From Arthrobacter sp. MYb214 (GTDB lineage Bacteria > Actinomycetota > Actinomycetes > Actinomycetales > Micrococcaceae), in NCBI RefSeq assembly GCF_002979865.1, contig NZ_PCPZ01000002.1, positions 124,001 through 188,000 of the forward strand: a stretch of 64,000 nucleotides of DNA, written 5' to 3'. Position numbers and translations under genes: made by a program. This document shows positions 1-64,000 of the stretch, in pieces. Position 1 is the stretch's first letter. Each line of letters begins with the position of its first letter. The notes under the pieces were generated by a model that was not told where the DNA came from, searched no databases, and saw only the letters and a list, made by a program, of their open reading frames with translations.

Positions 1-213
1 TTCTGCGCTGCCACCTCGCAGGAGCTGCGCCGCCGCGGGCTGGTGCCGGCCATGCCCGCCTTGATGATTGGCGAAGCCTTGGCCGCCCTCTGGCGCGTGG
101 CCTGGCAGAGCTTCGGCCAGGCGGAACGCGCCGGGGAGCCTGCAGATCCAGTTGAGCTCTTCGATGAGGCCATGGCGAATCTCGAAGCGCTGGCCGGCGG
201 AAGAGCCGAATAG
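1..213 (+). CDS. C-terminal end of a probable TetR-family regulator (partial)
   Basis: An open frame enters from the left edge and ends at a TAG at 211-213, giving 70 residues. The fragment is alpha-helical in character, with a central Trp-rich helix (LAALWRVAWQSF) and an acidic C-terminal helix, as in the ligand-binding half of TetR/AcrR regulators. The DNA-binding N-terminus lies outside the window, so the family call rests on general resemblance only. Another small helical protein is possible. Confidence 0.35.
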   Translation, partial: FCAATSQELRRRGLVPAMPALMIGEALAALWRVAWQSFGQAERAGEPADPVELFDEAMANLEALAGGRAE

Positions 214-237
214 CGAATAACTCTGTTGAGTTATCGC
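213..237. repeat. Inverted repeat at the end of the upstream gene, before icd
   Basis: ATAACTC at 217-223 pairs with GAGTTAT at 228-234 around a TGTT loop, and the flanking GCG/CGC extends the stem with one bulged A. There is no T-run on either side. It could be a weak terminator for the upstream gene or an operator; the sequence alone does not decide. Confidence 0.4.
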
Positions 238-359
238 TGATTAACTTAAATGTGACGAACTGCTTGCAGGCTGTCCAGCCCGGCATTTCGGTGAATAAAC
301 GGCGTTGCCGCGCGTATTTCCCGCTGCCGCAAAGTGTGGTGCAGAGCAAAATCAGGTAG

Positions 360-2648
<2,289 letters not shown>

Positions 2649-2663
2649 TCCTTGCAGCCAATC

Positions 2664-2705
2664 AGCTGGCCTCAATCCTCAGTGAGGATTGGGGCCAGCT
2701 GCTTT
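2664..2705 (+). terminator. Rho-independent-type terminator of icd
   Basis: A long stem pairs AGCTGGCC with GGCCAGCT and CAATCCTC with GAGGATTG at 2664-2700, starting 15 nt after the icd stop. A short CTTT follows, so the U-tract is weak, as is usual in high-GC actinobacteria. Confidence 0.8.
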
Positions 2706-3087
2706 AACGCGCGATGAAGCCTCGGTCGTCAGTTCCTCGCTGGTTGTTCCACTAGCGCGGCAGCAACTGGACAATCATTTTCCGGGTTTCTTGCGATTTT
2801 CGCCGTTGATTCCTGAAATTCCTGGAGCTGATAGTGGACAGGTTAATTCCGTTATCAGGAAATTGCCCGGGCCATTAAGGTCGGTGAGTGATTGCATGAA
2901 TTCTGGCGGCAGGCCAGTATCCATAGGGCAAGTCGGAGGCAATGCGAGCTGGTTACCAACTGGCAAGTAGCAGTCGCTGGTACGGCAGTCAAGAATTCTA
3001 ATGTAAATCGTTCATTGCATCCGTGTAAAAAGTTTCTAATATTCTCTAAATTTGCTCTTGTCAGAACCATGTTGAGTTAGGGTTATA
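2706..3087. other. Intergenic stretch with no supported gene
   Basis: No open frame here has a ribosome site or a recognisable product. Base composition falls towards AT in 2980-3080, which probably holds the promoter of the small structured locus that follows, but no clear -35/-10 pair could be assigned. Confidence 0.5.
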
Positions 3088-3118
3088 CGTGTCGGAACGA
3101 GTGGCTCGTACCAACACG
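3088..3118 (+). ncRNA. Hairpin in the leader of the small ORF locus
   Basis: CGTGT/ACACG, GG/CC and ACGAG/CTCGT pair in order around a TGG loop, with small single-base mismatches between the blocks. It lies about 36 nt upstream of a tiny ORF and looks like a structured 5' leader or the 5' end of a small RNA. The structure was found by eye, without an energy calculation. Confidence 0.4.
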
Positions 3119-3154
3119 AAACATAGATAAGACGAAAATGAATGAGGTAATTTG

Positions 3155-3211
3155 ATGTTGAGCGAACTTCTTGCAGCCTTGGTAGAACTTATCCGCAGCC
3201 TGGGTCTCTAA
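3155..3211 (+). CDS. Possible 18-residue amphipathic peptide
   Basis: ATG at 3155 opens a frame for MLSELLAALVELIRSLGL, with a GAGG at 3144-3147 as a possible ribosome site. The peptide is almost all Leu/Ala/Val/Ile, with Glu, Ser and Arg spaced to give one polar face, so it would form a short amphipathic helix. Such peptides resemble phenol-soluble modulins or type I toxin peptides in general character, but no family is claimed. A leader hairpin precedes it and a perfect 15-bp stem follows within 30 nt, giving a compact transcript-like unit. It may be untranslated. Confidence 0.4.
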   Translation: MLSELLAALVELIRSLGL

Positions 3212-3240
3212 GCTTCAGATCTCGGTCATTGAACCGATGC

Positions 3241-3283
3241 CATTGATCGCCACTCGTGAAAATGAGTGGCGATCAATGAATTT
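3241..3283 (+). terminator. Strong hairpin after the small ORF
   Basis: A perfect 15-bp stem (CATTGATCGCCACTC with its complement at 3264-3278) has an 8-nt loop and is followed by AATTT. It sits 30 nt after the 18-codon ORF and is best read as the end of that small transcript. Confidence 0.65.
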
Positions 3284-3401
3284 AACACGGCAGATAAATG
3301 CCTTGCTTGAACGGATATGCCGGATCAGGAGTTCGACTTGCGGGGCGTATTCCTCAGTGAATCCTTTTGGCAAAAGAATCCATTATTCAATATGTTTCGC
3401 G

Positions 3402-3530
3402 CTGCACGACTATCTGGCCGACCCGTTTCCGATGGTGGCACTGGCCACCTCGGCCAAGATCCTGTCGATCGATCTGCCGCTGGCTCGGGTCGGCCTGTTC
3501 GAGACCGGCGCTGGCTACCAGGCGAAGTAA
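3402..3530 (+). pseudogene. Relic of a monomeric isocitrate dehydrogenase gene
   Basis: The frame ending at the TAA at 3528-3530 encodes LHDYLADPFPMVALATSAKI and continues to LFETGAGYQAK. This aligns along its length with residues ~544-585 of the icd product 1.3 kb upstream ([20 protein letters not shown] ... [12 protein letters not shown]). Only about 42 residues of this internal block remain, with substitutions such as SIVPLLAGG to SIDLPLARV. The flanks show no further similarity. It is a decayed partial copy, from either a local duplication or a second, lost icd gene. Confidence 0.75.
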
Positions 3531-3668
3531 CACGGCCGGTTCATGGAAACCGAAGTCCGCGATATCCTCACCAGGTGCCCGCACCAGAACATTCAGACCC
3601 GGGGCTAAATCGTAGGTGCCAGTCGATAGGATCGCCTGACATCAACAAAACAGGCAGGAGGAATCTCA

Positions 3669-4694
3669 ATGCTGGTGTCAGTTCCACGTCCGCAGATGCC
3701 CATTGCGCTTGAACCGGATGGCGTGCGGAGATTGGCTGGCGCACAGCGGCAGCCGCAGCCTTCGCGGCTGATCGCCGTTCTCGAACGTTCAGCGTTCATT
3801 CGCGATGCCCACGGTAAGAAGCAGCAGTACGTTCCATTTGCGGAGCGGATTGTCGAGGAAAAGCACCTCGCCCAGCGAAGCATGCACGGTCTCCACTTCG
3901 ATTTTGCACTGACCTTGTGCGATTTCGTGAACCGTCCATTGCTGACTCTCACGGGTACTGCTGTCAACGGGGAATTGGACCAGACCATCCTGCAGGCTAT
4001 CGCGGAGTTCTCCGGTACCTGCAAAATCTCGCAGCCATCATCGATCGACCTGTTGGTCCCGGACTATGACGACCTCGGAATGGCAGAATTATCGATGAAT
4101 CCCGTTTTCTGCCTCAATCCGTCGTGGCAATTCGGGCTGGATCTGGGCGTTGCCAACGAGGCCAATAGCCAGGCGCTGGCCCCGCTGGTACAGGACTACA
4201 CAGCGAACCTTCCAGTCATTGCCTATACAGACGGTTCGGTGCCGCGGAACAGGAAGTTCCGCAGCGCTGGAGCGATGGTGACCTCGCAAGGACATTGGGC
4301 CTGCGCAATTTCGCCGAAGCACTACGTCCAGGACACCCTGCTGGCAGAAACCACTGGCGCACTGCTGGCGCTGACCCACGCCCCGCTCGATTCGGACCTG
4401 ACAATTTTCAGCGACAGCCGTGCCCTGGTGAAAGCGGTCAATGATCTTGTGCAAGGACGGCAGCGCACTGTGAAGGTCCATCATGAGCTGCGCGAGAGTC
4501 TTGAACTTCGTACCGGGCGCACCCGAGCCCGCTGGGTTCGAGGACACGATGGAAATCGGCACAACGAAGCAGCCAACCGGATGGCCATCCTGATGTCGCG
4601 GCATTTCAGCGCCCGGATCAATCCGCATCTGACACAGTCGATGATGACCCAGATCGTGCGCGAGGAACTGTCCCAGCAGGCTCTCGCGGCATGA
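3669..4694 (+). CDS. Protein with a C-terminal RNase H-like domain
   Basis: A 341-residue protein. Residues ~183-310 form an RNase H type I domain: YTDGS with Asp188, Glu227 in the helix AETTGALLAL, Asp249 in FSDS, and GHDGNRHNEAANRMA at the end. The fourth metal-site position, usually Asp, is Asn303; this is conservative but notable. The N-terminal ~180 residues are not recognised. The ATG is well placed behind GGCAGGAGGAATCTCA. RNase H enzymes cut RNA in RNA-DNA hybrids; with an unknown N-terminal module and an altered site, the activity here is uncertain. It converges on the dGTPase-like gene with a 19-nt gap. Confidence 0.75.
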   Translation: MLVSVPRPQMPIALEPDGVRRLAGAQRQPQPSRLIAVLERSAFIRDAHGKKQQYVPFAERIVEEKHLAQRSMHGLHFDFALTLCDFVNRPLLTLTGTAVNGELDQTILQAIAEFSGTCKISQPSSIDLLVPDYDDLGMAELSMNPVFCLNPSWQFGLDLGVANEANSQALAPLVQDYTANLPVIAYTDGSVPRNRKFRSAGAMVTSQGHWACAISPKHYVQDTLLAETTGALLALTHAPLDSDLTIFSDSRALVKAVNDLVQGRQRTVKVHHELRESLELRTGRTRARWVRGHDGNRHNEAANRMAILMSRHFSARINPHLTQSMMTQIVREELSQQALAA

Positions 4695-4713
4695 AACATG
4701 CCGCACCCGGCCG

Positions 4714-6246
4714 CTAGAGCCCGCGGCCGGCTTCCCAGAGATTGTCCGAGGTGCCGGTTAGCAGTGAATTCAACGAGACGGCTTGGGCATCGGTGAAGGA
4801 AGCAATGTAATCGACGATGGCCCGGGCTTGGCCCAGCCGCTGGATTTCTTGCGGGCCGGACTGCGAGAACAGCTCCGGGGTGCTCTCGCGCAGCTGGCGG
4901 TATTCCTCGGTGGTAGCTTCCACCGAGTCCAGCAAACGTCGCGGTGCACGCCCTGCATCCTCCGGATCATTGAGCCAGGTGTTGAAGCCTTCTGCCAGGG
5001 AACGGATAATTCGCGTTTGCCCACGCTGGTAGACCGCCAGGTCCGAACGGTCCAAGACGAAGCGGGCATGGACGAACTTGAGTACTACGACGTCATGCCA
5101 TGCTTCATCGCTCAAGCGGATATGGCCGCTGCGCACATTAGGCGTGCGTTCAACGGTGATCGATTCCTGCAACCGGTCAATCCATCGCCGAGTGAAGGCG
5201 GTAACCGCACGGTCCGCCTGCAGGCCGCCGTCGTAGGGAACTGCGAGCAAGCCATCGACGAGGTCATGGCCGACCCGTTGCACCGAGGCGCGGAATGCCT
5301 CTGGATTGGCAATCCAGGGATCCTTCGCCAGGACATGGCGCCACGTAATTTCCAGCGCGTGGCCCGGCTGCCGCTGGTCCAGCTCTGGAGCCTTCAGGGC
5401 TTGGAAGCGCACGGACTGATCCAGCCACGCCCGCAGTTCAGCGGAGACGCTGGTGTATTGCAATATGCCAGCTCGATAGAAATCATCGAGGTCATGAACC
5501 GCGTAGGCGATATCGTCTGCGATATCCATAACCGAGCTTTCCAGCGTCTGCTGGTATTTTCCGATGCCCGGGAAGACCGAAAGGACATCGTCCATTTCCT
5601 CGGCCTCGATATCGTAGGCCGAATACTTCATTGCGCCAGCAGCCGGATTCGCGCCGACGCCGCGGGGGAGCAACTGCGGGGCGACCGGGGCCTGGCTGCG
5701 CCATTCATTGCGCGTCCAGGGATATTTGAGCACAGCCGCGCGAACCGCGCGAGTCAGGTTCATGCCGCGCGGTGTGGCATCGCAGCTATCGAGGGCGGTC
5801 AGGATCCGGAAGGTCTGTGCATTGCCTTCGAACCCATCAGGAAGCCCCAAGGTATCGCGGGCGACCCGGTCGAGTTCCTGCTCTCCCAGATGCCCGAAGG
5901 GCGGGTGGCCCAGATCGTGGGCCGCTGCCGCTGCTTGGACGACTACCGGGTCGCACCCTCCTAAGTCGGAGATTAGTCGCCTAGTAGGTTCGTCACGCCT
6001 TCGGAGGCCGATGGCGATGGAACGGGCCACCGCCGAAACCTTCAGCGAATGGGTCAATCGGTTGTGGACCAGGGTGCCTGAACCCGCCTGGGGAATCACC
6101 TGCGTCACCGAGGACAGCCGGGAGAAGTACGGGGAGAAGCGGATGCGCTCAATGTCTACGCGGAACTCATCTTCACCGGTGCGATTCCGTTCGGCGATCG
6201 CGCGGTCGCGGCCGCCGGTCTGATGTGTCTGTGCTCTAGTTTCCAT
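4714..6246 (-). CDS. dgt: Deoxyguanosinetriphosphate triphosphohydrolase-like protein (HD domain)
   Basis: Predicted to hydrolyse dNTPs, releasing triphosphate, and so to help control the dNTP pool. The 510 residues carry the family's N-terminal block (RIRFSPYFSRLSSVTQV), then HNRLTHSLKVS and AAAAHDLGHPPFGHLGEQEL, which supply the H...HD metal ligands; EADDVLSVF-like and DIADDIAYAVHDLDDF follow. The start at 6246 (METRAQ) was chosen because the family block begins soon after it and the longer upstream extension looks non-coding; the ribosome site is weak. Comparable genes often sit near dnaG in actinobacteria, but that is not seen here. Confidence 0.85.
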   Translation of the reverse strand: METRAQTHQTGGRDRAIAERNRTGEDEFRVDIERIRFSPYFSRLSSVTQVIPQAGSGTLVHNRLTHSLKVSAVARSIAIGLRRRDEPTRRLISDLGGCDPVVVQAAAAAHDLGHPPFGHLGEQELDRVARDTLGLPDGFEGNAQTFRILTALDSCDATPRGMNLTRAVRAAVLKYPWTRNEWRSQAPVAPQLLPRGVGANPAAGAMKYSAYDIEAEEMDDVLSVFPGIGKYQQTLESSVMDIADDIAYAVHDLDDFYRAGILQYTSVSAELRAWLDQSVRFQALKAPELDQRQPGHALEITWRHVLAKDPWIANPEAFRASVQRVGHDLVDGLLAVPYDGGLQADRAVTAFTRRWIDRLQESITVERTPNVRSGHIRLSDEAWHDVVVLKFVHARFVLDRSDLAVYQRGQTRIIRSLAEGFNTWLNDPEDAGRAPRRLLDSVEATTEEYRQLRESTPELFSQSGPQEIQRLGQARAIVDYIASFTDAQAVSLNSLLTGTSDNLWEAGRGL

Positions 6247-6487
6247 CGTATGAACTAGCCTAGGCGATCGAGCAAGAGAAGCCACGCGAATTGGTGCAAC
6301 TTCGTTTCGGGGCCACGAACGTCCAGTGCCGTTGGGCAGTTGCGCAAAATGCGGAATGGCGGAAATCATCCGAACAACGGCGTTGGGTAATCCCTGTTCG
6401 CTGTCGCCTAGTTGGTAAAGTGCTCGTGAACGCCGACAGCAACCACCAGATCTTGCCAGGACATCCCAGTGCCCTTGAAGATGTTAG

Positions 6488-7051
6488 GCAGGTCAAGTCA
6501 TCGACTACGAAGCCACCGGATCCAACCTGCACACCTTGGTCACGGACACCGGGAAAGTCTCGGCGCGACACGTTGTATTGGCAATGGGAGCCTCCAGCCG
6601 TGAAACCGGCAAGGCCTTGGGAGTCAGGGTGCCAGTTGAGCCTGGATACGGCTGGTCGGTGACTCTGGAAGATCAGGACCGCTTGGTTAGCCGTGCCTTG
6701 ATGGGGATGGAAGATCATGTGGTCATCAGTCCAATGCCTGGACGTGTGCGAATTACGGGCGGAATGCGTTTTGGCGGCATGAGCAATGCAGTGCCAGCGG
6801 ATTCGGATATTTCAGCCCTGCGCCACGGTGCGGAAGCATTGCTGCCAGAGCTTAGGCATTTGCCGGAACTTAGCCGTTGGCAGGGTGCTCGGCCGACGAC
6901 TGCAAGCGGCGTGCCGATCATTGGGCAACGCAAATACGAGAACCTGACAGTAGCAGCGGGGCATGGACCCCTCGGCGTTACCCTGGCTCCGATTACCGTC
7001 GACAAGGTTCATGAAATTGTCGAGCGTTCCTTGGCGGCAAGCAGGGCCTAG
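6488..7051 (+). pseudogene. C-terminal remnant of a D-amino-acid oxidase/dehydrogenase (DadA-like)
   Basis: The frame begins directly after an in-frame TAG at 6485-6487 and reads GQVIDYEATGSNLH, then VSARHVVLAMGASS and PGYGWSVTL. It ends with the family's C-terminal FAD block, ARPTTASGVPIIG ... LTVAAGHGPLGVTLAP. This matches only the C-terminal ~190 residues of FAD-dependent DAO/DadA enzymes. The N-terminal GxGxxG dinucleotide fold is absent, and the 240 bp upstream do not encode it in any frame. The only start in the conserved part is a TTG at 6536 with no ribosome site, so this is a 5'-deleted gene. Confidence 0.75.
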
Positions 7052-7965
7052 CCAAGGTTGCGGCGAACAATGTTGTGCGGTGCCGAACCGGTGGATAGCA
7101 GCTGAACTTGCTGCGTCGCCAAATCCGACACCAACCGCATGAATTCCGAGGTATCACCAGCCATATGCGGCGTAATGATGCAGTTCGGCGCGGTCCACAA
7201 CGGATGGCCCGTGGGCAACGGCTCGGGATCGGTCACATCCAGAGCCGCGCGCAGGCGTCCCGAGCGCAGCTCGTCGAGCAGATCTGCGGTGTTCACAATA
7301 GGGCCGCGGCCGACATTCACCAGCAGTGCGCCGTCGCGCATGCGCTGGAGGAATCCTGCATCTATAAGGCCTTGGGTCCGGGGTGTGTGCGGCAGAGTGC
7401 AGATGACGACATCTGCATCAGGCAGGAGCTCAGCTGCATCGCGCAGGGCGACAACATTGGTGCCATCATCCAGGATTCGCGGGGAACTGGCGACTCCGGT
7501 GATTCTGGCTGGTTTGAAAGCTTTGAGCCGTTCAATAGCGGCCGTGCCAACACCGCCCACTCCGAGCACCACGACATTGGAGCCGAAAAGCGAGGACGTC
7601 CACAAGCGAGGCCATTCCTGCTCTTTCTGTGAGGCCATGGCCGCAGGGAGCTCGCGCAATGCGGCCAGTACCAGGGCGAGGCAGTGCTCAGCGGTGGAGT
7701 CTTCCACCGCGCCGCGGGAATTCGACAAGACTGTTTCGCCGGGGAGATGCTCCAGCACCCACTCGTAGCCGAGGGATAGCAGATGCACGTGCTTGAGCCC
7801 CGGGATTCTGCTGACTCGCGAGCGATGCGCAGGATCCAGCGGCCGCTCGGTAACGAGCACATCAGCTGCTGGAGGCTCGCCATCATTGATATTCCACAAG
7901 ACGGTTTCGACCCCGGGAATCTGCATGCTGTCGACCAAGCTCTGCCACGGAACTAATACACGCAA
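7048..7965 (-). CDS. D-isomer-specific 2-hydroxyacid dehydrogenase
   Basis: A 305-residue NAD(P)-dependent dehydrogenase expected to interconvert a 2-hydroxy acid and a 2-oxo acid. The Rossmann glycine motif VLGVGGVG lies at ~132-139. NVGRGPIVN supplies the catalytic Arg, DVTDPEPLP the Asp/Glu region, and ITPHMAG the catalytic His near residue 270. The catalytic domain is shorter than in SerA-type enzymes, as in the phosphoglycerate dehydrogenase-like GhrA group. The start appears to be TTG at 7965; an ATG at 7970 is out of frame. Its stop overlaps the end of the DadA remnant by 4 nt. The substrate cannot be told. Confidence 0.85.
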   Translation of the reverse strand: MRVLVPWQSLVDSMQIPGVETVLWNINDGEPPAADVLVTERPLDPAHRSRVSRIPGLKHVHLLSLGYEWVLEHLPGETVLSNSRGAVEDSTAEHCLALVLAALRELPAAMASQKEQEWPRLWTSSLFGSNVVVLGVGGVGTAAIERLKAFKPARITGVASSPRILDDGTNVVALRDAAELLPDADVVICTLPHTPRTQGLIDAGFLQRMRDGALLVNVGRGPIVNTADLLDELRSGRLRAALDVTDPEPLPTGHPLWTAPNCIITPHMAGDTSEFMRLVSDLATQQVQLLSTGSAPHNIVRRNLG

Positions 7966-8103
7966 ACCATGAGTCCAATCGTGAGATGAGATTTTGCCGG
8001 GGTTGCCCGGGCGTTGAATTCCACGGTACCAAGGCCCCCGCGAAAATGATCAGTTCCCGAAACCATTTTCCCCAGAGCTCAGCCCTGCGTCTAAACTGGC
8101 GAT

Positions 8104-8307
8104 ATGACTCAGAGCGTGAAGAAAACTCGACAGGCCGGACTGGGAATGACTACAGGAGCAATGTTCATTGCCTGGACCTTGGGCCTTGTCGGAGTAGTCA
8201 TGCTGATTCTTGGAGGGGGCACTGCAGCCGCGCTAGTCATTCTTGCGGCAGCGATTCTGCAAGCTGGCGCCATGATCGCCGAAGCGATATACCGTTCCAG
8301 AAGCTAG
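8104..8307 (+). CDS. Small two-helix membrane protein
   Basis: A 67-residue protein with a basic N-terminus (MTQSVKKTRQ) and two hydrophobic segments at ~18-37 and ~40-60, separated by LGGGTA, which makes a membrane hairpin likely. There is no clear Shine-Dalgarno sequence, so it may be translated from a near-leaderless transcript. No family is recognised and its neighbours give no clue to function. Confidence 0.55.
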   Translation: MTQSVKKTRQAGLGMTTGAMFIAWTLGLVGVVMLILGGGTAAALVILAAAILQAGAMIAEAIYRSRS

Positions 8308-8350
8308 CGCTCAGCAGCACCATCCGCGTAGTGATGGACCGGAGAAAGGA

Positions 8351-8920
8351 TCAGCCTTCCGGAACTCGCTCAAGTTCTGCAACGAATCGGGCCAAGCGGG
8401 CGGTCCTCGTTTTCTCCGTTCGGGCAATCATCAGCTGATGCAGGATGTGATAGCGCGGTTGGGATTTCAAGGCCGCAAAGTTCTTGGCCGCCACGGCCGA
8501 GCGATCCAGCGCTTCTTGCAAATCCGGAGGAACCTGGGCGGTGGCCTGGCCTTGGTAGGCACGCTCCCACCGTCCATCTTCCTTGGCCTTCTGGATTTCC
8601 GCGAAGCCCCGTGGCCGCATGCGTCCTTGATCAATCAATTCCTGGGCGAATTCAGTGTTCTTCTGGGACCAGACAGAGTTCTTCCGGCGGGGAGTGTAGC
8701 GCTGGAGGAAGGTCGTCTCATCGCGTTTGCGACGGATGGCATCGATCCATCCGCTGCAAAGCGCCTCGGGCAATGCTTGTGCGACAGCGAGCGACGTGGG
8801 GGAAGTCGTTCCCTTCTTTGCCACTACCAGCCAAACGCCATCGCTGGTTTCTTCGTGTTCGTCGAGCCACGCGCGCCAAGCGGTGACATCAGGAAGAATC
8901 AAAGCATCTTGTGGATCCAT
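8351..8920 (-). CDS. YdeI/OmpD-associated family protein (copy 1)
   Basis: A 189-residue protein of the YdeI-like family. Seen are an N-terminal WRAWLDEHEETSDGVWLVVAKK block, the LCSGWIDAIRRKRDETTFLQ core, YTPRRKNSVWSQKN, and a C-terminal helix HQLMIARTEKTRTARLARFV. E. coli YdeI has been linked to peptide resistance, but the biochemical role of the family is unclear. Two more copies occur in this window, a broken one at 12114-12495 and an intact one at 14008-14574; this copy is the most diverged of the three. Confidence 0.8.
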   Translation of the reverse strand: MDPQDALILPDVTAWRAWLDEHEETSDGVWLVVAKKGTTSPTSLAVAQALPEALCSGWIDAIRRKRDETTFLQRYTPRRKNSVWSQKNTEFAQELIDQGRMRPRGFAEIQKAKEDGRWERAYQGQATAQVPPDLQEALDRSAVAAKNFAALKSQPRYHILHQLMIARTEKTRTARLARFVAELERVPEG

Positions 8921-9125
8921 GGAATCTATCCTGCACCTCGTTGCCCATAGTTGCTAGAGCTTGGATTCACCGTCGGGATGATGCCTGCCATTGCTTGCCC
9001 GATGGGCGGCAGGCCGTGGCTGGAGACCGTGGAGCAATTTCCTGCTCCGGAACATCATGAAATGACACGCCACGGATCATGGCGAAGAGCGCGGCCGGCC
9101 GTCGGCGGGCATCAATGCCGGCAGG

Positions 9126-9779
9126 CTACGTGGAGCTGGCCACCCCATGGCTGTGCGCCAGCGCGACAGCTTGGGCGCGGGAGCTGACGCCCATCTTCTT
9201 GAAGAGATTGCGCACGTGGAATTTCACCGTGTTCTCGCTGATTCCCAGCGCCTGCGAAATAGCACGGTTGCGCTGCCCCGCTGCCAGGAGCTGCAGGACC
9301 TCGAATTCCCGGCCACCCAGGCTCCATTCGGCGATTTCCGTCACGGCCGACGGCGGGGCATCCAGCGGCAGCCGCACCGCGACCTCCGTGCCCCATCCGC
9401 CCATGACCTCAATCTCGATCAGCCCGTTCAATGCCTCCACACGCCGCACGAGGCGGTCCAAGGCCGCCGCGGAGGGATCGATGCCGCCGCGTGCATCGTC
9501 GCGGACATTGATCAGCAAATTCTCGCCGTCGCAGTTCCACTGCACCCGGATCCGCTGGATGTCTTCCTGCTCCATCATCGCCAGGGCCAGACCGCGCACG
9601 ATGGCCCGGGCGGCATGGGCCACCTCGCCGGGCAACGCCCTGCCGTTCTTGGGCGGCTCGACGAATTGCAGGTCCACGCCGCTCAAAGTGGTCAAGGGGC
9701 GCAGGTCATCGCGCAAGCGGGTGAAAGCCGAAGCGACCGGTTCTTCCCCGATGCTATTGGTGCCGTCATCCACGAGCAT
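9126..9779 (-). CDS. LuxR-type regulator with a degenerate histidine-kinase-like ATPase domain
   Basis: A 217-residue protein. The C-terminal ~65 residues are a clear LuxR/NarL helix-turn-helix (LGGREFEVLQLLAAGQRNRA, then ISENTVKFHVRNLFKKMGVS). Residues ~30-145 resemble the HATPase part of NarL-type sensor kinases: VAHAARAIVRGLALAM, VRDDARGG in place of DxGxG, and GGWGTEVAVRLPL as the G2-like box. There is no receiver domain and no His box. An in-frame TAA stands directly before the ATG, so a missing N-terminal part (the phospho-acceptor helix pair) is possible. This suggests a kinase-regulator fusion that has lost its sensor end, or a stand-alone regulator. Confidence 0.7.
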   Translation of the reverse strand: MLVDDGTNSIGEEPVASAFTRLRDDLRPLTTLSGVDLQFVEPPKNGRALPGEVAHAARAIVRGLALAMMEQEDIQRIRVQWNCDGENLLINVRDDARGGIDPSAAALDRLVRRVEALNGLIEIEVMGGWGTEVAVRLPLDAPPSAVTEIAEWSLGGREFEVLQLLAAGQRNRAISQALGISENTVKFHVRNLFKKMGVSSRAQAVALAHSHGVASST

Positions 9780-10243
9780 TTACGCCGGATTGAGCGAGCG
9801 CTCGCCGATCTGGACCCGCACCCCGGGCGGTAGGAACGGCTAAGAAACTTGTAGTGAGTGCGGCAAAGTCAGTGTTGCGATCAAGAGGCCGAGAACCTGG
9901 TGAGCTAGACATATCGGAACTTGTACTGGACACCCGGTTCTGTCTTGGTGAGCACTTGTCCAGCCCTACTGATGGCGCGGACGGGCAACAGCCTACGAAG
10001 CGCATTCTCGGCGAGCGGTCTGCGGTCGATGTAGGTCTCGGCGAGTAAAGAAACGACGGTACGGCACCGGGCAAGGTCCCGGCGAGCCTCGCATTGGTCT
10101 GTGTCCGCGCCATGCGTACCTTGCCATATCGGCGGCACACGCATGGTGAGAGCTCATGTTGGACACGTTGCAGGACGCCATGGCGCAAGCAGGACGGCAC
10201 ATAGGTAGCCCAAAATGTCGGCGGTATCTCCTATGGTTCAGCT
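9780..10243. other. Stretch without a recognisable gene
   Basis: Open frames of 60-140 codons occur on both strands, but none has a ribosome site or a product that can be named. The minus frame 9905-10144 ends in PGVQYKFRYV and reads like a protein terminus, so it may be a decayed gene. Confidence 0.4.
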
Positions 10244-10702
10244 ATGACTACAGAAGAGATAACCCTTTGGGTTCAGACGGCCGCCGTGGTGGTTGCTGTT
10301 GGCGCGTCCATTGTCGCGTTGGTTGTGTCGGCGTTGGATCGGCGAAACGCTCGGTCAATCGCGGCGAAGGACCGCGAACACGCTGTGAGGCAAGCGAAGC
10401 TCATGTTTGAGCGTGAATCGCTATTGCGTCTCGGGCAGATTCGCCGTCGTGGCGGTCATGTCGACAAGGAAAAGAGCAAGGACATGGGCGCCGAGGCGGC
10501 GGCACTGGTCGGCGCGCTAGGAGCGGAGCGGTTGCCGAAGAATTGGCTGGGTGCCGTCGAGCGTGACGATGCAGGGTTGCGCGCGTTCGTGGAGGACGAA
10601 TCGAACGAAGAATGGCAGAGAAAAGCGGTAGAGGTCCAACTGGCGCTAAATGCAGTGACCGCCGAAATGCAAGAGCTGCTTCGTGAACAAAAAGCCGCAT
10701 AG
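10244..10702 (+). CDS. Hypothetical protein with one N-terminal membrane helix and a charged tail
   Basis: A 152-residue protein: a hydrophobic segment at ~9-31 (WVQTAAVVVAVGASIVALVV), followed by a long Arg/Lys/Glu-rich helical tail (residues ~32-152) that ends in AEMQELLREQKAA. It is probably a single-pass membrane protein with a cytoplasmic coiled-coil-like tail, an architecture often seen among accessory-region proteins. There is no clear ribosome site before the ATG. Function unknown. Confidence 0.55.
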   Translation: MTTEEITLWVQTAAVVVAVGASIVALVVSALDRRNARSIAAKDREHAVRQAKLMFERESLLRLGQIRRRGGHVDKEKSKDMGAEAAALVGALGAERLPKNWLGAVERDDAGLRAFVEDESNEEWQRKAVEVQLALNAVTAEMQELLREQKAA

Positions 10703-11224
10703 GCAGCCATAGAAACGACAAATTCCTCTAGCCATATTTGCCGACATAATTGGCGTCATTCACGAATTAGTACCGGGGCAGCTTTTACCGCCTGGCGTTG
10801 CAAGTATTTCTCGCGGTCGCACTCGCGGCAATAGCCGCGTAGCCTGTCGAGCGATTAACTATCGAGGGAGAATGCCGAGACCGGGAGGTCGCGGTCACAG
10901 TGGCGGCTGTGCATACCAACGTGCCGGAGGTGAAACTCGCGGCGGCGCACCGTGGTCTCGTTGAGGAACTGTGAGCCTTGAATTAGCTGGCCGAATTCGT
11001 CCCGGCCCACCCACCCCGCTCGGATGGACAATTCCTAAGAATGACAACCTCGGGTCAGCCATGAGATGAGTCAGTTCCAGGGTTGCGGCGGCTGGTTCTT
11101 ATCCTGCCAATTAGCCTCAATCCAGCCAACTGAATACTCGCAGCATTAAACCGATTAGCGTTAATGCATTCCAGAGCCCGGGGAAAAATCCCGGCCCTGG
11201 AGTGGCAGGAAAGAGTTCTGAAGA
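10703..11224. other. Intergenic stretch with possible coding relics
   Basis: No complete gene is supported. A plus-strand run at about 10870-10973 reads VAVTVAAVHTNVPEVKLAAA and then RGLVEEL before a TGA, with coding-like codon use but no start and no known match. It is probably the end of a lost gene. Confidence 0.35.
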
Positions 11225-11968
11225 CTAGTAGAGCTTGTTGGCTCCACCATCTGCCATGAGAGTTTGCCCGGTGACGTACTTGGCGTCATCCGAGAGCAGG
11301 AAGGCGACCACTGGTGCGACGTCGGCTTCCGGATCGCCGAAGCGGCCCAGCGGAACCTTGGCCAGCGACTGCTTGTACAGGTCAGGGAAGGCCTCGCTCC
11401 AGGCCTTGACGCCGTCGGTCAATGCCATGGGGGAGACCACGTTGACGTGGATGTTATTGGCGGCCCATTCGTTGGCGGTCACGCGGGACAAGCCTCGGAT
11501 GGCTTCCTTGGCCGAAGCATAGGCCGCCTGGGTCGGCTGGCCGACCATGGCCGAGCCGGAACCGAAGTTCACAATCGAACCGCCGTTGTCCTTCAGATGC
11601 GGGTAGACGGCGAGCATGAACTGGCGGGTGGCCACAAAGCCGGTGTTGAAGGACAGATCCCAGGCAGCCTGGTCCAGATCGGTGAACGGTGCCTGGCGCG
11701 AGGCATGGGCGTTGTTCACCAAGCCGTTCAGTCCGCCGAAGTTCTCCACGGCCGCGGCAACGGCTGCATCTGCGGTTTCCTGTTTGCTGACATCGCCAGC
11801 GATGAAGATCACCGAGTCGCCGAATTCTTCTGCCAGCGCGGCACCGGCCTCGGCATTCAGATCCACAGCCACGACCTTGGCTCCGCGGCGAGCCAGGACT
11901 CGCGAGATCGCTCCGCCAATGCCGGACGCGCCCCCGGTGACAATGACGACCTTGTTCTCAAGCTGCAT
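11225..11968 (-). CDS. Short-chain dehydrogenase/reductase
   Basis: A 247-residue classical SDR, an NAD(P)-dependent oxidoreductase of the cytoplasm. The cofactor motif TGGASGIG is at ~11-18, DVSKQE at ~59-64, NNAHAS at ~86-91, the catalytic Ser in NFGSGSAM at ~137, and YASAK at ~150-154. The C-terminus YVTGQTLMADGGANKLY is typical. In NNAHAS the usual Gly after NNA is His. The ATG follows AAGGGAGAATTTC, a good ribosome site. An Asp at the end of the second strand (AVDLN) favours NAD. The substrate is unknown. Confidence 0.9.
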   Translation of the reverse strand: MQLENKVVIVTGGASGIGGAISRVLARRGAKVVAVDLNAEAGAALAEEFGDSVIFIAGDVSKQETADAAVAAAVENFGGLNGLVNNAHASRQAPFTDLDQAAWDLSFNTGFVATRQFMLAVYPHLKDNGGSIVNFGSGSAMVGQPTQAAYASAKEAIRGLSRVTANEWAANNIHVNVVSPMALTDGVKAWSEAFPDLYKQSLAKVPLGRFGDPEADVAPVVAFLLSDDAKYVTGQTLMADGGANKLY

Positions 11969-12113
11969 GAAATTCTCCCTTCGGCGGTACCAGAACCGCC
12001 ACGGTCCAAGCGCCGATTACCCGACGTCATTCCGGAGTCTACCGCAGCAAGAATCGTTCGGGGAGCGCAGTCCCAGTGGAAGATTATCCGATATTGACTA
12101 GCGGAAATGGTGC

Positions 12114-12495
12114 TCACCTGCTACCGGATTCTCCAGCTTCCTCATTCAATTGGGCGATGAAACGGGAGATGCGCGCAGCCCTGGCCTTCTCCGTCTTGGC
12201 GATCATCAGCTGGTGCAGTATGTGATAACGCGGCTGGGACTTCAGCGCCTCAAAAACCGCCTTGGCCGCCGGATGAGCATCCAGCGCGCGCTGCAGATTC
12301 GCGGGGACCTGTGCAGTCGCCTGTCCTTGGTGGGCGCGATCCCACCGGCCATCGGCTTTGGCCTTGTCGATCTAGGCCTGTCCACGAGGGCGTATCCTGC
12401 CCTGGGCCATCAGTTCCTGGACGAACTGGGTGTTCTTTTCGGACCAGACGGATGATTTGCGCCGGGGAGTGAAGCGCTGCAGGAACGGCAGAGCT
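12114..12495 (-). pseudogene. Broken YdeI-like gene (copy 2)
   Basis: Read on the minus strand, this encodes FLQRFTPRRKSSVWSEKNTQ, then RIRPRGQA, an amber stop, IDKAKADGRWDRAHQGQATA, and on to HQLMIAKTEKARAARISRFI. It is nearly the same as the intact copy at 14008-14574, in which the stop position reads RGQTEIDK. The first ~80 codons are missing upstream of FLQ (about 12495). It is therefore a 5'-deleted gene that also carries an in-frame stop. It lies on the same strand as copy 3, so the two act as long direct repeats around the TIR gene. Confidence 0.85.
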
Positions 12496-12694
12496 CGACC
12501 AACGCGTCAAACACCAAGATTTCACCGCTGTTAGAGAGCGAGATAAACTTCGAGAGATTCCCAACGAGCGGCAATCCGTTGTAATACTGTCCCGGCGAGC
12601 GGCGAGAGTATAGATACAGCCTTGGTCTCCGTCTTTCTACGACATAACAGGAAGGTTGTTCGACGGGGTCCGACTAGTCTGGGAAGATTGAAGC

Positions 12695-13552
12695 ATGAAC
12701 GTACGCTTGCAGATTTCAGCCTCACAATTGGGCACCCGACTTGACGAAGCTATAGCTCAAGGCAAAAACCTCATTGAGAGTAGTGGTCAAGATGACATAG
12801 ACGTTTTATCTGCCGGGTACCAAACGTGGGATCGGCGAAATCAACTCCTTTTGGATGCAAGTTTCCATACTAAAGGATTCTTCACGAGTGGCCCAAAGAA
12901 TGACTACTTGGATTTTCGAGGGCTTAATTATGCTTTCGGACTGGAAGTAGCTGAATCAGTAACCGTCGATGGGGTCCGAGAGGATATTTTAACTAAGTTG
13001 AACCGGCTAAACGAGCTGAAAAGTAATCTGGGATTCTACGCTCTGGAACCAGAAATCCAAGCCGATAGTGCGAACGTTGCTGAAACAGCTGGGGACAAGC
13101 CATCAGAGATTTTCGTCATTCACGGTCGCGCTGATGCTCCACGGCTTGAAGTGGTGAACTTGATTCTCCGTGCCACCTCGCACCAGCCAATCGTACTCAT
13201 GGAGCAGCCAAACCAAGGCAGAACCATCATCGAAAAACTTGAGGAGCATCTTGGGAAGACTGCGGGCTTTGCCGTGGTAATTGCTACCGGAGACGACGAA
13301 GGTCGACTAGCAGGTACCTCTGAGCTTCAGCTACGGGCCCGACAGAATGTAATCCTTGAACTTGGCTATGCAATGGGACGCTTGGGTCGACAGAACGTAA
13401 CCATCCTGCATGAAGAGAATGTCGATCTTCCATCGGATATAAGCGGCGTCGCATACTATCCATTGGATTCGCACGGAGGCTGGCAACGTCGGTTACTCGG
13501 CGACTTGAAAGCCGCCGGATTCACAGTGAATGCAGAGGCCATATTGGGTTAA
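12695..13552 (+). CDS. TIR-like nucleotide-binding (CAP12/Pycsar-type) effector protein
   Basis: A 285-residue protein. The C-terminal half (~135-280) is a TIR-like domain: SEIFVIHGRADAPRLEVV, EQPNQGRTIIEKLEEH, FAVVIATGDDEGRLAG, RARQNVILELGYAMGRLGR, and GGWQRRLLGDLKAAGF. This is the domain found in bacterial nucleotide-binding and CBASS/Pycsar effectors, several of which degrade NAD+ when triggered. The N-terminal ~125 residues match the alpha-helical sensor-like part often fused to it. No cyclase gene adjoins, so a stand-alone abortive-infection role is inferred. The gene is AT-richer than its neighbours and lies between two ydeI copies. Confidence 0.8.
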   Translation: MNVRLQISASQLGTRLDEAIAQGKNLIESSGQDDIDVLSAGYQTWDRRNQLLLDASFHTKGFFTSGPKNDYLDFRGLNYAFGLEVAESVTVDGVREDILTKLNRLNELKSNLGFYALEPEIQADSANVAETAGDKPSEIFVIHGRADAPRLEVVNLILRATSHQPIVLMEQPNQGRTIIEKLEEHLGKTAGFAVVIATGDDEGRLAGTSELQLRARQNVILELGYAMGRLGRQNVTILHEENVDLPSDISGVAYYPLDSHGGWQRRLLGDLKAAGFTVNAEAILG

Positions 13553-14007
13553 TTTCGTCGCAGTAGGCGGACTAATCAAAATTCGTATCGACCCCCTAGA
13601 ATAATCACAACTGAACGCTAATTTTGATGTTTAGGCACAACAGGGGAAAGTTCCGGAGATACTTTGTGACGGCTAGATATAAAGGGTAATTTCTTGTAGG
13701 TAGCGTTGGCATCACGAGTATAGATATCCGCACATGGCAGACAAGGAAACAAAGTTGGCCCTCTGATACCAAAACTTGGTATGGCGCCGCTCTGGCTCGG
13801 TGCGGAGATAGTTCTAGTCCGAGGCGCTTGTTGCGCATTCCGTGGGTGTTTGTGGAGAAGGCGGAGTTATCTGTCTCCATTCCCCATGCCCGCCAAACTG
13901 AACTACGAGCAACACCTATCAAACATTCTCGCGTCAGAAAAGACCACGATGAAAAATCTCAGTACTCGATTGTGCATCTGAAGGTAGTGCAACTTTCCTG
14001 GCTTCAA
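13553..14007. other. AT-rich stretch without a supported gene
   Basis: No frame here has a ribosome site and a recognisable product. Together with the TIR gene it forms an AT-rich block between the two same-strand ydeI copies. Confidence 0.5.
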
Positions 14008-14574
14008 TTAGTCAGCGCTGTGATTCAACTGTGAGATGAAACGGGTGATGCGCGCAGTCCTGGTCTTCTCCATCTCGGCAATCATGAGCTGGTGCAGGAT
14101 GTGATAGAGCGGCTGGGACTTCAATGCTTCAAACGCCGCCTTGGCGGCAGGCTCAGCATCCAACGCGCGCTGCAGGTCCTCAGGGACCTGGGCCGTTGCC
14201 TGCTCCTGGTAGGCGCGATCCCACCGGCCATCGGCTTTGGCCTTGTCGATCTCAGTCTGACCGCGCGGACGCATCCTGCCTTGGGCGATCAGCTCCTGGA
14301 CGAACTGGGTGTTCTTTTCGGACCAGACGGAGGCTTTGCGCCGGGGAGTGTAGCGCTGCAGAAATGTCTTCTCATCGTTGCTACGCCGCTGTCCGTCGAT
14401 CCAGCCGCTGCATAAGGCTTCCTGCAACGCGTCGGCAACCAGCAATGAGGTCGGTTCGGTGGTGCCTTTCTTGGCTACGAGCAGCCACACGCCATCGCTA
14501 GTTTCTTCGTTTTCATCCAGCCAAGAGCGCCACGCATCAACGTCCTTGAGTATCAACGGATTGTCATAGTCCAT
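14008..14574 (-). CDS. YdeI/OmpD-associated family protein (copy 3)
   Basis: A 188-residue intact family member: WRSWLDENEETSDGVWLLVA, LCSGWIDGQRRSNDEKTFLQ, YTPRRKASVWSEKNTQF, and HQLMIAEMEKTRTARITRF. The start at 14574 (MDYDNP) was chosen by comparison with copy 1 (MDPQDA); an in-frame ATG at 14595 would add MARTIIA. The nucleotide sequence is very close to the broken copy at 12114-12495, which points to a recent duplication. Confidence 0.8.
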   Translation of the reverse strand: MDYDNPLILKDVDAWRSWLDENEETSDGVWLLVAKKGTTEPTSLLVADALQEALCSGWIDGQRRSNDEKTFLQRYTPRRKASVWSEKNTQFVQELIAQGRMRPRGQTEIDKAKADGRWDRAYQEQATAQVPEDLQRALDAEPAAKAAFEALKSQPLYHILHQLMIAEMEKTRTARITRFISQLNHSAD

Positions 14575-14737
14575 GGCAATTATTGTCCTGGCCATGGGTG
14601 CTGAGCGCGAGGGATGGGCAGGATGAGGGTAATAGAGTCAATCAAAAGTAATCGGGGCGCAGGCATTGCGGTGTACTCACACTAGACTTAACTGGAAGTT
14701 ATCCAGTTCTTATTGGTTTGCGTTCTTGGAGGTTATA

Positions 14738-17700
14738 GTGGCGACACCGTTTGATCGTCTGCTTGATTCGTACCGTGCTTTGTCAGATTCCAAGCGCATG
14801 CAAGGCAACTATTTGGAAGCGTTAACAAAGAACTTCTTGCTCAACGATGGTGTGCATTCCCTGCAGTATAAAAACGTGTGGCTTTGGAATGAATGGCCAG
14901 GCAGGGACGGTCGCGCCGATAATGGCATAGATCTGGTAGCAGAGCGATACGACGGCGGAATCACCGCAATCCAATCGAAGTTCTACGCCGAAAATACCCA
15001 AATCGCCAAGAGCGAGATTGACTCTTTCATCTCGAACTCTGGCAAGAAACCCTTTACTCACCGTTTGTGGGTTGATACAACCGGTCGGGAATGGTCCAAG
15101 AATGCTGAGGAGATGCTCGATGGGCAGCATCTACCCATCCAGCGAGTGGGATTAAGCGACTTCCGCAGCTCCAATATTGACTGGGCGACCTACGAAATTA
15201 CCGTGCCGGAGAAGGCGCCGGGGCTGTATGAGAAGAAGCAGCTTCGCCCGCACCAGCATGTCGCCGTGAGCAAAACCCTGGAAGGGTTCGCGGAGAACGA
15301 GCGTGGAAAGCTGATCATGGCGTGCGGTACCGGCAAAACCTTTACCGCGTTGAAGATTGCCGAACGCTTCGCTGAAGCAGAAGGCCACGCGCGAATCCTG
15401 TTTATGGTGCCTTCTTTGACGCTGATGTCGCAGTCACTCAAGGAATGGTCGGACGAGACGGAGCTGCCGATGCACGCCTATGCGGTCTGCTCGGATACTA
15501 AGGTCGGCCGCACCAATAACAACGACATGACCGATGTGGCGATCCATGATCTGCAGATCCCTGCCACCACCGATGGAAAGACCCTGGTCGAGGCGATGAG
15601 CCTGCGTTCGCTGGACGAGGGGATGACGGTCGTGTTCTCCACTTACCAGTCCATTCAGGCCGTTTCTGAAGCGCAGCGGGCCGGGTTGCCAGACTTTGAT
15701 CTGGTGATCTGCGATGAAGCGCACCGCACTACCGGTGCCACATTAGTCGGCGCGAGTGAGTCGAACTTCGTGAAGATCCATTCCAACCAGGTAATCACCG
15801 CGGATAAGCGGTTGTACATGACCGCGACTCCGCGCGTGTTCAACGACAGCATCAAGGACAAGGCCAAGGAAAAAGACGCTGTCCTGTGCTCCATGGATGA
15901 TTTGGAACTTTATGGCCCCGTGTTCCACAGGATCGGGTTCGGGGAAGCCGTTACTAACCAGTTACTGACCGATTACAAGGTGCTGGTGCTCGGCGTAGAC
16001 GAAACTCAGATCGTTGAAACTTTCCAGAAGCAGCTTTCTGATTCGAATATGGAGCTGCAGATCGATGACGTAGCGAAGCTGATTGGTTGCTGGAACGGGT
16101 TGGCCAAACGCCGGGCAGGGTTGCATGAGGCCTCTTTTGGTACGGATTTGGCGCCGATGCGTCGCGCGGTCGCGTTCAACCGGGACATCAAGTCCTCGAA
16201 AATGGTGGAATCCGGGTTCCAGCACTTGGTCAGCACTCATCTGGCGGATCTGGAGAATGATGACCCGACCGATGACCTGCAGGTGCAGGTGAAGCACGTG
16301 GATGGCGGTTTCAACGCAATCCAGCGTGCCGAACGTCTGGACTGGCTGAAGGAAGACACCACCGATAAGGGGCAGGTCTGCCGTATCCTGACCAATGCCC
16401 GTTGCCTGACCGAGGGTGTGGATGTCCCTTCGCTGGATGCAGTGCTGTTCCTGAATCCGCGCAATTCCATGGTGGACGTGATCCAGGCAGTGGGGCGCGT
16501 GATGCGAAGAGCTGAGGGAAAGCAGTTCGGTTACATCATCTTGCCCATTGCGATCCCGGAGGGCATGTCGACCTCTGAAGCACTCAAGGACAACGAGCGC
16601 TACAAGGTGGTCTGGCAGGTATTGCAGGCGCTGCGTGCGCACGATGAGCGCATGGACACCGCGATCAATCAGATCGAGCTGAACAACAAGGCCCCGGAAT
16701 CGATCATCGTCGATAAGATCGACCTGGCACCTAAGAAGAAGTCAGACCGAATTATTGATCCGCGGCCTACCCCGATTGACGAACCTGGCGACCCCGGTCC
16801 CACTCAGAAACCGGTGCAGCCGATGCTGGAGTTCCCGGTGGAGGAATGGAAAGACTCCGTCTACGCGAAGATCGTGGACAAGTGCGGCAACCGCATGTAC
16901 TGGGCTGACTGGTCCAAGGACATCGCCGATATAGCGAACAAGCACATCGCTCTCATCAAGCAGCTACTTGCCGACGCAGATAGCGGACACCGTGCGGCGT
17001 TCGATGAATTCATCGAGGGGCTGCAGCAGAATCTGAACCCAGAGATCGATGACGAGCAGGGCATTGAGATGCTGGCTCAGCATCTGGTGACTAAGCCGGT
17101 GTTTGATGCGATGTTCAAGGATTCGAACTTCACCGAGCACAACCCGGTATCGGTGGCAATGCAGAAGATCCTGGAACAGCTCGATGAAAACTCGGCGTTC
17201 GAGAACGAACGCACCGGGCTAGAGAAGTTCTATGAGTCGGTCCGCGCCCGAGTAAAGGACATCGACAACGCTAATGCGAAGCAACAGATCATTCTGGAAC
17301 TGTATGACAACTTCTTCCGCAATGCTTTCCCCCGCGTCGCAGACCGCTTAGGGATCGTGTTCACGCCTGTACCGGTGGTGGACTATATTTTGCGTTCTGC
17401 TGATGCTGCGCTGCGCCTGGAGTTCGGCAAGTCCCTCTCCGATGAAGGCGTCTCGATTCTGGAACCGTTTGTCGGCACCGGCACCTTCGTCACCAGGCTA
17501 CTGCAGTCCGGGCTGATCAAGCCCGAGGACCTGCACAGGAAGTACACTCAGGAACTGTTCGCCAACGAAATCGTCCTGTTGTCGTACTACATTGCAGCGA
17601 TCAATATTGAAACCGTCTACGCGGAACAGTCCAAGCAACTGGGCGTGGATTCAGGAGAATATGTTCCATTCGATGGCATTGCTCTCACTGATACGTTTCA

Positions 17701-19222
17701 GCTGAACGAGGATGACGGACAGATGAAGTCCAATGACTTCTTCCCTGAGAACCACAAACGTGTGGCCCGGCAGAAGAACCAAGACATTCGTGTCATAGTG
17801 ATGAATCCTCCGTATTCGTCCGGCCAATCGTCGGCAAACGATAATAATCAGAATCAGAAATATCCGGCACTGGACGCCTCAATCGCTGGTACCTATGCCA
17901 AGCACTCAACTGCATCGTTGAAAAACAGCCTTTACGATTCTTACATCCGCGGCATCCGCTGGGCATCGAACCGCGTTAAAAAGGATGGCGTCATTGCGTT
18001 CGTCTCTAACGGGTCTTTCATTGATGGAAACGCAGCAGACGGAATCCGCAAAACCTTCGCCAACGAATTCAGCCGCATCTTCATCCACAACCTACGTGGC
18101 AACGCCCGTACCTCAGGTGAACAGCGACGCAAAGAATCAGGCAACGTTTTTAAAGAGGGGTCGCGAACTCAAGTAGCTATTGCTGTCCTGATCAAGAACA
18201 GTGCTCATAGTGGGCCGGCGGAGATCCTTTACCGAAATATTGGGGACTATCTGTCCCGGGAGGAAAAGCTCGATATTCTCAGCAATGAGGCATCTCTCGA
18301 AGGGACTGATTGGGAAAGAATCAGTCCGAATGAGCATGGTGATTGGATCAACCACCGGGATGAGAAATACGATACCTATCAGCCACTCGGCGACAAGTCC
18401 ACCAAGGGTCAGAGTCATACTCTTGGTATTTTCGAAAACTATTCAGGTGGCGTCAAAAGCAATCGAGATGCGTGGGTTTACAACTTTTCTATCGAAAGAG
18501 TTTCATCTAATGTTCATAATCTCATCAACAACTACCAAGCTGAGATTGACGCGGGGAGCACAGACCCAAATCTAGATCCCGCATATATTGGCTGGAGTCC
18601 TGGGATGCTACAGGATTTCAGGCGAAGAAAAGAACTTAAGTTTCAGGATTCTGGCATTCGTTCTAGCATCTATAGGCCTTTCAATAAGCAGAATCTTTAT
18701 ATGGGAAAGGGGCTTATCGAACGCCCAGGGCAAATGACAAAGCTTTTTCCAACACCGCAACATAGGAACTTCGCATTTGGAGCTACTGGACGAGGATCCA
18801 CAAAGGAATTTTCGGCGCTGATGGTTGATTCACTTCCTGACCTTGAATCAATCTCGAAGGCCCAGTGGTTTGCCTTGTATACGTACGAACCAGTTGAGCT
18901 CGATCCCAATGATTTGCTGTCGTTGGTAGACGATCCAACCTTAATTAATGGATATCGCCGCAAAGACAACATCACTAAGGCAACGCTTAAGTCCTTCCGA
19001 ACTATCTACTCAGACCAGAAACTCACGAAAGAGGACATTTTCTTCTATGTATACGGTCTCCTGCACAGTGGCCAGTACAAAGAGAAGTACTCTGCAGACC
19101 TTGCAAAATTGCTTCCGCGTATTCCGAAGGTTAAGGATTTCTGGGGATTCAGCAAATCCGGTCGTGCTCTCTCCGAATTGCATTTGAACTATGAGTCTGT
19201 TGAACCCTACCCGCTTGAATAA
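14738..19222 (+). CDS. Type ISP restriction-modification enzyme (single chain), cut short by an in-frame stop
   Basis: A restriction nuclease, DNA translocase and adenine methyltransferase in one 1494-residue chain, related to LlaBIII/LlaGI. In order: an Mrr-like nuclease with GIDLVAE (63-69) and QSK (79-81); a superfamily 2 helicase with ACGTGKT (195-201), DEAH (326-329), MTATPR, and QAVGRVMRR as motif VI; a coupling region; a methyltransferase with EPFVGTGTF (~909) and NPPY (~1023); then a target-recognition region. The GTG start is set by GGAGG six bases before it. Translation stops at a TAA at 19220-19222 although the family's C-terminal block continues in the same frame. Without that block, sequence recognition may fail. 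Confidence 0.85.
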   Translation: MATPFDRLLDSYRALSDSKRMQGNYLEALTKNFLLNDGVHSLQYKNVWLWNEWPGRDGRADNGIDLVAERYDGGITAIQSKFYAENTQIAKSEIDSFISNSGKKPFTHRLWVDTTGREWSKNAEEMLDGQHLPIQRVGLSDFRSSNIDWATYEITVPEKAPGLYEKKQLRPHQHVAVSKTLEGFAENERGKLIMACGTGKTFTALKIAERFAEAEGHARILFMVPSLTLMSQSLKEWSDETELPMHAYAVCSDTKVGRTNNNDMTDVAIHDLQIPATTDGKTLVEAMSLRSLDEGMTVVFSTYQSIQAVSEAQRAGLPDFDLVICDEAHRTTGATLVGASESNFVKIHSNQVITADKRLYMTATPRVFNDSIKDKAKEKDAVLCSMDDLELYGPVFHRIGFGEAVTNQLLTDYKVLVLGVDETQIVETFQKQLSDSNMELQIDDVAKLIGCWNGLAKRRAGLHEASFGTDLAPMRRAVAFNRDIKSSKMVESGFQHLVSTHLADLENDDPTDDLQVQVKHVDGGFNAIQRAERLDWLKEDTTDKGQVCRILTNARCLTEGVDVPSLDAVLFLNPRNSMVDVIQAVGRVMRRAEGKQFGYIILPIAIPEGMSTSEALKDNERYKVVWQVLQALRAHDERMDTAINQIELNNKAPESIIVDKIDLAPKKKSDRIIDPRPTPIDEPGDPGPTQKPVQPMLEFPVEEWKDSVYAKIVDKCGNRMYWADWSKDIADIANKHIALIKQLLADADSGHRAAFDEFIEGLQQNLNPEIDDEQGIEMLAQHLVTKPVFDAMFKDSNFTEHNPVSVAMQKILEQLDENSAFENERTGLEKFYESVRARVKDIDNANAKQQIILELYDNFFRNAFPRVADRLGIVFTPVPVVDYILRSADAALRLEFGKSLSDEGVSILEPFVGTGTFVTRLLQSGLIKPEDLHRKYTQELFANEIVLLSYYIAAINIETVYAEQSKQLGVDSGEYVPFDGIALTDTFQLNEDDGQMKSNDFFPENHKRVARQKNQDIRVIVMNPPYSSGQSSANDNNQNQKYPALDASIAGTYAKHSTASLKNSLYDSYIRGIRWASNRVKKDGVIAFVSNGSFIDGNAADGIRKTFANEFSRIFIHNLRGNARTSGEQRRKESGNVFKEGSRTQVAIAVLIKNSAHSGPAEILYRNIGDYLSREEKLDILSNEASLEGTDWERISPNEHGDWINHRDEKYDTYQPLGDKSTKGQSHTLGIFENYSGGVKSNRDAWVYNFSIERVSSNVHNLINNYQAEIDAGSTDPNLDPAYIGWSPGMLQDFRRRKELKFQDSGIRSSIYRPFNKQNLYMGKGLIERPGQMTKLFPTPQHRNFAFGATGRGSTKEFSALMVDSLPDLESISKAQWFALYTYEPVELDPNDLLSLVDDPTLINGYRRKDNITKATLKSFRTIYSDQKLTKEDIFFYVYGLLHSGQYKEKYSADLAKLLPRIPKVKDFWGFSKSGRALSELHLNYESVEPYPLE

Positions 19223-19576
19223 GTGGTGAAAAAGACCGTAGCGGATGAATACGAGATGTACCGTGTACAGAAGTTGGGCTTCCTGGGGCGTAAGGACAAG
19301 ACCGGCATCGTCTATAACCAGAACATCACGCTCAAAGGTATTCCGGAGGAAGCACTGGAGTACCAGGTGAACGGCAAGTCGGCGTTGGAATGGATTATTG
19401 ACCGCTATCAAGTCTCGGTTCATAAATCATCCCAGCTCCGTAATGACCCGAACGACTATTCGCGAGAGGTTGGAAACCCTCGATACATTATTGATTTGAT
19501 CAAGCGAATCATCACAGTATCTTTGGAGACCAACAAAATCGTTGCTAATCTCCCGGCGCTTGAAATCATAGAGTAA
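19223..19576 (+). pseudogene. C-terminal segment of the type ISP enzyme, separated by a single TAA
   Basis: This 117-residue frame is in phase with the preceding gene and begins at the first codon after its TAA (GTG GTG AAA). It reads KKTVADEYEMYRVQKLGF, then ITLKGIPEEALEYQVNGKSA, LEWIIDRYQV, NDPNDYSREVGNPRYIIDL and a final helix. That is the usual last domain of type ISP and related R-M proteins, not a separate family. Joined to the upstream part the chain would be about 1612 residues, close to full-length LlaBIII-like enzymes. Translation could restart at the GTG by coupling, but there is no ribosome site of its own. Confidence 0.8.
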
Positions 19577-19645
19577 TTGCGTTGATTCTATGTCTGGAAG
19601 GTGTCCTTCATTCTAAGGCACCAATGTATGGCGTATTTTAGTGTC

Positions 19646-20275
19646 ATGACAAGTTGGGAAGTTTCTCGACATCCAGAATGGGACATGATGTATGCCGCTG
19701 GCCTGACAGTGCGTGAAATAGCTGATTTGTGTCATGCTAACGTGGCCACAGTTCACCTGCATTTTCGTGTCAGGGAAAAGTACACGCCAGGGGTACACGA
19801 AATCCATGCCGTTGCTTTGGGTAAACGAGACCCTGACCGGCCTTCGACGAGATGGCGGCAGCGTCTCTCCGAAGTGCTCACATTCCAGGAAGCTCACCAC
19901 CGGTTGCCGGACAGTCGGGCCGAAGAGGAGGAGGAACGCTTTCTAGCTCGATGGCTTGCGACACAACGCAATGCCTATCGAAAAGGACGATTGTCAGCGG
20001 CGAAAGTTATTCTCCTTGACGGGGTGAAACGGTGGCAAGTCAACTTGTCGCAACGACGCCGCGACGAACACTGGCGAACCATGCTGGAAGCAGTGAGAAT
20101 TTTCGTCGTTTCTACTGGCCACATGCCTCGTTATAGAACTTACGAGACAGAGGAAGAGCGTGCCTTAGGTGTTTGGCTACACAACCAGCATCAAGGACGC
20201 ATTGAGAACACCTTGCAACCATGGCGACTGGCCGCCCTAAACAACGCTGTTCCGGAGTGGCGTAGCCGAGCCTAA
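19646..20275 (+). CDS. HTH plus helicase-associated (HA) domain protein
   Basis: A 209-residue protein. The N-terminus (PEWDMMYAAGLTVREIADLC, then HANVATVHLHFR) looks like a resolvase-type helix-turn-helix. Two helicase-associated repeats follow: WRQRLSEVLTFQEAHHRLPD ... ARWLATQRNAYRKGRLS at about 69-125, and HWRTMLEAVRIFVVSTGHMP ... VWLHNQHQGRI at about 142-195. HA domains are thought to bind nucleic acid and in actinobacteria often occur beside helicases and R-M genes, which fits the type ISP neighbour. The start is uncertain (19628 or 19646), with no clear ribosome site. Its exact role is unknown. Confidence 0.6.
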   Translation: MTSWEVSRHPEWDMMYAAGLTVREIADLCHANVATVHLHFRVREKYTPGVHEIHAVALGKRDPDRPSTRWRQRLSEVLTFQEAHHRLPDSRAEEEEERFLARWLATQRNAYRKGRLSAAKVILLDGVKRWQVNLSQRRRDEHWRTMLEAVRIFVVSTGHMPRYRTYETEEERALGVWLHNQHQGRIENTLQPWRLAALNNAVPEWRSRA

Positions 20276-20440
20276 GCCAGATACCGTATTTCAACCAATA
20301 AGGAGTTCTAAGAAGAACATTGGAGCACTTCGATGCCGTCAAACAAACGGCGAGGTTTCGAATTCCTTATCGAGTGTTATCCAAACCTGGATTGGACCGA
20401 TGGAACAACGAGGGGTTCCCGCCGGTATAGACTTTCTATT

Positions 20441-21310
20441 ATGAATTCATCAAAACCAATAACTCCTCCAGCAGTCCAGAGATACTGGAATGCTGTTTCC
20501 AATATCTTGCGTATTGAATCGCAAGAAATTGCCGGTTTAGTGAATCACATTGGGACCAGAGGAACGGCCGATGAGAACTCGATAATTAAAGTCCTGGACA
20601 AGGTATTACCGCCGTCCACCCGTGTTTCCAACGGGGAAGTCATCGACTCGGATGGACGAATATCTGCGCAGATGGATGCACTCGTACTATCGAATACTTC
20701 GCATCCAGTCCTTTTTGGCCAGACCGCAGACGAGTTGATTTTTCCAGTTGAATCGGTTCTTTTGGCCATTGAGGTTAAAGGAAATTTGAGTAAGGCGGAT
20801 GTTCAGAAAGATATCGTGGAAAAAGTCCGGAAGCATTATAATTTGAATAGCTCTCACGAATTACGCCCGGTATTTGCTGTATTCGCGCATGAGGCGACGT
20901 CTCATCCCAGAACTGTCGCGAAATGGTTTCATGACTTGCCGGAAGATGCCCGCCCGGAATTTTTTCTAGTGAATGATTCAGCGCTGTTCGGAATTCATAA
21001 CTCCAACTCAACTGACGGATACCAAATTGTCATGCCCTTTGCACCAAAAGCCGGGGAGAACGAGGCAATGGAACTCGCTCAGCTCGGAGGATTCGAAGCA
21101 CAGTTCTGGAGGCCTATGAACCTGCCAACGGGTCAACAAGTGCGAGTCGATCATGGGGCAGGGATGCTGTTATTCATCAAGGCTGTTTTGGACGTCCTTA
21201 GCGAAAGAGGATTCGCCGATGCAGCTTGGCTAGAACGATATTTGGACAAGGTGAGCACCAAGAGAATTCGTTACGTTAAGGACAACGAACCTGTCATGGA
21301 ACTTCAGTAA
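20441..21310 (+). CDS. DUF6602-like protein with a possible nuclease core
   Basis: A 289-residue protein. The pattern HIGTRGTADENSIIKVLDKV, STRVSNGEVIDSDGRISAQM, DALVLSN and VESVLLAIEVKGNLSKAD fits the DUF6602 family. The spaced Asp (QMD) and ExK (EVK) on adjacent strands resemble a PD-(D/E)xK nuclease core, so DNA cleavage is possible but unproven. The ATG at 20441 (MNSSKP) was chosen because the family block begins soon after; an upstream ATG at 20333 would add an unusual Arg-rich stretch. GC is lower than in the host genes. Its 3' end overlaps the convergent PIN-like gene by 17 nt. Confidence 0.6.
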   Translation: MNSSKPITPPAVQRYWNAVSNILRIESQEIAGLVNHIGTRGTADENSIIKVLDKVLPPSTRVSNGEVIDSDGRISAQMDALVLSNTSHPVLFGQTADELIFPVESVLLAIEVKGNLSKADVQKDIVEKVRKHYNLNSSHELRPVFAVFAHEATSHPRTVAKWFHDLPEDARPEFFLVNDSALFGIHNSNSTDGYQIVMPFAPKAGENEAMELAQLGGFEAQFWRPMNLPTGQQVRVDHGAGMLLFIKAVLDVLSERGFADAAWLERYLDKVSTKRIRYVKDNEPVMELQ

Positions 21311-21806
21311 CAAGTGTAATGGCCTCAGCCTCCAAAAAGTCCTTCACTGTGCAGCAGGCGATTCCAAGGAAGATGCAGGCTTCTGACACAGTACATCGAT
21401 CCTCTATTGTCCACTCTTCATCGGAGACGACGATGACCTCGTAAGACGTGGCTAGTTGCTGGGCTAGGGCAATTGTAACGATAGCTTGTTGCTGATCGGT
21501 TTCCTCATTATTGATATCTAGAATGTGCTGCTGGGCTGGATTCAATCCAAATTTAGCGCACACAGAATGGACACTTTGGTAGCGAACTTCTGCTGCTTCT
21601 TTTAGACTCCGCCAACCAGCTGCAGCCCAAATCGTAACAGGCTCGCCTTTGGCATACTCTTGTCGTTCATTTTTTGTAGCTTCACAGTAAATAACACGGG
21701 ATTTGTCGCGCAGATCTGTGAGCTTTTCAGTAAGCGTGGCATCCAGAGGTGCCAACTTGTTCAAGGTCTGTAACGCCGAGCTGTCGAGTACATAAATCTG
21801 AGTCAC
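21294..21806 (-). CDS. PIN-like/DUF4411 family protein, probable toxin partner
   Basis: A 170-residue protein starting YVLDSSALQTLNKL, where Asp and Ser lie at the end of the first strand as in PIN-fold ribonucleases. VIVVSDEEWTIEDRCTVSEA, near the C-terminus, supplies further acidic residues. The pattern matches DUF4411, a PIN-related group often found next to ImmA/IrrE-type genes and predicted to be toxins. The GTG start is 2 nt after the stop of the upstream gene on the same strand, so the two are translationally coupled. A ribosome site (GGGAGG) lies inside the end of the upstream gene. Confidence 0.65.
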   Translation of the reverse strand: MTQIYVLDSSALQTLNKLAPLDATLTEKLTDLRDKSRVIYCEATKNERQEYAKGEPVTIWAAAGWRSLKEAAEVRYQSVHSVCAKFGLNPAQQHILDINNEETDQQQAIVTIALAQQLATSYEVIVVSDEEWTIEDRCTVSEACIFLGIACCTVKDFLEAEAITLVTEVP

Positions 21807-21808
21807 CT

Positions 21809-22978
21809 CTACACGGCCTCCCGGCCCAGTGTAAGGAAACTAAGGAGCTCGTTTTGGGACTTAAGATTAAGACTCTTACGTACTTCGATCTCCGAGAGAT
21901 TGGCGTTCTCAAGTGCCTCGCCAAATAGCCTGGCTATGCCGGTCCCGTAGGCGGCAATTCGCTTTTGTGCTCGTGTCTGGCCTCCACGTGCAAATCCGTC
22001 TTGCGCGGGCTCAACAAAACTGCCCGAAACTGCATCTACAAGGCCAGCACTTGCGAGACCCAACTCCTTGAGCCGGATAGCCACACTAAAGTAACTGCAG
22101 TAGAAGTAACCCGCGATGCGTCGAACAGATTCGATGTCGTCGTCATGAATAAATACCTTCTTGAGGTACTTTTCCATGTAAGTCGTCAGTTCCTCCTTAG
22201 GCATGAGAAACGCAGCTGCGAAACGGTTGCACCAAGATTCTTCGCTGGTGCGGGACTGTAGGTCATGCTTATCACATGCCTTATCGACTCCGCGTAGCAA
22301 ATGTGCGAGTTCGTGTAGGAGCGTGAATGAACGAGCGGCTGGATGTTTTGCAGCAGAATTTACAAAGATGAGCGGTACGTAATCGTGGTGGAGTGTAAAG
22401 CCTCGCAATGAGTCACCTTGGATCGGCAACAGGTTGGTCATCACGCCTTGGCCTTCTAAGGCTTCTCTGATCGACACAAACAACTGGGATTTGCTTTTGA
22501 TCCTCCTGCGGCGGCTGCTTACATTCCCCCATTGCAGCCAAGCGGCAACAGCTAGGGCTGCTGTCTCTGGATTCGCGTTTGAATGAATGGAGGGGTAATC
22601 GACACGTCCGTGTACGAGCTCAGTGCTTATTTTTGCAGCGGCTTGCTGGCGTCTCTTCGCGTCTCTTAGCGCTGCACGTTCGTCAGGGTTTAGTTCCCGG
22701 GCCTGTCCTGAGTTGGACATGGGAGCCCGGAAATTTGCGTCCACGGAATGCCGACTTATTGTGGGTGGTGTGGGGAGGGCAAAGAAATAGATCGAGCGCC
22801 GAGTAGCTTTCGCAATGAAATTGAGGTCTTCTTCAGCAATGGTGAGGGGGCCTGTAAGAAGTGTGGATTGCCCTGCATGCGTACTAAGTCCAACTGCTTC
22901 TAGGATCTCGGCCCTATTTACTCCGGCATCCTCCAACGCCCACTCAAGAACATCTCCTTGAACGGTGGCATTAGTCAT
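21809..22978 (-). CDS. ImmA/IrrE family metallopeptidase with an HTH-like N-terminus
   Basis: A 389-residue protein. The N-terminal ~75 residues resemble an XRE-type helix-turn-helix region (VLEWALEDAGVNRAEILEAV), ending in YFFALPTPPT, the usual linker of this group. The peptidase core holds ARSFTLLHELAHLLRG, the HExxH zinc motif, and further on EESWCNRFAAAFLMPKEEL with the third ligand. Family members cleave repressors of mobile elements or act as the regulatory half of toxin-antitoxin pairs. Here it is first in a two-gene operon with the PIN-like protein, so a toxin-antitoxin or stress-sensing unit is inferred. Confidence 0.8.
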   Translation of the reverse strand: MTNATVQGDVLEWALEDAGVNRAEILEAVGLSTHAGQSTLLTGPLTIAEEDLNFIAKATRRSIYFFALPTPPTISRHSVDANFRAPMSNSGQARELNPDERAALRDAKRRQQAAAKISTELVHGRVDYPSIHSNANPETAALAVAAWLQWGNVSSRRRRIKSKSQLFVSIREALEGQGVMTNLLPIQGDSLRGFTLHHDYVPLIFVNSAAKHPAARSFTLLHELAHLLRGVDKACDKHDLQSRTSEESWCNRFAAAFLMPKEELTTYMEKYLKKVFIHDDDIESVRRIAGYFYCSYFSVAIRLKELGLASAGLVDAVSGSFVEPAQDGFARGGQTRAQKRIAAYGTGIARLFGEALENANLSEIEVRKSLNLKSQNELLSFLTLGREAV

Positions 22979-23203
22979 GTTGGTAATCCTAGGCTATTTT
23001 ATATTTTTCTGAAGTAAGTGTGCAGTGTCTATCAGCGGAAATTGAGGCAGATATGTTTAATTTTACCCGTAGAACAGACAATTAGGGAGTAACTAATCTG
23101 GTGGAAGCGCGAGTTCTACGTTCATCCATTGATTTAGTCTGCGAATCTACAGAATTGTTTTTGACGCGCTTCGGTAGTGAGCTGGGCCTTTCTTAGGTTG
23201 TCC

Positions 23204-24253
23204 TTATAGGCTAGAAGTCAGCCGTTGGAGTTCAATGGCCAACCTGCTTTCGGTGATATGCCTATCAGGATAACCAGAGATCTGCCGACCGCTTGCATGC
23301 ATTTTTGCGCTGACCCGAATCTTGCCGTCGTTGGAGGCAATTGCACAAACGCGTACCGCTTTCTTAGCGCCATGGTTAGCGCCAATGAGACAGTGCAGGT
23401 GATCTGCGTGGGTCACCCGTTCCCAGTCACGACTGCCTTGTACGGCCTGAGCGAGAGCGTTTCCGAATTCCGTGACGCTCGAGTGGCGCTTCGCCGGATC
23501 GCGACTGAGCGATTTACGCACGACCGAGCCGACGGCACGGGAAATGTGTGGCGCAATCGATCGAAGTTCACGCAGCGAACCGGCCATAATTTTATCGTTC
23601 TGTTCCTGACGAGAAATTTGGTGGTCAACCGGATACTCGCCGCTCAATAGATAAAATGTTGTTGCTGCCAGTGAGTAGACATCGGTTGCCTTGGAGCACT
23701 TGCCGTTCGCGCCGAGTGCTTCAGGCGCGACTGTGCAAAAACTTCCATTCGGGGGAGTGATTCCATCGGAATCGAGCAGATGACAGAATCCGAGGTCGCC
23801 CAATACGGTCTGATCGTTGTTCAACATGGCATTGCCTGGTTTGACGTCTCGGTGAAGCATGCCCGCGCGATGAATACGGTCCAGCCCAGACGCGATTTGC
23901 TGTACTCTCTGCGCCACTTCTGAGGGGAGCAGTCCATGCGGCCTGCAGTGGTTTTCCAGGTCGCCGCCGTTCATTAAAGAAGTGACAATAAAACGGAGGT
24001 CACTGTTGATCACGATATCGGCATTCAACACCTCAAGTAAGTATCGCGACCTAAGCTGTTGAAGCAAGCGGGCCTCTTGCCAGGGCATGCCAAGGGTGTC
24101 ATGAGTCGGGTCGAGAATTTTCACCGCAACGATGGCATCAAGATGCCTGTCATGGGCTTTGTAAACTGAACCGCCGGCACCATCACCCAATTTTTTAGTC
24201 AGTTCGTAGCGATCATTAATTGTGGTCCCCAAAGGAATTTCTGACAGATTCAC
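23204..24253 (-). CDS. Soluble serine/threonine protein kinase
   Basis: A 349-residue Hanks-type kinase. The glycine loop GDGAGGSVY is at 23-31, the ATP lysine in AVKIL at 45, catalytic loop HRDVKPGN at 134-141, and GDLG in place of DFG at 152-155; APEALG replaces the APE motif. The kinase core ends near residue 270, leaving a short basic tail of ~75 residues with no transmembrane helix and no PASTA repeats, unlike housekeeping PknA/PknB. It starts with GTG and shares a 23-bp divergent gap with a RuvC-like gene. A signalling role in an accessory module is inferred. Confidence 0.8.
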   Translation of the reverse strand: MNLSEIPLGTTINDRYELTKKLGDGAGGSVYKAHDRHLDAIVAVKILDPTHDTLGMPWQEARLLQQLRSRYLLEVLNADIVINSDLRFIVTSLMNGGDLENHCRPHGLLPSEVAQRVQQIASGLDRIHRAGMLHRDVKPGNAMLNNDQTVLGDLGFCHLLDSDGITPPNGSFCTVAPEALGANGKCSKATDVYSLAATTFYLLSGEYPVDHQISRQEQNDKIMAGSLRELRSIAPHISRAVGSVVRKSLSRDPAKRHSSVTEFGNALAQAVQGSRDWERVTHADHLHCLIGANHGAKKAVRVCAIASNDGKIRVSAKMHASGRQISGYPDRHITESRLAIELQRLTSSL

Positions 24254-24276
24254 AGTTACAAGGATAAAGTAAAACT

Positions 24277-24726
24277 ATGCGTGTACTTGGAATATCCGTA
24301 GAACCTGCTGGTGGTAAGCCGAAGGTCCATGTCGTTACTGTTGAATCGAAATCGCCCGATTTTGAAGTTGTTGAGAGCTTCACGCTTCACACGACCGCGA
24401 CTGTACCTGCCGAACAAGCTGTCAATCTTGCGCAGCTGCTCCAAGGACGGCTTCCGGGGATGACGTTCGATTCGGCCGTCATCAAGACTGCAGGTGCTTC
24501 ACCAGTAGCGCGGAGGAGCCGCGCCGCGTTCCAGCGAGCCCATGCGGAGGGAGCCATTCTGTTCGTCCTGCACGAGATTGGTGAAATTCGCGTGGAAGCC
24601 AAGGACGCTCAAGGGCTGGCAACGCTTGCTGGAAAGAAGAAAGCTGATTTAGAGGCTAAAGCGCAGGGGCTACATTCTGCGCGCAAGTTCCACGATGCTG
24701 TCTACGCTGCTTTGGCATTGCTCTGA
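24277..24726 (+). CDS. Small RuvC/RNase H-fold-like protein
   Basis: A 149-residue protein not assigned to a named family. The order of predicted elements fits a RuvC-like RNase H fold: strand 1 MRVLGISVEP, strands 2-3 KVHVVTVES and FEVVESFTLHT, helix AEQAVNLAQLLQG, strand 4 FDSAVIKTAG, a helix, strand 5, and a final helix with HDAVYAALA. RuvC has Asp in strand 1 (GIDPG); here it is Ser (GISVEP), so catalysis may be lost, while the late DA is kept. It is divergent from the kinase and its tail overlaps the convergent gene by 57 nt. Confidence 0.5.
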   Translation: MRVLGISVEPAGGKPKVHVVTVESKSPDFEVVESFTLHTTATVPAEQAVNLAQLLQGRLPGMTFDSAVIKTAGASPVARRSRAAFQRAHAEGAILFVLHEIGEIRVEAKDAQGLATLAGKKKADLEAKAQGLHSARKFHDAVYAALALL

Positions 24727-25269
24727 CGAATCCCAATCGCATTCGACATGAACGACATCCAATTCTGTGATGCGAATCTCGGGGCCAGTCTCTACCAGCG
24801 GGTTGAGCACTAATCCTACAAGCGAAAATTCATTGCCATTATCTCGCAATTTTCGAGCTGCACGCGCGAGTAGCGTCCCGCTGGCGTAGTTGATGTCAAA
24901 GATAATTGTCGGGCCGTTGCGGCTACCGTGAATAGAGGGTTCCAGCATCATCGCAGCTCCCAAAACCCGCTCTGCCTGGGGACTCGCGGCGACAACACCG
25001 AATCCCGCATACGCTCTTGCCGTTCTCAGTAGAACTTCAGCACACTGTCGAAGAGCTACCGCAGAGTCATTGTTGTGAACAACCGCTGTACCGTGATTCA
25101 TGATGCTGAGTAAGTCCACAAGTAGCTCCCTTCGGCTCAGACTAATAAAAAATGCTCGACTCATAACAGTATCGGCACATTTGTTCCTGAAAGGAATCTC
25201 TGGGATCCAATTCCGTGCGTTTCTCAAGTAAGGGTACCGACTAGCCGCATCTTCAATGAAACTTGACAC
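24670..25269 (-). CDS. Phosphoribosyltransferase-like protein
   Basis: A 199-residue protein starting at GTG. Residues ~115-155, PTIIFDINYASGTLLARAAR followed by KLRDNGNEFSLVGLVLNPLV, resemble the PRPP-binding loop and following helix-strand of type I phosphoribosyltransferases (usual form: DDxxTTGxTL). The second Asp and the TTG are replaced, so PRPP binding is doubtful. An earlier GFGVVAASPQAERVLGAAMM resembles the strand-helix before the loop. It lies next to a RuvC-like gene and a kinase and probably belongs to the same accessory module. Family assignment is tentative. Confidence 0.5.
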   Translation of the reverse strand: MSSFIEDAASRYPYLRNARNWIPEIPFRNKCADTVMSRAFFISLSRRELLVDLLSIMNHGTAVVHNNDSAVALRQCAEVLLRTARAYAGFGVVAASPQAERVLGAAMMLEPSIHGSRNGPTIIFDINYASGTLLARAARKLRDNGNEFSLVGLVLNPLVETGPEIRITELDVVHVECDWDSSEQCQSSVDSIVELARRM

Positions 25270-25459
25270 TATTCGTGCTGCTGGAACATTACGATCGACA
25301 GTTGAGGACGCATTGGAACAAACGTGTCGCGGAGAATGTAACAGGGGAATCTGAAAGTGGAATTCTTCGTAACTGAGGAGCGCATCATAGGTATCTTGCC
25401 AATGGATATTCGAAACAGTTAGAACTACTCAAGTGTTTCTTGCTGGCAATATTGGGATC

Positions 25460-26089
25460 ATGAGTATGGATGACGATCGTGAACTTATCGACGAGATTCG
25501 GAAATGGGTACTGCCCCCGGATATGGAGATGCGACCTAAATCGGAACAAATTGCAATTGGGACTGCACTGCTCCACCGTTTGAGAGAAATGCTCGCGAAC
25601 GGTCCAGAATCGCTCAATCGTCATGTGTCCCGGCGACAAGTCAGTCCGGAGCTCCCGACGCTCAACGGTGAGGTAGTCATCGCCGCTGCCTGGTCAGAGG
25701 ACGCAGGGGGTACGTTGTCGCAAGCGACATCGGGTGGCTGGGATACACGGACAAAAAGATACGACGACACGAGTACGCGTCTTGTCAAGGCCCTGCGTGC
25801 TGTGGCACCGAAGCAGCTTGTCGACCGTTTGGAGACGGCACTAGAATTGCGGCACTTCGTCGTTCATGGAATTTGGGTTGACGGATCCTTCGTCAAACAT
25901 CCGGTGACCCGGAAAGCCTATGACTTTGTTTCGATGAAGCGTAGTTACCGTACTGACGCTCCTGAAAAGGACATCAAAGCTTTTATGCCTAATTCATTGA
26001 AGTGGCTGGCTGCGGAGTTCTGGGAGCTCGAGGACGAAATCGAGAAGCTCCACTCCCAGGTGATCTTCGGCAAAGACTATACTGGCTAG
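25460..26089 (+). CDS. Hypothetical protein with a HEPN-like Rx4H motif
   Basis: A 209-residue, mostly helical protein. RHFVVHG at 131-137 contains Arg131 and His136 separated by four residues, at the end of a helix (LVDRLETALEL). This is the RNase motif (Rx4-6H) of HEPN toxins and abortive-infection proteins. A second helix rich in acidic residues closes the protein (WELEDEIEKLHSQVIF). No other family signature was found, so the HEPN call rests on one motif. The start may be 25433, 25460 or 25466. It has coding-like composition but sits alone downstream of the kinase/RuvC/PRTase group. Confidence 0.5.
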   Translation: MSMDDDRELIDEIRKWVLPPDMEMRPKSEQIAIGTALLHRLREMLANGPESLNRHVSRRQVSPELPTLNGEVVIAAAWSEDAGGTLSQATSGGWDTRTKRYDDTSTRLVKALRAVAPKQLVDRLETALELRHFVVHGIWVDGSFVKHPVTRKAYDFVSMKRSYRTDAPEKDIKAFMPNSLKWLAAEFWELEDEIEKLHSQVIFGKDYTG

Positions 26090-26836
26090 AGTACCTTCGA
26101 GATGCTGATGCTGATGGAGATTCACTATATCGTCAAGTGGCTTCGTGTGGGTGAGAGTCGTGCTCAAGGCAGAATGGCTTCGGCGCCAACGCCGCGCGCA
26201 GCCAGTCGTGCATCTCATCAGTGAACGCGAGGCGGGTGGCGAGGAAGCGCGTGATCGATGCTTCGGGGTACTCCTCATCGGGGGTGTGCTCGGCTACTGC
26301 TGTGGGCCTGACTGACCTTCCTGACGTGTCATCCGGAGCCTTACCGGTCGTCGCCGTGTCGCCGATCCATAGACGGGTTCGACGGTCGTCGCGTGCTTTA
26401 TCGCAGGAGAAGAGTCATAGTGAAAAAGTGTTCGGGCATCTCGTCCTTTCACTTTGTCGTCGTTGGCCCTGCGGCCGACCTTCGCGCTGATCACATCATA
26501 AAAATTTACTGCGACAGGCAGAGGCCTCGGTCGTAGCGTGTCGTACTTACGGTGCAGTGGAGGTTAGTAACCAGCTTTGTCCCATTCAACCCGGATGCCC
26601 GTGTAAGCGTTCGCGCCCGAGGCGGAGAAGCCCCGAAGCCGATCATGTCTGCAGTGAACTTCATTCCAGTCATCTCGAGCAAAGCACATAGCAGCGGGCA
26701 CTTCTTCTCGATCATTGCGGCGTCCCGCGCGGCGGTCACGACCGGTTTTCGCATGCATCCGAGGTACATAGCGCGTCCCGGGCACCAGCAACAGATTACT
26801 TTGAGATCTTCCGCGAGTAAGGCGCCTGACTGAATT
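26090..26836. other. Decayed stretch between the accessory region and mesD
   Basis: No intact gene is supported. On the minus strand a startless frame at about 26140-26410 reads RTRLWIGDTATGKAPDD, then EEYPEASITRFLATRLAF and TDEMHDWLRAALAP. This looks like real coding sequence and is probably the tail of a lost gene. The remaining frames on both strands have no ribosome site or known product. Confidence 0.45.
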
Positions 26837-27877
26837 TCAAACGCTTGTTCCGACAAGCTCCTCACGCAGCACCGCGGCCCCGGCGTTCAGAGCGCTGAGC
26901 TTGGCCAGAGCGACCTCACGGGGGAACGGCGCCATGCCGCAGTTGGTGCTCGGGATCAGTTTGTCTGCATCCACGTATTCCAGCGCCTTGCGCAGGGTTT
27001 CGGCCACTTCGTCTGGGGTTTCTACCTGTTGGTTGGCCACGTCGATGGCACCGAGCATGACCCGCTTGCCGCGCACCAGTTCCACGACCCCCTGCGGGAC
27101 ATTCGAGTGGTGGGATTCCAGCGAAATGGTGTCAATTGATGAGCGTTGCAGTAGCGGGAAGGACTTCTCGTAGTGCCGCCACTGGGTGCCCAGGGTCGCT
27201 TTCCAGTCATTGTTCGCCTTGATGCCGTAGCCAAAGCAAATATGAGCCACGGTCTCGGCCTTCAGGCCCTCGCAGGCGCGCTCCAGCGCGGCTACGCCCC
27301 AGTCGGCCACTTCGTCGAAGAAGACATTGAAGGCAGGCTCGTCGAACTGGATGACATCAACTCCGGCGGCCTCCAATTCCTTGGCTTCCTGGTTCAGGAT
27401 GGCAGCGAACTCCCAGGCCAGCTTCTCCCGGCTGCCGTAGTAGCCGTCGTGCAGGGTGTCCACCATGGTCATCGGACCGGGCAGGGTCCACTTGATCTGG
27501 CGGTCGGTTAGCGTGCGCAGGAACTTCGCGTCCTCTACGAATACAGGGGCCTTGCGTTCCACCGCGCCGACGACGCTGGGCACGCTGGCCTCGTAGCGGT
27601 CGCGGATGAGTATGGTCTGCTTGTTCTCGAAATCAACGCCTGACAGATGCTCGATGAAGGTGGTCACGAAGTGCTGGCGGGTCTGCTCTCCGTCGGAAAT
27701 GATGTCGATGCCGCGGCGGGTCTGTTCCAGCACCGCGGCGCGCATCGCGTCCTGCTTGCCCTCGGCCAGCGCCGTCCCTTCCAGCTTCCACGGAGACCAC
27801 AGGGTCTCGGTTTCAGAAAGCCAGGAAGGCTTGGGCAGGGAGCCGACGATAGAGGTGGGAAGCAGGGAATTGGTCAT
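26837..27877 (-). CDS. mesD: Core methionine synthase (MetE C-terminal type), MesD-like
   Basis: A 346-residue protein equivalent to the catalytic C-terminal domain of cobalamin-independent methionine synthase, lacking the N-terminal folate-binding half. Seen are TSIVGSLPKP at the start, GIDIISDGEQTR (residues ~55-66), GPMTMVD, DVIQFDEPAF, VAHICFGYG with the zinc-ligand Cys near 215, and NCGMAPFPREVAL with the second Cys. Short forms of this type paired with DUF1852 (MesX) are known as MesD, an oxygen-dependent methionine synthase. The ATG has GAAGGA seven bases before it. It lies 31 nt downstream of mesX, in one operon. Confidence 0.88.
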   Translation of the reverse strand: MTNSLLPTSIVGSLPKPSWLSETETLWSPWKLEGTALAEGKQDAMRAAVLEQTRRGIDIISDGEQTRQHFVTTFIEHLSGVDFENKQTILIRDRYEASVPSVVGAVERKAPVFVEDAKFLRTLTDRQIKWTLPGPMTMVDTLHDGYYGSREKLAWEFAAILNQEAKELEAAGVDVIQFDEPAFNVFFDEVADWGVAALERACEGLKAETVAHICFGYGIKANNDWKATLGTQWRHYEKSFPLLQRSSIDTISLESHHSNVPQGVVELVRGKRVMLGAIDVANQQVETPDEVAETLRKALEYVDADKLIPSTNCGMAPFPREVALAKLSALNAGAAVLREELVGTSV

Positions 27878-27908
27878 AACTGGTCCTTCGGAATCTGAAG
27901 ATAATTGA

Positions 27909-28901
27909 TTAGGCGGTGGGGACGGCGCAGTTGGCAGCCCAGGATTCGAGCAGTTCGCGATTTGGAATAATGAAATGCTCTTCGGTGAACTTCCCTTGGA
28001 CCTTGCCTAGCTGGGTTCGTTCTTCGCGGTCATAAAAGACGCGGGTAGGGGAGAAATCCTGGGCGCCGAGACTCGGGTGGTACACAGCAGGCGCTGCCGA
28101 ATTGGCGTTGTAGATTTCCGGACGGTAGATCTTCTGGAAGGTCTCCATGGCGCTGATCAAGCTGATCAGCTGCAGATTGGTGTAATCGTTGAGCAGGTCG
28201 CCACGGAAGTAGAAAGCCAGCGGTGCAACAGCACCCGGCGGCATGAAGTAACGCACGCTCAAGCCCATTTTTCCGAAGTACGCGTCGGTCAATGAATTTT
28301 CATCCTGCTGGTATTCCAAACCGAGCACCGGATGGCTATTGCCGGTGCGGAAATAGGTCTTGGAAGTCGAGACGCTGATGCAGATCACCGGCAGCTGCTC
28401 GAAGCGTTCGCCGTAGGCATGCGAGTTCAAAAAATGCTGGAAAAGCTGCCCATGGAGATCGCCAAAATCTTCCGGAAGCATCGGAGCTCCGCTGTCATTA
28501 CACGAAGCTGGAAGCACCACGCTGAAGTCGTAATCGCGGACATAAGAAGAGAAATTATTGCCGACCATGCCCTGGGACCGGGTACCCGTGAGTTTATCCA
28601 CGATCGTGGTTTCAAGCACTTCTAAAAGTGGAAATTCCTGTTCGGTATTATCGGCGGAAAAATGCACATTTGCTGAAATGATTTCCAATTCCAGCGCATA
28701 GCGGTCGCCCTGGGGATTGTCCCAGTGAGCCAAGGAATTGAAGCGGCGGTTGATCATCGTCAGAGCATTGCGCAGGTTCTCTTCACGACGCTCTCCGCGT
28801 GCCAAATTAGCGAAGTTTGTCGTGGTTCGAGAATTCGCAGAAGGGGAGTAATTCTCGTCGAATCTTGTGGTGCTAATGCTGAAATTTAATGCGTCTGCCA
28901 T
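27909..28901 (-). CDS. mesX: DUF1852 protein, putative oxygenase partner of MesD
   Basis: A 330-residue DUF1852 family protein: FDENYSPSANSRTTTNFANL and ARGERREENLRNAL near the N-terminus, ALELEIISANVHF (~80), then SVSTSKTYFRTGNSHPVLGL and a C-terminal TQLGKVQGKFTEEHFIIPN. In published work on folate-independent methionine synthases, MesX is needed for MesD function and depends on oxygen; an oxygenase role is a proposal. The start was placed at 28901 (MADALNF) because the family block follows at once; the longer frame upstream begins at a TTG and is Pro/Arg-rich. A divergent LysR gene lies 122 bp away. Confidence 0.88.
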   Translation of the reverse strand: MADALNFSISTTRFDENYSPSANSRTTTNFANLARGERREENLRNALTMINRRFNSLAHWDNPQGDRYALELEIISANVHFSADNTEQEFPLLEVLETTIVDKLTGTRSQGMVGNNFSSYVRDYDFSVVLPASCNDSGAPMLPEDFGDLHGQLFQHFLNSHAYGERFEQLPVICISVSTSKTYFRTGNSHPVLGLEYQQDENSLTDAYFGKMGLSVRYFMPPGAVAPLAFYFRGDLLNDYTNLQLISLISAMETFQKIYRPEIYNANSAAPAVYHPSLGAQDFSPTRVFYDREERTQLGKVQGKFTEEHFIIPNRELLESWAANCAVPTA

Positions 28902-28974
28902 GATGGCCAATCTGTATTTGGGAGGCCTGGGCAGGCCCAGGGGAAGTCGTTGCGTCAATCATGCAGGGTGATTC

Positions 28975-29015
28975 TTGATATCAGGTAACTCGATATAACT
29001 ATGGATTCATATAGA
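28975..29015. promoter_or_regulatory. Divergent mesX/LysR control region with LysR-type dyads
   Basis: The 122-bp gap contains AT-rich dyads (GATATC near 28977, then ATATAACTATGGATTCATAT at 28993-29012) with the T-N11-A spacing usual for LysR-type operators. Both genes start just outside, so this is the likely binding site of the adjacent LysR protein. No footprint or motif model was available. Confidence 0.45.
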
Positions 29016-29023
29016 CTCTGGCT

Positions 29024-29965
29024 ATGGTTCAGGGAACGAATGGTCTGACACTGCAGCAGCTTCGCTATTTTGTGGCGGTGGCCTCCGAGGGGTCGATTTC
29101 GGCTGCCGCCGACCTCATTTACGTCGCGCAGCCCAGCATGTCCGCGGCGATGAAGGAACTCGAATCCCGGGTGGGACGCACCTTGCTGGTGCGCTCGGCC
29201 AGGGGAGTCACGCTCACCGCCGAAGGCGCAGAATTCCTCGGCTACGCCCGGCAGGTTCTGGAACAAGTGGAGCTCCTAGAACATCGCTACCTCGGACGTC
29301 CCTCCGCCCGGCGGCTGCTGGGCGTCTCCACCCAGCATTACTCATTTTCGGTGGATGCTTTCGTGCGGATGGTCCAGGCCAGCGGGGCCGAGGAGTACCA
29401 GTTTTCGCTGCGCGAGACCCGCACGGAAGAGATCATCGAGGACGTGCGCACGCTGCGCAGCGACATCGGGATCCTGTACCGCAACGACTTCAACCGGAAG
29501 GTCATCGACAAGCTGCTGCGCGAATCCCGGCTGGTCTTCCACCCGCTGTTCCTGGCCGATCCGCACATTTTCATCTCGCGCAGCAACCCGCTGGCCACCC
29601 GAACCCAGGTCACGCTCGAAGACCTCGAAGACCTGCCCCGGCTGACCTTCGACCAGGGGGCGAATAATTCCTTCTACTTCGCCGAGGAGGTGCTCTCCAC
29701 GCGCTCCAGCCAACGCGAAATCCAGGTCTCGGACCGAGCCACCATCTTCAACCTGATGATCGGCTTGGGAGGTTACACGATCTCCACCGGCATCATCAGC
29801 GACGAGCTGGATCCCTCCATCGTGGCTATCCCGCTGGCCATCGAGGAGCGCATCGAGATCGGCTGGATTGACCACGCCGCCATCCCGCTCACCGACCAGG
29901 CCCAGCGGTACCTGCAAGAAGTACGCACCGTGGTCGCCAGCTTCGGGGTAGAAGTGCTCGGCTGA
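29024..29965 (+). CDS. LysR-family transcriptional regulator of the mesXD locus
   Basis: A 313-residue LysR-type activator/repressor. The N-terminal helix-turn-helix is LTLQQLRYFVAVASEGSISA, then SMSAAMKELESRVGRTLLVR; the C-terminal co-inducer domain spans ~95-305, with IGILYRNDF and LEDLEDLPRL as typical blocks. It is divergent from mesX and probably controls mesX-mesD. By analogy with MetR, homocysteine or another sulfur metabolite could be the co-inducer, but nothing in the sequence proves this. Confidence 0.85.
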   Translation: MVQGTNGLTLQQLRYFVAVASEGSISAAADLIYVAQPSMSAAMKELESRVGRTLLVRSARGVTLTAEGAEFLGYARQVLEQVELLEHRYLGRPSARRLLGVSTQHYSFSVDAFVRMVQASGAEEYQFSLRETRTEEIIEDVRTLRSDIGILYRNDFNRKVIDKLLRESRLVFHPLFLADPHIFISRSNPLATRTQVTLEDLEDLPRLTFDQGANNSFYFAEEVLSTRSSQREIQVSDRATIFNLMIGLGGYTISTGIISDELDPSIVAIPLAIEERIEIGWIDHAAIPLTDQAQRYLQEVRTVVASFGVEVLG

Positions 29966-30196
29966 GCCGCCAGCAGCGTAACGCCCGGTCATCGAGCACC
30001 GGCACATCGTCACAAAATTCAGGAGAAACCGCTAAACCATGCGGTTTTTCTCAATTCTGCGCGTCATAAAAGGGTTCAGGCCCCCGCGTCATCATGACAA
30101 GGCGACGACATATGAAGCGTGGCGGCCTTGTATGAAGCCGGGCGCCGGATACCGCTTGCACCGTTTGCGGCGGATAGCCAACCATGGAAGAACATC

Positions 30197-30281
30197 CCAT
30201 CAAGAGCGGCTGAGAGATCTGGCTCGAAGACGCCGCAGCAACCATCGGGAAACCGAAAGGTGCTACCGCCAGGAACGATGG
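30197..30281 (+). ncRNA. SAM riboswitch (SAM-I/S-box type)
   Basis: The core elements occur in order: closing stem CCATC (30197-30201) with GATGG (30277-30281), AAGAGCGGCTGAGAGATCTG, GGCTCGAAGACGCCGCAGCA, ACC, an A-rich loop, and GGTGCTACCGCCAGGAAC. These match the S-box consensus for S-adenosylmethionine binding (AGAG...GGGA...GCAACC...GGTGC). It lies 93 nt upstream of metY and should lower metY-metB expression when SAM is abundant. The gap between it and the ribosome site holds further inverted repeats (ACGC/GCGT at 30293-30306) that could be the expression platform. Confidence 0.85.
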
Positions 30282-30373
30282 AGCAGTTCCGAACGCGCTT
30301 TTGCGTGCTGTGCTTCGTGCCTTTGCACGATGCCTAATCGGTGCACTCCCTCGCAGAGAATCGAGGAGGAGCC

Positions 30374-31687
30374 ATGAGCCAGGAAACCGACGCGGTGCAC
30401 GCAGGGTACCGCCCGAGCGGAGACTTCCGCCCGATGCTGCCGCCGCTGCACAATTCCGCAGCCTACCAATTCGCATCGCACGCCGAAGCGGTCGAGAAGT
30501 TCGCGCTGCGCCAGGCCGGCTTCACCTACTCGCGCACCGGCAACCCCACCGTCTCGATTCTCGAACAGCGCGTGGCCGCCCTGGAAGGCGGGGCCCACGC
30601 GGTGGCCACCGCCACCGGGCAGGCCGCCGTGGCCCTGTCCCTGCTGGCCCTGACCCAGGGCCCCAAGCACATCGTGGCCTCCTCCTCGCTCTATGGCGGC
30701 ACCGTGGACCTGTTCACCGACACCTTCGCGGACTTCGGCATCCGCATCAGCTTTGTCGACCAGGCCGATCCGTCCGCCTGGGCCGCTGCCATTGAGTCGG
30801 ACACCCGGGCGTTCTTCCTGGAGTCCGTCTCCAACCCGCTGTGCACCGTGGCCGATCTGCCCGCCATCGCGGCGATCGCCCACGAGCACAACATCCCGGT
30901 GGTGGTCGACAACACCCTGGCCACCCCGCTGAATATTCGGCCTCTGGAACTCGGTGCCGACATCGTGGTGCACTCGGCCACCAAGGGCCTGGCCGGGCAC
31001 GGCTCGGTGCTCGGCGGCGTCGTGGTGGACTCGGGGAAATTCGACTTCTCCGATGCCGCCCGCTGGCCACAGATCGCCGCCCCACGGGTGCGGCTGAACA
31101 ACACCTCGCTGCTTGAGCGCCACGGACCGGCCGCCTACGCAATGCTGGTGCGCTCCAAGTTCCTGCACGACCTGGGCCCGACCCTGGCCCCCGCCAGCGC
31201 CCAGGGCATCCTTGCAGGCATCGAGACCCTGCCGGTGCGCGCCGCCCACGTGCAGCGCAGCGTCACCAGGCTGATCGACGCGCTTGCCGAGTATCCGGGC
31301 ATTGCCGCCATCCACCACCCTTCGCTGCCCTGCCACCCCAGCCACGAGCTGGCCCGGACGCTCACGCCCAAGGGCACCGGCTGCGTGCTGGCCATCGAGC
31401 TGGCCCACCCGTCGCTGGTTTCCCCGGTAATCGACGGGCTCAAGCTGATTTCACTGGCCGCGAATGTGGGGGACACCCGCACCATGGTCTCCCACCCGGC
31501 GACCATGACGCACTGCCGGCTCTCGGAGCAGCAGCTGGCCGCCGCGGGCCTGAACACCTCCACCCTGCGCCTGTCGGTGGGATTGGAAGACTCCGCCGAC
31601 CTGCTCGCAGATATCACCCAATCGCTGGATCTTGCATTGGCCGCAACCCAGGCCACCGCCGGCACCAAGGAAGTGAGTTTCGCATGA
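30374..31687 (+). CDS. metY: O-acetylhomoserine sulfhydrylase (aminocarboxypropyltransferase)
   Basis: A PLP enzyme that makes homocysteine from O-acetylhomoserine and sulfide; 437 residues, cytoplasmic. Landmarks are YSRTGNPTV (~57), GGAHAVATATGQAAV (~78), the SSLYGGTVDLF substrate block (~105), VVDNTLATP (~177), and the PLP lysine in VHSATKGLAG (~205). The long insertion after the lysine (~205-270) is typical of MetY rather than MetB. The ATG follows GAGGAGGAGCC, a strong ribosome site. It is under the SAM riboswitch and overlaps metB by four bases. Confidence 0.92.
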   Translation: MSQETDAVHAGYRPSGDFRPMLPPLHNSAAYQFASHAEAVEKFALRQAGFTYSRTGNPTVSILEQRVAALEGGAHAVATATGQAAVALSLLALTQGPKHIVASSSLYGGTVDLFTDTFADFGIRISFVDQADPSAWAAAIESDTRAFFLESVSNPLCTVADLPAIAAIAHEHNIPVVVDNTLATPLNIRPLELGADIVVHSATKGLAGHGSVLGGVVVDSGKFDFSDAARWPQIAAPRVRLNNTSLLERHGPAAYAMLVRSKFLHDLGPTLAPASAQGILAGIETLPVRAAHVQRSVTRLIDALAEYPGIAAIHHPSLPCHPSHELARTLTPKGTGCVLAIELAHPSLVSPVIDGLKLISLAANVGDTRTMVSHPATMTHCRLSEQQLAAAGLNTSTLRLSVGLEDSADLLADITQSLDLALAATQATAGTKEVSFA

Positions 31688-32904
31688 GCGGCTTCAACAC
31701 CCTCGCCGTGCACGCAGGCCAGCACAAGGACCCGCACACCGGTGCGGTGATCCCGCCGATCTACCAGACCAGCACCTTCATCCAGGACGGCATCAACGTG
31801 CTGCGCGCCGGGCACGAATACTCGCGCGGCTCCAACCCGACCCGCAACGGGTTCGAATCCCAGCTCACCGCGCTGGAAGGCGGCGCCGCCGGCTTCTCCT
31901 TCGCTTCGGGCATCGCGGCCGAAGATGCGCTGCTGCGCGCAGTGCTGGCGCCGGGCGATCACATCGTGCTGGGTGCCGATGGCTACGGCGGCACCAACCG
32001 GCTGATCTCGAAGCTGCACGGCAAATGGGGGATCACCTCTTCGGCGGTGGACATCACCAACCTGGATGCGGTGCGCGCCGCGATGCGCCCGAACACCGCG
32101 CTGCTCTGGGTGGAAACCCCGTCCAACCCGCTGCTGGGCATCGCCGACCTGGCCGGCTGGGCTGCCATCGCCCGCGAACACGGCGCCCTGCTGGTGGTGG
32201 ACAACACCTTCGCCACCCCGTACCTGCAGCGGCCGCTGGATTTCGGCGCCCACGCGGTGGTCCATTCCACCACCAAGTACATCGGCGGGCACTCCGATGT
32301 GCTCGGTGGTGCGGTCATCGTGGCCGATCACCTGCACCGCGGGCAGAGCCTGGCCGAAGCCGTGGGCTACCAGCAGTTCGCCGGCGGCGCGGTCTCCGGT
32401 CCGCAGGATTCCTACCTGGCCGCTCGCGGGCTGAAGACTCTGGGCCTGCGCATGGAACGCCACGGGGCTACCGCTTCCACCCTGGCCCGCTGGCTCGATG
32501 ACCAGCCCGAGGTCACCCGCGTCTACTACCCGGGACTGGAACGCCATCCGGGCCACGAACTGGCCAAATCCCAGTCCGCGGCCGGCCGCGGCTTTGGCGG
32601 GATCCTCTCCTTGCAGCTCTCCGATGAAGCCGCTGCCCGCGCCTTCGCCCAATCCATGGAGTACTTCCAGCTCTCGGTGTCCCTGGGCGGGGTGGAATCG
32701 CTGGTCTGCTATCCGCGCGAAATGACCCACGCTTCGCTGATCGGCACCCCGCTGGAAATCCCGGCCAATCTGGTCCGCCTCTCGGTGGGCATTGAAGAGC
32801 CCGAGGACCTGATTGCCGATCTGGAACGCGGCCTGTCCGCGGCCCGCGCGGCGTCCAAACCGGTCGTCGCCCGGGTATGTGAAAAGACTCTGGAAAACGC
32901 CTGA
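31684..32904 (+). CDS. metB: Cystathionine gamma-synthase (MetB-like)
   Basis: A PLP enzyme of the Cys/Met metabolism family, 406 residues. GSNPTRNGFESQLTALEGG (~43), ETPSNPLLGIADL (~141), VVDNTFATPYLQRPL (~172) and the PLP lysine in VHSTTKYIGGHSD (~197) are all present; the C-terminus has GGVESLVCYPREMTHASL. MetB condenses an O-acylhomoserine with cysteine to cystathionine; the family also contains gamma-lyases, and sequence alone does not separate them fully. The ATG overlaps the metY TGA (ATGA), so the two are translationally coupled in one SAM-controlled operon, giving direct and trans-sulfuration routes side by side. Confidence 0.85.
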   Translation: MSGFNTLAVHAGQHKDPHTGAVIPPIYQTSTFIQDGINVLRAGHEYSRGSNPTRNGFESQLTALEGGAAGFSFASGIAAEDALLRAVLAPGDHIVLGADGYGGTNRLISKLHGKWGITSSAVDITNLDAVRAAMRPNTALLWVETPSNPLLGIADLAGWAAIAREHGALLVVDNTFATPYLQRPLDFGAHAVVHSTTKYIGGHSDVLGGAVIVADHLHRGQSLAEAVGYQQFAGGAVSGPQDSYLAARGLKTLGLRMERHGATASTLARWLDDQPEVTRVYYPGLERHPGHELAKSQSAAGRGFGGILSLQLSDEAAARAFAQSMEYFQLSVSLGGVESLVCYPREMTHASLIGTPLEIPANLVRLSVGIEEPEDLIADLERGLSAARAASKPVVARVCEKTLENA

Positions 32905-32975
32905 TCGCTTCGAACCGCGATTATCGGGCGGCGTGCCCCTACCCTGAAGAATAGTAGTTGGGGAAGGGTGGAATC

Positions 32976-33845
32976 ATGATCGGAATTCTCAATCGGCTCA
33001 TCGAGCAAATCGAGGCTCAGCTACGCGCCGAGATCAACCTCGCTGACCTGCTGCGCACCGAAGGCAGCACCGAATACCATGTGCGGCGGATGTTCTCCTC
33101 GCTGTCCGGCATGCCGGTCTCCGAGTACATCCGCCGGCGCCGCATGACCCAGGCCGCCGCGGATCTGCTTGCCGGTCAGGACCTGCTGAGCATCGCGATC
33201 CGTTACGACTATGGTTCGGCCGAAGCATTCGGCCGGGCCTTCCGAGCGGTGCATGGCGCGTCCGTGGCCGATGTCCGCGAGAATGGTGGCCCCCTTCGAA
33301 GCCAACCAATCATCAGGTTCAGCCTGACCGTCGAAGGGAATCGTCCCATGGATGCACGAATAGTTGATCGAGAAGAATTCCAGCTTATTGGATACGCCAC
33401 GCAGGTACCGCTGATTCACAACGGTGCCAACCCGCACATCCAGGCCCACATCGCCTCCATCCCGATAGCCGAGCACGCTCGGCTCAAGGAGCTGTCTTCC
33501 GCGCAACCTGCCGGTTTGCTGCAGGTCAGCGACCAGGTAGACCCCGATTACCGCGAAGGCAGCGAGCTGACCTACCTGCACGGTGTCGCCGTACCCGGTG
33601 GCATCCAGGTGCCCAAGGACCTGGACATGATCCAGGTTCCTGCTGGCCAGTGGGCGGTCTTCAGCGTTTCGGGCCCCTACCCGTCAGCGTTGCAGGACCT
33701 CTACGCCGCCACCGCTACCGCGTGGTTCCCGTCCAATCCGTGGCGTTTGCGCGTGGGGCCGTCCATTGTCGCCGTGCTCGATCGGGCCCCGGACTTCAGC
33801 ACCGCGACCTGCGAGCTCTGGCTGCCGGTTGAAGCCGGCAACTAG
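32976..33845 (+). CDS. AraC-type regulator with a GyrI-like effector domain
   Basis: A 289-residue protein. The N-terminal ~105 residues are an AraC-type DNA-binding domain (INLADLLRTEGSTEYHVRRM, LSIAIRYDYGSAEAFGRAFR). Residues ~120-289 form a GyrI/Rob-like small-molecule-binding domain (IVDREEFQLIGYATQVP, VPAGQWAVFSVSGPYP, ATCELWLPVEAGN). This order (HTH first, GyrI-like second) is the usual one for Rob/SoxS-like drug-responsive regulators. The ATG was chosen for its GAAGGGTGGAATC ribosome site. No clear target operon adjoins. Confidence 0.85.
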   Translation: MIGILNRLIEQIEAQLRAEINLADLLRTEGSTEYHVRRMFSSLSGMPVSEYIRRRRMTQAAADLLAGQDLLSIAIRYDYGSAEAFGRAFRAVHGASVADVRENGGPLRSQPIIRFSLTVEGNRPMDARIVDREEFQLIGYATQVPLIHNGANPHIQAHIASIPIAEHARLKELSSAQPAGLLQVSDQVDPDYREGSELTYLHGVAVPGGIQVPKDLDMIQVPAGQWAVFSVSGPYPSALQDLYAATATAWFPSNPWRLRVGPSIVAVLDRAPDFSTATCELWLPVEAGN

Positions 33846-33907
33846 ACTTGTCCACAGCCCGTACACGCATGCCCTGCAGATCCATTTCTGCGGGGCATGG
33901 TGTACCC

Positions 33908-35617
33908 ATGAGCAGAGAAATCGCGCAAGCGCTGAAGGACCTGGCCGACGCCAACGCGTTGGCCGCTTCAGCGACCCATGTCCTGGCCCAAGGCGGCCTC
34001 ACCGCCGGCCAGGCCGCCTATTTTTCGATGCTCGCTGAAGACACGTCCCAATCTCTCGCCCGGACCCAGGTCCACGCGGCAGCTGCCCTGCGGCGTACCG
34101 GCGCCCACAAGCTCGACCAGGAATCCTTCCAGGCCATCTCCGATCTCGGGGCCCACCCCACCGTCGAGCAAATCGAAGCCGCGAAGGGGCGCACCACGAC
34201 AGCGCGCACGCATTTCAAGGACGCCAAAGGACTGATGACCGACTGGCTGGATATCCCGCGCAGCACCGCCGCCGCCCGCCTGGTGCAGGCCGACTGCCTG
34301 CTTGGCGGCACGGACGAGGCAGGACAACCGACTGATCCGTGGCTGCCGGAGCTTGCTACGCAGTTCGACGACCCGAGCATTGATCCGCGGCTGGTTGCCT
34401 CGGCGGCAATGAAGCTGCATTCGCTCCGCAAGGATCTGGGCGAAGGCAAAGCCGCAGAGGCGAAGAAGCAGCAGCTCCAGGCAGAATCCGCAGCCTTCCT
34501 GCGTTCAGAGCCCAAGTCAGCGCGCAAGCACATCAACGACATGGTCTCGCAGATCAAAGCGGGCCAGCGCCCGCTCAAGGCTCTGCTCGACGGAATCGGG
34601 ATCTTCAAGCGCGGTATGCGCAAAGGGCTGGTTGAATACATCATTCGTGTTCTCCCATCGCATGCCGCATACATCGAGGCCTACTTCGCCAATCTGGATA
34701 ATCCGTCCACCGTTGCCGGCAACCGCGAGGGCTTGAAAGACGTTGATGCCCAGTTCACCGGTGAGGAAACCAGCGGCTGGGACGATGATGAAAGCAAACC
34801 CGACTGGGCAAAAGACGGACCGGGTGGCGACGCTACGGAGGACATTGGAGATCTCGACTCGGAAGACGAGAATCTCCACTGCGGAAATGATGAGCTCCAG
34901 CCAGAAGTTGCTTCCGCCGAAGCGAAGCCGGCCAACGCTGAATGGGAAGACCTGAAACCCGAGCGAAGACGACTCGTTGGTTTCATGGCCTTGCTGATGA
35001 GCGAACGGAAACCCAGCGGAGGCCCGCCGGAACAGCAATCAGGACTTGCCAGCGCGCAGGTGAGCGTCATCTTGGATTGGGATAAATTGCAACAGCGGAC
35101 CGAGGATTTCGCTGTGACCTCCTCGGGGATTCTGCTATCCCCGGGAGAAACCAGGACCGCACTGTGCAATGCCGGGATTCTCCCGGTGGTGCTGAACGGC
35201 AAGAGCCTGCCCTTGGATCTCGGACGAACGCAGCGGCTATTCACCAAGGCCCAAGTCCGAGCCCTGCGGGCAGCCTATCGAGGCTGTTCCTATCCCGGGT
35301 GCAGCATGCCTGCGCAGCGGTGCGAAGCGGATCATCTGGATCCGTGGGAGAAGGGCGGGCGCACTGATATCAAGTCTGCGGTGTTGAATTGCTTGATTCA
35401 CCATACGGCCAGGCATTGCGGATTGTTCCAGGCGGTGAAGATCCCTGGGAGCCGGCCGATGGTGCTGTTGCCGCCGGAGTTGGATCCGGAGCAGAATTTG
35501 CGGATCAACACCTATTTCATGACTCCGGCCGAAGGGTTGGAGGCCGAAGCATTGGCGGAGGAGACCACGGTGAAGTGGCGTGCTGGGTTGCTGGACGTCG
35601 AAATCGCCGAGCCATGA
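33908..35617 (+). CDS. DUF222/HNH endonuclease-domain protein
   Basis: A 569-residue protein. The N-terminal ~300 residues match the DUF222 (13E12 repeat) region; an acidic low-complexity linker occurs at ~290-350 (GDATEDIGDLDSEDE). The C-terminal HNH domain is CSYPGCSMPAQRCEADHLDP ... NCLIHHTARH, with Cys ligands and the H/N/H triad. Such genes occur in many copies in actinobacterial chromosomes; the function is unclear and some may be intron- or element-derived. The ATG at 33908 was preferred over longer frames because it gives the family N-terminus. It is followed by a shared terminator. Confidence 0.8.
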   Translation: MSREIAQALKDLADANALAASATHVLAQGGLTAGQAAYFSMLAEDTSQSLARTQVHAAAALRRTGAHKLDQESFQAISDLGAHPTVEQIEAAKGRTTTARTHFKDAKGLMTDWLDIPRSTAAARLVQADCLLGGTDEAGQPTDPWLPELATQFDDPSIDPRLVASAAMKLHSLRKDLGEGKAAEAKKQQLQAESAAFLRSEPKSARKHINDMVSQIKAGQRPLKALLDGIGIFKRGMRKGLVEYIIRVLPSHAAYIEAYFANLDNPSTVAGNREGLKDVDAQFTGEETSGWDDDESKPDWAKDGPGGDATEDIGDLDSEDENLHCGNDELQPEVASAEAKPANAEWEDLKPERRRLVGFMALLMSERKPSGGPPEQQSGLASAQVSVILDWDKLQQRTEDFAVTSSGILLSPGETRTALCNAGILPVVLNGKSLPLDLGRTQRLFTKAQVRALRAAYRGCSYPGCSMPAQRCEADHLDPWEKGGRTDIKSAVLNCLIHHTARHCGLFQAVKIPGSRPMVLLPPELDPEQNLRINTYFMTPAEGLEAEALAEETTVKWRAGLLDVEIAEP

Positions 35618-35644
35618 GCAGCACGCACAATGCTTAAAGCGAAA

Positions 35645-35673
35645 GGTCCTGGAAGCAGTGCGCTTCCAGGACC
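35645..35673. terminator. Bidirectional-type hairpin between converging genes
   Basis: GGTCCTGGAAG pairs with CTTCCAGGACC around a 7-nt loop, between the ends of the HNH gene and the convergent carbonic-anhydrase-like gene. There is an AAAG run before it and no U-run after it. Confidence 0.65.
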
Positions 35674-35682
35674 TCGCAAACT

Positions 35683-36201
35683 CTAGGCGTTGGCTTCCAG
35701 ATGCTTGGCTGCCAGCACGAGATAGTGATCAGCGTTGGTCTTCAACCCGGCGACTTCTTCATCGCTCAGTTCGCGGCGCACCTTCGCCGGAACGCCGGCC
35801 ACCAGCGACCGCGGTGGAACCTGGGTGCCTTCCAGCACCAGCGCGCCGGCAGCCACAAGTGACTGCTCGCCAATCACCGCGCCATTCATGATGGTCGCGC
35901 TCATGCCCACAAGGCAGCCGTCACCTACGGTGGCGCCGTGCACAACCGCCGAGTGTCCCACCGACACTCCCGCGCCCAGGGTGCAAGGGAAACCGGCATC
36001 CGCGTGAAGCACGACGTTGTCCTGCAAGTTGGTGCCTTCACCCACACGAATCGGCGCCGAATCGCCGCGCACGGAGACGCCATAGAAGGCGCTGGAGCGA
36101 TCCGCGAGGGCGACATCCCCGCTCAACACTGCGGTGGGTGCGACAAAAACGTTCTCGCCGACCTGTGGGGTCGACCCGTCAATAGTAATCATGTGGCTCA
36201 T
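35683..36201 (-). CDS. Gamma-carbonic anhydrase-like hexapeptide-repeat protein
   Basis: A 172-residue left-handed beta-helix protein of the gamma carbonic anhydrase/PaaY group. Hexapeptide turns run from VGENVFVAPTAVLSGDVALA to GALVLEGTQVPP. DNVVLHAD and SVGHSAVVHGA place three His residues at the zinc-site positions. RGDSAPIRVGEGTNLQDN and AGVPAKVRRELSDEEV are typical blocks. CO2 hydration is possible, but many members act elsewhere and activity cannot be inferred. The ATG has AGTAGGTGG before it. Confidence 0.85.
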   Translation of the reverse strand: MSHMITIDGSTPQVGENVFVAPTAVLSGDVALADRSSAFYGVSVRGDSAPIRVGEGTNLQDNVVLHADAGFPCTLGAGVSVGHSAVVHGATVGDGCLVGMSATIMNGAVIGEQSLVAAGALVLEGTQVPPRSLVAGVPAKVRRELSDEEVAGLKTNADHYLVLAAKHLEANA

Positions 36202-36238
36202 GCCACCTACTCTAATTGGCTCAGGCGCACGGGGCGAG

Positions 36239-37081
36239 TCACGAGAAGACGATGGTGCGCTGGCCGTCGAGCATCACGCGATGCTCAGCATGCCACTGCA
36301 CGGCGCGGGTCAGCGTCCGGCCCTCCACGCTGCGGCCCAGCTCAACGAGCTGCTCGGCGGTGCGCGTGTGCGAGACGTGGGTGACTTCCTGGTCGATGAT
36401 CGGACCTTCATCGAGGTCCGCGGTGACGTAGTGCGCGGTGGCACCGATCAGCTTCACGCCGCGGGCGTAGGCCTGGTGGTACGGCTTGGCGCCCTTGAAT
36501 GAGGGCAGGAAGGAGTGGTGGATGTTGATGACCCGGCCTTCCATGCGCTCGCAGAGCGAATCCGAAAGGATCTGCATGTAGCGAGCAAGCACCACCAGTT
36601 CGATGCCGTAGTCCTCGGCGAGCTTGAGCAGCTCAGCCTCGGCCTGGGACTTGTTCTCCTTGGTCACCGGCAGGTGCACGAAGTCCACCCCGTAGAAGTC
36701 GGCCATCGGCTTCAAATCCAGGTGGTTGGAGACGATCACCGGCACATCGATGGGCAAGGTGCCAGCACGCTGGGCGAACAACAGGTCATTGAGCGCATGC
36801 CCGGCCTTGGAGCACATGATCATGGTGCGGGTGCGCTTGGCGCCGTCGTCCACACGGAGGGACATGTGGAAGTCATCGCGGATGGGCGCGAGCCCTGCGC
36901 GGATCTGTTCCAGGGACTGCTCGGTGGCTACCTCGATGCGCATGAAGAAGGTGCCGGTTTCGGGCGAGAGGAACTGCTGGGACTCGGTGATATTGCAACC
37001 GGCACCCAGTAGACCCCCGGAAATGGCATGGACGATGCCGGGACGGTCGATGCAAGATAGGGTGACGATGAAATTGTTCAT
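36239..37081 (-). CDS. purU: Formyltetrahydrofolate deformylase
   Basis: Hydrolyses 10-formyl-THF to formate and THF, balancing one-carbon units. The 280 residues have an N-terminal ACT domain (MNNFIVTLSCIDRPGIVHAI), then the formyltransferase-type core: CSKAGHALNDLL (~92), PVIVSNHLDL (~115), INIHHSFLPSFKGAKPYHQA with the catalytic His (~200), and ATAHYVTADLDEGPII with the His/Asp pair. Length and order match PurU. Its gene lies near folD, which supplies 10-formyl-THF, so the region concentrates C1 metabolism. Confidence 0.93.
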   Translation of the reverse strand: MNNFIVTLSCIDRPGIVHAISGGLLGAGCNITESQQFLSPETGTFFMRIEVATEQSLEQIRAGLAPIRDDFHMSLRVDDGAKRTRTMIMCSKAGHALNDLLFAQRAGTLPIDVPVIVSNHLDLKPMADFYGVDFVHLPVTKENKSQAEAELLKLAEDYGIELVVLARYMQILSDSLCERMEGRVINIHHSFLPSFKGAKPYHQAYARGVKLIGATAHYVTADLDEGPIIDQEVTHVSHTRTAEQLVELGRSVEGRTLTRAVQWHAEHRVMLDGQRTIVFS

Positions 37082-37296
37082 GCATTGAGATTAACCGGCT
37101 GGCGCGCTGCATGCACATTCGTCTCGGTGGAGTTACACAGTTAGGCGTCGAAGCTACTGGATCATCAGCAGGTTTCCGCACTCAGCCGAGGTGCTTTATG
37201 CGTCTTCAAAAAACACCGTGCGAACTAATGATCAATACCTGGCCGCGCTATGACATGATGTCTATAAATTTGGCATTTTCACGCTTGGGGAAACAC

Positions 37297-39153
37297 ATGA
37301 GGCTGCTGCATCGTTTTACTTCGGTTATAGGCGCCACCGCCTTGGTATTCGCCGGGCTCGTGCCCCCAGCCCACGGTGCTATCAGCCCTGCAGACTGCTT
37401 TGAGTACTTGGATGAGACCGCTAGTGTCGTCGTGGGTTTGTCCTGCAAGAACGTGGCATCGTTGCAGGAACTGCCGATGACGCGCGATATCCAGTGGATC
37501 GGCGTCGACACCCAGAAGGAGCAGGCGCTCGGTGGGCTGGAAGTCCTGGCCGCCAACCCCCAGTTGCAATCGGTGCGGATCAATAAGGCTCCACAGGAAA
37601 TCATCGCGGAACTAGCCAAGCTGCCAGTGCTGGAGTCACTGTCATTGACATTCCCCAAGGGGCAGCAGGTGCAGCTGGCTGGGCTGGGACAGTTGTCTGA
37701 CCTGAAGGAACTTGAAGTGCTCGCCACGAGTTCGACGGATTATCGCTGGGCCAAGGATCTGTCTGATCTCGAAGTACTGGATCTGGCTAGCTACACCAAG
37801 CCGCTCATCGAACTGAAGATCGGTGCCAGCACGGAAATTGAACCGGTGATCACGGTGGATGGCAGTGTGCTCAAGCCGTGGGAATACACCCGCGAACGAA
37901 TCCTGGGCCAGATCAGCCCCACCGGATTCACCGCGAACAAAGCCGGATACGCGGGTGTGGCGGCTGAACTCACCGACTTCGAGGCGGTGATCCCGGGACA
38001 GGAGAATCTGAAGTCTGTCAGCTACGCAGCCAGCTGGCACATTGGCGTGCGCGATACTGCCCAGCTCGGCCGAATTTCACTGAACAGGAACCCGTCGCTG
38101 GCGGGCCATGACGCGGCGGTCGTGGGAGATGACCTGCTGGCACCGACAACCAATTACCCATACACGGCCCTGCAGTGGACCCGCAACGGGGCACCGATTC
38201 CCGGTGCCGTGGGAGAGAGCTACCAGCTGGTGCGCGAAGACTCCAAGAAAGTCATCGCGCTGAACTATGAGACGAAAGCAGTTCGTCAAAACGGCGAAGT
38301 ATGGGTCCCCTCGGCGCAGGGGACGATGAAGTACGGAGCGCCGATTGCCGCGACAGTCGCCTCGATCGCCAAGCCGACGATCAGCGGCAGCAAGATCGTG
38401 GGACAGAAGCTCACCGCTTCCCTCGACGCCGCATACTTCCCGGAGTTCACACGCCATTATCAGTGGCTAGTCGACGGTTTCGAGATTCCGCGGGCTACCG
38501 CGAAAACCTATACCCCACCTCAGTCCTATGCCAACCGCAAGATCGCCGTGCGGGCAAATCTGCACGCGGCGGACGGAGAATCGGTATGGCTGCCGGCCAG
38601 CTCGGCAGTCAAGGTCGTCAAGGGTACGATCACGGTTGCCAAGCCAAAGGTCTCTGGAACCTCAAAAGTCGGTTCCAAACTCACCGCCAAGGCCGCCACA
38701 CCGGCTCCCTCCGCCCAGTCCACTAAGTACCAGTGGCTGCGCAGCGGCCAGAAGATCAAAGGTGCCACGGCAAAGACCTACGCGCTCAAACCCGCAGATC
38801 TGAACCAACGGATCTCAGTCTCGGTGACCTATGCCAAGGCCAACTACACTACCAAGACCGTGACCAGCACTGCGACCGGGAAGATCGCAGCCGCCAAGCT
38901 CAAGGTCCTGAAGAAGCCGGTGATCACCGGCAAGAAATCCACCGGCAAGACCTTAAAAGCCACGGTAGGCAGCTACAACACTAAAAACGTGAAGATCTCC
39001 TACCAATGGACGCGCTCCGGAAAGATCATCCCCAAGGCCACCAAGCCGAACTACAAGGTCGTCAAAGCCGATGCCCGGAAGACCTTGGGCGTGTGGGTGA
39101 CGGCCTCGAAACCCGGCTACACCACCGTGCTAACCAAGGTGAGCAAGAAGTAA
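37297..39153 (+). CDS. Secreted protein with leucine-rich-like N-terminal region and Ig-like repeats
   Basis: A 618-residue exported protein. The signal peptide is MRLLHRFTSVIGATALVFAG with a cut near AHGA. Residues ~30-190 contain loose Leu-rich repeats (LGQLSDLKELEVLATSS). From ~265 to the end come four ~80-residue repeats built on IxGxxKVGxxLTA ... YQWxRxGxxIxGATxxTY; the last three are regular and Lys-rich, the first is degenerate. Such repeats are common in actinobacterial surface proteins. No cell-wall anchor (LPxTG) or C-terminal membrane helix is present, so it is probably released or held by charge. The ATG follows TTGGGGAAACAC. Confidence 0.75.
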   Translation: MRLLHRFTSVIGATALVFAGLVPPAHGAISPADCFEYLDETASVVVGLSCKNVASLQELPMTRDIQWIGVDTQKEQALGGLEVLAANPQLQSVRINKAPQEIIAELAKLPVLESLSLTFPKGQQVQLAGLGQLSDLKELEVLATSSTDYRWAKDLSDLEVLDLASYTKPLIELKIGASTEIEPVITVDGSVLKPWEYTRERILGQISPTGFTANKAGYAGVAAELTDFEAVIPGQENLKSVSYAASWHIGVRDTAQLGRISLNRNPSLAGHDAAVVGDDLLAPTTNYPYTALQWTRNGAPIPGAVGESYQLVREDSKKVIALNYETKAVRQNGEVWVPSAQGTMKYGAPIAATVASIAKPTISGSKIVGQKLTASLDAAYFPEFTRHYQWLVDGFEIPRATAKTYTPPQSYANRKIAVRANLHAADGESVWLPASSAVKVVKGTITVAKPKVSGTSKVGSKLTAKAATPAPSAQSTKYQWLRSGQKIKGATAKTYALKPADLNQRISVSVTYAKANYTTKTVTSTATGKIAAAKLKVLKKPVITGKKSTGKTLKATVGSYNTKNVKISYQWTRSGKIIPKATKPNYKVVKADARKTLGVWVTASKPGYTTVLTKVSKK

Positions 39154-39162
39154 CTGGGCACG

Positions 39163-40197
39163 CTATACCGCAACCGCGGACAGGAACTTGCTGGCTGCCA
39201 GCGCCGCCTTCCTCCCTGCCCGGGTAGCGCCCAAAGTCGAGGCCGACGCGCCATAGCCGACGAAGAACAGCCCCGGCACCGCCACGGCAGCCACCCCGTC
39301 CTCCATCAGGATGCCGCCCTGCGCGGTGTGCAGTTTCAGATCGCGCAAATGCCGGTGGGCATGCCGGAAGCCGGTCGCCCACAGGATCGCATCGATCTTT
39401 TCGCGTGACCCGTCGGAGAAGACGACGGCGTCGGATTCCAGCCGGTCGATCTTCCCCCGCGAAACCAGCGCCCCGGAGGCGATCCCGGCACGCATCTTCT
39501 CGGTGAGCAGCAACCCGGTGGTGCCCACCACCGACTTCGGCGGCAGCCCTGCACTGGTGCGCTCGTTGACCTGGCGCTCCACTTCCTGGCCCCATTCGGC
39601 ACCGGTGGGAACGTCGCGCCAGTCCGGTGCGCTGCGCGTGGACCACAGGGTATCCACGCCGGCAGCGCGCAACTGCACGATGAACTGGGTGGCACTGGCG
39701 CCGGCCCCGACCACCAAAACGCGCTGCCCGGCGAATTGCTGCGGGGAGACGAAGCCATTTGTGTGCACCTGCGGACCGTCGAAGTGCCCGGGGTAGACCG
39801 GCCAGAACGGATTGCTCCAGGTTCCGGTGGCGTTGATGATGGTGCGCGCCCGGTAATCCGCATCGGCGTGCACCACGAAGTTTTCTCCGTCGTTTTCGAC
39901 CGAGGTCACCGGTGCGCCGTGGCGTACCGGCAACGCGAAGCACTGTTCGTATTCCGCATAGTATTCGGACACCACTTGCGAGGCCGGTCGGGTGGAATCC
40001 TGCACTTGGAGCGGGAAATCGGGCAAGGGGTGGATATGATGCGCGTCGCCCAGCGTGAGGGTATCCCAGCGGTGCTGCCAGGCCCCGCCTGGTGCAGGGT
40101 TCGCGTCGAGCACCAGGAGGTCGATGCCGCGCTTGGCCAGATGGTAGGCGGCGGCAAGCCCGGCTTGCCCTGCGCCGATCACGATTGTCGAGTACAC
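39163..40197 (-). CDS. FAD/NAD(P)-dependent oxidoreductase (flavin monooxygenase-like)
   Basis: A 344-residue flavoprotein: the FAD motif VIGAGQAGLAAAYHL is at the N-terminus, DANPAPGGAWQHRW follows, a second dinucleotide site VLVVGAGASATQF is near 155-167, ILWATGFRH lies near 260-270, and a C-terminal GLFFVGYGASASTLGATRAG. The shape is that of the group B monooxygenase/TrkA-like class; the FMO signature FxGxxxHxxx is only partly kept (YPGHFDGPQVHTN). The GTG at 40197 was chosen because it brings the FAD motif to the terminus and has AGGG upstream; a GTG at 40218 is possible. Substrate unknown. Confidence 0.8.
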   Translation of the reverse strand: MYSTIVIGAGQAGLAAAYHLAKRGIDLLVLDANPAPGGAWQHRWDTLTLGDAHHIHPLPDFPLQVQDSTRPASQVVSEYYAEYEQCFALPVRHGAPVTSVENDGENFVVHADADYRARTIINATGTWSNPFWPVYPGHFDGPQVHTNGFVSPQQFAGQRVLVVGAGASATQFIVQLRAAGVDTLWSTRSAPDWRDVPTGAEWGQEVERQVNERTSAGLPPKSVVGTTGLLLTEKMRAGIASGALVSRGKIDRLESDAVVFSDGSREKIDAILWATGFRHAHRHLRDLKLHTAQGGILMEDGVAAVAVPGLFFVGYGASASTLGATRAGRKAALAASKFLSAVAV

Positions 40198-40255
40198 GCT
40201 TAAGGTAACCCTGCGCACTTCAAAGTCATTCCCGAAGCCATTTTCGCTACACTGG

Positions 40256-40322
40256 AACGCGTGACTGGCGTTAGGTGGGTAACCACCAGGGAGCTAATCG
40301 TGCGAGCCGCGCGCCTGGGTTT
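40256..40322 (+). ncRNA. ZTP (pfl) riboswitch before folD
   Basis: The conserved elements appear in order: CGCGTGACTGGCG (40258-40270), the stem loop GTGGGTAACCAC, then CAGGGAGC, a variable 12-nt segment, and CCGCGCGCCTGGG (40307-40319), which can pair back with the first element in the pseudoknot. This is the ZMP/ZTP-sensing motif, commonly found ahead of folate and purine genes. It starts about 110 nt before the folD start and should raise expression when ZTP signals a lack of 10-formyl-THF. Confidence 0.85.
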
Positions 40323-40367
40323 GCACACCACCCGCCTTGGGAACAGGGCACCTACGGAAGGAACAGC

Positions 40368-41234
40368 GTGAGCGCACGCATTCTCGACGGCAAGGCCACC
40401 GCGGCCGCCATCAAGCAGGAACTGGCCGAACGCGTTGCCAAGCTCAAGGCTGCCGGGCACACCACCGGACTGGGCACCATCCTGGTTGGCAACGACCCGG
40501 GCTCGGCCTGGTATGTCGGTGGCAAGCACAAGGACTGCGCCGAAGTGGGCATCGAGTCGATCCGAGTGGACCTGCCCGAGGAAACCACCCAGGACGAGCT
40601 GCTGGCCAAGGTGCGCGAGCTGAACGAGAACCCGGACTGCACCGGCTACATCGTGCAGCTGCCGCTGCCCAAGCACATCGATACGGACGTGATCCTCGAA
40701 GCTATGGATCCGGCCAAGGATGCCGACGGCCTGCACCCGATGAACCTGGGCCGCCTGGTCGCCAACGTCAACCGCCCGATGGCCTCCCCGCTGCCATGCA
40801 CCCCGCTGGGCTGCGTGGAACTGCTGGCCCGCCACGATATCGACCTGAACGGCAAGCACGTGCTGGTCCTGGGCCGCGGCGTGACCATCGGCCGCCCTGT
40901 CGGCCTGCTGCTGACCCGCCGCGACGTGAACGCGACCGTCACCCTGGCCCACACCGGCACCACCAATCTTCCTGAACTACTCGCCCAGGCCGATGTCATC
41001 ATCGCCGCTGCCGGCGTGCCGCACATCATCAAGGCCGACGCCATCAAGCCCGGTGCGATCGTGCTCGACGTGGGCGTTTCCCGCGTGGATGGCAAGGTCA
41101 CCGGCGACGTGGACCCGGCTGCCGCCGAGGTCGCGTCGTGGATCTCGCCGAACCCGGGCGGCGTGGGCCCGATGACCCGCGCGATGCTGCTGAACAACGT
41201 GGTCGAGGCCGCAGAGCGCAACGCCGCCAACTAG
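40368..41234 (+). CDS. folD: Bifunctional methylene-THF dehydrogenase/methenyl-THF cyclohydrolase
   Basis: Interconverts 5,10-methylene-THF and 10-formyl-THF using NADP. The 288 residues show [18 protein letters not shown] with the catalytic Lys (~55), [11 protein letters not shown], the [12 protein letters not shown] block (~118-129), [16 protein letters not shown] (~166), and PGGVGPMT (~262). In the NADP loop the usual GRSxIVGxP reads GRGVTIGRP. The GTG start follows GGAAGGAACA. It is governed by the ZTP riboswitch. Its last 9 codons (3' end) are repeated 2 kb downstream, beyond the AAA-DUF4435 gene. Confidence 0.95.
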
Positions 41235-41241
41235 ACGCGAA
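41208..41241 (+). repeat. Left direct repeat (attachment-like), within the folD end
   Basis: A 34-bp segment covering the last codons and stop of folD. It matches 43242-43275 with two differences, both C here and G there. Confidence 0.8.
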
Positions 41242-41252
41242 TGAACTCAAAC

Positions 41253-41290
41253 ACCAACGGCCTGCCATGATGGCAGGCCGTTGGTCTTTT
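41253..41290 (+). terminator. Terminator of folD
   Basis: A perfect 15-bp stem (ACCAACGGCCTGCCA with its complement at 41271-41285) has a TGA loop and is followed by CTTTT. It lies inside the inserted segment, just after the left repeat. Confidence 0.9.
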
Positions 41291-41500
41291 ACGTCCAGCA
41301 GCGGTATTTACTAGGAGACGTAATTCCTCTGGACGCAAATTGGTTTTAAGGCCGTTCCGAAAGCATTTAGATTTGCGTTTCCCTGATTAATGTTAGTGGT
41401 TCATCAGATTTAATAGGTGACGTCCTTTTCTGTAAGTGTGTCGTTGGCTTTTCGTTTGGCTAATAAACGAATGATGGTTGGGTATCGTAATATCGGTCTC

Positions 41501-43123
41501 ATGACTCAAATTGGCGAGGTGCCCACACCTTTGGCTCAGTGGAATATTCCAGTGTTTACGGGTGGTTTCTGCAGCGTGCAGGTGAGTGCGGGAGAGGTGT
41601 TGACGATCCTAGGGGCGAATGGCTCGGGTAAATCTGCTCTGGCTTCGTGGATGCCGAGGAATTCGCAGGCAACGGCTATCCGGAGAGTGTTAGCGCAACG
41701 AAAACTGTGGTTTACTCAGTCGGGACCTTCCATTACTCCGGCAGACCGAAGAACGCGATTTGCCCAAATCACGCATTGGGATCAGGAATTTAGTTCGCGC
41801 TATCTTGATCACAGTGATTCACAGCGCTCGGGGATTGCCTTGTTCGATATGCTAGCCAAGATCAACCAGGAGAACAGGGCACGCGTAGATCTGTATGAGG
41901 CGGGGTCGAGCACTGAAGATGTTACCCGGAGGATAGGTCCACGTGTTCTCGACACGTTCAATACAGTGCTTCAAACTTCGGGCCTGGAAATTGAAATAGG
42001 CGTGGATTCTACAGAGAATTTTTTTGCGAAGCATCTCAATTCTGACGTGACATATCCGATTCATTTGATGTCCGATGGTGAGAAGAGCGCGCTATTGCTC
42101 GCCGCTGAAATTATTACTGCCCCGTCCGGGGTGACGTTTATTATCGATGAGCCGGAGAGACATCTGCATCGAGCAATTTCCGATGAACTCATAAAAACCA
42201 TTATTGCTACACGTAATGATTGTGCTTTTGTCGTGTTGACCCATGACCTGGACCTCGCCGCGAGCCTTTCTGAACAAAGAGGGAAAGTGCTAACCGTGTT
42301 TGGTGTGCGGTGGGAAGGCGAACAAGCCATGCAGTGGGATCTGCATGAGATTGCACAGGACGACTCCTTGCCTGAAATCGCCCGACAGGCCATTCTTGGT
42401 GGGCGGAAGGAGATTCTCTTCATTGAAGGAGAAACGACGAGCCATGATCTGAGCCTTTACAAGGTGCTCTTCCCAGATTGGCTACTGGTGCCTAGCGGAG
42501 GATGCGATACGCTCATCCGGTCAGTGTCTGGCCTACGGAATAGTGCGAGTTTCCATTGGGTCAGAGCACGCGGTTTGGTTGATGGGGACTGGCGATCTGA
42601 GCAGGAAATTGAATCCTTATTTAGTCTTGGTATTCATGTTCTGCCGGTGAGCGAAATTGAGAACCTCTACTACACTTCGGAAGTGCTGCAGGCAGTAGCA
42701 GAGCAACAAGCTTCGACGTTTGGCTACGATCCTCAGGTCAAAGTTGAGGAGGCCAAGAGCGCGGCCATGAAGGCGCTAGGAAAGGACGGGACGTTAGAAA
42801 GACTGACCGGACAGCTTTCGAAATCTGTGGTCGCGAGGAAACTAGTCGAGTACATGCCAGATGTGGTTGATGAGAACGCAATCGAGATCAACTTTGACTC
42901 GCCATTTCCACAAATTCTCAGGCAGATGAAGGATCATGTTACTGCTTGTGCGTATGACGAGCTGATCAAAGCGCTCCCGATTCGTAACACCAGCATGAGA
43001 ATTGAGATTGCTAGGCACCTCGGTTTTCAGAGTATCCAGGACTATGAAACTGCGGCCCTTCATCGCATCCGCAATTCTCCGCCGTTGCAAATAGATTTGC
43101 ACATCCCCATCGAGAAGCAGTGA
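41501..43123 (+). CDS. AAA ATPase fused to a DUF4435 (TOPRIM-like) domain; PARIS/OLD-type defence candidate
   Basis: A 540-residue protein. The N-terminal ABC-like ATPase domain has GANGSGKS (38-45), SDGEKSALLLA as the signature, FIIDEPERHLH as Walker B, and LTHDLDLAAS as the switch His. From ~310 a DUF4435 domain follows: ILFIEGETTSHDLSLYKVLF with the first acidic residue, LVDGDWRSEQEIE with the DxD, and VLPVSEIENLYY. AAA and DUF4435 are the two parts of the PARIS anti-phage system (AriA and AriB), which also exists as a fusion, and the pair resembles OLD nucleases. The gene is AT-rich and alone inside the folD cassette. The start could also be 41474. Confidence 0.75.
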   Translation: MTQIGEVPTPLAQWNIPVFTGGFCSVQVSAGEVLTILGANGSGKSALASWMPRNSQATAIRRVLAQRKLWFTQSGPSITPADRRTRFAQITHWDQEFSSRYLDHSDSQRSGIALFDMLAKINQENRARVDLYEAGSSTEDVTRRIGPRVLDTFNTVLQTSGLEIEIGVDSTENFFAKHLNSDVTYPIHLMSDGEKSALLLAAEIITAPSGVTFIIDEPERHLHRAISDELIKTIIATRNDCAFVVLTHDLDLAASLSEQRGKVLTVFGVRWEGEQAMQWDLHEIAQDDSLPEIARQAILGGRKEILFIEGETTSHDLSLYKVLFPDWLLVPSGGCDTLIRSVSGLRNSASFHWVRARGLVDGDWRSEQEIESLFSLGIHVLPVSEIENLYYTSEVLQAVAEQQASTFGYDPQVKVEEAKSAAMKALGKDGTLERLTGQLSKSVVARKLVEYMPDVVDENAIEINFDSPFPQILRQMKDHVTACAYDELIKALPIRNTSMRIEIARHLGFQSIQDYETAALHRIRNSPPLQIDLHIPIEKQ

Positions 43124-43241
43124 GGTCGAGAGCCCACTGGATAAACCTTACAGAGAAATCCAGCGAGGTCCGGTCCTAAGGAAATCTTGGTGCGGTGCGG
43201 TGGGATGAGAACCCGATTACCCGATTGTGGTGTCCATTAAA

Positions 43242-43275
43242 GCCGCAGAGCGCAACGCCGCGAAGTAGACGCGAA
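43242..43275 (+). repeat. Right direct repeat (attachment-like), duplicate of the folD end
   Basis: A copy of 41208-41241. Read in the folD frame it would end AAERNAAK and stop, against AAERNAAN in folD, so it comes from a slightly different folD allele. Confidence 0.8.
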
Positions 43276-43313
43276 AAACCGGCAGTCCGCCAATGGTGGG
43301 CTGCCGGTTTTTT
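43274..43313 (+). terminator. Terminator after the right repeat
   Basis: AAAAACCGGCAG pairs with CTGCCGGTTTTTT around an inner CC/GG stem. It has an A-run before and a T-run after, so it can serve both the plus strand and the convergent transporter gene. It may be the terminator of the original folD gene. Confidence 0.85.
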
Positions 43314-43327
43314 GATCCCTGCAGATC

Positions 43328-44719
43328 CTACAGCGCGTCCTGGGGCACGGGCTGCCCCGCGGTCCGCTTGTCGAAGACCAGCGCGCCGACTTCCTGCTCG
43401 GCCTGGTTGCCGATACCCAAGTCGATGCCGCTGCGATCACGCACCATGCTGACCGCCGCCAGCGATATTGCGGTAAGCGCGAACAGGTACCAGCCGACCG
43501 CCGTGGTCCCGCCGGTGGCCTGCACCAGCGCGGTGGCGATCATCGGGGCGAACGCCCCGCCCAGTATCGCGCCGAAAGCGTAGGAAATGGAAACCCCGGA
43601 GAAGCGCACCGAGGCGGGGAACAGCTCGGAGTACAACGCGGCCTGCGGACCGTAGGAGAAGCCCAGACCGATGGCGAACAACGCGAACGCCACGTAGAGC
43701 AGCGGCAGGCTAGCGGCGTTGACCAGCCAGAATAGCGGGAAGATGCACAGCAGCTGGCTGATGAAGCCGATCTGGTAGGTGCGCTTGCGCCCGATCCTGT
43801 CGGCCACGACCCCGGAGAGCAGGGTGAAGGCGAACCACATGACTGCACCGAAGGAGACGGCCAGCAGCACCTGCGTGCGGGTGAAGCCCACAGGCCCCTC
43901 AGGGTCCGTCATATAGGCCTGCAGGAATCCGCCGGTGGTCATGTAGCCGGCGGCATTGTTGCCAGCGAAAATCAGCGCGGCAACCAGCACCAGCAGCCAG
44001 TGCTTCTTGAACAGCACCACGATCGGAACGCGGGTCTGTGCCTTCTTCTGCGCGATCTCCTCGAAGACCGGGGACTCGTCCACCGAGCGGCGGATGAAGT
44101 AGCCCACCACGATCAGCACGAAGCTGAGCAGGAACGGCACGCGCCAACCCCAGGCCATGAACTGCTCGCCGGGGGAGATCACGCCGGTCATCAGCGCCAT
44201 CATTCCCGAGGCCAGCAGCATGCCCAGCGGCACGCCGAGCTGAGGGTAGGCGCCGGCCCGGGCGCGACGGTCCTTCGGGGCGTGCTCAACGGCCATCAGC
44301 ACCGCGCCGCCCCATTCGCCACCGGCGGAGATGCCCTGGATGATGCGCAAGAGCAGCAGCAGGATCGGGGCCAGCACGCCCGCGGTCTCATAGGTGGGCA
44401 GCACGCCGATCAGCGTGGTGGAGGCGCCCATGAGGGCCAGGGTGAGCACCAGCATGGCGCGCCGGCCGATTTTGTCCCCGTAGTGCCCGGCTAAGAACGC
44501 GCCCAGCGGGCGGAAGAGGAAGGAAATGCCGACGCTGGCGAAGGAGAGCAGCAGGCCGATCTGCGCGCCGGCTGGTTCGAAGAACAGGTGGGCGAAGATC
44601 AGCCCCGCTGCGGTGGCGTAGATGAAGAAGTCGTACCACTCGATGGTGGTGCCGATGACGGTGGCGAAGGCGACGCGCCGCTGGCTGGTGCCGGGGTGCC
44701 GCTGGGTGGGTGTGCTCAT
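43328..44719 (-). CDS. MHS-family MFS transporter (copy A)
   Basis: A 463-residue metabolite:H+ symporter of the major facilitator superfamily with 12 expected helices. GTTIEWYDFFIYATAAGLIF near the N-terminus is the MHS hallmark; RPLGAFLAGHYGDKIGRRAM is the first A-like loop, GEWGGAVLM follows, and ADRIGRKRTYQIG is the second-half copy. It is last in the P450 operon, 32 nt after the reductase gene, so it probably imports the P450 substrate. The copy at 49042-50427 is closely similar over its full length. Substrate unknown; MHS members carry organic acids, betaines and aromatic acids. Confidence 0.9.
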   Translation of the reverse strand: MSTPTQRHPGTSQRRVAFATVIGTTIEWYDFFIYATAAGLIFAHLFFEPAGAQIGLLLSFASVGISFLFRPLGAFLAGHYGDKIGRRAMLVLTLALMGASTTLIGVLPTYETAGVLAPILLLLLRIIQGISAGGEWGGAVLMAVEHAPKDRRARAGAYPQLGVPLGMLLASGMMALMTGVISPGEQFMAWGWRVPFLLSFVLIVVGYFIRRSVDESPVFEEIAQKKAQTRVPIVVLFKKHWLLVLVAALIFAGNNAAGYMTTGGFLQAYMTDPEGPVGFTRTQVLLAVSFGAVMWFAFTLLSGVVADRIGRKRTYQIGFISQLLCIFPLFWLVNAASLPLLYVAFALFAIGLGFSYGPQAALYSELFPASVRFSGVSISYAFGAILGGAFAPMIATALVQATGGTTAVGWYLFALTAISLAAVSMVRDRSGIDLGIGNQAEQEVGALVFDKRTAGQPVPQDAL

Positions 44720-44751
44720 GAGCTGACCTCATTGGGATAGTAGTGGGGGTG

Positions 44752-45972
44752 CTAGGCCGCGACCGGTGCGGCGTTGGCCAGGTCCTTCAGGGATGCTCCA
44801 GCGAGCATCGCTTCGGTGATGCGCTCGCCGCGGGCCAGCAGCTTGCGTGCGGCAGCGTGGTCGGCGGGACGGTTAATGGATTCCACCGCGACCAATTGCC
44901 CGTCGCGCAGCCGTGCGATGGAGAATTTTTCGCTGCCCGGGTCGCCCAGCAGCACGCTGCTGTCGGTGGGCTCGGCCAGCCCGGCGATTTGCAGCCGGTG
45001 GCGGCCCTGGATGCTCCAGAACCAGGCAATCTCCGAGTACGCCGTGGGCTCGCCGCACAGGGTGCGGGCCAGGCTGCGCGCCTGGTCCGCGGCGTTCTGC
45101 ACCGACTCCAACCGCACCCGCGTGCCGTCGCGCCCGACATTGGCGCAGTCGCCCACCGCGTAGACGCGCTCATCGCTGGTGCGCAGCGCGGCATCCACCA
45201 GGATGCCGTTCTCGCACTCCAATCCCGATGCTTCGGCCAACTCAATGTTGGGGAGCACGCCGATGCCGTAGACCACCAGATCCGCCCGGCAGCTTTCCCC
45301 GGCGGAGGATTGCACTAGCAAATCCTCCTGCACGTCAATGGACTGCACGCCTTCGCCCAGGCGCAGCTCGATGCCGTCGCCGCGATGGGCCTGGGTGAAC
45401 CAGTTGGAGAGCTGGGCGGAAACCGAACGGTTCAGCACCCGGGGAGCGGAGTGCAGCACCGTGACATCGATCCCGCGGGCCCGGGCCGAGGCCGCGAACT
45501 CCAGACCGATGAAGCCGGCACCGGCCACGACGACCCGCTGGGCGCCGTCCAGCTGCCGGCGCAGGATTTCCGCGTCCTGCAGCGTGCGCAGCCCGATGAC
45601 CCGCGGGTCCTCGGCGCCGGGGCAGGACAGCACCCGGTTGCGTGCGCCGGTGGCGAAGACCAGCCGGTCATAGCCGCGTTGCTGCCCGTCGGACAGGGTC
45701 ACGGTGCGTGCGGCGCGGTCAACGGCGGTGGCGCGCGCACCGGTCAGCAGTTCGATGCGCTGCTGGGCGTAGAAGTCCTCCGAGCGCAGCGGCAGCACCT
45801 CGGGTTCCTGGGCGGAAGCCACGAAGTCCTTGGACAGCGGAGGGCGCTGGTAGGGCTGTTGCGCGCCCTGGTCGACCAAGGTGATGGCGCCGGCATGGCC
45901 GTGCTCGCGCAGCGTTTCGGCCAGCTGCACGCCGGCGTGGCCGGCGCCGATGATCAGGATGCTTTCGTTCAT
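44752..45972 (-). CDS. NAD(P)H-dependent ferredoxin reductase (FAD)
   Basis: A 406-residue flavoprotein that passes electrons from NAD(P)H to the adjacent ferredoxin. ILIIGAGHAGVQLAETLREH binds FAD; YQRPPLSKDF is the reductase-family block; VVVAGAGFIGLEFAASARARG binds NAD(P)H; VYAVGDCAN closes the FAD site; AWFWSIQGRHRLQIAGL is typical of putidaredoxin/rhodocoxin reductases. The start at 45972 (MNESIL) lies one base after the ferredoxin stop, so the two are coupled. It stands between ferredoxin and transporter in the P450 operon. Confidence 0.92.
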   Translation of the reverse strand: MNESILIIGAGHAGVQLAETLREHGHAGAITLVDQGAQQPYQRPPLSKDFVASAQEPEVLPLRSEDFYAQQRIELLTGARATAVDRAARTVTLSDGQQRGYDRLVFATGARNRVLSCPGAEDPRVIGLRTLQDAEILRRQLDGAQRVVVAGAGFIGLEFAASARARGIDVTVLHSAPRVLNRSVSAQLSNWFTQAHRGDGIELRLGEGVQSIDVQEDLLVQSSAGESCRADLVVYGIGVLPNIELAEASGLECENGILVDAALRTSDERVYAVGDCANVGRDGTRVRLESVQNAADQARSLARTLCGEPTAYSEIAWFWSIQGRHRLQIAGLAEPTDSSVLLGDPGSEKFSIARLRDGQLVAVESINRPADHAAARKLLARGERITEAMLAGASLKDLANAAPVAA

Positions 45973-45973
45973 T

Positions 45974-46297
45974 TCAGACCTGTTCGGAGGGTACGGCCAC
46001 GCGGATGGACTGCAATGCGCCGCCCAGGGAAACCTGGCAGCCCAGCCGGCTGTTCGCGGTGCGCTCTGCGGTGGTGCAGTCGAGCATTTCGTCTTCGTCT
46101 TCCGAGAGTTCTGGAAGACCAGCTGCATCCTCGGGGTTAACGTAGACGTGGCAGGTGGCGCACATGGCCTGGCCGCCGCATTCGCCGACGATCCCGGCGA
46201 TGCCGTTGGTGACGGCAGCGCGCATGATGTTGCCGCCTTCGGCGACCTCGACGTCGGTCGCGGTGCCGTTTGGCTGTTCAAAGGTGATGGTAGGCAT
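45974..46297 (-). CDS. [2Fe-2S] ferredoxin (putidaredoxin type)
   Basis: A 107-residue electron carrier for the adjacent P450. Cluster ligands are Cys40, Cys46 and Cys49 (CGGQAMCATC) and Cys87 (RLGCQ), the C-x5-C-x2-C...C spacing of adrenodoxin-like ferredoxins. An extra Cys74 (MLDCTT) is not a usual ligand. The acidic patch PELSEDEDEMLD near 62-73 fits the docking surface. It is 15 nt after the P450 gene and one base before the reductase gene. Confidence 0.93.
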   Translation of the reverse strand: MPTITFEQPNGTATDVEVAEGGNIMRAAVTNGIAGIVGECGGQAMCATCHVYVNPEDAAGLPELSEDEDEMLDCTTAERTANSRLGCQVSLGGALQSIRVAVPSEQV

Positions 46298-46312
46298 GGA
46301 AGGCTCCTTGTA

Positions 46313-47578
46313 TTAGGCGTCCCAGAGGACGCGCATTTTGGTCATGCCGCGGAAGACCCAGCCGGCATCGATGCTGGCGGTGGCCGGATCCAACCGCAGA
46401 TTGGGCAGCTTCTCGAAGACCGCCGGCAGGGCGACCTGGGCCACCTGGGCCCGGGCGATCCAGGTGCCGGCGCAGAAGTGCACACCGCCGCCGAAGGCCA
46501 GGTGCGGCTTCTTCTCGCGGAAGATGTTGAACGTTTCGGGATCCTCGAAGACCAACGGGTCGCGGTTGGCCGCGCCTAGCACCACTCCGAGGCGCGCACC
46601 GGCTGGCAGGCTGATGCCTTCGAGCACCAGCTCCTGGGTGGTTTCACGCGGGTACATGCCGATCGGGGCGACCCAGCGCACCGATTCCTCGAAGGCCTTG
46701 GGGAGCAAAGCCGGGTCCTGGCGTACCGCCTGCAATTGCTCGGGGTTCTCCAGCAGCGCCCAAACGGTGGTGGCCAGCACGTCGCGCGGCTCGTTCAGCC
46801 CGCCGCCGATGGTCATCTTCAGGTTGGCGCGGATGGCTTCCAGCGGGATCGGCATGGTGGCCAGGTTGGAGAGCAGCGAGTGGTCCGGGTTCTTCGCCAG
46901 ATAGGGGAGCATCTCGTCGATGGCCGCGTCGACCTCTGCCGAGGAAGCCTCTGCCTTGGCCCAGACCTCTGGGTCATCGGCGTAGTTGCCGGTGCCGTCG
47001 ATCATGGTCTGGCTCCAGCGCTGCATGTCCTGCTGGGTGGCATTGTGGAAGCCGCAGATCAGCCGCAGGTTCTCCGCGGTGTACGGTGCGGCGTAGTCCC
47101 AGACGAAGTCCGAACCCGGCCCCTTGGCGAGCAGCTGGCCCAGGTACTTCTCGTTGTTCTGCGCGAAGATCCCGTTCCAGTGCTTCTTGATGGTGCCCGG
47201 GCGCAGGGTCGCTCCGTAGGAGTCGCGGTCCACCTGGTGCTCCGGGTTGTCCTTGCGCAGCATCGAGTGGCCCATGGACCGCTTCATCAGCGAGTTGCGC
47301 TCGTTGGCGGAGAAGCGGGCTTCGTCCTGCTCGATCTCGTGGCAGGCGGCGTAGGAGGTCACCATGTAGCGGTTCACCGCCGGGACCCAGTGCAGCGGGG
47401 CCTCGGCGCGCAGGCGCTGGTAGATCGGGAACGGATCGCGGTACAGGTCCTCGATTTTTACCCAATCGGCGACCGGGGCCTCGCGGACTGCGGATTCGGT
47501 GCTGGCGTGCGGCACTGGTGCGGTGCCGGGGGTGGCCTGGGCGCCGGTGAACGGGCAGGTCGCTGGGGCGGTGCTCAT
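46313..47578 (-). CDS. Cytochrome P450 (bacterial class I, three-component)
   Basis: A 421-residue monooxygenase. The heme-binding Cys369 lies in FGGGVHFCAGTW; ExxR is seen in EESVRW near 290, and the PRET perf-like block follows (MYPRETTQEL). The I-helix, usually (A/G)GxxTT, reads GGGLNEPRD, so the common acid/Thr pair is replaced by Asn-Glu-Pro. This variant and the C-terminal AGWVFRGMTKMRVLWDA recall P450s that remove alkyl groups from aromatic or alkyl ethers (CYP255/CYP249-like), but that is inference. It leads the operon P450-ferredoxin-reductase-transporter and is divergent from a LysR gene. Confidence 0.9.
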   Translation of the reverse strand: MSTAPATCPFTGAQATPGTAPVPHASTESAVREAPVADWVKIEDLYRDPFPIYQRLRAEAPLHWVPAVNRYMVTSYAACHEIEQDEARFSANERNSLMKRSMGHSMLRKDNPEHQVDRDSYGATLRPGTIKKHWNGIFAQNNEKYLGQLLAKGPGSDFVWDYAAPYTAENLRLICGFHNATQQDMQRWSQTMIDGTGNYADDPEVWAKAEASSAEVDAAIDEMLPYLAKNPDHSLLSNLATMPIPLEAIRANLKMTIGGGLNEPRDVLATTVWALLENPEQLQAVRQDPALLPKAFEESVRWVAPIGMYPRETTQELVLEGISLPAGARLGVVLGAANRDPLVFEDPETFNIFREKKPHLAFGGGVHFCAGTWIARAQVAQVALPAVFEKLPNLRLDPATASIDAGWVFRGMTKMRVLWDA

Positions 47579-47626
47579 GCTGTCTCCTTAGTGGTTCCTT
47601 GTTCAATCACTAGTGTGAGGCAGGCC

Positions 47627-47662
47627 ATAACCACGGGTAAAATGGTTATATTCGAGGAATAT
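47627..47662. promoter_or_regulatory. Twin palindromes between the P450 operon and its LysR gene
   Basis: ATAACC (47627-47632) and GGTTAT (47644-47649) are complementary arms 11 bases apart, the classic LysR T-N11-A geometry. A second palindrome, ATATTC-GAG-GAATAT (47648-47662), overlaps the right arm and lies 21 bases before the LysR start. The two sites probably serve as recognition and activation sites for the divergent LysR protein. Confidence 0.6.
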
Positions 47663-47683
47663 CCACTGAATAAGCGAGGAATA

Positions 47684-48595
47684 GTGCCGAAATTTACGCT
47701 GCGTCAGCTCGAATGCCTGGCCGCCGTAGGGCAGCTGGGCTCCATCACCGCCGCCGCGCAGTCACTTAATTTGTCAGCCTCCGCGGTGACCGGCGGGCTC
47801 AACGAGCTTGAACGCGTGCTGAACACGCAGCTGACCATCCGGCGCAAGGCCCATGGCGTGAGCCTGACCCCGGCCGGGCGCTACGTGCTGGACGAGGCAC
47901 AGGGAATCCTGCAGGCCTCCAGGGACCTGGAGCAAATGGCCAGCGGTGCCGGGGAAGTGCTGGCCGGAAAGGTTCGGGTGGGCTGCTACTCGTCGCTGGC
48001 GCCCACGGTGCTTCCGGAGCTGCTCGCCGAATACGGGCAGCGCTACGCGCAGGTGGAAGTCGATTTCTTCGCCGGCACGCAGCAGGAGATCTTCCAGATG
48101 CTGGCCGCCGGGACGCTGGATCTGGCCTTCGTCTACGACTTCGGCCTGCCCGAAGGCATCGAGCGCACCCAACTGTTCCGCACCGAACCCTATGTGCTGC
48201 TGCCCGCGGGGCATCCGCTGGCCGAAGAGCCGAAGGTGCCGCTGGTGCGGCTGGCCAGCGAGCCGATGATCCTGCTGGATGTCCCGCCGAGCCGCGAGCA
48301 CACGCAGAACCTGTTCGAATCCGCCGGGGTCGAACCGTGGATCCGCTACCGCACCGCCGACTTCGAGGTGACCCGCTCCATGGTGGCCCGCGGGCTCGGC
48401 TACGCGGTGCTGGTCCAGCGCCCGGCGGTGGATGTTTCCTACGAGGGTCTGGACCTGGTGGTGCGCCCTATCCACCCGGTGGCCCGAACGGTGCGCGTCG
48501 CACTGGCCCGCCCCCGCGCCGTCGCCCCGTCCAAGGCGGCCACCGCCATGCATGACCTGGCACTAGAACTGCATTCGACGAACGCCGCTCACTGA
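47684..48595 (+). CDS. LysR-family regulator of the P450 operon
   Basis: A 303-residue LysR-type regulator. N-terminal helix-turn-helix: FTLRQLECLAAVGQLGSITA, AVTGGLNELERVLNTQLTIR; co-inducer domain ~90-300 (VRVGCYSSLAPTVLPELLAE, DLAFVYDFGLP). The GTG at 47684 is chosen because GAGGA stands five bases before it and the helix-turn-helix begins at once. It is divergent from the P450 operon. It is related to the LysR at 50555 (both share RRKAHGxxLTxxG and DxAFVYDxxLP), mirroring the transporter duplication. Confidence 0.88.
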   Translation: MPKFTLRQLECLAAVGQLGSITAAAQSLNLSASAVTGGLNELERVLNTQLTIRRKAHGVSLTPAGRYVLDEAQGILQASRDLEQMASGAGEVLAGKVRVGCYSSLAPTVLPELLAEYGQRYAQVEVDFFAGTQQEIFQMLAAGTLDLAFVYDFGLPEGIERTQLFRTEPYVLLPAGHPLAEEPKVPLVRLASEPMILLDVPPSREHTQNLFESAGVEPWIRYRTADFEVTRSMVARGLGYAVLVQRPAVDVSYEGLDLVVRPIHPVARTVRVALARPRAVAPSKAATAMHDLALELHSTNAAH

Positions 48596-48832
48596 CCGGG
48601 CTACTGTCTGGCGGAGCAGGCACCCGCATCCGCGGGCCAAGGCCGCAAGGCCAACGCCCGGAGTATCCTCGGTGCCGCTGGTGGGCTTGGGGCGCAGCCG
48701 CTGGGAGGACTGCATTAAGACAGCGGCCGAACGCCAACGCCACGAGCGCGTCGAGGAGGGGAACGGCTGGTGCTTGCCCGCGGCATTCATGGGCACGGCC
48801 CGGGCTGGTAGCCCCGACCTTCTGGATCCTGA

Positions 48833-48988
48833 CTGATCGGTGCAATCATCTTCGCAGCCCGCCGACGGCATGTGGCCCGCGCTGCGGCCGGCGCCGAATC
48901 GGTGCGGCGCGAACGCAATGCCCGCGGCGAGATCGAATAGACCGAGTTCCGCAAACGACTGGATGTGCTGCGCACCAAGCTGAAATAG
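48833..48988 (+). pseudogene. Remnant of a SHOCT-domain protein
   Basis: The plus frame reads GAIIFAARRRHVARAAAGAE, then RRERNARGEIE, a TAG (48938-48940), and TEFRKRLDVLRTKLK before the end. The pattern (R-ARGEI-E--EFRKRLDVL) is the SHOCT short C-terminal domain, here cut by one stop and with no start upstream (TGA at 48830-48832). The preceding ~230 bp have no clear frame. Confidence 0.6.
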
Positions 48989-48990
48989 AA

Positions 48991-49028
48991 AAGCCCGATG
49001 GCCCGTTCGGAAACGGGCCATCGGGCTT
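48991..49028. terminator. Hairpin terminator between converging units
   Basis: AAGCCCGATGGCCCGTT pairs perfectly with AACGGGCCATCGGGCTT (17 bp) around a 4-nt loop. It ends the transporter gene on the minus strand, where an AAAA before the stem gives a U-run, and probably the LysR side as well. Confidence 0.85.
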
Positions 49029-49041
49029 ATGCTTGCAGCGC

Positions 49042-50427
49042 CTAGGCGTCCTGGGTAGCCTTCACAGCATCAGCGCGGCGCTTGTCGAAGACCAGCGCGC
49101 CCACTTCCTGCTCCGCCTGGTTGCGGAAGGACAGGTCGATTCCGGCCCGGTCGCGGATCAGCGAGACCGCGGTGAACGAGATCGCGACGACGATCAGCAG
49201 GTAGATGGCCACCGCGGTGGTGCCGCCGGTCGCCTGCACCAGCGCCTGGGCGATGGTCGGTGCGAACGCGCCGCCGACGATCGCGCCGATCGCGTAGGAG
49301 ATCGAGACGCCGGAGAAGCGTACCGAGGCCGGGAACAGCTCCGAGTAGAGCGCCGCCTGCGGGCCGTAGGTCAGCCCCAGTCCGATGGAGAACAGGCCGA
49401 AGGCCAGGTAGAGCAGGCCCAGCGAGCCGGAGTTGACCAGTGCGAAGACCGGGAAGAGCGAAGCTGCCAGAATAATGAAGCCGATCTGGTAGGTGCGCTT
49501 GCGCCCGATCTTGTCGGCCAGCAGGCCAGCGACCAGGGTCATGACCAGCCATACGGCGGCGCCGAAGGCCACGGCGACCAGCACGTCGGTGCGCTCCAGC
49601 CCGACCGGGCCATCAGGGTTGGTGGTGTAGGCCTGGAAGAAGCCGCCGGTGGTCATGTAGCCTGCGGCGTTGTTGCCGGCGAAGACCAGCGCGGCAATGA
49701 GCACCAGTGGCCAGTGCTTCTTGAACAGCACCAGGATCGGCACAGCGGTCTGCGCCTTGTTCTCGCTGATTTCCTCGAAGACCGGGGACTCGTCCACCGA
49801 GCGGCGCACGAAGTAGCCGACGGCGATCAGGATAATCGACACCAGGAACGGAACGCGCCAGCCCCATTCGAGGAACGCATCGCCGGGGGAGATCACCCCG
49901 GTCATCAGCGCCATGGTGCCCGAGGCCAGCAGCATGCCCAGCGGCACGCCCACCTGCGGGTAGGAGCCTGCGCGGCCGCGGTGTCCGTCGGAGGCGTGCT
50001 CGACGGCCATCAGCACTGCGCCGCCCCATTCGCCGCCAGCGGAGATGCCCTGCAGGATGCGCAGCAGCAGCAGCATGATCGGCGCCCAGATGCCTGCGGT
50101 CTCGTAGGTCGGCAGCACGCCGATTAGCGTGGTGGCTGCACCCATCAGCGCCAGGGTCAGGACCAGCATCGCACGGCGGCCGATCTTGTCGCCGAAGTGC
50201 CCGGCCAGGAATGCGCCCAGCGGGCGGAAGAGGAAGGACAGACCGACCGAGGCGAAGGAGATCAGCAGCGCGATCTCCTGGCCTGCTGGTTCGAAGAACA
50301 GCTGGCTGAAGACCAGGCCTGCTGCGGTGGCGTAGATGAAGAAGTCGTACCACTCCACGGTGGTTCCGATGACCGTCGCGAAAGCTACGCGGCGCTGGTT
50401 GGCCTTGGCGGCCTTGGATTGTGTCAT
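49042..50427 (-). CDS. MHS-family MFS transporter (copy B)
   Basis: A 461-residue transporter with the same landmarks as copy A: GTTVEWYDFFIYATAAGLVF, RPLGAFLAGHFGDKIGRRAM, ADKIGRKRTYQIG, and the shared C-terminus NQAEQEVGALVFDKR. Most positions are identical between the two by eye, so they are recent paralogs with probably related substrates. The ATG follows GGGAAGCACT. It is divergent from the LysR at 50555 across a 127-bp gap and has no P450 genes with it. Confidence 0.9.
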   Translation of the reverse strand: MTQSKAAKANQRRVAFATVIGTTVEWYDFFIYATAAGLVFSQLFFEPAGQEIALLISFASVGLSFLFRPLGAFLAGHFGDKIGRRAMLVLTLALMGAATTLIGVLPTYETAGIWAPIMLLLLRILQGISAGGEWGGAVLMAVEHASDGHRGRAGSYPQVGVPLGMLLASGTMALMTGVISPGDAFLEWGWRVPFLVSIILIAVGYFVRRSVDESPVFEEISENKAQTAVPILVLFKKHWPLVLIAALVFAGNNAAGYMTTGGFFQAYTTNPDGPVGLERTDVLVAVAFGAAVWLVMTLVAGLLADKIGRKRTYQIGFIILAASLFPVFALVNSGSLGLLYLAFGLFSIGLGLTYGPQAALYSELFPASVRFSGVSISYAIGAIVGGAFAPTIAQALVQATGGTTAVAIYLLIVVAISFTAVSLIRDRAGIDLSFRNQAEQEVGALVFDKRRADAVKATQDA

Positions 50428-50554
50428 AGTGCTTCCCTTGCGAGTGGTACCGAGGCGTCGATCACTGGCACCTGAGTTTTGGGTCACTCCAGTGTGGCAC
50501 CAAGCACAAGTAAGGTAAACTTCAAATATCTGCAAAACTTCTGAAGGCTGGCTT
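50428..50554. promoter_or_regulatory. Divergent control region of transporter B and LysR
   Basis: A 127-bp gap between divergent starts. CTTCAAATATCTGCAAAACT followed by TCTGAAG (50520-50546) has CTTC/GAAG arms and a T-N11-A-like spacing; GTGGCACC near 50501 has a partial complement in TGGTACC near 50447. A LysR operator is likely here, but the exact site is uncertain. Confidence 0.4.
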
Positions 50555-51454
50555 ATGTATTCGATGCGCCATCTGGAAATCATGGCTGAACTTCCCGCCC
50601 ACAGCACGCTCGGTTCGGCGGCCAGCGAATTGAGAATCTCGGAATCGGCCTTGTCGCAGGCAATTACCGCCATCGAGAAGCATGCCGGGGAGACGTTGTG
50701 CCTGCGCCGCAAGGCCCACGGGATCCGGCTCACCGCTTCGGGTCAGCACTTCGCCGCCATGGCCCGGAAGATCCTTTCCGATGTCGGCGAATTGCGTGCA
50801 ACATTCCCGCAAACCGAAGGAGCGCTGCGCGGGCCGGTGCGCTTCGGCTGCTTCGCTTCGCTCTCTCCGCACCTGATTCCGGCCACGCTGGAAGGGTTCG
50901 ACCACCCCGAGGTGCAGCTCGATGTGCGCGTAGGTACCCACGAGGACTTGCTGCCGGCCCTGCGCGAGGGCGAGATCGATGTCGCTTTCGTCTACGACCT
51001 GCAGCTGCCCGCGGACATGGACAAGCAGAGGATCTACCAGACCGAGATGCAGGTCGTGCTGCATCCCGAGCACCGGCTGGCCAACCTCGCCCGGCCGCTG
51101 GAATTGGCCGACCTGGTCGACGAATCGCTGATCATCTACGAGTCCGACCCGAGCACCGAGCACCAGCAGCAGCTCTTCGCCTCCCAGGGCCTGCAGCCCA
51201 GGATCGCCGCCTCGGTCCCGCAGATGATCCTGGTCTCCGCGATGGTGGGCCGCGGCCTGGGCTACGGGCTGCTCATGCGCCGCCCGAACAATGCCGAGGT
51301 CTCCATCGAGGGCCGCCCGCTGGCCTTCCGCGAGCTCAAGGCTCCCAACTACCCGAACGCGGTCGTGGCGATCACGCCCAAGGGGGTCCAGGTCCCGGCC
51401 CGCGTCCAGGCGCTGATCGACCACTGCACCTGCGCGATGGCTGAGTCCTGGTAG
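50555..51454 (+). CDS. LysR-family regulator divergent from transporter B
   Basis: A 299-residue LysR-type regulator. Helix-turn-helix: HLEIMAELPAHSTLGSAASE, ALSQAITAIEKHAGETLCLR; the co-inducer domain (VRFGCFASLSPHLIPATLEG, IDVAFVYDLQLPADM) follows. In place of the usual LxxFxxV start it has LEIMAELPAHSTLG. It probably controls the divergent MHS transporter. It is paralogous to the LysR of the P450 operon by shared motifs along the chain. Confidence 0.87.
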   Translation: MYSMRHLEIMAELPAHSTLGSAASELRISESALSQAITAIEKHAGETLCLRRKAHGIRLTASGQHFAAMARKILSDVGELRATFPQTEGALRGPVRFGCFASLSPHLIPATLEGFDHPEVQLDVRVGTHEDLLPALREGEIDVAFVYDLQLPADMDKQRIYQTEMQVVLHPEHRLANLARPLELADLVDESLIIYESDPSTEHQQQLFASQGLQPRIAASVPQMILVSAMVGRGLGYGLLMRRPNNAEVSIEGRPLAFRELKAPNYPNAVVAITPKGVQVPARVQALIDHCTCAMAESW

Positions 51455-51487
51455 ACGCGCACCCCCCGGGGCGCGCATAATGGCCAC

Positions 51488-51844
51488 ATGATTGGCACGT
51501 GGCAGGCCATGGTCATCGACTGCGAGGACCCCGACGCACTGGCCGGATTCTATGAACAGCTCCTCGGAATGGTGCGCATCGACAACGAGCCCGACTGGGT
51601 TTCCATTGGCGATGCGCCGGACCATCCTGCGCTCGCCTTCCAGGCGGTCAGCCCGTATGTGGCCCCGCAGTGGCCTGGGCATGTGCACCCGCAGCAGGCG
51701 CATATCGACGTGAAAGTCGCCGACCTGGACCTGGCCGAAGAACAGGTGCTGCACCTCGGTGCGCGCTCGACCGGCGAAGGGTCCAAGACCTTCAGGGTCT
51801 ATTTGGACCCGCAGGACCACCCGTTCTGCCTGGTGAGCTGGTAG
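51488..51844 (+). CDS. VOC-superfamily (glyoxalase-like) protein
   Basis: A 118-residue vicinal-oxygen-chelate fold protein: WQAMVIDCEDPDALAGFYEQ LLGM is the usual first beta-alpha unit, HIDVKVADLDLAEEQVLHLG the second, and FRVYLDPQDHPFCLVSW the closing strand. His72 and Asp/Glu residues could bind a metal. Related proteins are resistance or dioxygenase-like enzymes; nothing fixes the substrate. Its 3' end overlaps the convergent response-regulator gene by 53 bp. Confidence 0.8.
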   Translation: MIGTWQAMVIDCEDPDALAGFYEQLLGMVRIDNEPDWVSIGDAPDHPALAFQAVSPYVAPQWPGHVHPQQAHIDVKVADLDLAEEQVLHLGARSTGEGSKTFRVYLDPQDHPFCLVSW

Positions 51845-52454
51845 CCGCGTAGGCGATCTTCGCCGCCTGCAGCCGGGTCGAGACCCCGAGCTTGGCCAGC
51901 ACCTGGGAGACATGCGTCTTCACGGTGCTCTGCCCGATGCCCAGCCGCTGCGCCAATTGCGGGTTGCTCAGCCCTTCGGCCAACCCGTCGAGCACCTCGC
52001 GTTCCCTGCCGGTCAAGCCATCGGGCAGCTTCGCGGTGCCGGGTTCCGGCGCCAGCGCCCGGGCCAGGATCCGCGAGGTCACCTGCGGATCCAGCACGGA
52101 TTCGCCGCGGGCCGCGGCCCGCACGCCCATGATGATCGCCTGCGGTTCGGCGCTCTTGAGCAGGAACCCGTGCGCCCCGGCCTGCAGTGCGCCAAAAAGG
52201 TACTGGTCGTCATCGAAGGTCGTGAGCACCACGACGCGGCTGCTGCCGTGCAGCGCCTTGGTGGCCTCGATGCCATCGAGCACCGGCATGCGCAGGTCCA
52301 TCAGGATGACGTCGGGGGACAGGGCACGGGCCATGGAAATGGCCGATCGCCCGTCGGCCGCTTCGCCCACGACTTCCAGGTCTTCCGCGGCCTGCAGCAC
52401 CAGCCGGATCCCCATGCGCACGGTCGCATGGTCATCGACGATCAGGACTTTCAC
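51792..52454 (-). CDS. NarL/LuxR-type response regulator
   Basis: A 220-residue two-component regulator. The receiver domain has the acidic pair in VDDHATVRM (6-8), the phospho-acceptor Asp in PDVILMDLRMPVLDG (~54), and the conserved Lys in FLLKSAEP (~104). The C-terminal LuxR helix-turn-helix reads LTGREREVLDGLAEGLSNPQ then GIGQSTVKTHVSQVLAKLGV. It overlaps the kinase gene by 4 nt (ATGA), so the two are co-translated. The tail (SSPGRTGGPAGPNRP) is an unusual Gly/Pro extension lying over the end of the VOC gene. Confidence 0.92.
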   Translation of the reverse strand: MKVLIVDDHATVRMGIRLVLQAAEDLEVVGEAADGRSAISMARALSPDVILMDLRMPVLDGIEATKALHGSSRVVVLTTFDDDQYLFGALQAGAHGFLLKSAEPQAIIMGVRAAARGESVLDPQVTSRILARALAPEPGTAKLPDGLTGREREVLDGLAEGLSNPQLAQRLGIGQSTVKTHVSQVLAKLGVSTRLQAAKIAYAATSSPGRTGGPAGPNRP

Positions 52455-53614
52455 GGCTTCTCCATTGCTTCAATTGGTCCGGGGAATTCCACGCGCACCT
52501 CGAAATCCGGGCCGGTGCGTATCCCGAACCGCCCATCGAGCGCGGCGACGCGGGTGCGGATATTCTCCAGCCCGGTGCCCGCCCCCGGGCCGCGGCTGGC
52601 GTTGGGCCGCAGGCCATTGCTCGCCGTGATCGCCAGGCCCCTCTCCTGGATCACGCTCAGTTCCAGGGTAGTGCCCGGCGCATGCTTGGCGTGGTTGACT
52701 AGCAGCTCGCAGACCGTGCGGTGCGCGGCGGTATGCACCGCAGGGCTGAAGCGCTGCGGATGCGCGACCCGGTACTCCCAGCGCACCGGGCTGCCGAATC
52801 CGGCCACCAGCTCCGGCAGATCCTCGATCCGCGCCTGCAGCGCAGGGCCCCCGGCATGCAGCATCCGCACCATCGCGGCCATGTCCTCCAAGCCGGACAC
52901 CGACTCATCGCGGATGCTCTGCAACGGAGCCCGCACCTCCTGGGGTGCGGCCGGAAGCAGGGCGCCGGAGAGCAGCGCGATTGACGAGAACCTGGCCGAG
53001 AGCACGTCATGCATCTCGCGGGCCAGCGCAGTGCGCTCCTGGACGCGGGAAAAGTCGTGCTCGGCGACCAGCTGGTCCTCGCGGGCATCGGCCGCCGACT
53101 GCACAGCCTCTGCCCGCTGGGCTTCGGCCTTGGCCAGCTCCTTGGCGGTGCGCACATTCTCCGCCCAGAGCATCGGGGTGAAGAGGATGAAGCCGGCCAT
53201 GAGCAGGGCCAGCACCACCTCCTGCGGATTCCCGGTGACCAGCCATGTGGCGATGGCCAGCGAGATGGCCGCCAGGCACAGCAGCGCCAGCGCCACCGTC
53301 CGCGTGCGCACCGAACCGAGCAGGAACAACCCGAAGACGCATTCGAAGACCAGGAAGTACCCGCCCAGGCTTCCCACGGCCAGCAAGCCGGCGCCGGCGA
53401 ACAGCATGGCCAGGGAGCTGGCTACGAGAAAACGCCGACGGACCAGCACGGCGGCCAGGCCGATGAGCAGCAGGACGATCCATTCGTACCCGCGGATCGC
53501 GAACCATGGGGGGTTGGCCAGTCCCGAAAGATGCAAGATGGCGGTGAGCACCAGATAGGTGCCGACGACCACGGGTTCCTTGTCGCCGCTGCCCATCCGC
53601 CGAATGAAGTCCAT
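52451..53614 (-). CDS. NarL-type sensor histidine kinase
   Basis: A 387-residue membrane kinase. Residues ~15-150 hold about five hydrophobic segments (EWIVLLLIGLAAVLV, LALLCLAAISLAIATWLV) as the sensor part. A coiled stretch (AKAEAQRAEAVQSAADARED) leads to the HisKA_3 box ERTALAREMHDVLSARFSSI with the phosphorylated His. A short ATPase domain follows (ASNGLRPN, GAGTGLENIRTRVAAL). The signal is unknown. It faces a divergent GAP-family membrane gene 109 bp away, which is a likely target. Confidence 0.9.
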   Translation of the reverse strand: MDFIRRMGSGDKEPVVVGTYLVLTAILHLSGLANPPWFAIRGYEWIVLLLIGLAAVLVRRRFLVASSLAMLFAGAGLLAVGSLGGYFLVFECVFGLFLLGSVRTRTVALALLCLAAISLAIATWLVTGNPQEVVLALLMAGFILFTPMLWAENVRTAKELAKAEAQRAEAVQSAADAREDQLVAEHDFSRVQERTALAREMHDVLSARFSSIALLSGALLPAAPQEVRAPLQSIRDESVSGLEDMAAMVRMLHAGGPALQARIEDLPELVAGFGSPVRWEYRVAHPQRFSPAVHTAAHRTVCELLVNHAKHAPGTTLELSVIQERGLAITASNGLRPNASRGPGAGTGLENIRTRVAALDGRFGIRTGPDFEVRVEFPGPIEAMEKP

Positions 53615-53723
53615 GCTTCCAGCATCCCCGAACTGGCTGCCCGCCGGTATCCCCCTTAAGGAGGAGAAGGCGCAGCCCACTGGCCGATACCGCGATCCGG
53701 CAGGCCGCGGAACAGTGGAACCC

Positions 53724-54500
53724 ATGGACATCATGACAAGCAATCCCGAACTATCCCTTCTCATCCTGGCGCTGATCGATTCGACCAGCATCGGCACCCT
53801 GGTCATTCCGCTGTGGCTGCTGCTGCGGGGACGCCGCGCGGCCATTGCCAAGGTCCTGGCCTACCTGCTGGTGATCGCCGGCTTCTACTGGGTCATCGGC
53901 GTGCTGCTGCGCAGCGGGTTGCTGCTCATCGACCCGGCCATCTTCGAGCACCGGTTCTTCCGGCTGGCAGGAATGGCCGCCGGGGCGCTGATGATCATCT
54001 GGGCGCTCACCTACCGCACCGATGCGCAGAAGGAAGCCAGCGCACGGAAGAAAGCCATCGCGCATAGCGGCGCGGCACCGGCAGCGCCGGAACCGGCGGA
54101 CCCCGCCGGCCAGGTGCCGCTGCGCCTGCGCAGCCGCTTGGGCACTGCGCTGGATACCCGCACCGGGTTGATTGCCCTGGCCCTGTTCGCCGGCCTGCTG
54201 GAACTTCCCACGATGCTTCCCTACCTCGCAGCCGTTGGCGTCATGCAGGGCGCCGGCTGGGGCACCGGCCTGCAGCTGCTCGCGCTGATCGGCTACTGCC
54301 TGGTGATGATCGTCCCGGCATTGGTGCTGGTTGGCGCGCTTGCGCTCGCCGGCCCGCGCATCGAGGCCTGGCTGCAGAAAATGGGGGCCAAGGCCTCGGC
54401 ATACGCCCAGGAAACCCTTGGCTGGGTGGTGGGCATCGGCGGATACCTGCTGATTCGCGCGAGCCTTTCCGGGCAGGACCTGCACAGCCTGTTCGGCTAG
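53724..54500 (+). CDS. GAP-family membrane protein (Sap/LysE-like)
   Basis: A 258-residue polytopic membrane protein with about six helices: ELSLLILALIDSTSIGTLVI, VLAYLLVIAGFYWVIGVLLR, FRLAGMAAGALMIIWALTY, then a charged/Ala-Pro loop (~105-140), LIALALFAGLLELPTMLPYL, and two more. The ALIDSTSIGTL and LELPTMLPYL pair marks the GAP/Sap family, linked in mycobacteria to surface-lipid export. It is divergent from the two-component genes and may be controlled by them. The start at 53724 is preferred; ATG at 53733 is also possible. Confidence 0.8.
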   Translation: MDIMTSNPELSLLILALIDSTSIGTLVIPLWLLLRGRRAAIAKVLAYLLVIAGFYWVIGVLLRSGLLLIDPAIFEHRFFRLAGMAAGALMIIWALTYRTDAQKEASARKKAIAHSGAAPAAPEPADPAGQVPLRLRSRLGTALDTRTGLIALALFAGLLELPTMLPYLAAVGVMQGAGWGTGLQLLALIGYCLVMIVPALVLVGALALAGPRIEAWLQKMGAKASAYAQETLGWVVGIGGYLLIRASLSGQDLHSLFG

Positions 54501-54569
54501 CCACGCTGTGGGCGAAAGGGCACGGTTCCAATTGGCTTGAAGCGGGGTAATGATGCGAGAATTGACGGC

Positions 54570-55067
54570 ATGGAACCTCTAGGCAGCAGCGCGAAGCAGG
54601 GCAGGAAAGTCACCCTGAACGCATCAACTTTGGCAATGTCCGTCATGGTCATCGTCCTTCTGGTGGCAGTGGTATTCGCTGCCAACTCCAACCAGATCGT
54701 CGGCTGGTTTGTAGTCGTCATCTCCGCCGGTTGGCTGCTGCTGGCCGCATTCATGATGTTCGGCCTCAAGCGGGGCGCCGAGAAGATCAACAACTCGCTG
54801 CGCGAAGCCACCGCGGCGGCCACCCCGCGCGCCCAGCCCGGCACCGTGGTGGTTGACGAAGCCACCAGCCAGCGCGACATGAAGCTGGATCACTCGTTCA
54901 AGATCGTCCAGGTCCAGGCACGCGTGATCGCCGAACAGCGCCAGAGCCGGGGCGAGGATCACGAGGGCATGATCGACCGGGCACTGGAGACGATCCAGAT
55001 GACCGCGACGAATGCGCGGGACATGATCAAACCGGCCAAGCCGATGGATGGCGAAATCATCGACTAA
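54570..55067 (+). CDS. Small membrane protein with two helices and a charged tail
   Basis: A 165-residue protein. Hydrophobic segments lie at ~21-38 (TLAMSVMVIVLLVAVVFAA) and ~44-63 (GWFVVVISAGWLLLAAFMMF). The rest is hydrophilic, helical and rich in charged residues (SQRDMKLDHSFKIVQVQARV, ALETIQMTATNARDMI). It looks like a membrane-anchored cytoplasmic protein of unknown function, followed by a strong terminator. Confidence 0.7.
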   Translation: MEPLGSSAKQGRKVTLNASTLAMSVMVIVLLVAVVFAANSNQIVGWFVVVISAGWLLLAAFMMFGLKRGAEKINNSLREATAAATPRAQPGTVVVDEATSQRDMKLDHSFKIVQVQARVIAEQRQSRGEDHEGMIDRALETIQMTATNARDMIKPAKPMDGEIID

Positions 55068-55073
55068 TTGTCC

Positions 55074-55101
55074 AGGGCAACGCGCAAGCGTTGCCCTTTT
55101 T
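55074..55101 (+). terminator. Rho-independent terminator
   Basis: AGGGCAACGC pairs with GCGTTGCCCT around GCAA and is followed by TTTT, 6 nt after the stop of the small membrane protein gene. A clear intrinsic terminator. Confidence 0.92.
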
Positions 55102-55169
55102 CGTTGCCCGTGTTCCGGCGCAGGCCAGATCAGCGCGTAATCGATCGCATAATTTTGTAAGCTGGAACA

Positions 55170-57031
<1,862 letters not shown>

Positions 57032-57037
57032 GAGCCA

Positions 57038-57559
57038 ATGGTTTTCGAGTACACCCTGGGCGTGGTGATCCCGGTGCCGCAGCCGCACCGCGAGACTCTG
57101 CGCGCGTGGCGCCAGGAATACGGGGGAGAGGCCACCGCGCCGATTGCCCCGCATATCACCTTGGTGTCCGGGTCGTACCTGAATTCCTGGGAGAAGGCGG
57201 CTGCCCAGGTGCGCCGGGTAGCCGCCACGGCGGAGCCCTTCACCATCCATCTGGGTCCGGCCCGGACCTTCCGGCCGGCCAGCGAAGTAGTCTTCCTGCC
57301 GCTGGAAACCGGAGCGGACGAATGCTGGAAGCTGCACCGCGCGCTGCTGGGCGACGCGCTGAGGCACGAATCAGCCTTCGCCTACCATCCGCACCTGACC
57401 ATCGCCCAGAACGTGCCTGCACGGCAATTGGACGCCGCGCAGGCAGCATTGGGCGAGGCGCACCTGTCCTTCGCAGCGGATCGTATCCATTTGTTCGATA
57501 CCCGTGGCGGGGATTGGAACTTCAGCGAGCAGATTCCGCTGGGTTCCTCGCTTGCCTAG
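57038..57559 (+). CDS. 2'-5' RNA ligase/LigT-like phosphodiesterase family protein
   Basis: A 173-residue 2H-phosphoesterase-like protein. The two HxT motifs are HITLV at ~39-43 and HLTIAQ at ~116-121, the pair that forms the active site. The family includes LigT, cyclic phosphodiesterases and ThpR; the real substrate is unknown. It sits directly after trpS and ends at a perfect terminator. Confidence 0.85.
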   Translation: MVFEYTLGVVIPVPQPHRETLRAWRQEYGGEATAPIAPHITLVSGSYLNSWEKAAAQVRRVAATAEPFTIHLGPARTFRPASEVVFLPLETGADECWKLHRALLGDALRHESAFAYHPHLTIAQNVPARQLDAAQAALGEAHLSFAADRIHLFDTRGGDWNFSEQIPLGSSLA

Positions 57560-57570
57560 TTCACCCTGCA

Positions 57571-57600
57571 GAAAACGCCAGCCTCGCGGCTGGCGTTTTC
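57571..57600. terminator. Bidirectional terminator between LigT-like gene and katA
   Basis: GAAAACGCCAGCC pairs perfectly with GGCTGGCGTTTTC around TCGC. With A-run and T-run on either side it can act on both strands, serving the plus-strand trpS operon and the minus-strand catalase gene. Confidence 0.95.
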
Positions 57601-57616
57601 CGTGTCGGCTGGCGAG

Positions 57617-59071
57617 TCACTTCTGGCGGACGTTGGCCTCGATCTTCGCTCCGGTATCGGCGTCGATGTTCTTCCAGTATTGGATCGCGTTGGACAGCAC
57701 CGGCTCGATGACGCCATCCAGCGCCCCGGTGACGGTGTCCACCAGTTCGGCGCGCTGGGCGTCGTCCATCACCTCGCGGACCAGGATGCCGGGCTGGACG
57801 AAGTCCCCGTCGTCCTTGCGCAGCGTGTAGGCCTCGCGGACCAGCTCGCCGTCGGACTCGAAGGAGTTCTCCGCCGGACCGGTTTCATCGCTCCATGAAT
57901 CCCCGAAGGAGTTCGGCGCGTAGACGCTGCGATCACCGGTGTGATCGTAGGTCATGCTCCCCTCGAAGTTATACGAGTTCACCGGGCACTTGGGCTTGTT
58001 CACCGGCAGCTGCTGGAAGTTGGTGCCGATGCGATAACGTTGCGCGTCCGCGTACGCGAAATTGCGTCCCAGCAGCATCTTGTCCGGACTCATCCCCATG
58101 CCCGGGACCATGTTCCCGGGGGAGAATGCGGCCTGCTCGATTTGCGCGAAGAAGTTCTCCGGGTTCCGGTTCAGCGTCATGGTGCCGACCTTGATGCGCG
58201 GATAGTCCTTCTTGGACCAGACCTTGGTCAGGTCGAAGGGGTTGAACCGGTAGGTCTTGGCTTCCTCGTAGCCCATGATCTGCACGTACAGGTCCCACTG
58301 GGGGAAATTGCCGGCCCTGATGGCTTCGAACAGGTCGCGACGGTGGAAGTCGGCGTCGGATCCGGCCAGTGCCTCGGCCTGCGCCCCGCGGATGGTCTCG
58401 AACTTCTCGGACTGCTTGTTCAGGAAATGGTACTTGACCCAGAATTTCTCCCCGGCCGCATTGACCCACATGTAGGTGTGCGAGCCGTAGCCGTTCATCT
58501 CGCGCCAGGTCTTGGGCAGGCCGCGCTGGCCCATGATGTAGGTGACCTGGTGGGCGGATTCCGGATTCTGCGTCCAGAAGTCCCACTGCATGGTGCCATC
58601 GCGCAGCCCCGAATCGGGCAGCCGCTTCTGGGAGCGGATGAAGTGCGGGAACTTCATCGGGTCGCGCACGAAGAACACCGGCGTGTTGTTCCCGACCAGA
58701 TCGAAATTGCCCTCGGAAGTGTAGAACTTCATCGAGAAGCCGCGCACATCGCGCCAGGTGTCGGGAGAGCCGAGCTCGCCGGCAACGGTGGAGAAACGCA
58801 TCAGCGTTTCGGTTTTCACGCCAGGCTGGAACAGGGCCGCCTTGGTGTACCGGGATACGTCCTCGGTGGTTTCGAATTCGCCGAAGGCTCCGGAGCCCTT
58901 GGCATGCGGGCGGCGCTCGGGAACATTCATCCGGTTGAAATGCTGCAGGGTCTCGACCAGATGATGATCGTGCAGCACGATGGGGCCGTTGGCGCCCACC
59001 GTCAGCGAGTTGCGGTCGCTGGCTACCGGGATTCCTGCTTGGGTTGTCGAGGTGGGTTCTTCACTGGCCAT
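57617..59071 (-). CDS. katA: Monofunctional heme catalase
   Basis: Breaks down hydrogen peroxide in the cytoplasm. The 484 residues match small-subunit (clade 3) catalases. The distal His lies in [13 protein letters not shown] (~57), Asn in [14 protein letters not shown] (~130), and the proximal heme-ligand Tyr in [14 protein letters not shown] (~340). KFHFxxxQ-type block reads [11 protein letters not shown]. It is monocistronic and is bounded by two terminators. Confidence 0.96.
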
Positions 59072-59156
59072 GTTTGCTCCTCAGTTCTGTGGTGCATTGG
59101 GAAAAGGGCGAGTACTGCCCATCATGCCACGCGAGGCGGAGGAGTTGAAGGGATGC

Positions 59157-59188
59157 AAAAAGGCCCGAACCATCAATGGTTCGGGCCT
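59157..59188 (-). terminator. Terminator of the sdhCDAB operon
   Basis: AGGCCCGAACCAT pairs perfectly with ATGGTTCGGGCCT around CA. On the minus strand it is followed by TTTTGC, giving a proper U-run 13 nt after the sdhB stop. Confidence 0.93.
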
Positions 59189-59200
59189 CTTGGCGCGTCC

Positions 59201-59983
59201 TTAGACGGTGCGCGCCAGAATTGCCTGCTTGACCTCGGCGATAGCCTTGGTCACCTGGATGCCGCGTGGGCATGCTTCGGTGCAGTTGAAGGTGGTGCGG
59301 CAGCGCCACACGCCTTCCTTGTCGTTCAGGATCTCCAGGCGCATGTCGCCTGCATCATCGCGCGAGTCGAAGATGAAGCGGTGGGCGTTGACGATCGCGG
59401 CCGGGCCGAAGTACTGGCCATCGGTCCAGAACACCGGGCAGGAGCTGGTGCAAGCAGCACACAGGATGCACTTGGTGGTGTCGTCGAAGATCTCGCGATC
59501 CTCGGCGGACTGGTAGCGTTCCTTGGTTGGCTCGTGGCCCTTGGAGATCAGGAATGGCATGATCTCGCGGTAGGACTGGAAGAACGGTTCCATGTCGACG
59601 ATGAGGTCCTTTTCAAGAGGCAGGCCCTTGATGGCTTCAACGGTGATCGGCTTGGAGGTGTCCAGGTCCTTGAGCAGGGTCTTGCAGGCCAGGCGGTTGC
59701 GGCCGTTGATGCGCATGGCATCGGAACCGCACACGCCGTGGGCGCAGGAGCGGCGGAACGACAGCGAGCCGTCCTGCTCCCACTTGACCTTGTGCAGGGC
59801 GTCCAGCACGCGGTCGGTGCCGTACATGGTCAGCTTGAAATCTTCCCAGTATGCGTCCGCAGTAGCCTCTGGCAGGTAGCGGCGAACGCGCAGGGTGATG
59901 TCGAAGCTCGGGATCTCTCCGCCGCCGCCAACGCCTGGCTTCAGGTCGATCTTTGACGGTGGTTCTGGCAGTTCGGTGCTCAT
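59201..59983 (-). CDS. sdhB: Succinate dehydrogenase iron-sulfur subunit
   Basis: Carries electrons from the flavin to quinone at the membrane face. The 260 residues have the [2Fe-2S] ligands in SCAHGVCGSDAMRINGRNRL and following Cys (~78-98), and [4Fe-4S]/[3Fe-4S] ligands in CILCAACTSSCP (~172) and CTEACPRGIQV (~234). The ATG overlaps the sdhA stop (TAATG), so translation is coupled. It is last in sdhCDAB and is followed by a terminator. Confidence 0.97.
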   Translation of the reverse strand: MSTELPEPPSKIDLKPGVGGGGEIPSFDITLRVRRYLPEATADAYWEDFKLTMYGTDRVLDALHKVKWEQDGSLSFRRSCAHGVCGSDAMRINGRNRLACKTLLKDLDTSKPITVEAIKGLPLEKDLIVDMEPFFQSYREIMPFLISKGHEPTKERYQSAEDREIFDDTTKCILCAACTSSCPVFWTDGQYFGPAAIVNAHRFIFDSRDDAGDMRLEILNDKEGVWRCRTTFNCTEACPRGIQVTKAIAEVKQAILARTV

Positions 59984-61770
59984 TAGTACTTACGCTCCAT
60001 TGGCTGGTAACGGGTAAAGACCACTGGCTTGGTCTCCATGCGGATGCCCTTGATGTCCTCGGTGACGGCTTCTGCGTCACGGTAGGACATCGAGTGCTTC
60101 ATGAAGTTCTCATCGTCGCGGTCTGGGAAGTCCTCGCGGTAGTGGCCGCCGCGGGATTCCTTGCGGTGCAATGCAGCAACGGTGATGACCTCGGCCAAGT
60201 CGAGCAGGAAGCCCAGCTCGATGGCTTCGAGCAGATCCAGGTTGAAGCGCTTGCCCTTGTCCTGGATGCTGATGTTCTTGTAGCGCAGGCGCAGATCCTC
60301 GATCACGTCGCGCGCTTCCTTCAGCGAACGCTCGTCGCGGAATACCTGGACGTTGGCGTCCATGGTCTCCTGCAGGATCGAGCGCAGGTCCGAGACGCGC
60401 TCGGTGCCGTTGCCGGTCAGCACGCCGTCGATCTGCGCGGTGACGAATGCTTCCGGGTTCTCCGGCAACTCGACGAAGTCGGCGGTCTTGGAGTACTCGG
60501 CAGCGGCAACGCCGGCGCGCTTGCCGAACACGTTGATGTCCAGCAGCGAGTTGGTGCCCAGGCGGTTCGAGCCGTGGACCGATACGCAAGCAACCTCGCC
60601 GGCAGCGAACAGGCCAGGAATGACGGTGTCATTGTCCTGCAGCACTTCGGTGTTGATGTTGGTTGGAACGCCACCCATTGCGTAGTGCGCAGTGGGGTAG
60701 ACAGGCACCGGATCGGTGAATGGCTCGACACCCAGGTAGGTGCGGGCGAACTCGGTGATGTCCGGCAGCTTGGATTCGATGTGCTCTGGTTCCAAGTGGG
60801 TCAGATCCAGCAGCACGTAGTCCTTGTTCGGGCCGCAACCGCGGCCTTCGCGGACTTCGTTGGCCATCGCGCGGGCCACGATGTCACGTGGTGCGAGGTC
60901 CTTGATGGTCGGCGCATAGCGTTCCATGAAGCGCTCGCCATCCGAGTTGCGCAGGATCGCGCCTTCGCCACGTGCACCCTCGGTGAGCAGGATGCCCAGT
61001 CCGGCAAGGCCCGTTGGGTGGAACTGGAAGAACTCCATGTCCTCCAGCGGCAGGCCCGAGCGGAAGGCGATGCCCATGCCGTCACCGGTCAGGGTGTGCG
61101 CGTTGGAGGTGGTCTTGAAGACCTTGCCGGCGCCGCCCGAAGCGAAGATGACCGACTTGGCCTGGAAGACGTGCAGTTCGCCGGTAGCCAGGTCGTAGGA
61201 GACGACGCCGGCAACGCGCTTCTGCTTGTAGGCGGTGCCGTCCTCGCGGTAGGCGTCCTCTTCGACCATCAGCAGGTCGAGCACGTAGTACTCGTTGTAG
61301 AACTCGACGTTGTGCTTGACGCAGTTTTGGTACAGGGTCTGCAGGATCATGTGGCCCGTGCGGTCAGCTGCGTAGCATGCGCGTCGCACGGCGGCTTTGC
61401 CGTGGTCGCGGGTGTGGCCGCCGAAGCGGCGCTGGTCGATCTTGCCCTCTGGGGTTCGGTTGAATGGGAGGCCCATCTTCTCCAGGTCCAGCACGGCGTC
61501 GATGGCTTCCTTGGCCATGACCTCGGCTGCGTCCTGGTCAACCAGGTAGTCGCCACCCTTGATGGTGTCGAACGTGTGCCACTCCCAGTTGTCTTCCTCG
61601 ACGTTGGCAAGTGCTGCGCACATGCCGCCCTGGGCCGCACCGGTGTGCGAGCGGGTTGGGTAAAGCTTGGTTAGCACTGCGGTGCGTGCGCGCTGACCGG
61701 ATTCGATCGCTGCACGCATGCCTGCACCACCGGCACCGACGATAACAACGTCGTACTTATGTACCTGCAT
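59983..61770 (-). CDS. sdhA: Succinate dehydrogenase flavoprotein subunit
   Basis: Oxidises succinate to fumarate. The 595 residues show the FAD motif VIVGAGGAGMRAAIESGQ (~9), TRSHTGAAQGG with the covalent FAD-linking His (~43), GHTRDHGKAAVRRACY, the substrate-loop FHPTGL (~243), and RYAMGG-like HYAMGGVPTNI (~365). The C-terminus RYQPMERKY is usual for actinobacteria. It is 61 nt after sdhD and overlaps sdhB by one base. Confidence 0.98.
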   Translation of the reverse strand: MQVHKYDVVIVGAGGAGMRAAIESGQRARTAVLTKLYPTRSHTGAAQGGMCAALANVEEDNWEWHTFDTIKGGDYLVDQDAAEVMAKEAIDAVLDLEKMGLPFNRTPEGKIDQRRFGGHTRDHGKAAVRRACYAADRTGHMILQTLYQNCVKHNVEFYNEYYVLDLLMVEEDAYREDGTAYKQKRVAGVVSYDLATGELHVFQAKSVIFASGGAGKVFKTTSNAHTLTGDGMGIAFRSGLPLEDMEFFQFHPTGLAGLGILLTEGARGEGAILRNSDGERFMERYAPTIKDLAPRDIVARAMANEVREGRGCGPNKDYVLLDLTHLEPEHIESKLPDITEFARTYLGVEPFTDPVPVYPTAHYAMGGVPTNINTEVLQDNDTVIPGLFAAGEVACVSVHGSNRLGTNSLLDINVFGKRAGVAAAEYSKTADFVELPENPEAFVTAQIDGVLTGNGTERVSDLRSILQETMDANVQVFRDERSLKEARDVIEDLRLRYKNISIQDKGKRFNLDLLEAIELGFLLDLAEVITVAALHRKESRGGHYREDFPDRDDENFMKHSMSYRDAEAVTEDIKGIRMETKPVVFTRYQPMERKY

Positions 61771-61831
61771 TCTTGATGCTCTCTTTTCTAAAAATCTGTG
61801 TGGCTATTGGCTGGAACTAGGGGAGTTCCAA

Positions 61832-62275
61832 TTAGCACTGCGGCAGCTGGCTGCCGGCGACGCATGGATCGAAGGTGAAGATCACCAGGGAACCAAGCAC
61901 GATGATGAAGATCGTGGCGACGTACAGGATGCCCTTGAGCCATGCACGGGTAGCGTGCTTCTCTGCGTAGTCGTTGATGATGGTGCGCACGCCGTTGGTG
62001 CCGTGCAGCATGGCCAGCCACAGCATGGCCAGATCCCAGAACTGCCACAGCGGCGAGGCCCACTTGCCGGCCACGAAGCCGAAGCTGATGCCGGAGATGC
62101 CTTCGCCGACCATCAGGTTGGAGATCAGGTGTCCGAAGATCAGGACGATCAGCACGACGCCGGAGAGGCGCATGAACAGCCATGCCAGCATTTCGAAGCT
62201 TCCGCGGGACTTTGGTCCGCGCTTGTACTTTGGATCAATGCGCTGGCTGCGAGGAGCAGGAATAGAAACGCTCAT
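61832..62275 (-). CDS. sdhD: Succinate dehydrogenase membrane anchor subunit
   Basis: A 147-residue membrane anchor with three helices: LFMRLSGVVLIVLIFGHLIS (with the heme/quinone-region His), FWDLAMLWLAMLHGTNGVRT, and LYVATIFIIVLGSLVIFTF. With SdhC it binds quinone and heme b. The ATG begins 3 nt after the sdhC stop. Confidence 0.92.
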   Translation of the reverse strand: MSVSIPAPRSQRIDPKYKRGPKSRGSFEMLAWLFMRLSGVVLIVLIFGHLISNLMVGEGISGISFGFVAGKWASPLWQFWDLAMLWLAMLHGTNGVRTIINDYAEKHATRAWLKGILYVATIFIIVLGSLVIFTFDPCVAGSQLPQC

Positions 62276-62278
62276 GGC

Positions 62279-62659
62279 TTAGTGGCTCCCAAATGCGATC
62301 GACAGGTGACGGATGGCGAAGCCCGCAAAGACGATGACCCAGAGGATCAAGACGCCCCAGAGCAACTGGCGCTGGTACTTGGTACCCTGCTTCCAGAAGT
62401 CGACCAGGATCAAGCGCAGACCGTTGAATGCGTGGAAGAGGATTGCTGCAACCAGACCGGTTTCACCAAGTGCCATCCACGGGGTCTGGTAGGTGCTAAT
62501 GATTGCGTCGTAGGCGCCGGCATCGACACGGACCATGGCCGTATCGAGCACGTGCACCAGCAGATAAAGAAAAATAACGACACCGGTGACTCGGTGTCCC
62601 ACCCAGGACCACATGCCTTCATGGCCGCGGTATAGGGTGCCTGACGAAGTCTTCGACAC
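62279..62659 (-). CDS. sdhC: Succinate dehydrogenase cytochrome b556 subunit
   Basis: A 126-residue membrane subunit with three helices: WSWVGHRVTGVVIFLYLLVH (His residues for heme and quinone), ALGETGLVAAILFHAFNGLR, and LLWGVLILWVIVFAGFAIR. The GTG at 62659 was chosen because it follows TTGGAGGTTTAGTTCA and gives the family start SKTSSGTLYRGHEGMWSW. It is first in sdhCDAB; the 280-bp gap upstream holds the operon promoter. Confidence 0.9.
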   Translation of the reverse strand: MSKTSSGTLYRGHEGMWSWVGHRVTGVVIFLYLLVHVLDTAMVRVDAGAYDAIISTYQTPWMALGETGLVAAILFHAFNGLRLILVDFWKQGTKYQRQLLWGVLILWVIVFAGFAIRHLSIAFGSH

Positions 62660-62938
62660 TGAACTAAACCTCCAAGGCTCGCAACGGCGCATGTGTATAT
62701 TGCACACAATGAGATTTGACGCACTTGTGCGAGCGTTCCTTGTGCGAGTCTAAACCACTTGGCTAGCTCCAATCTATTTCGTGTCTCGTTCCTGTGAGCA
62801 TGTTCACCGAAAAGGGGTAATTATGCGCTAAAAGGCCGAAATCCCGCCCGTAATACCTCATGCGATGTTTTCGTATTTAATCTGTTGCACAGGTTTCAAT
62901 GGACAGGATTATCCACCGAATGAATTAGTCTGGAAGGC

Positions 62939-64000
62939 GTGAATGCAGACCTATTAGCCCGATTCCACGGCGTGATCCCCGCCGGCGGCGTCGGCACCCG
63001 ATTGTGGCCCCTCTCCAGGGCTTCCGCTCCGAAGTTTTTGCACGATCTGACCGGATCCGGATCCACGCTGATCCGCGCCACCTATGACCGCCTGGTCCCG
63101 CTGGCCGGCGAACGGATCATGGTGGTCACCGGGCGTGCGCACCGCGGAGCCGTAGTGTCCCAGCTGCCCGAGCTGTGCGACGAGGACCTGGTGCTCGAGC
63201 CGGAGCCGCGCGACTCGGCCGCCGCCATCGGCCTGGCCGCCGCGATCCTGTACCGCCGCGACCCGAGCATCATCATGGGCTCCTTCGCCGCGGACCAGGT
63301 CATCGAGCCGGTTGAGGTGTTCCAGGCCGCGCTGAGCGAAGCGATCCATACCGCGGCGACCGGCAAGATCGTGACCATCGGCATCCACCCGACGCACCCT
63401 TCCACCGGTTTCGGGTACATCCAGACCGGCGAACCGCTCCAGGTTCCCAATGCGCCGTCGGCGCGCGGCGTGGTGCAGTTCGTGGAGAAGCCCGATGAGG
63501 ACACCGCCCGCAAGTACCTGGCCTCGGGCGGGTTCCTGTGGAATGCCGGCATGTTCGTCGCGCCGGTGAGCCTGATGCTCAAGCACCTGGAAGCCAATGA
63601 GCCGGCGCTGTACGCGGGCCTGATGAAGATCGCCGATGCCTGGGAGACCGATCAGCGCGAAACCGTGATGCGCGAAGTCTGGGCCGATCTGCCGAAGATC
63701 GCCATTGACTATGCGGTGGCCGAGCCGGCCGCCGCGGCCGGCGACGTCGCGGTGATCCCGGGCGTTTTCAACTGGGACGACGTGGGCGACTTCGCCGCGA
63801 TCGGCCGCTTGAACAAGGCCAGTGCCGAGGAGGGCATCATCAACCTGGGCGGCGAGTCGGTGCGCGTGTATGCCGACAGCGCTACCGGCGTGGTCTATTC
63901 GGACCGCCCGCGCGTGGTGGCCCTGGTCGGGATCGAGGATGTGGTCGTGGTGGATACCGCCGACGCGTTGCTGGTGACCACCAAGGAGCATGCGCAGAAG
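62939..64000 (+). CDS. manC: Mannose-1-phosphate guanylyltransferase (partial, runs off the window)
   Basis: Makes GDP-mannose from mannose-1-phosphate and GTP. The 354 visible residues show the nucleotidyltransferase signature VIPAGGVGTRLWPLSRASAP (~12-31), KFLHDL, EPEPRDSAAAIGLAAAIL (~85), FAADQVIEP, EKPDEDTARKYLASGGFLWN (~180) and VFNWDDVGDF (~277). The frame is open to the right edge. The GTG at 62939 is preceded by GGAAGGC almost touching it, so the true start or ribosome site is uncertain. It is divergent from sdhC. Confidence 0.93.
   Translation, partial: MNADLLARFHGVIPAGGVGTRLWPLSRASAPKFLHDLTGSGSTLIRATYDRLVPLAGERIMVVTGRAHRGAVVSQLPELCDEDLVLEPEPRDSAAAIGLAAAILYRRDPSIIMGSFAADQVIEPVEVFQAALSEAIHTAATGKIVTIGIHPTHPSTGFGYIQTGEPLQVPNAPSARGVVQFVEKPDEDTARKYLASGGFLWNAGMFVAPVSLMLKHLEANEPALYAGLMKIADAWETDQRETVMREVWADLPKIAIDYAVAEPAAAAGDVAVIPGVFNWDDVGDFAAIGRLNKASAEEGIINLGGESVRVYADSATGVVYSDRPRVVALVGIEDVVVVDTADALLVTTKEHAQK

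Follow-up and report, generated by a model that had tools for sequence, protein, structure and literature searches.

Defence genes are in many cases found outside recognisable mobile elements, which raises the question of how they arrive. The PARIS system in its two-gene form has been described as a hexameric sensor from which a Toprim nuclease that cuts tRNA is set free (PMC12409363). Single-gene PARIS fusions have also been reported, and the system occurs in hotspots of P2-like phages and P4-like satellites (PMC9122126), while it has been stated to be unclear whether the fused form works differently (PMC10568477). Two kinds of genomic insert described so far are also close to the locus reported here. 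Cis-mobilizable elements (CIMEs) have lost the genes for integration and transfer and have kept attL and attR (PMC5704250). Small variable segments bordered by direct repeats, mostly shorter than 30 bp, made up 10-18% of such segments in the sets studied, and are explained by homologous or short-homology recombination (PMC2884548).

The insert at folD in this study resembles each of these systems in part. Like the fused form of PARIS, it codes for a single chain in which DUF4435 follows an AAA_21/ABC ATPase and which matches the AriAB model of PADLOC, but unlike the two-gene form as described (PMC12409363), such a fused protein cannot release AriB. It shares with the CIMEs the direct repeats at a gene 3' end and the lack of integrase and transfer genes, but it holds one gene, no partner element with the same att site was found, and its repeat is a putative att only. 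As a short variable segment with border repeats and with alleles that lack it, it is similar to the small variable segments; here, however, a gene 3' end including the stop codon serves as the repeat, an entire (predicted) defence gene forms the cargo, and the alleles are compared between species, in contrast to the comparison within one species in the earlier work (PMC2884548). As in the P2 and P4 hotspots, a defence cassette occupies a variable spot, but at folD the insert holds a single gene and nothing phage- or satellite-like. Both kinds are thus already known, the fused PARIS and the repeat-flanked small variable segment, and it is the layout that is worth a genome-wide test.

Layout of the insert at the 3' end of folD

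The window, that is, the whole stretch of 64 kb that was analysed, corresponds to bases 124001-188000 of contig C12 in an assembly of 3.72 Mb and 19 contigs. The features around the insertion are as follows (window coordinates).

40368..41234, plus strand: folD (Pfam THF_DHG_CYH and THF_DHG_CYH_C), the host gene with the insertion at its 3' end
41208..41241, plus strand: left repeat copy, the folD 3' end with the stop codon (repeat search)
41253..41285, plus strand: terminator-like hairpin with T-run, inside the insert and directly after folD
41501..43123, plus strand: fused AriA-AriB (PARIS) gene, 540 aa from the likely ATG start
43242..43275, plus strand: right repeat copy, the displaced folD 3' end (repeat search)
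43274..43312, plus strand: hairpin (inverted repeat) taken as the native folD terminator, now parted from folD

The folD gene starts with GTG at 40368 and consists of 288 codons plus stop; one match per genome was found in all 18 genus genomes, with 84-100% identity. An earlier note on this DNA had claimed that the 34-bp end of folD recurs at 43242-43275 with two changes, and the repeat search agrees well with this claim, the two copies of 34 bp differing by 2 mismatches at a spacing of 2034 bp. Instead of being scattered widely, the repeat (up to 3 mismatches allowed) occurs at two places only in the 3.72-Mb assembly, with 0 matches in a reversed control. The left copy includes at its 3' side the folD stop codon plus 7 bases beyond. 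The two differences fall in the last folD codons, and Ala-Asn-stop in the left copy corresponds to Ala-Lys-stop in the right one.

Between the two copies lies a single long AT-rich ORF (41417-43123, 568 aa from the GTG at 41417), again as claimed, and the GC content of the insert, 48-53%, is set off from 64-70% in its neighbours (400-base windows). From the alignment of homologues, the ATG at 41501 appears to be the likely start of the AriAB gene (540 aa). This one gene is the whole cargo, without any integrase or transfer gene in the insert, so that the earlier view of a cassette lacking its own integrase stands. The Rfam and tRNA scans around the insertion site gave no matches.

Each repeat copy was indeed followed by its own terminator-like hairpin, in line with the earlier note. 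The hairpin at 41253-41285 is present after folD only in the genome of the window (G000) and in G015 among the 18 genus genomes, and nothing similar to it was detected in the first 300 bases downstream of folD when 40 other family genomes were scanned. The inverted repeat at 43274-43312 has a loop of 1 base and was hence missed by the hairpin scanner, which requires loops of 3-8; we take it as the native folD terminator because a like hairpin stands directly 3' of folD in G006, G007 and G008. The order of hairpins in these three genomes places the insert between folD and the native terminator of this gene, and the insert brings another terminator to folD.

Carriers, insert-free sites and the region after folD

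The AriAB gene was found at folD in two of the 18 genus genomes, G000 and G015, with 98% identity between the two, and the repeat in G015 is 32 bp long (97%). G006, G007 and G008 carry a single folD end followed directly by a hairpin of the right-copy type, while G009 and G010 carry the core once with different downstream sequence; in the stretches retrieved from the other 11 genus genomes, the 34-bp core could not be made out with 9 mismatches allowed, apart from one off-site match in G003. The same gene with both repeats is therefore confined to two of the 18 genomes and relatives show single-copy sites, supporting the earlier reading of an inserted cassette. Within the family, the core pattern was detected in 7 of 395 genomes, all of this genus and all at folD (reversed control, 1 of 395), and twice in one genome in G000 and G015 only.

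The two carriers are not sisters on a tree of one gene, rpoB, and the non-carriers that stand between them include G001, G006 and G007. Between G000 and G015 the dS value is 0.10 for AriAB, 0.20 for the neighbouring MFS gene and 0.37 for folD, and the nucleotide identity is 96.9% for the AriAB gene and 90.3% for folD. The right repeat copies of the two carriers agree at 33 of 34 bases and the left copies at 30 of 34. The identity of the right copies was dropped as a proof of constraint, since, given how similar the arms are, 33/33 would be expected with a probability of 0.04-0.08. At its left copy, G015 has the same sequence as G007 for about the final 50 bases of folD; the two genomes differ at 51 of 288 positions in the last third of folD, so this match of the left copy to its host is weak evidence. 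The differences between G000 and G001 rise along folD from 9/540 to 18/291 (Fisher p 8e-4), so that recombination may have had its edge within folD instead of in the repeat. We read the AriAB cassette as a unit that probably moved laterally and was linked with the resident folD close to or at the 3' end of this gene. On the right of the cassette, G000 and G015 are 90-96% identical, as against 86-93% for the pairs with G006; a clean recombination tract on this side was considered and given up, because the neighbourhood is plastic and a single comparison genome is not enough.

The proposal that the folD end is an attachment-site hotspot for small defence cassettes found no support. A collection of 40 family genomes was taken from the 137 non-genus genomes with a FolD match, mostly those of the highest FolD identities and with smaller contigs omitted, and a comparable copy of the own folD end was found in none of the 40 within 11-16 kb downstream of folD, arguing against folD as a family-wide integration hotspot. 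Weak partial matches to the folD end were located more than 12 kb away in G090 (18 bp, 1 mismatch) and G147 (23 bp, 3 mismatches). As to other cargo at this site in relatives, G009 carries GDSL, GNAT and methyltransferase genes after folD, in G010 a stretch of about 5 kb holds a MarR gene together with unknown genes, and G012 has a response regulator and other genes, while G001 lacks both the cassette and the adjoining block of MFS, reductase and P450 genes. Nine proteins tested from the variable stretch after folD in G009 and G010 belong to no clear defence family, being of the GDSL, GNAT, methyltransferase, MarR or transglycosylase-associated type or without Pfam domain; one methyltransferase among them matches the mads_2 model with 57 bits, probably as a generic methylase. 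The region after folD is plastic, and its status as a defence hotspot is not supported. A literature search for folD as an integration site, blind to the difference between folD and "fold", gave nothing relevant, nor did a search that paired PARIS with Glutamicibacter, the presumed genus name; neither result is proof of absence.

The fused AriA-AriB protein and its homologues

The earlier assignment of the insert protein as an ABC-type ATPase fused to DUF4435, of the PARIS kind, was confirmed by profile searches, PARIS being recognised by an AAA_15/AAA_21 ATPase together with DUF4435, encoded by one gene or by two. Pfam identified AAA_21 (45 bits, cut-off 27) and DUF4435 (40.6 bits, cut-off 27), and the AriAB model of PADLOC matched residues 35-528 of 546 with 220.8 bits (E 8e-66). 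The protein is almost certainly a fused AriAB homologue, and we predict with good confidence that the gene represents an anti-phage abortive system. For the alignment of homologues we used 19 sequences, namely those of the window, G260 and G089 plus 16 of the 18 loci from the search of species genomes, excluding both G015 copies, L124 and L133. What we take to be the Walker A motif, the signature MSDGE and the Walker B DE, as well as H254, E315, D367, D369 and E393, are identical in all 19, and the acidic residues E315, D367, D369 and E393 may form a putative Toprim site. A sequence search with the DUF4435 half against structures found no AriB structure, and a profile search reached AriA only weakly (E 2e-4), ranked below several ABC transporters.

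Judging from the family, the ABC-ATPase half would sense a phage protein, and the Toprim-like DUF4435 half would then cut host tRNA, leading to growth arrest before the phage spreads. Since both halves are in one chain, activation should proceed by a conformational or oligomer change and not by release of AriB as in the two-gene PARIS. The fused form poses a testable question, namely by what means a nuclease tethered to its sensor becomes active, given that its normal route is release.

Homologues of AriAB were found in 4 of 395 family genomes at 5 places; the second copy in G015 has transposase-like neighbours, and the genes of G260 and G089 lie in mixed-GC surroundings (both judged by eye). 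A homologue of 43% identity is carried by Paeniglutamicibacter terrestris, a member of the Micrococcaceae. A pattern-seeded search of 84,980 species genomes, which will miss many, gave 18 loci, and further homologues were detected in 53 of 72,556 plasmid records, 2 of 50,697 phage records and at least 12 viral contigs. Apart from the near-twin of G015, the AriAB of the window is 27-56% identical to the homologues found. On a Rothia plasmid the homologue is split into two adjacent ORFs, on a Kocuria plasmid its neighbours are a TIR gene and a gene for an N-6 methylase, and a 6.4-kb plasmid of E. coli carries it along with a ToxN/AbiQ gene.

No direct repeats flank the AriAB genes of G260 and G089 or the second copy of G015, and no clear flanking repeat pair was found in 12 homologue loci examined, except for the Citrobacter locus L134. 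This locus was considered as a second proven case, but an insert-free site was not found and it is kept as a lead; its 28-bp repeat pattern occurs without mismatch at two places and with 3 mismatches at a third, and the left copy sits in a larger imperfect palindrome. At another locus, L120, a repeat pair of 118 bp (86%), 6.1 kb apart, spans the AriAB gene.

A second site of the same layout and the proposed route of insertion

The window includes a second site with the same order of gene, single-gene insert and duplicated gene 3' end, the sequences being unrelated to those at folD.

12144..12485, minus strand: truncated, displaced copy of the 3' part of the YdeI-like (OmdA) gene, 342 bp, 85.7% identical to 14023-14364
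12695..13552, plus strand: single AT-rich TIR gene (Pfam CAP12-PCTIR_TIR, PADLOC candidate PDC-S35)
14008..14595, minus strand: intact YdeI-like (OmdA) gene (Pfam OmdA)

The TIR protein matches CAP12-PCTIR_TIR with E 5e-32 and PDC-S35 with 192 bits, and its gene is a candidate defence gene. The YdeI-like gene was matched in 13 of the 18 genus genomes, and the six matches of at least 85% identity outside the genome of the window were inspected. In G016, the SDR gene that stands beside the truncated copy in the window adjoins the YdeI-like gene, and in G009 and G010 it does so except for a YdeI-like 3' remnant of 88-113 bp between the two; in G004, G007 and G017, no such SDR neighbour was found within 1.5 kb. 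Insert-free sites, a displaced gene end and no recombinase, observed twice in 64 kb around different one-gene cargoes, make a legible footprint, and this is a simple signature for genome-wide search. One cargo belongs to a known and the other to a candidate defence family, the replaced terminator being seen at folD only. The recurrence of the insertion layout nearby hints at how small defence genes move.

In order to set these sites against the background, direct repeats of at least 28 bp and at least 80% identity at spacings of 600-5500 bp were collected by self-scan (blastn, E 1e-4). Contig C12 (657,913 bases) gave 4 pairs, at folD, at the YdeI-like gene, at an icd fragment and as a terminator pair around a permease gene; as one of just four such pairs, the folD repeat is more than chance. 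The icd fragment pair (window 2051/3398, 115-118 bp) is too decayed to be readable as a further case. At C12:209982/211730, a duplicated terminator surrounds one amino-acid permease gene that is missing from 7 of the 9 relatives checked; of four permease-free junctions that were read, G004 and G014 have one terminator of the right-hand type, and G007 and G015 have another terminator plus 320-420 bp of other sequence, and this case is older and less clear. The first 153 kb of contig C1 gave 5 pairs, of which two lie within a single long ORF, one is made up of tRNA-Lys genes, one joins neighbouring ORFs of like length and one is of 28 bp. The family loci (654 kb) gave 6 pairs, five of which involve a single gene or else neighbouring or similar genes, the sixth (L086) being unclassified, while other genus stretches gave 0 pairs in 358 kb and 0 in 121 kb. 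The genus folD loci (272 kb) gave 3 pairs, two in G009 and one in G015. In G009, the cargo is bordered by 3' fragments of folD (206 bp, 98%) and of MFS (325 bp, 90%), arranged as the single-crossover integration of a circle would leave them.

The layout, the single-copy sites, the patchy distribution and the lack of an integrase are observations, from which we infer, with moderate confidence, that the insertion arose through recombination at the end of the gene and needed no dedicated integrase. An incoming molecule bearing the same stretch as the folD 3' end would undergo a single crossover there (Campbell-type insertion-duplication), so that its cargo comes to lie after folD, the native 3' end is displaced to the far side of the cargo, and folD acquires a new terminator; the cassette could later spread or be lost by ordinary homologous recombination of its flanks. 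We favour recombination at gene ends over one att-specific integrase because different gene ends of unrelated sequence show one layout. Against it count the 34 bp, which are short for general homologous recombination, and a source molecule for the cassette was not seen. The short folD repeat and its clean border at the stop codon leave a possible, if doubtful, place for an unseen tyrosine (or serine) integrase with the 32-34 bp as its att core, the cassette being either a CIME-like remnant or moved in trans. A clean repeat at a gene 3' end with the stop codon looks like such a core, and the replacement terminator, the single-copy sites in relatives and the right copies common to the carriers, with left copies that differ, all fit. 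However, no PF00589 integrase was found closer to folD than about 48 kb in the 18 genus genomes, or than about 56 kb among the matches listed for the 40 family genomes, and an integrase-bearing element with the same att site was not found in relatives, as searched with tyrosine recombinases in one genome per species. The exact 21-mer of the core had 0 matches in viral contigs, and 76 bp of the folD end matched 7 plasmid and 20 phage records, all of them short or partial; the best phage match, an unannotated 11.6-kb record with 84% over query positions 3-59, lies for the most part in folD coding sequence and takes in no more than the beginning of the repeat. The core includes no clear dyad (best 10 of 18). 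An integrase specific for folD is also made less likely by the second site, where another gene end of different sequence shows the same arrangement.

One ancestral insertion followed by vertical inheritance and repeated precise loss is improbable: direct repeats permit precise deletion, and short-repeat deletion has been discussed for small variable segments (PMC2884548), but several losses are required by the non-carriers lying between the carriers on the rpoB tree, and the dS of AriAB is half to a third of that of its neighbours. It is very improbable that the AriAB gene codes for a housekeeping OLD-like or ABC ATPase protein instead of a defence system, since the near full-length PADLOC match, the TIR, DNA-methylase or ToxN/AbiQ genes beside plasmid homologues and the patchy occurrence in the family (4 of 395 genomes) stand against it, even if the DUF4435/OLD relatives are diverse.

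Extending the recombination at gene ends beyond folD, we propose only tentatively that small single-gene defence cassettes in these genomes may move as integrase-free units of about 2 kb that insert after genes by crossover in the 3' end of the gene itself, whose terminator is exchanged and of which a displaced 3' fragment stays behind. The repeat spacings are 2034 for AriAB at folD, 1879 for TIR at the YdeI-like gene, 1681 and 2321 for folD and MFS in G009 with non-defence cargo, and possibly 1934 for AriAB in Citrobacter, similar as if circles of like size had integrated.

Fused AriAB genes at other loci

Genes for fused AriAB, the AAA-DUF4435 protein of the PARIS anti-phage type, were located as follows.

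L134 7748-9709 (Citrobacter portucalensis): single fused AriAB gene between 28-bp direct repeats (93%)
L042 9835-11481 (G015, a genus relative): second fused AriAB of this genome, 42-43% identical
L120 6520-12774 (Leucobacter edaphi): 118-bp direct repeat (86%), 6.1 kb apart, spanning the fused AriAB gene region

The 28-bp repeat is rare within the C. portucalensis genome concerned, and a site without the AriAB gene of L134 was looked for but not found. The second AriAB of G015, a genome that also carries the folD cassette, has transposase-like neighbours.

Displaced gene ends and an MFS paralogue pair

Window 12144-14595: single TIR-domain gene (candidate defence gene, PDC-S35) placed after a YdeI-like gene, and displaced 3' copy
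L032 1137-5140 (relative G009): folD 3' fragment (206 bp) and MFS 3' fragment (325 bp)
Window 43358-44688 and 49074-50402: MFS transporter paralogues (80%)

The 3' part of the YdeI-like gene is duplicated beside the TIR-domain gene as a displaced copy of 342 bp, and in G016 the SDR gene directly adjoins the YdeI-like gene, these being the genes that flank the TIR site in the window. The fragments of L032 bracket GDSL and GNAT/methyltransferase cargo, the arrangement to be expected if a circle of about 2.3 kb had integrated by a single crossover. Between the two MFS paralogues of the window lies a reductase/P450 block, which G001 does not carry.

Other repeats and an AT-rich island

L187 6982-8762 (G000:C12:209982-211762, outside the window): single amino-acid permease gene flanked by two copies of a 33-bp terminator hairpin
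Window 2051-2168 and 3398-3515: monomeric isocitrate dehydrogenase gene fragment

The permease gene is absent from 7 of the 9 relatives checked. The isocitrate dehydrogenase fragment, situated in AT-rich DNA downstream of the intact gene, is perhaps a decayed insertion.

Window 14666-26089 is an AT-rich island encoding a Type ISP restriction-modification enzyme split between two frames (1518 and 117 aa), a protein kinase resembling PD-T4-6, an M78 peptidase, DUF4411, a DUF6602/NucC-like protein and one protein with a helicase-associated domain.
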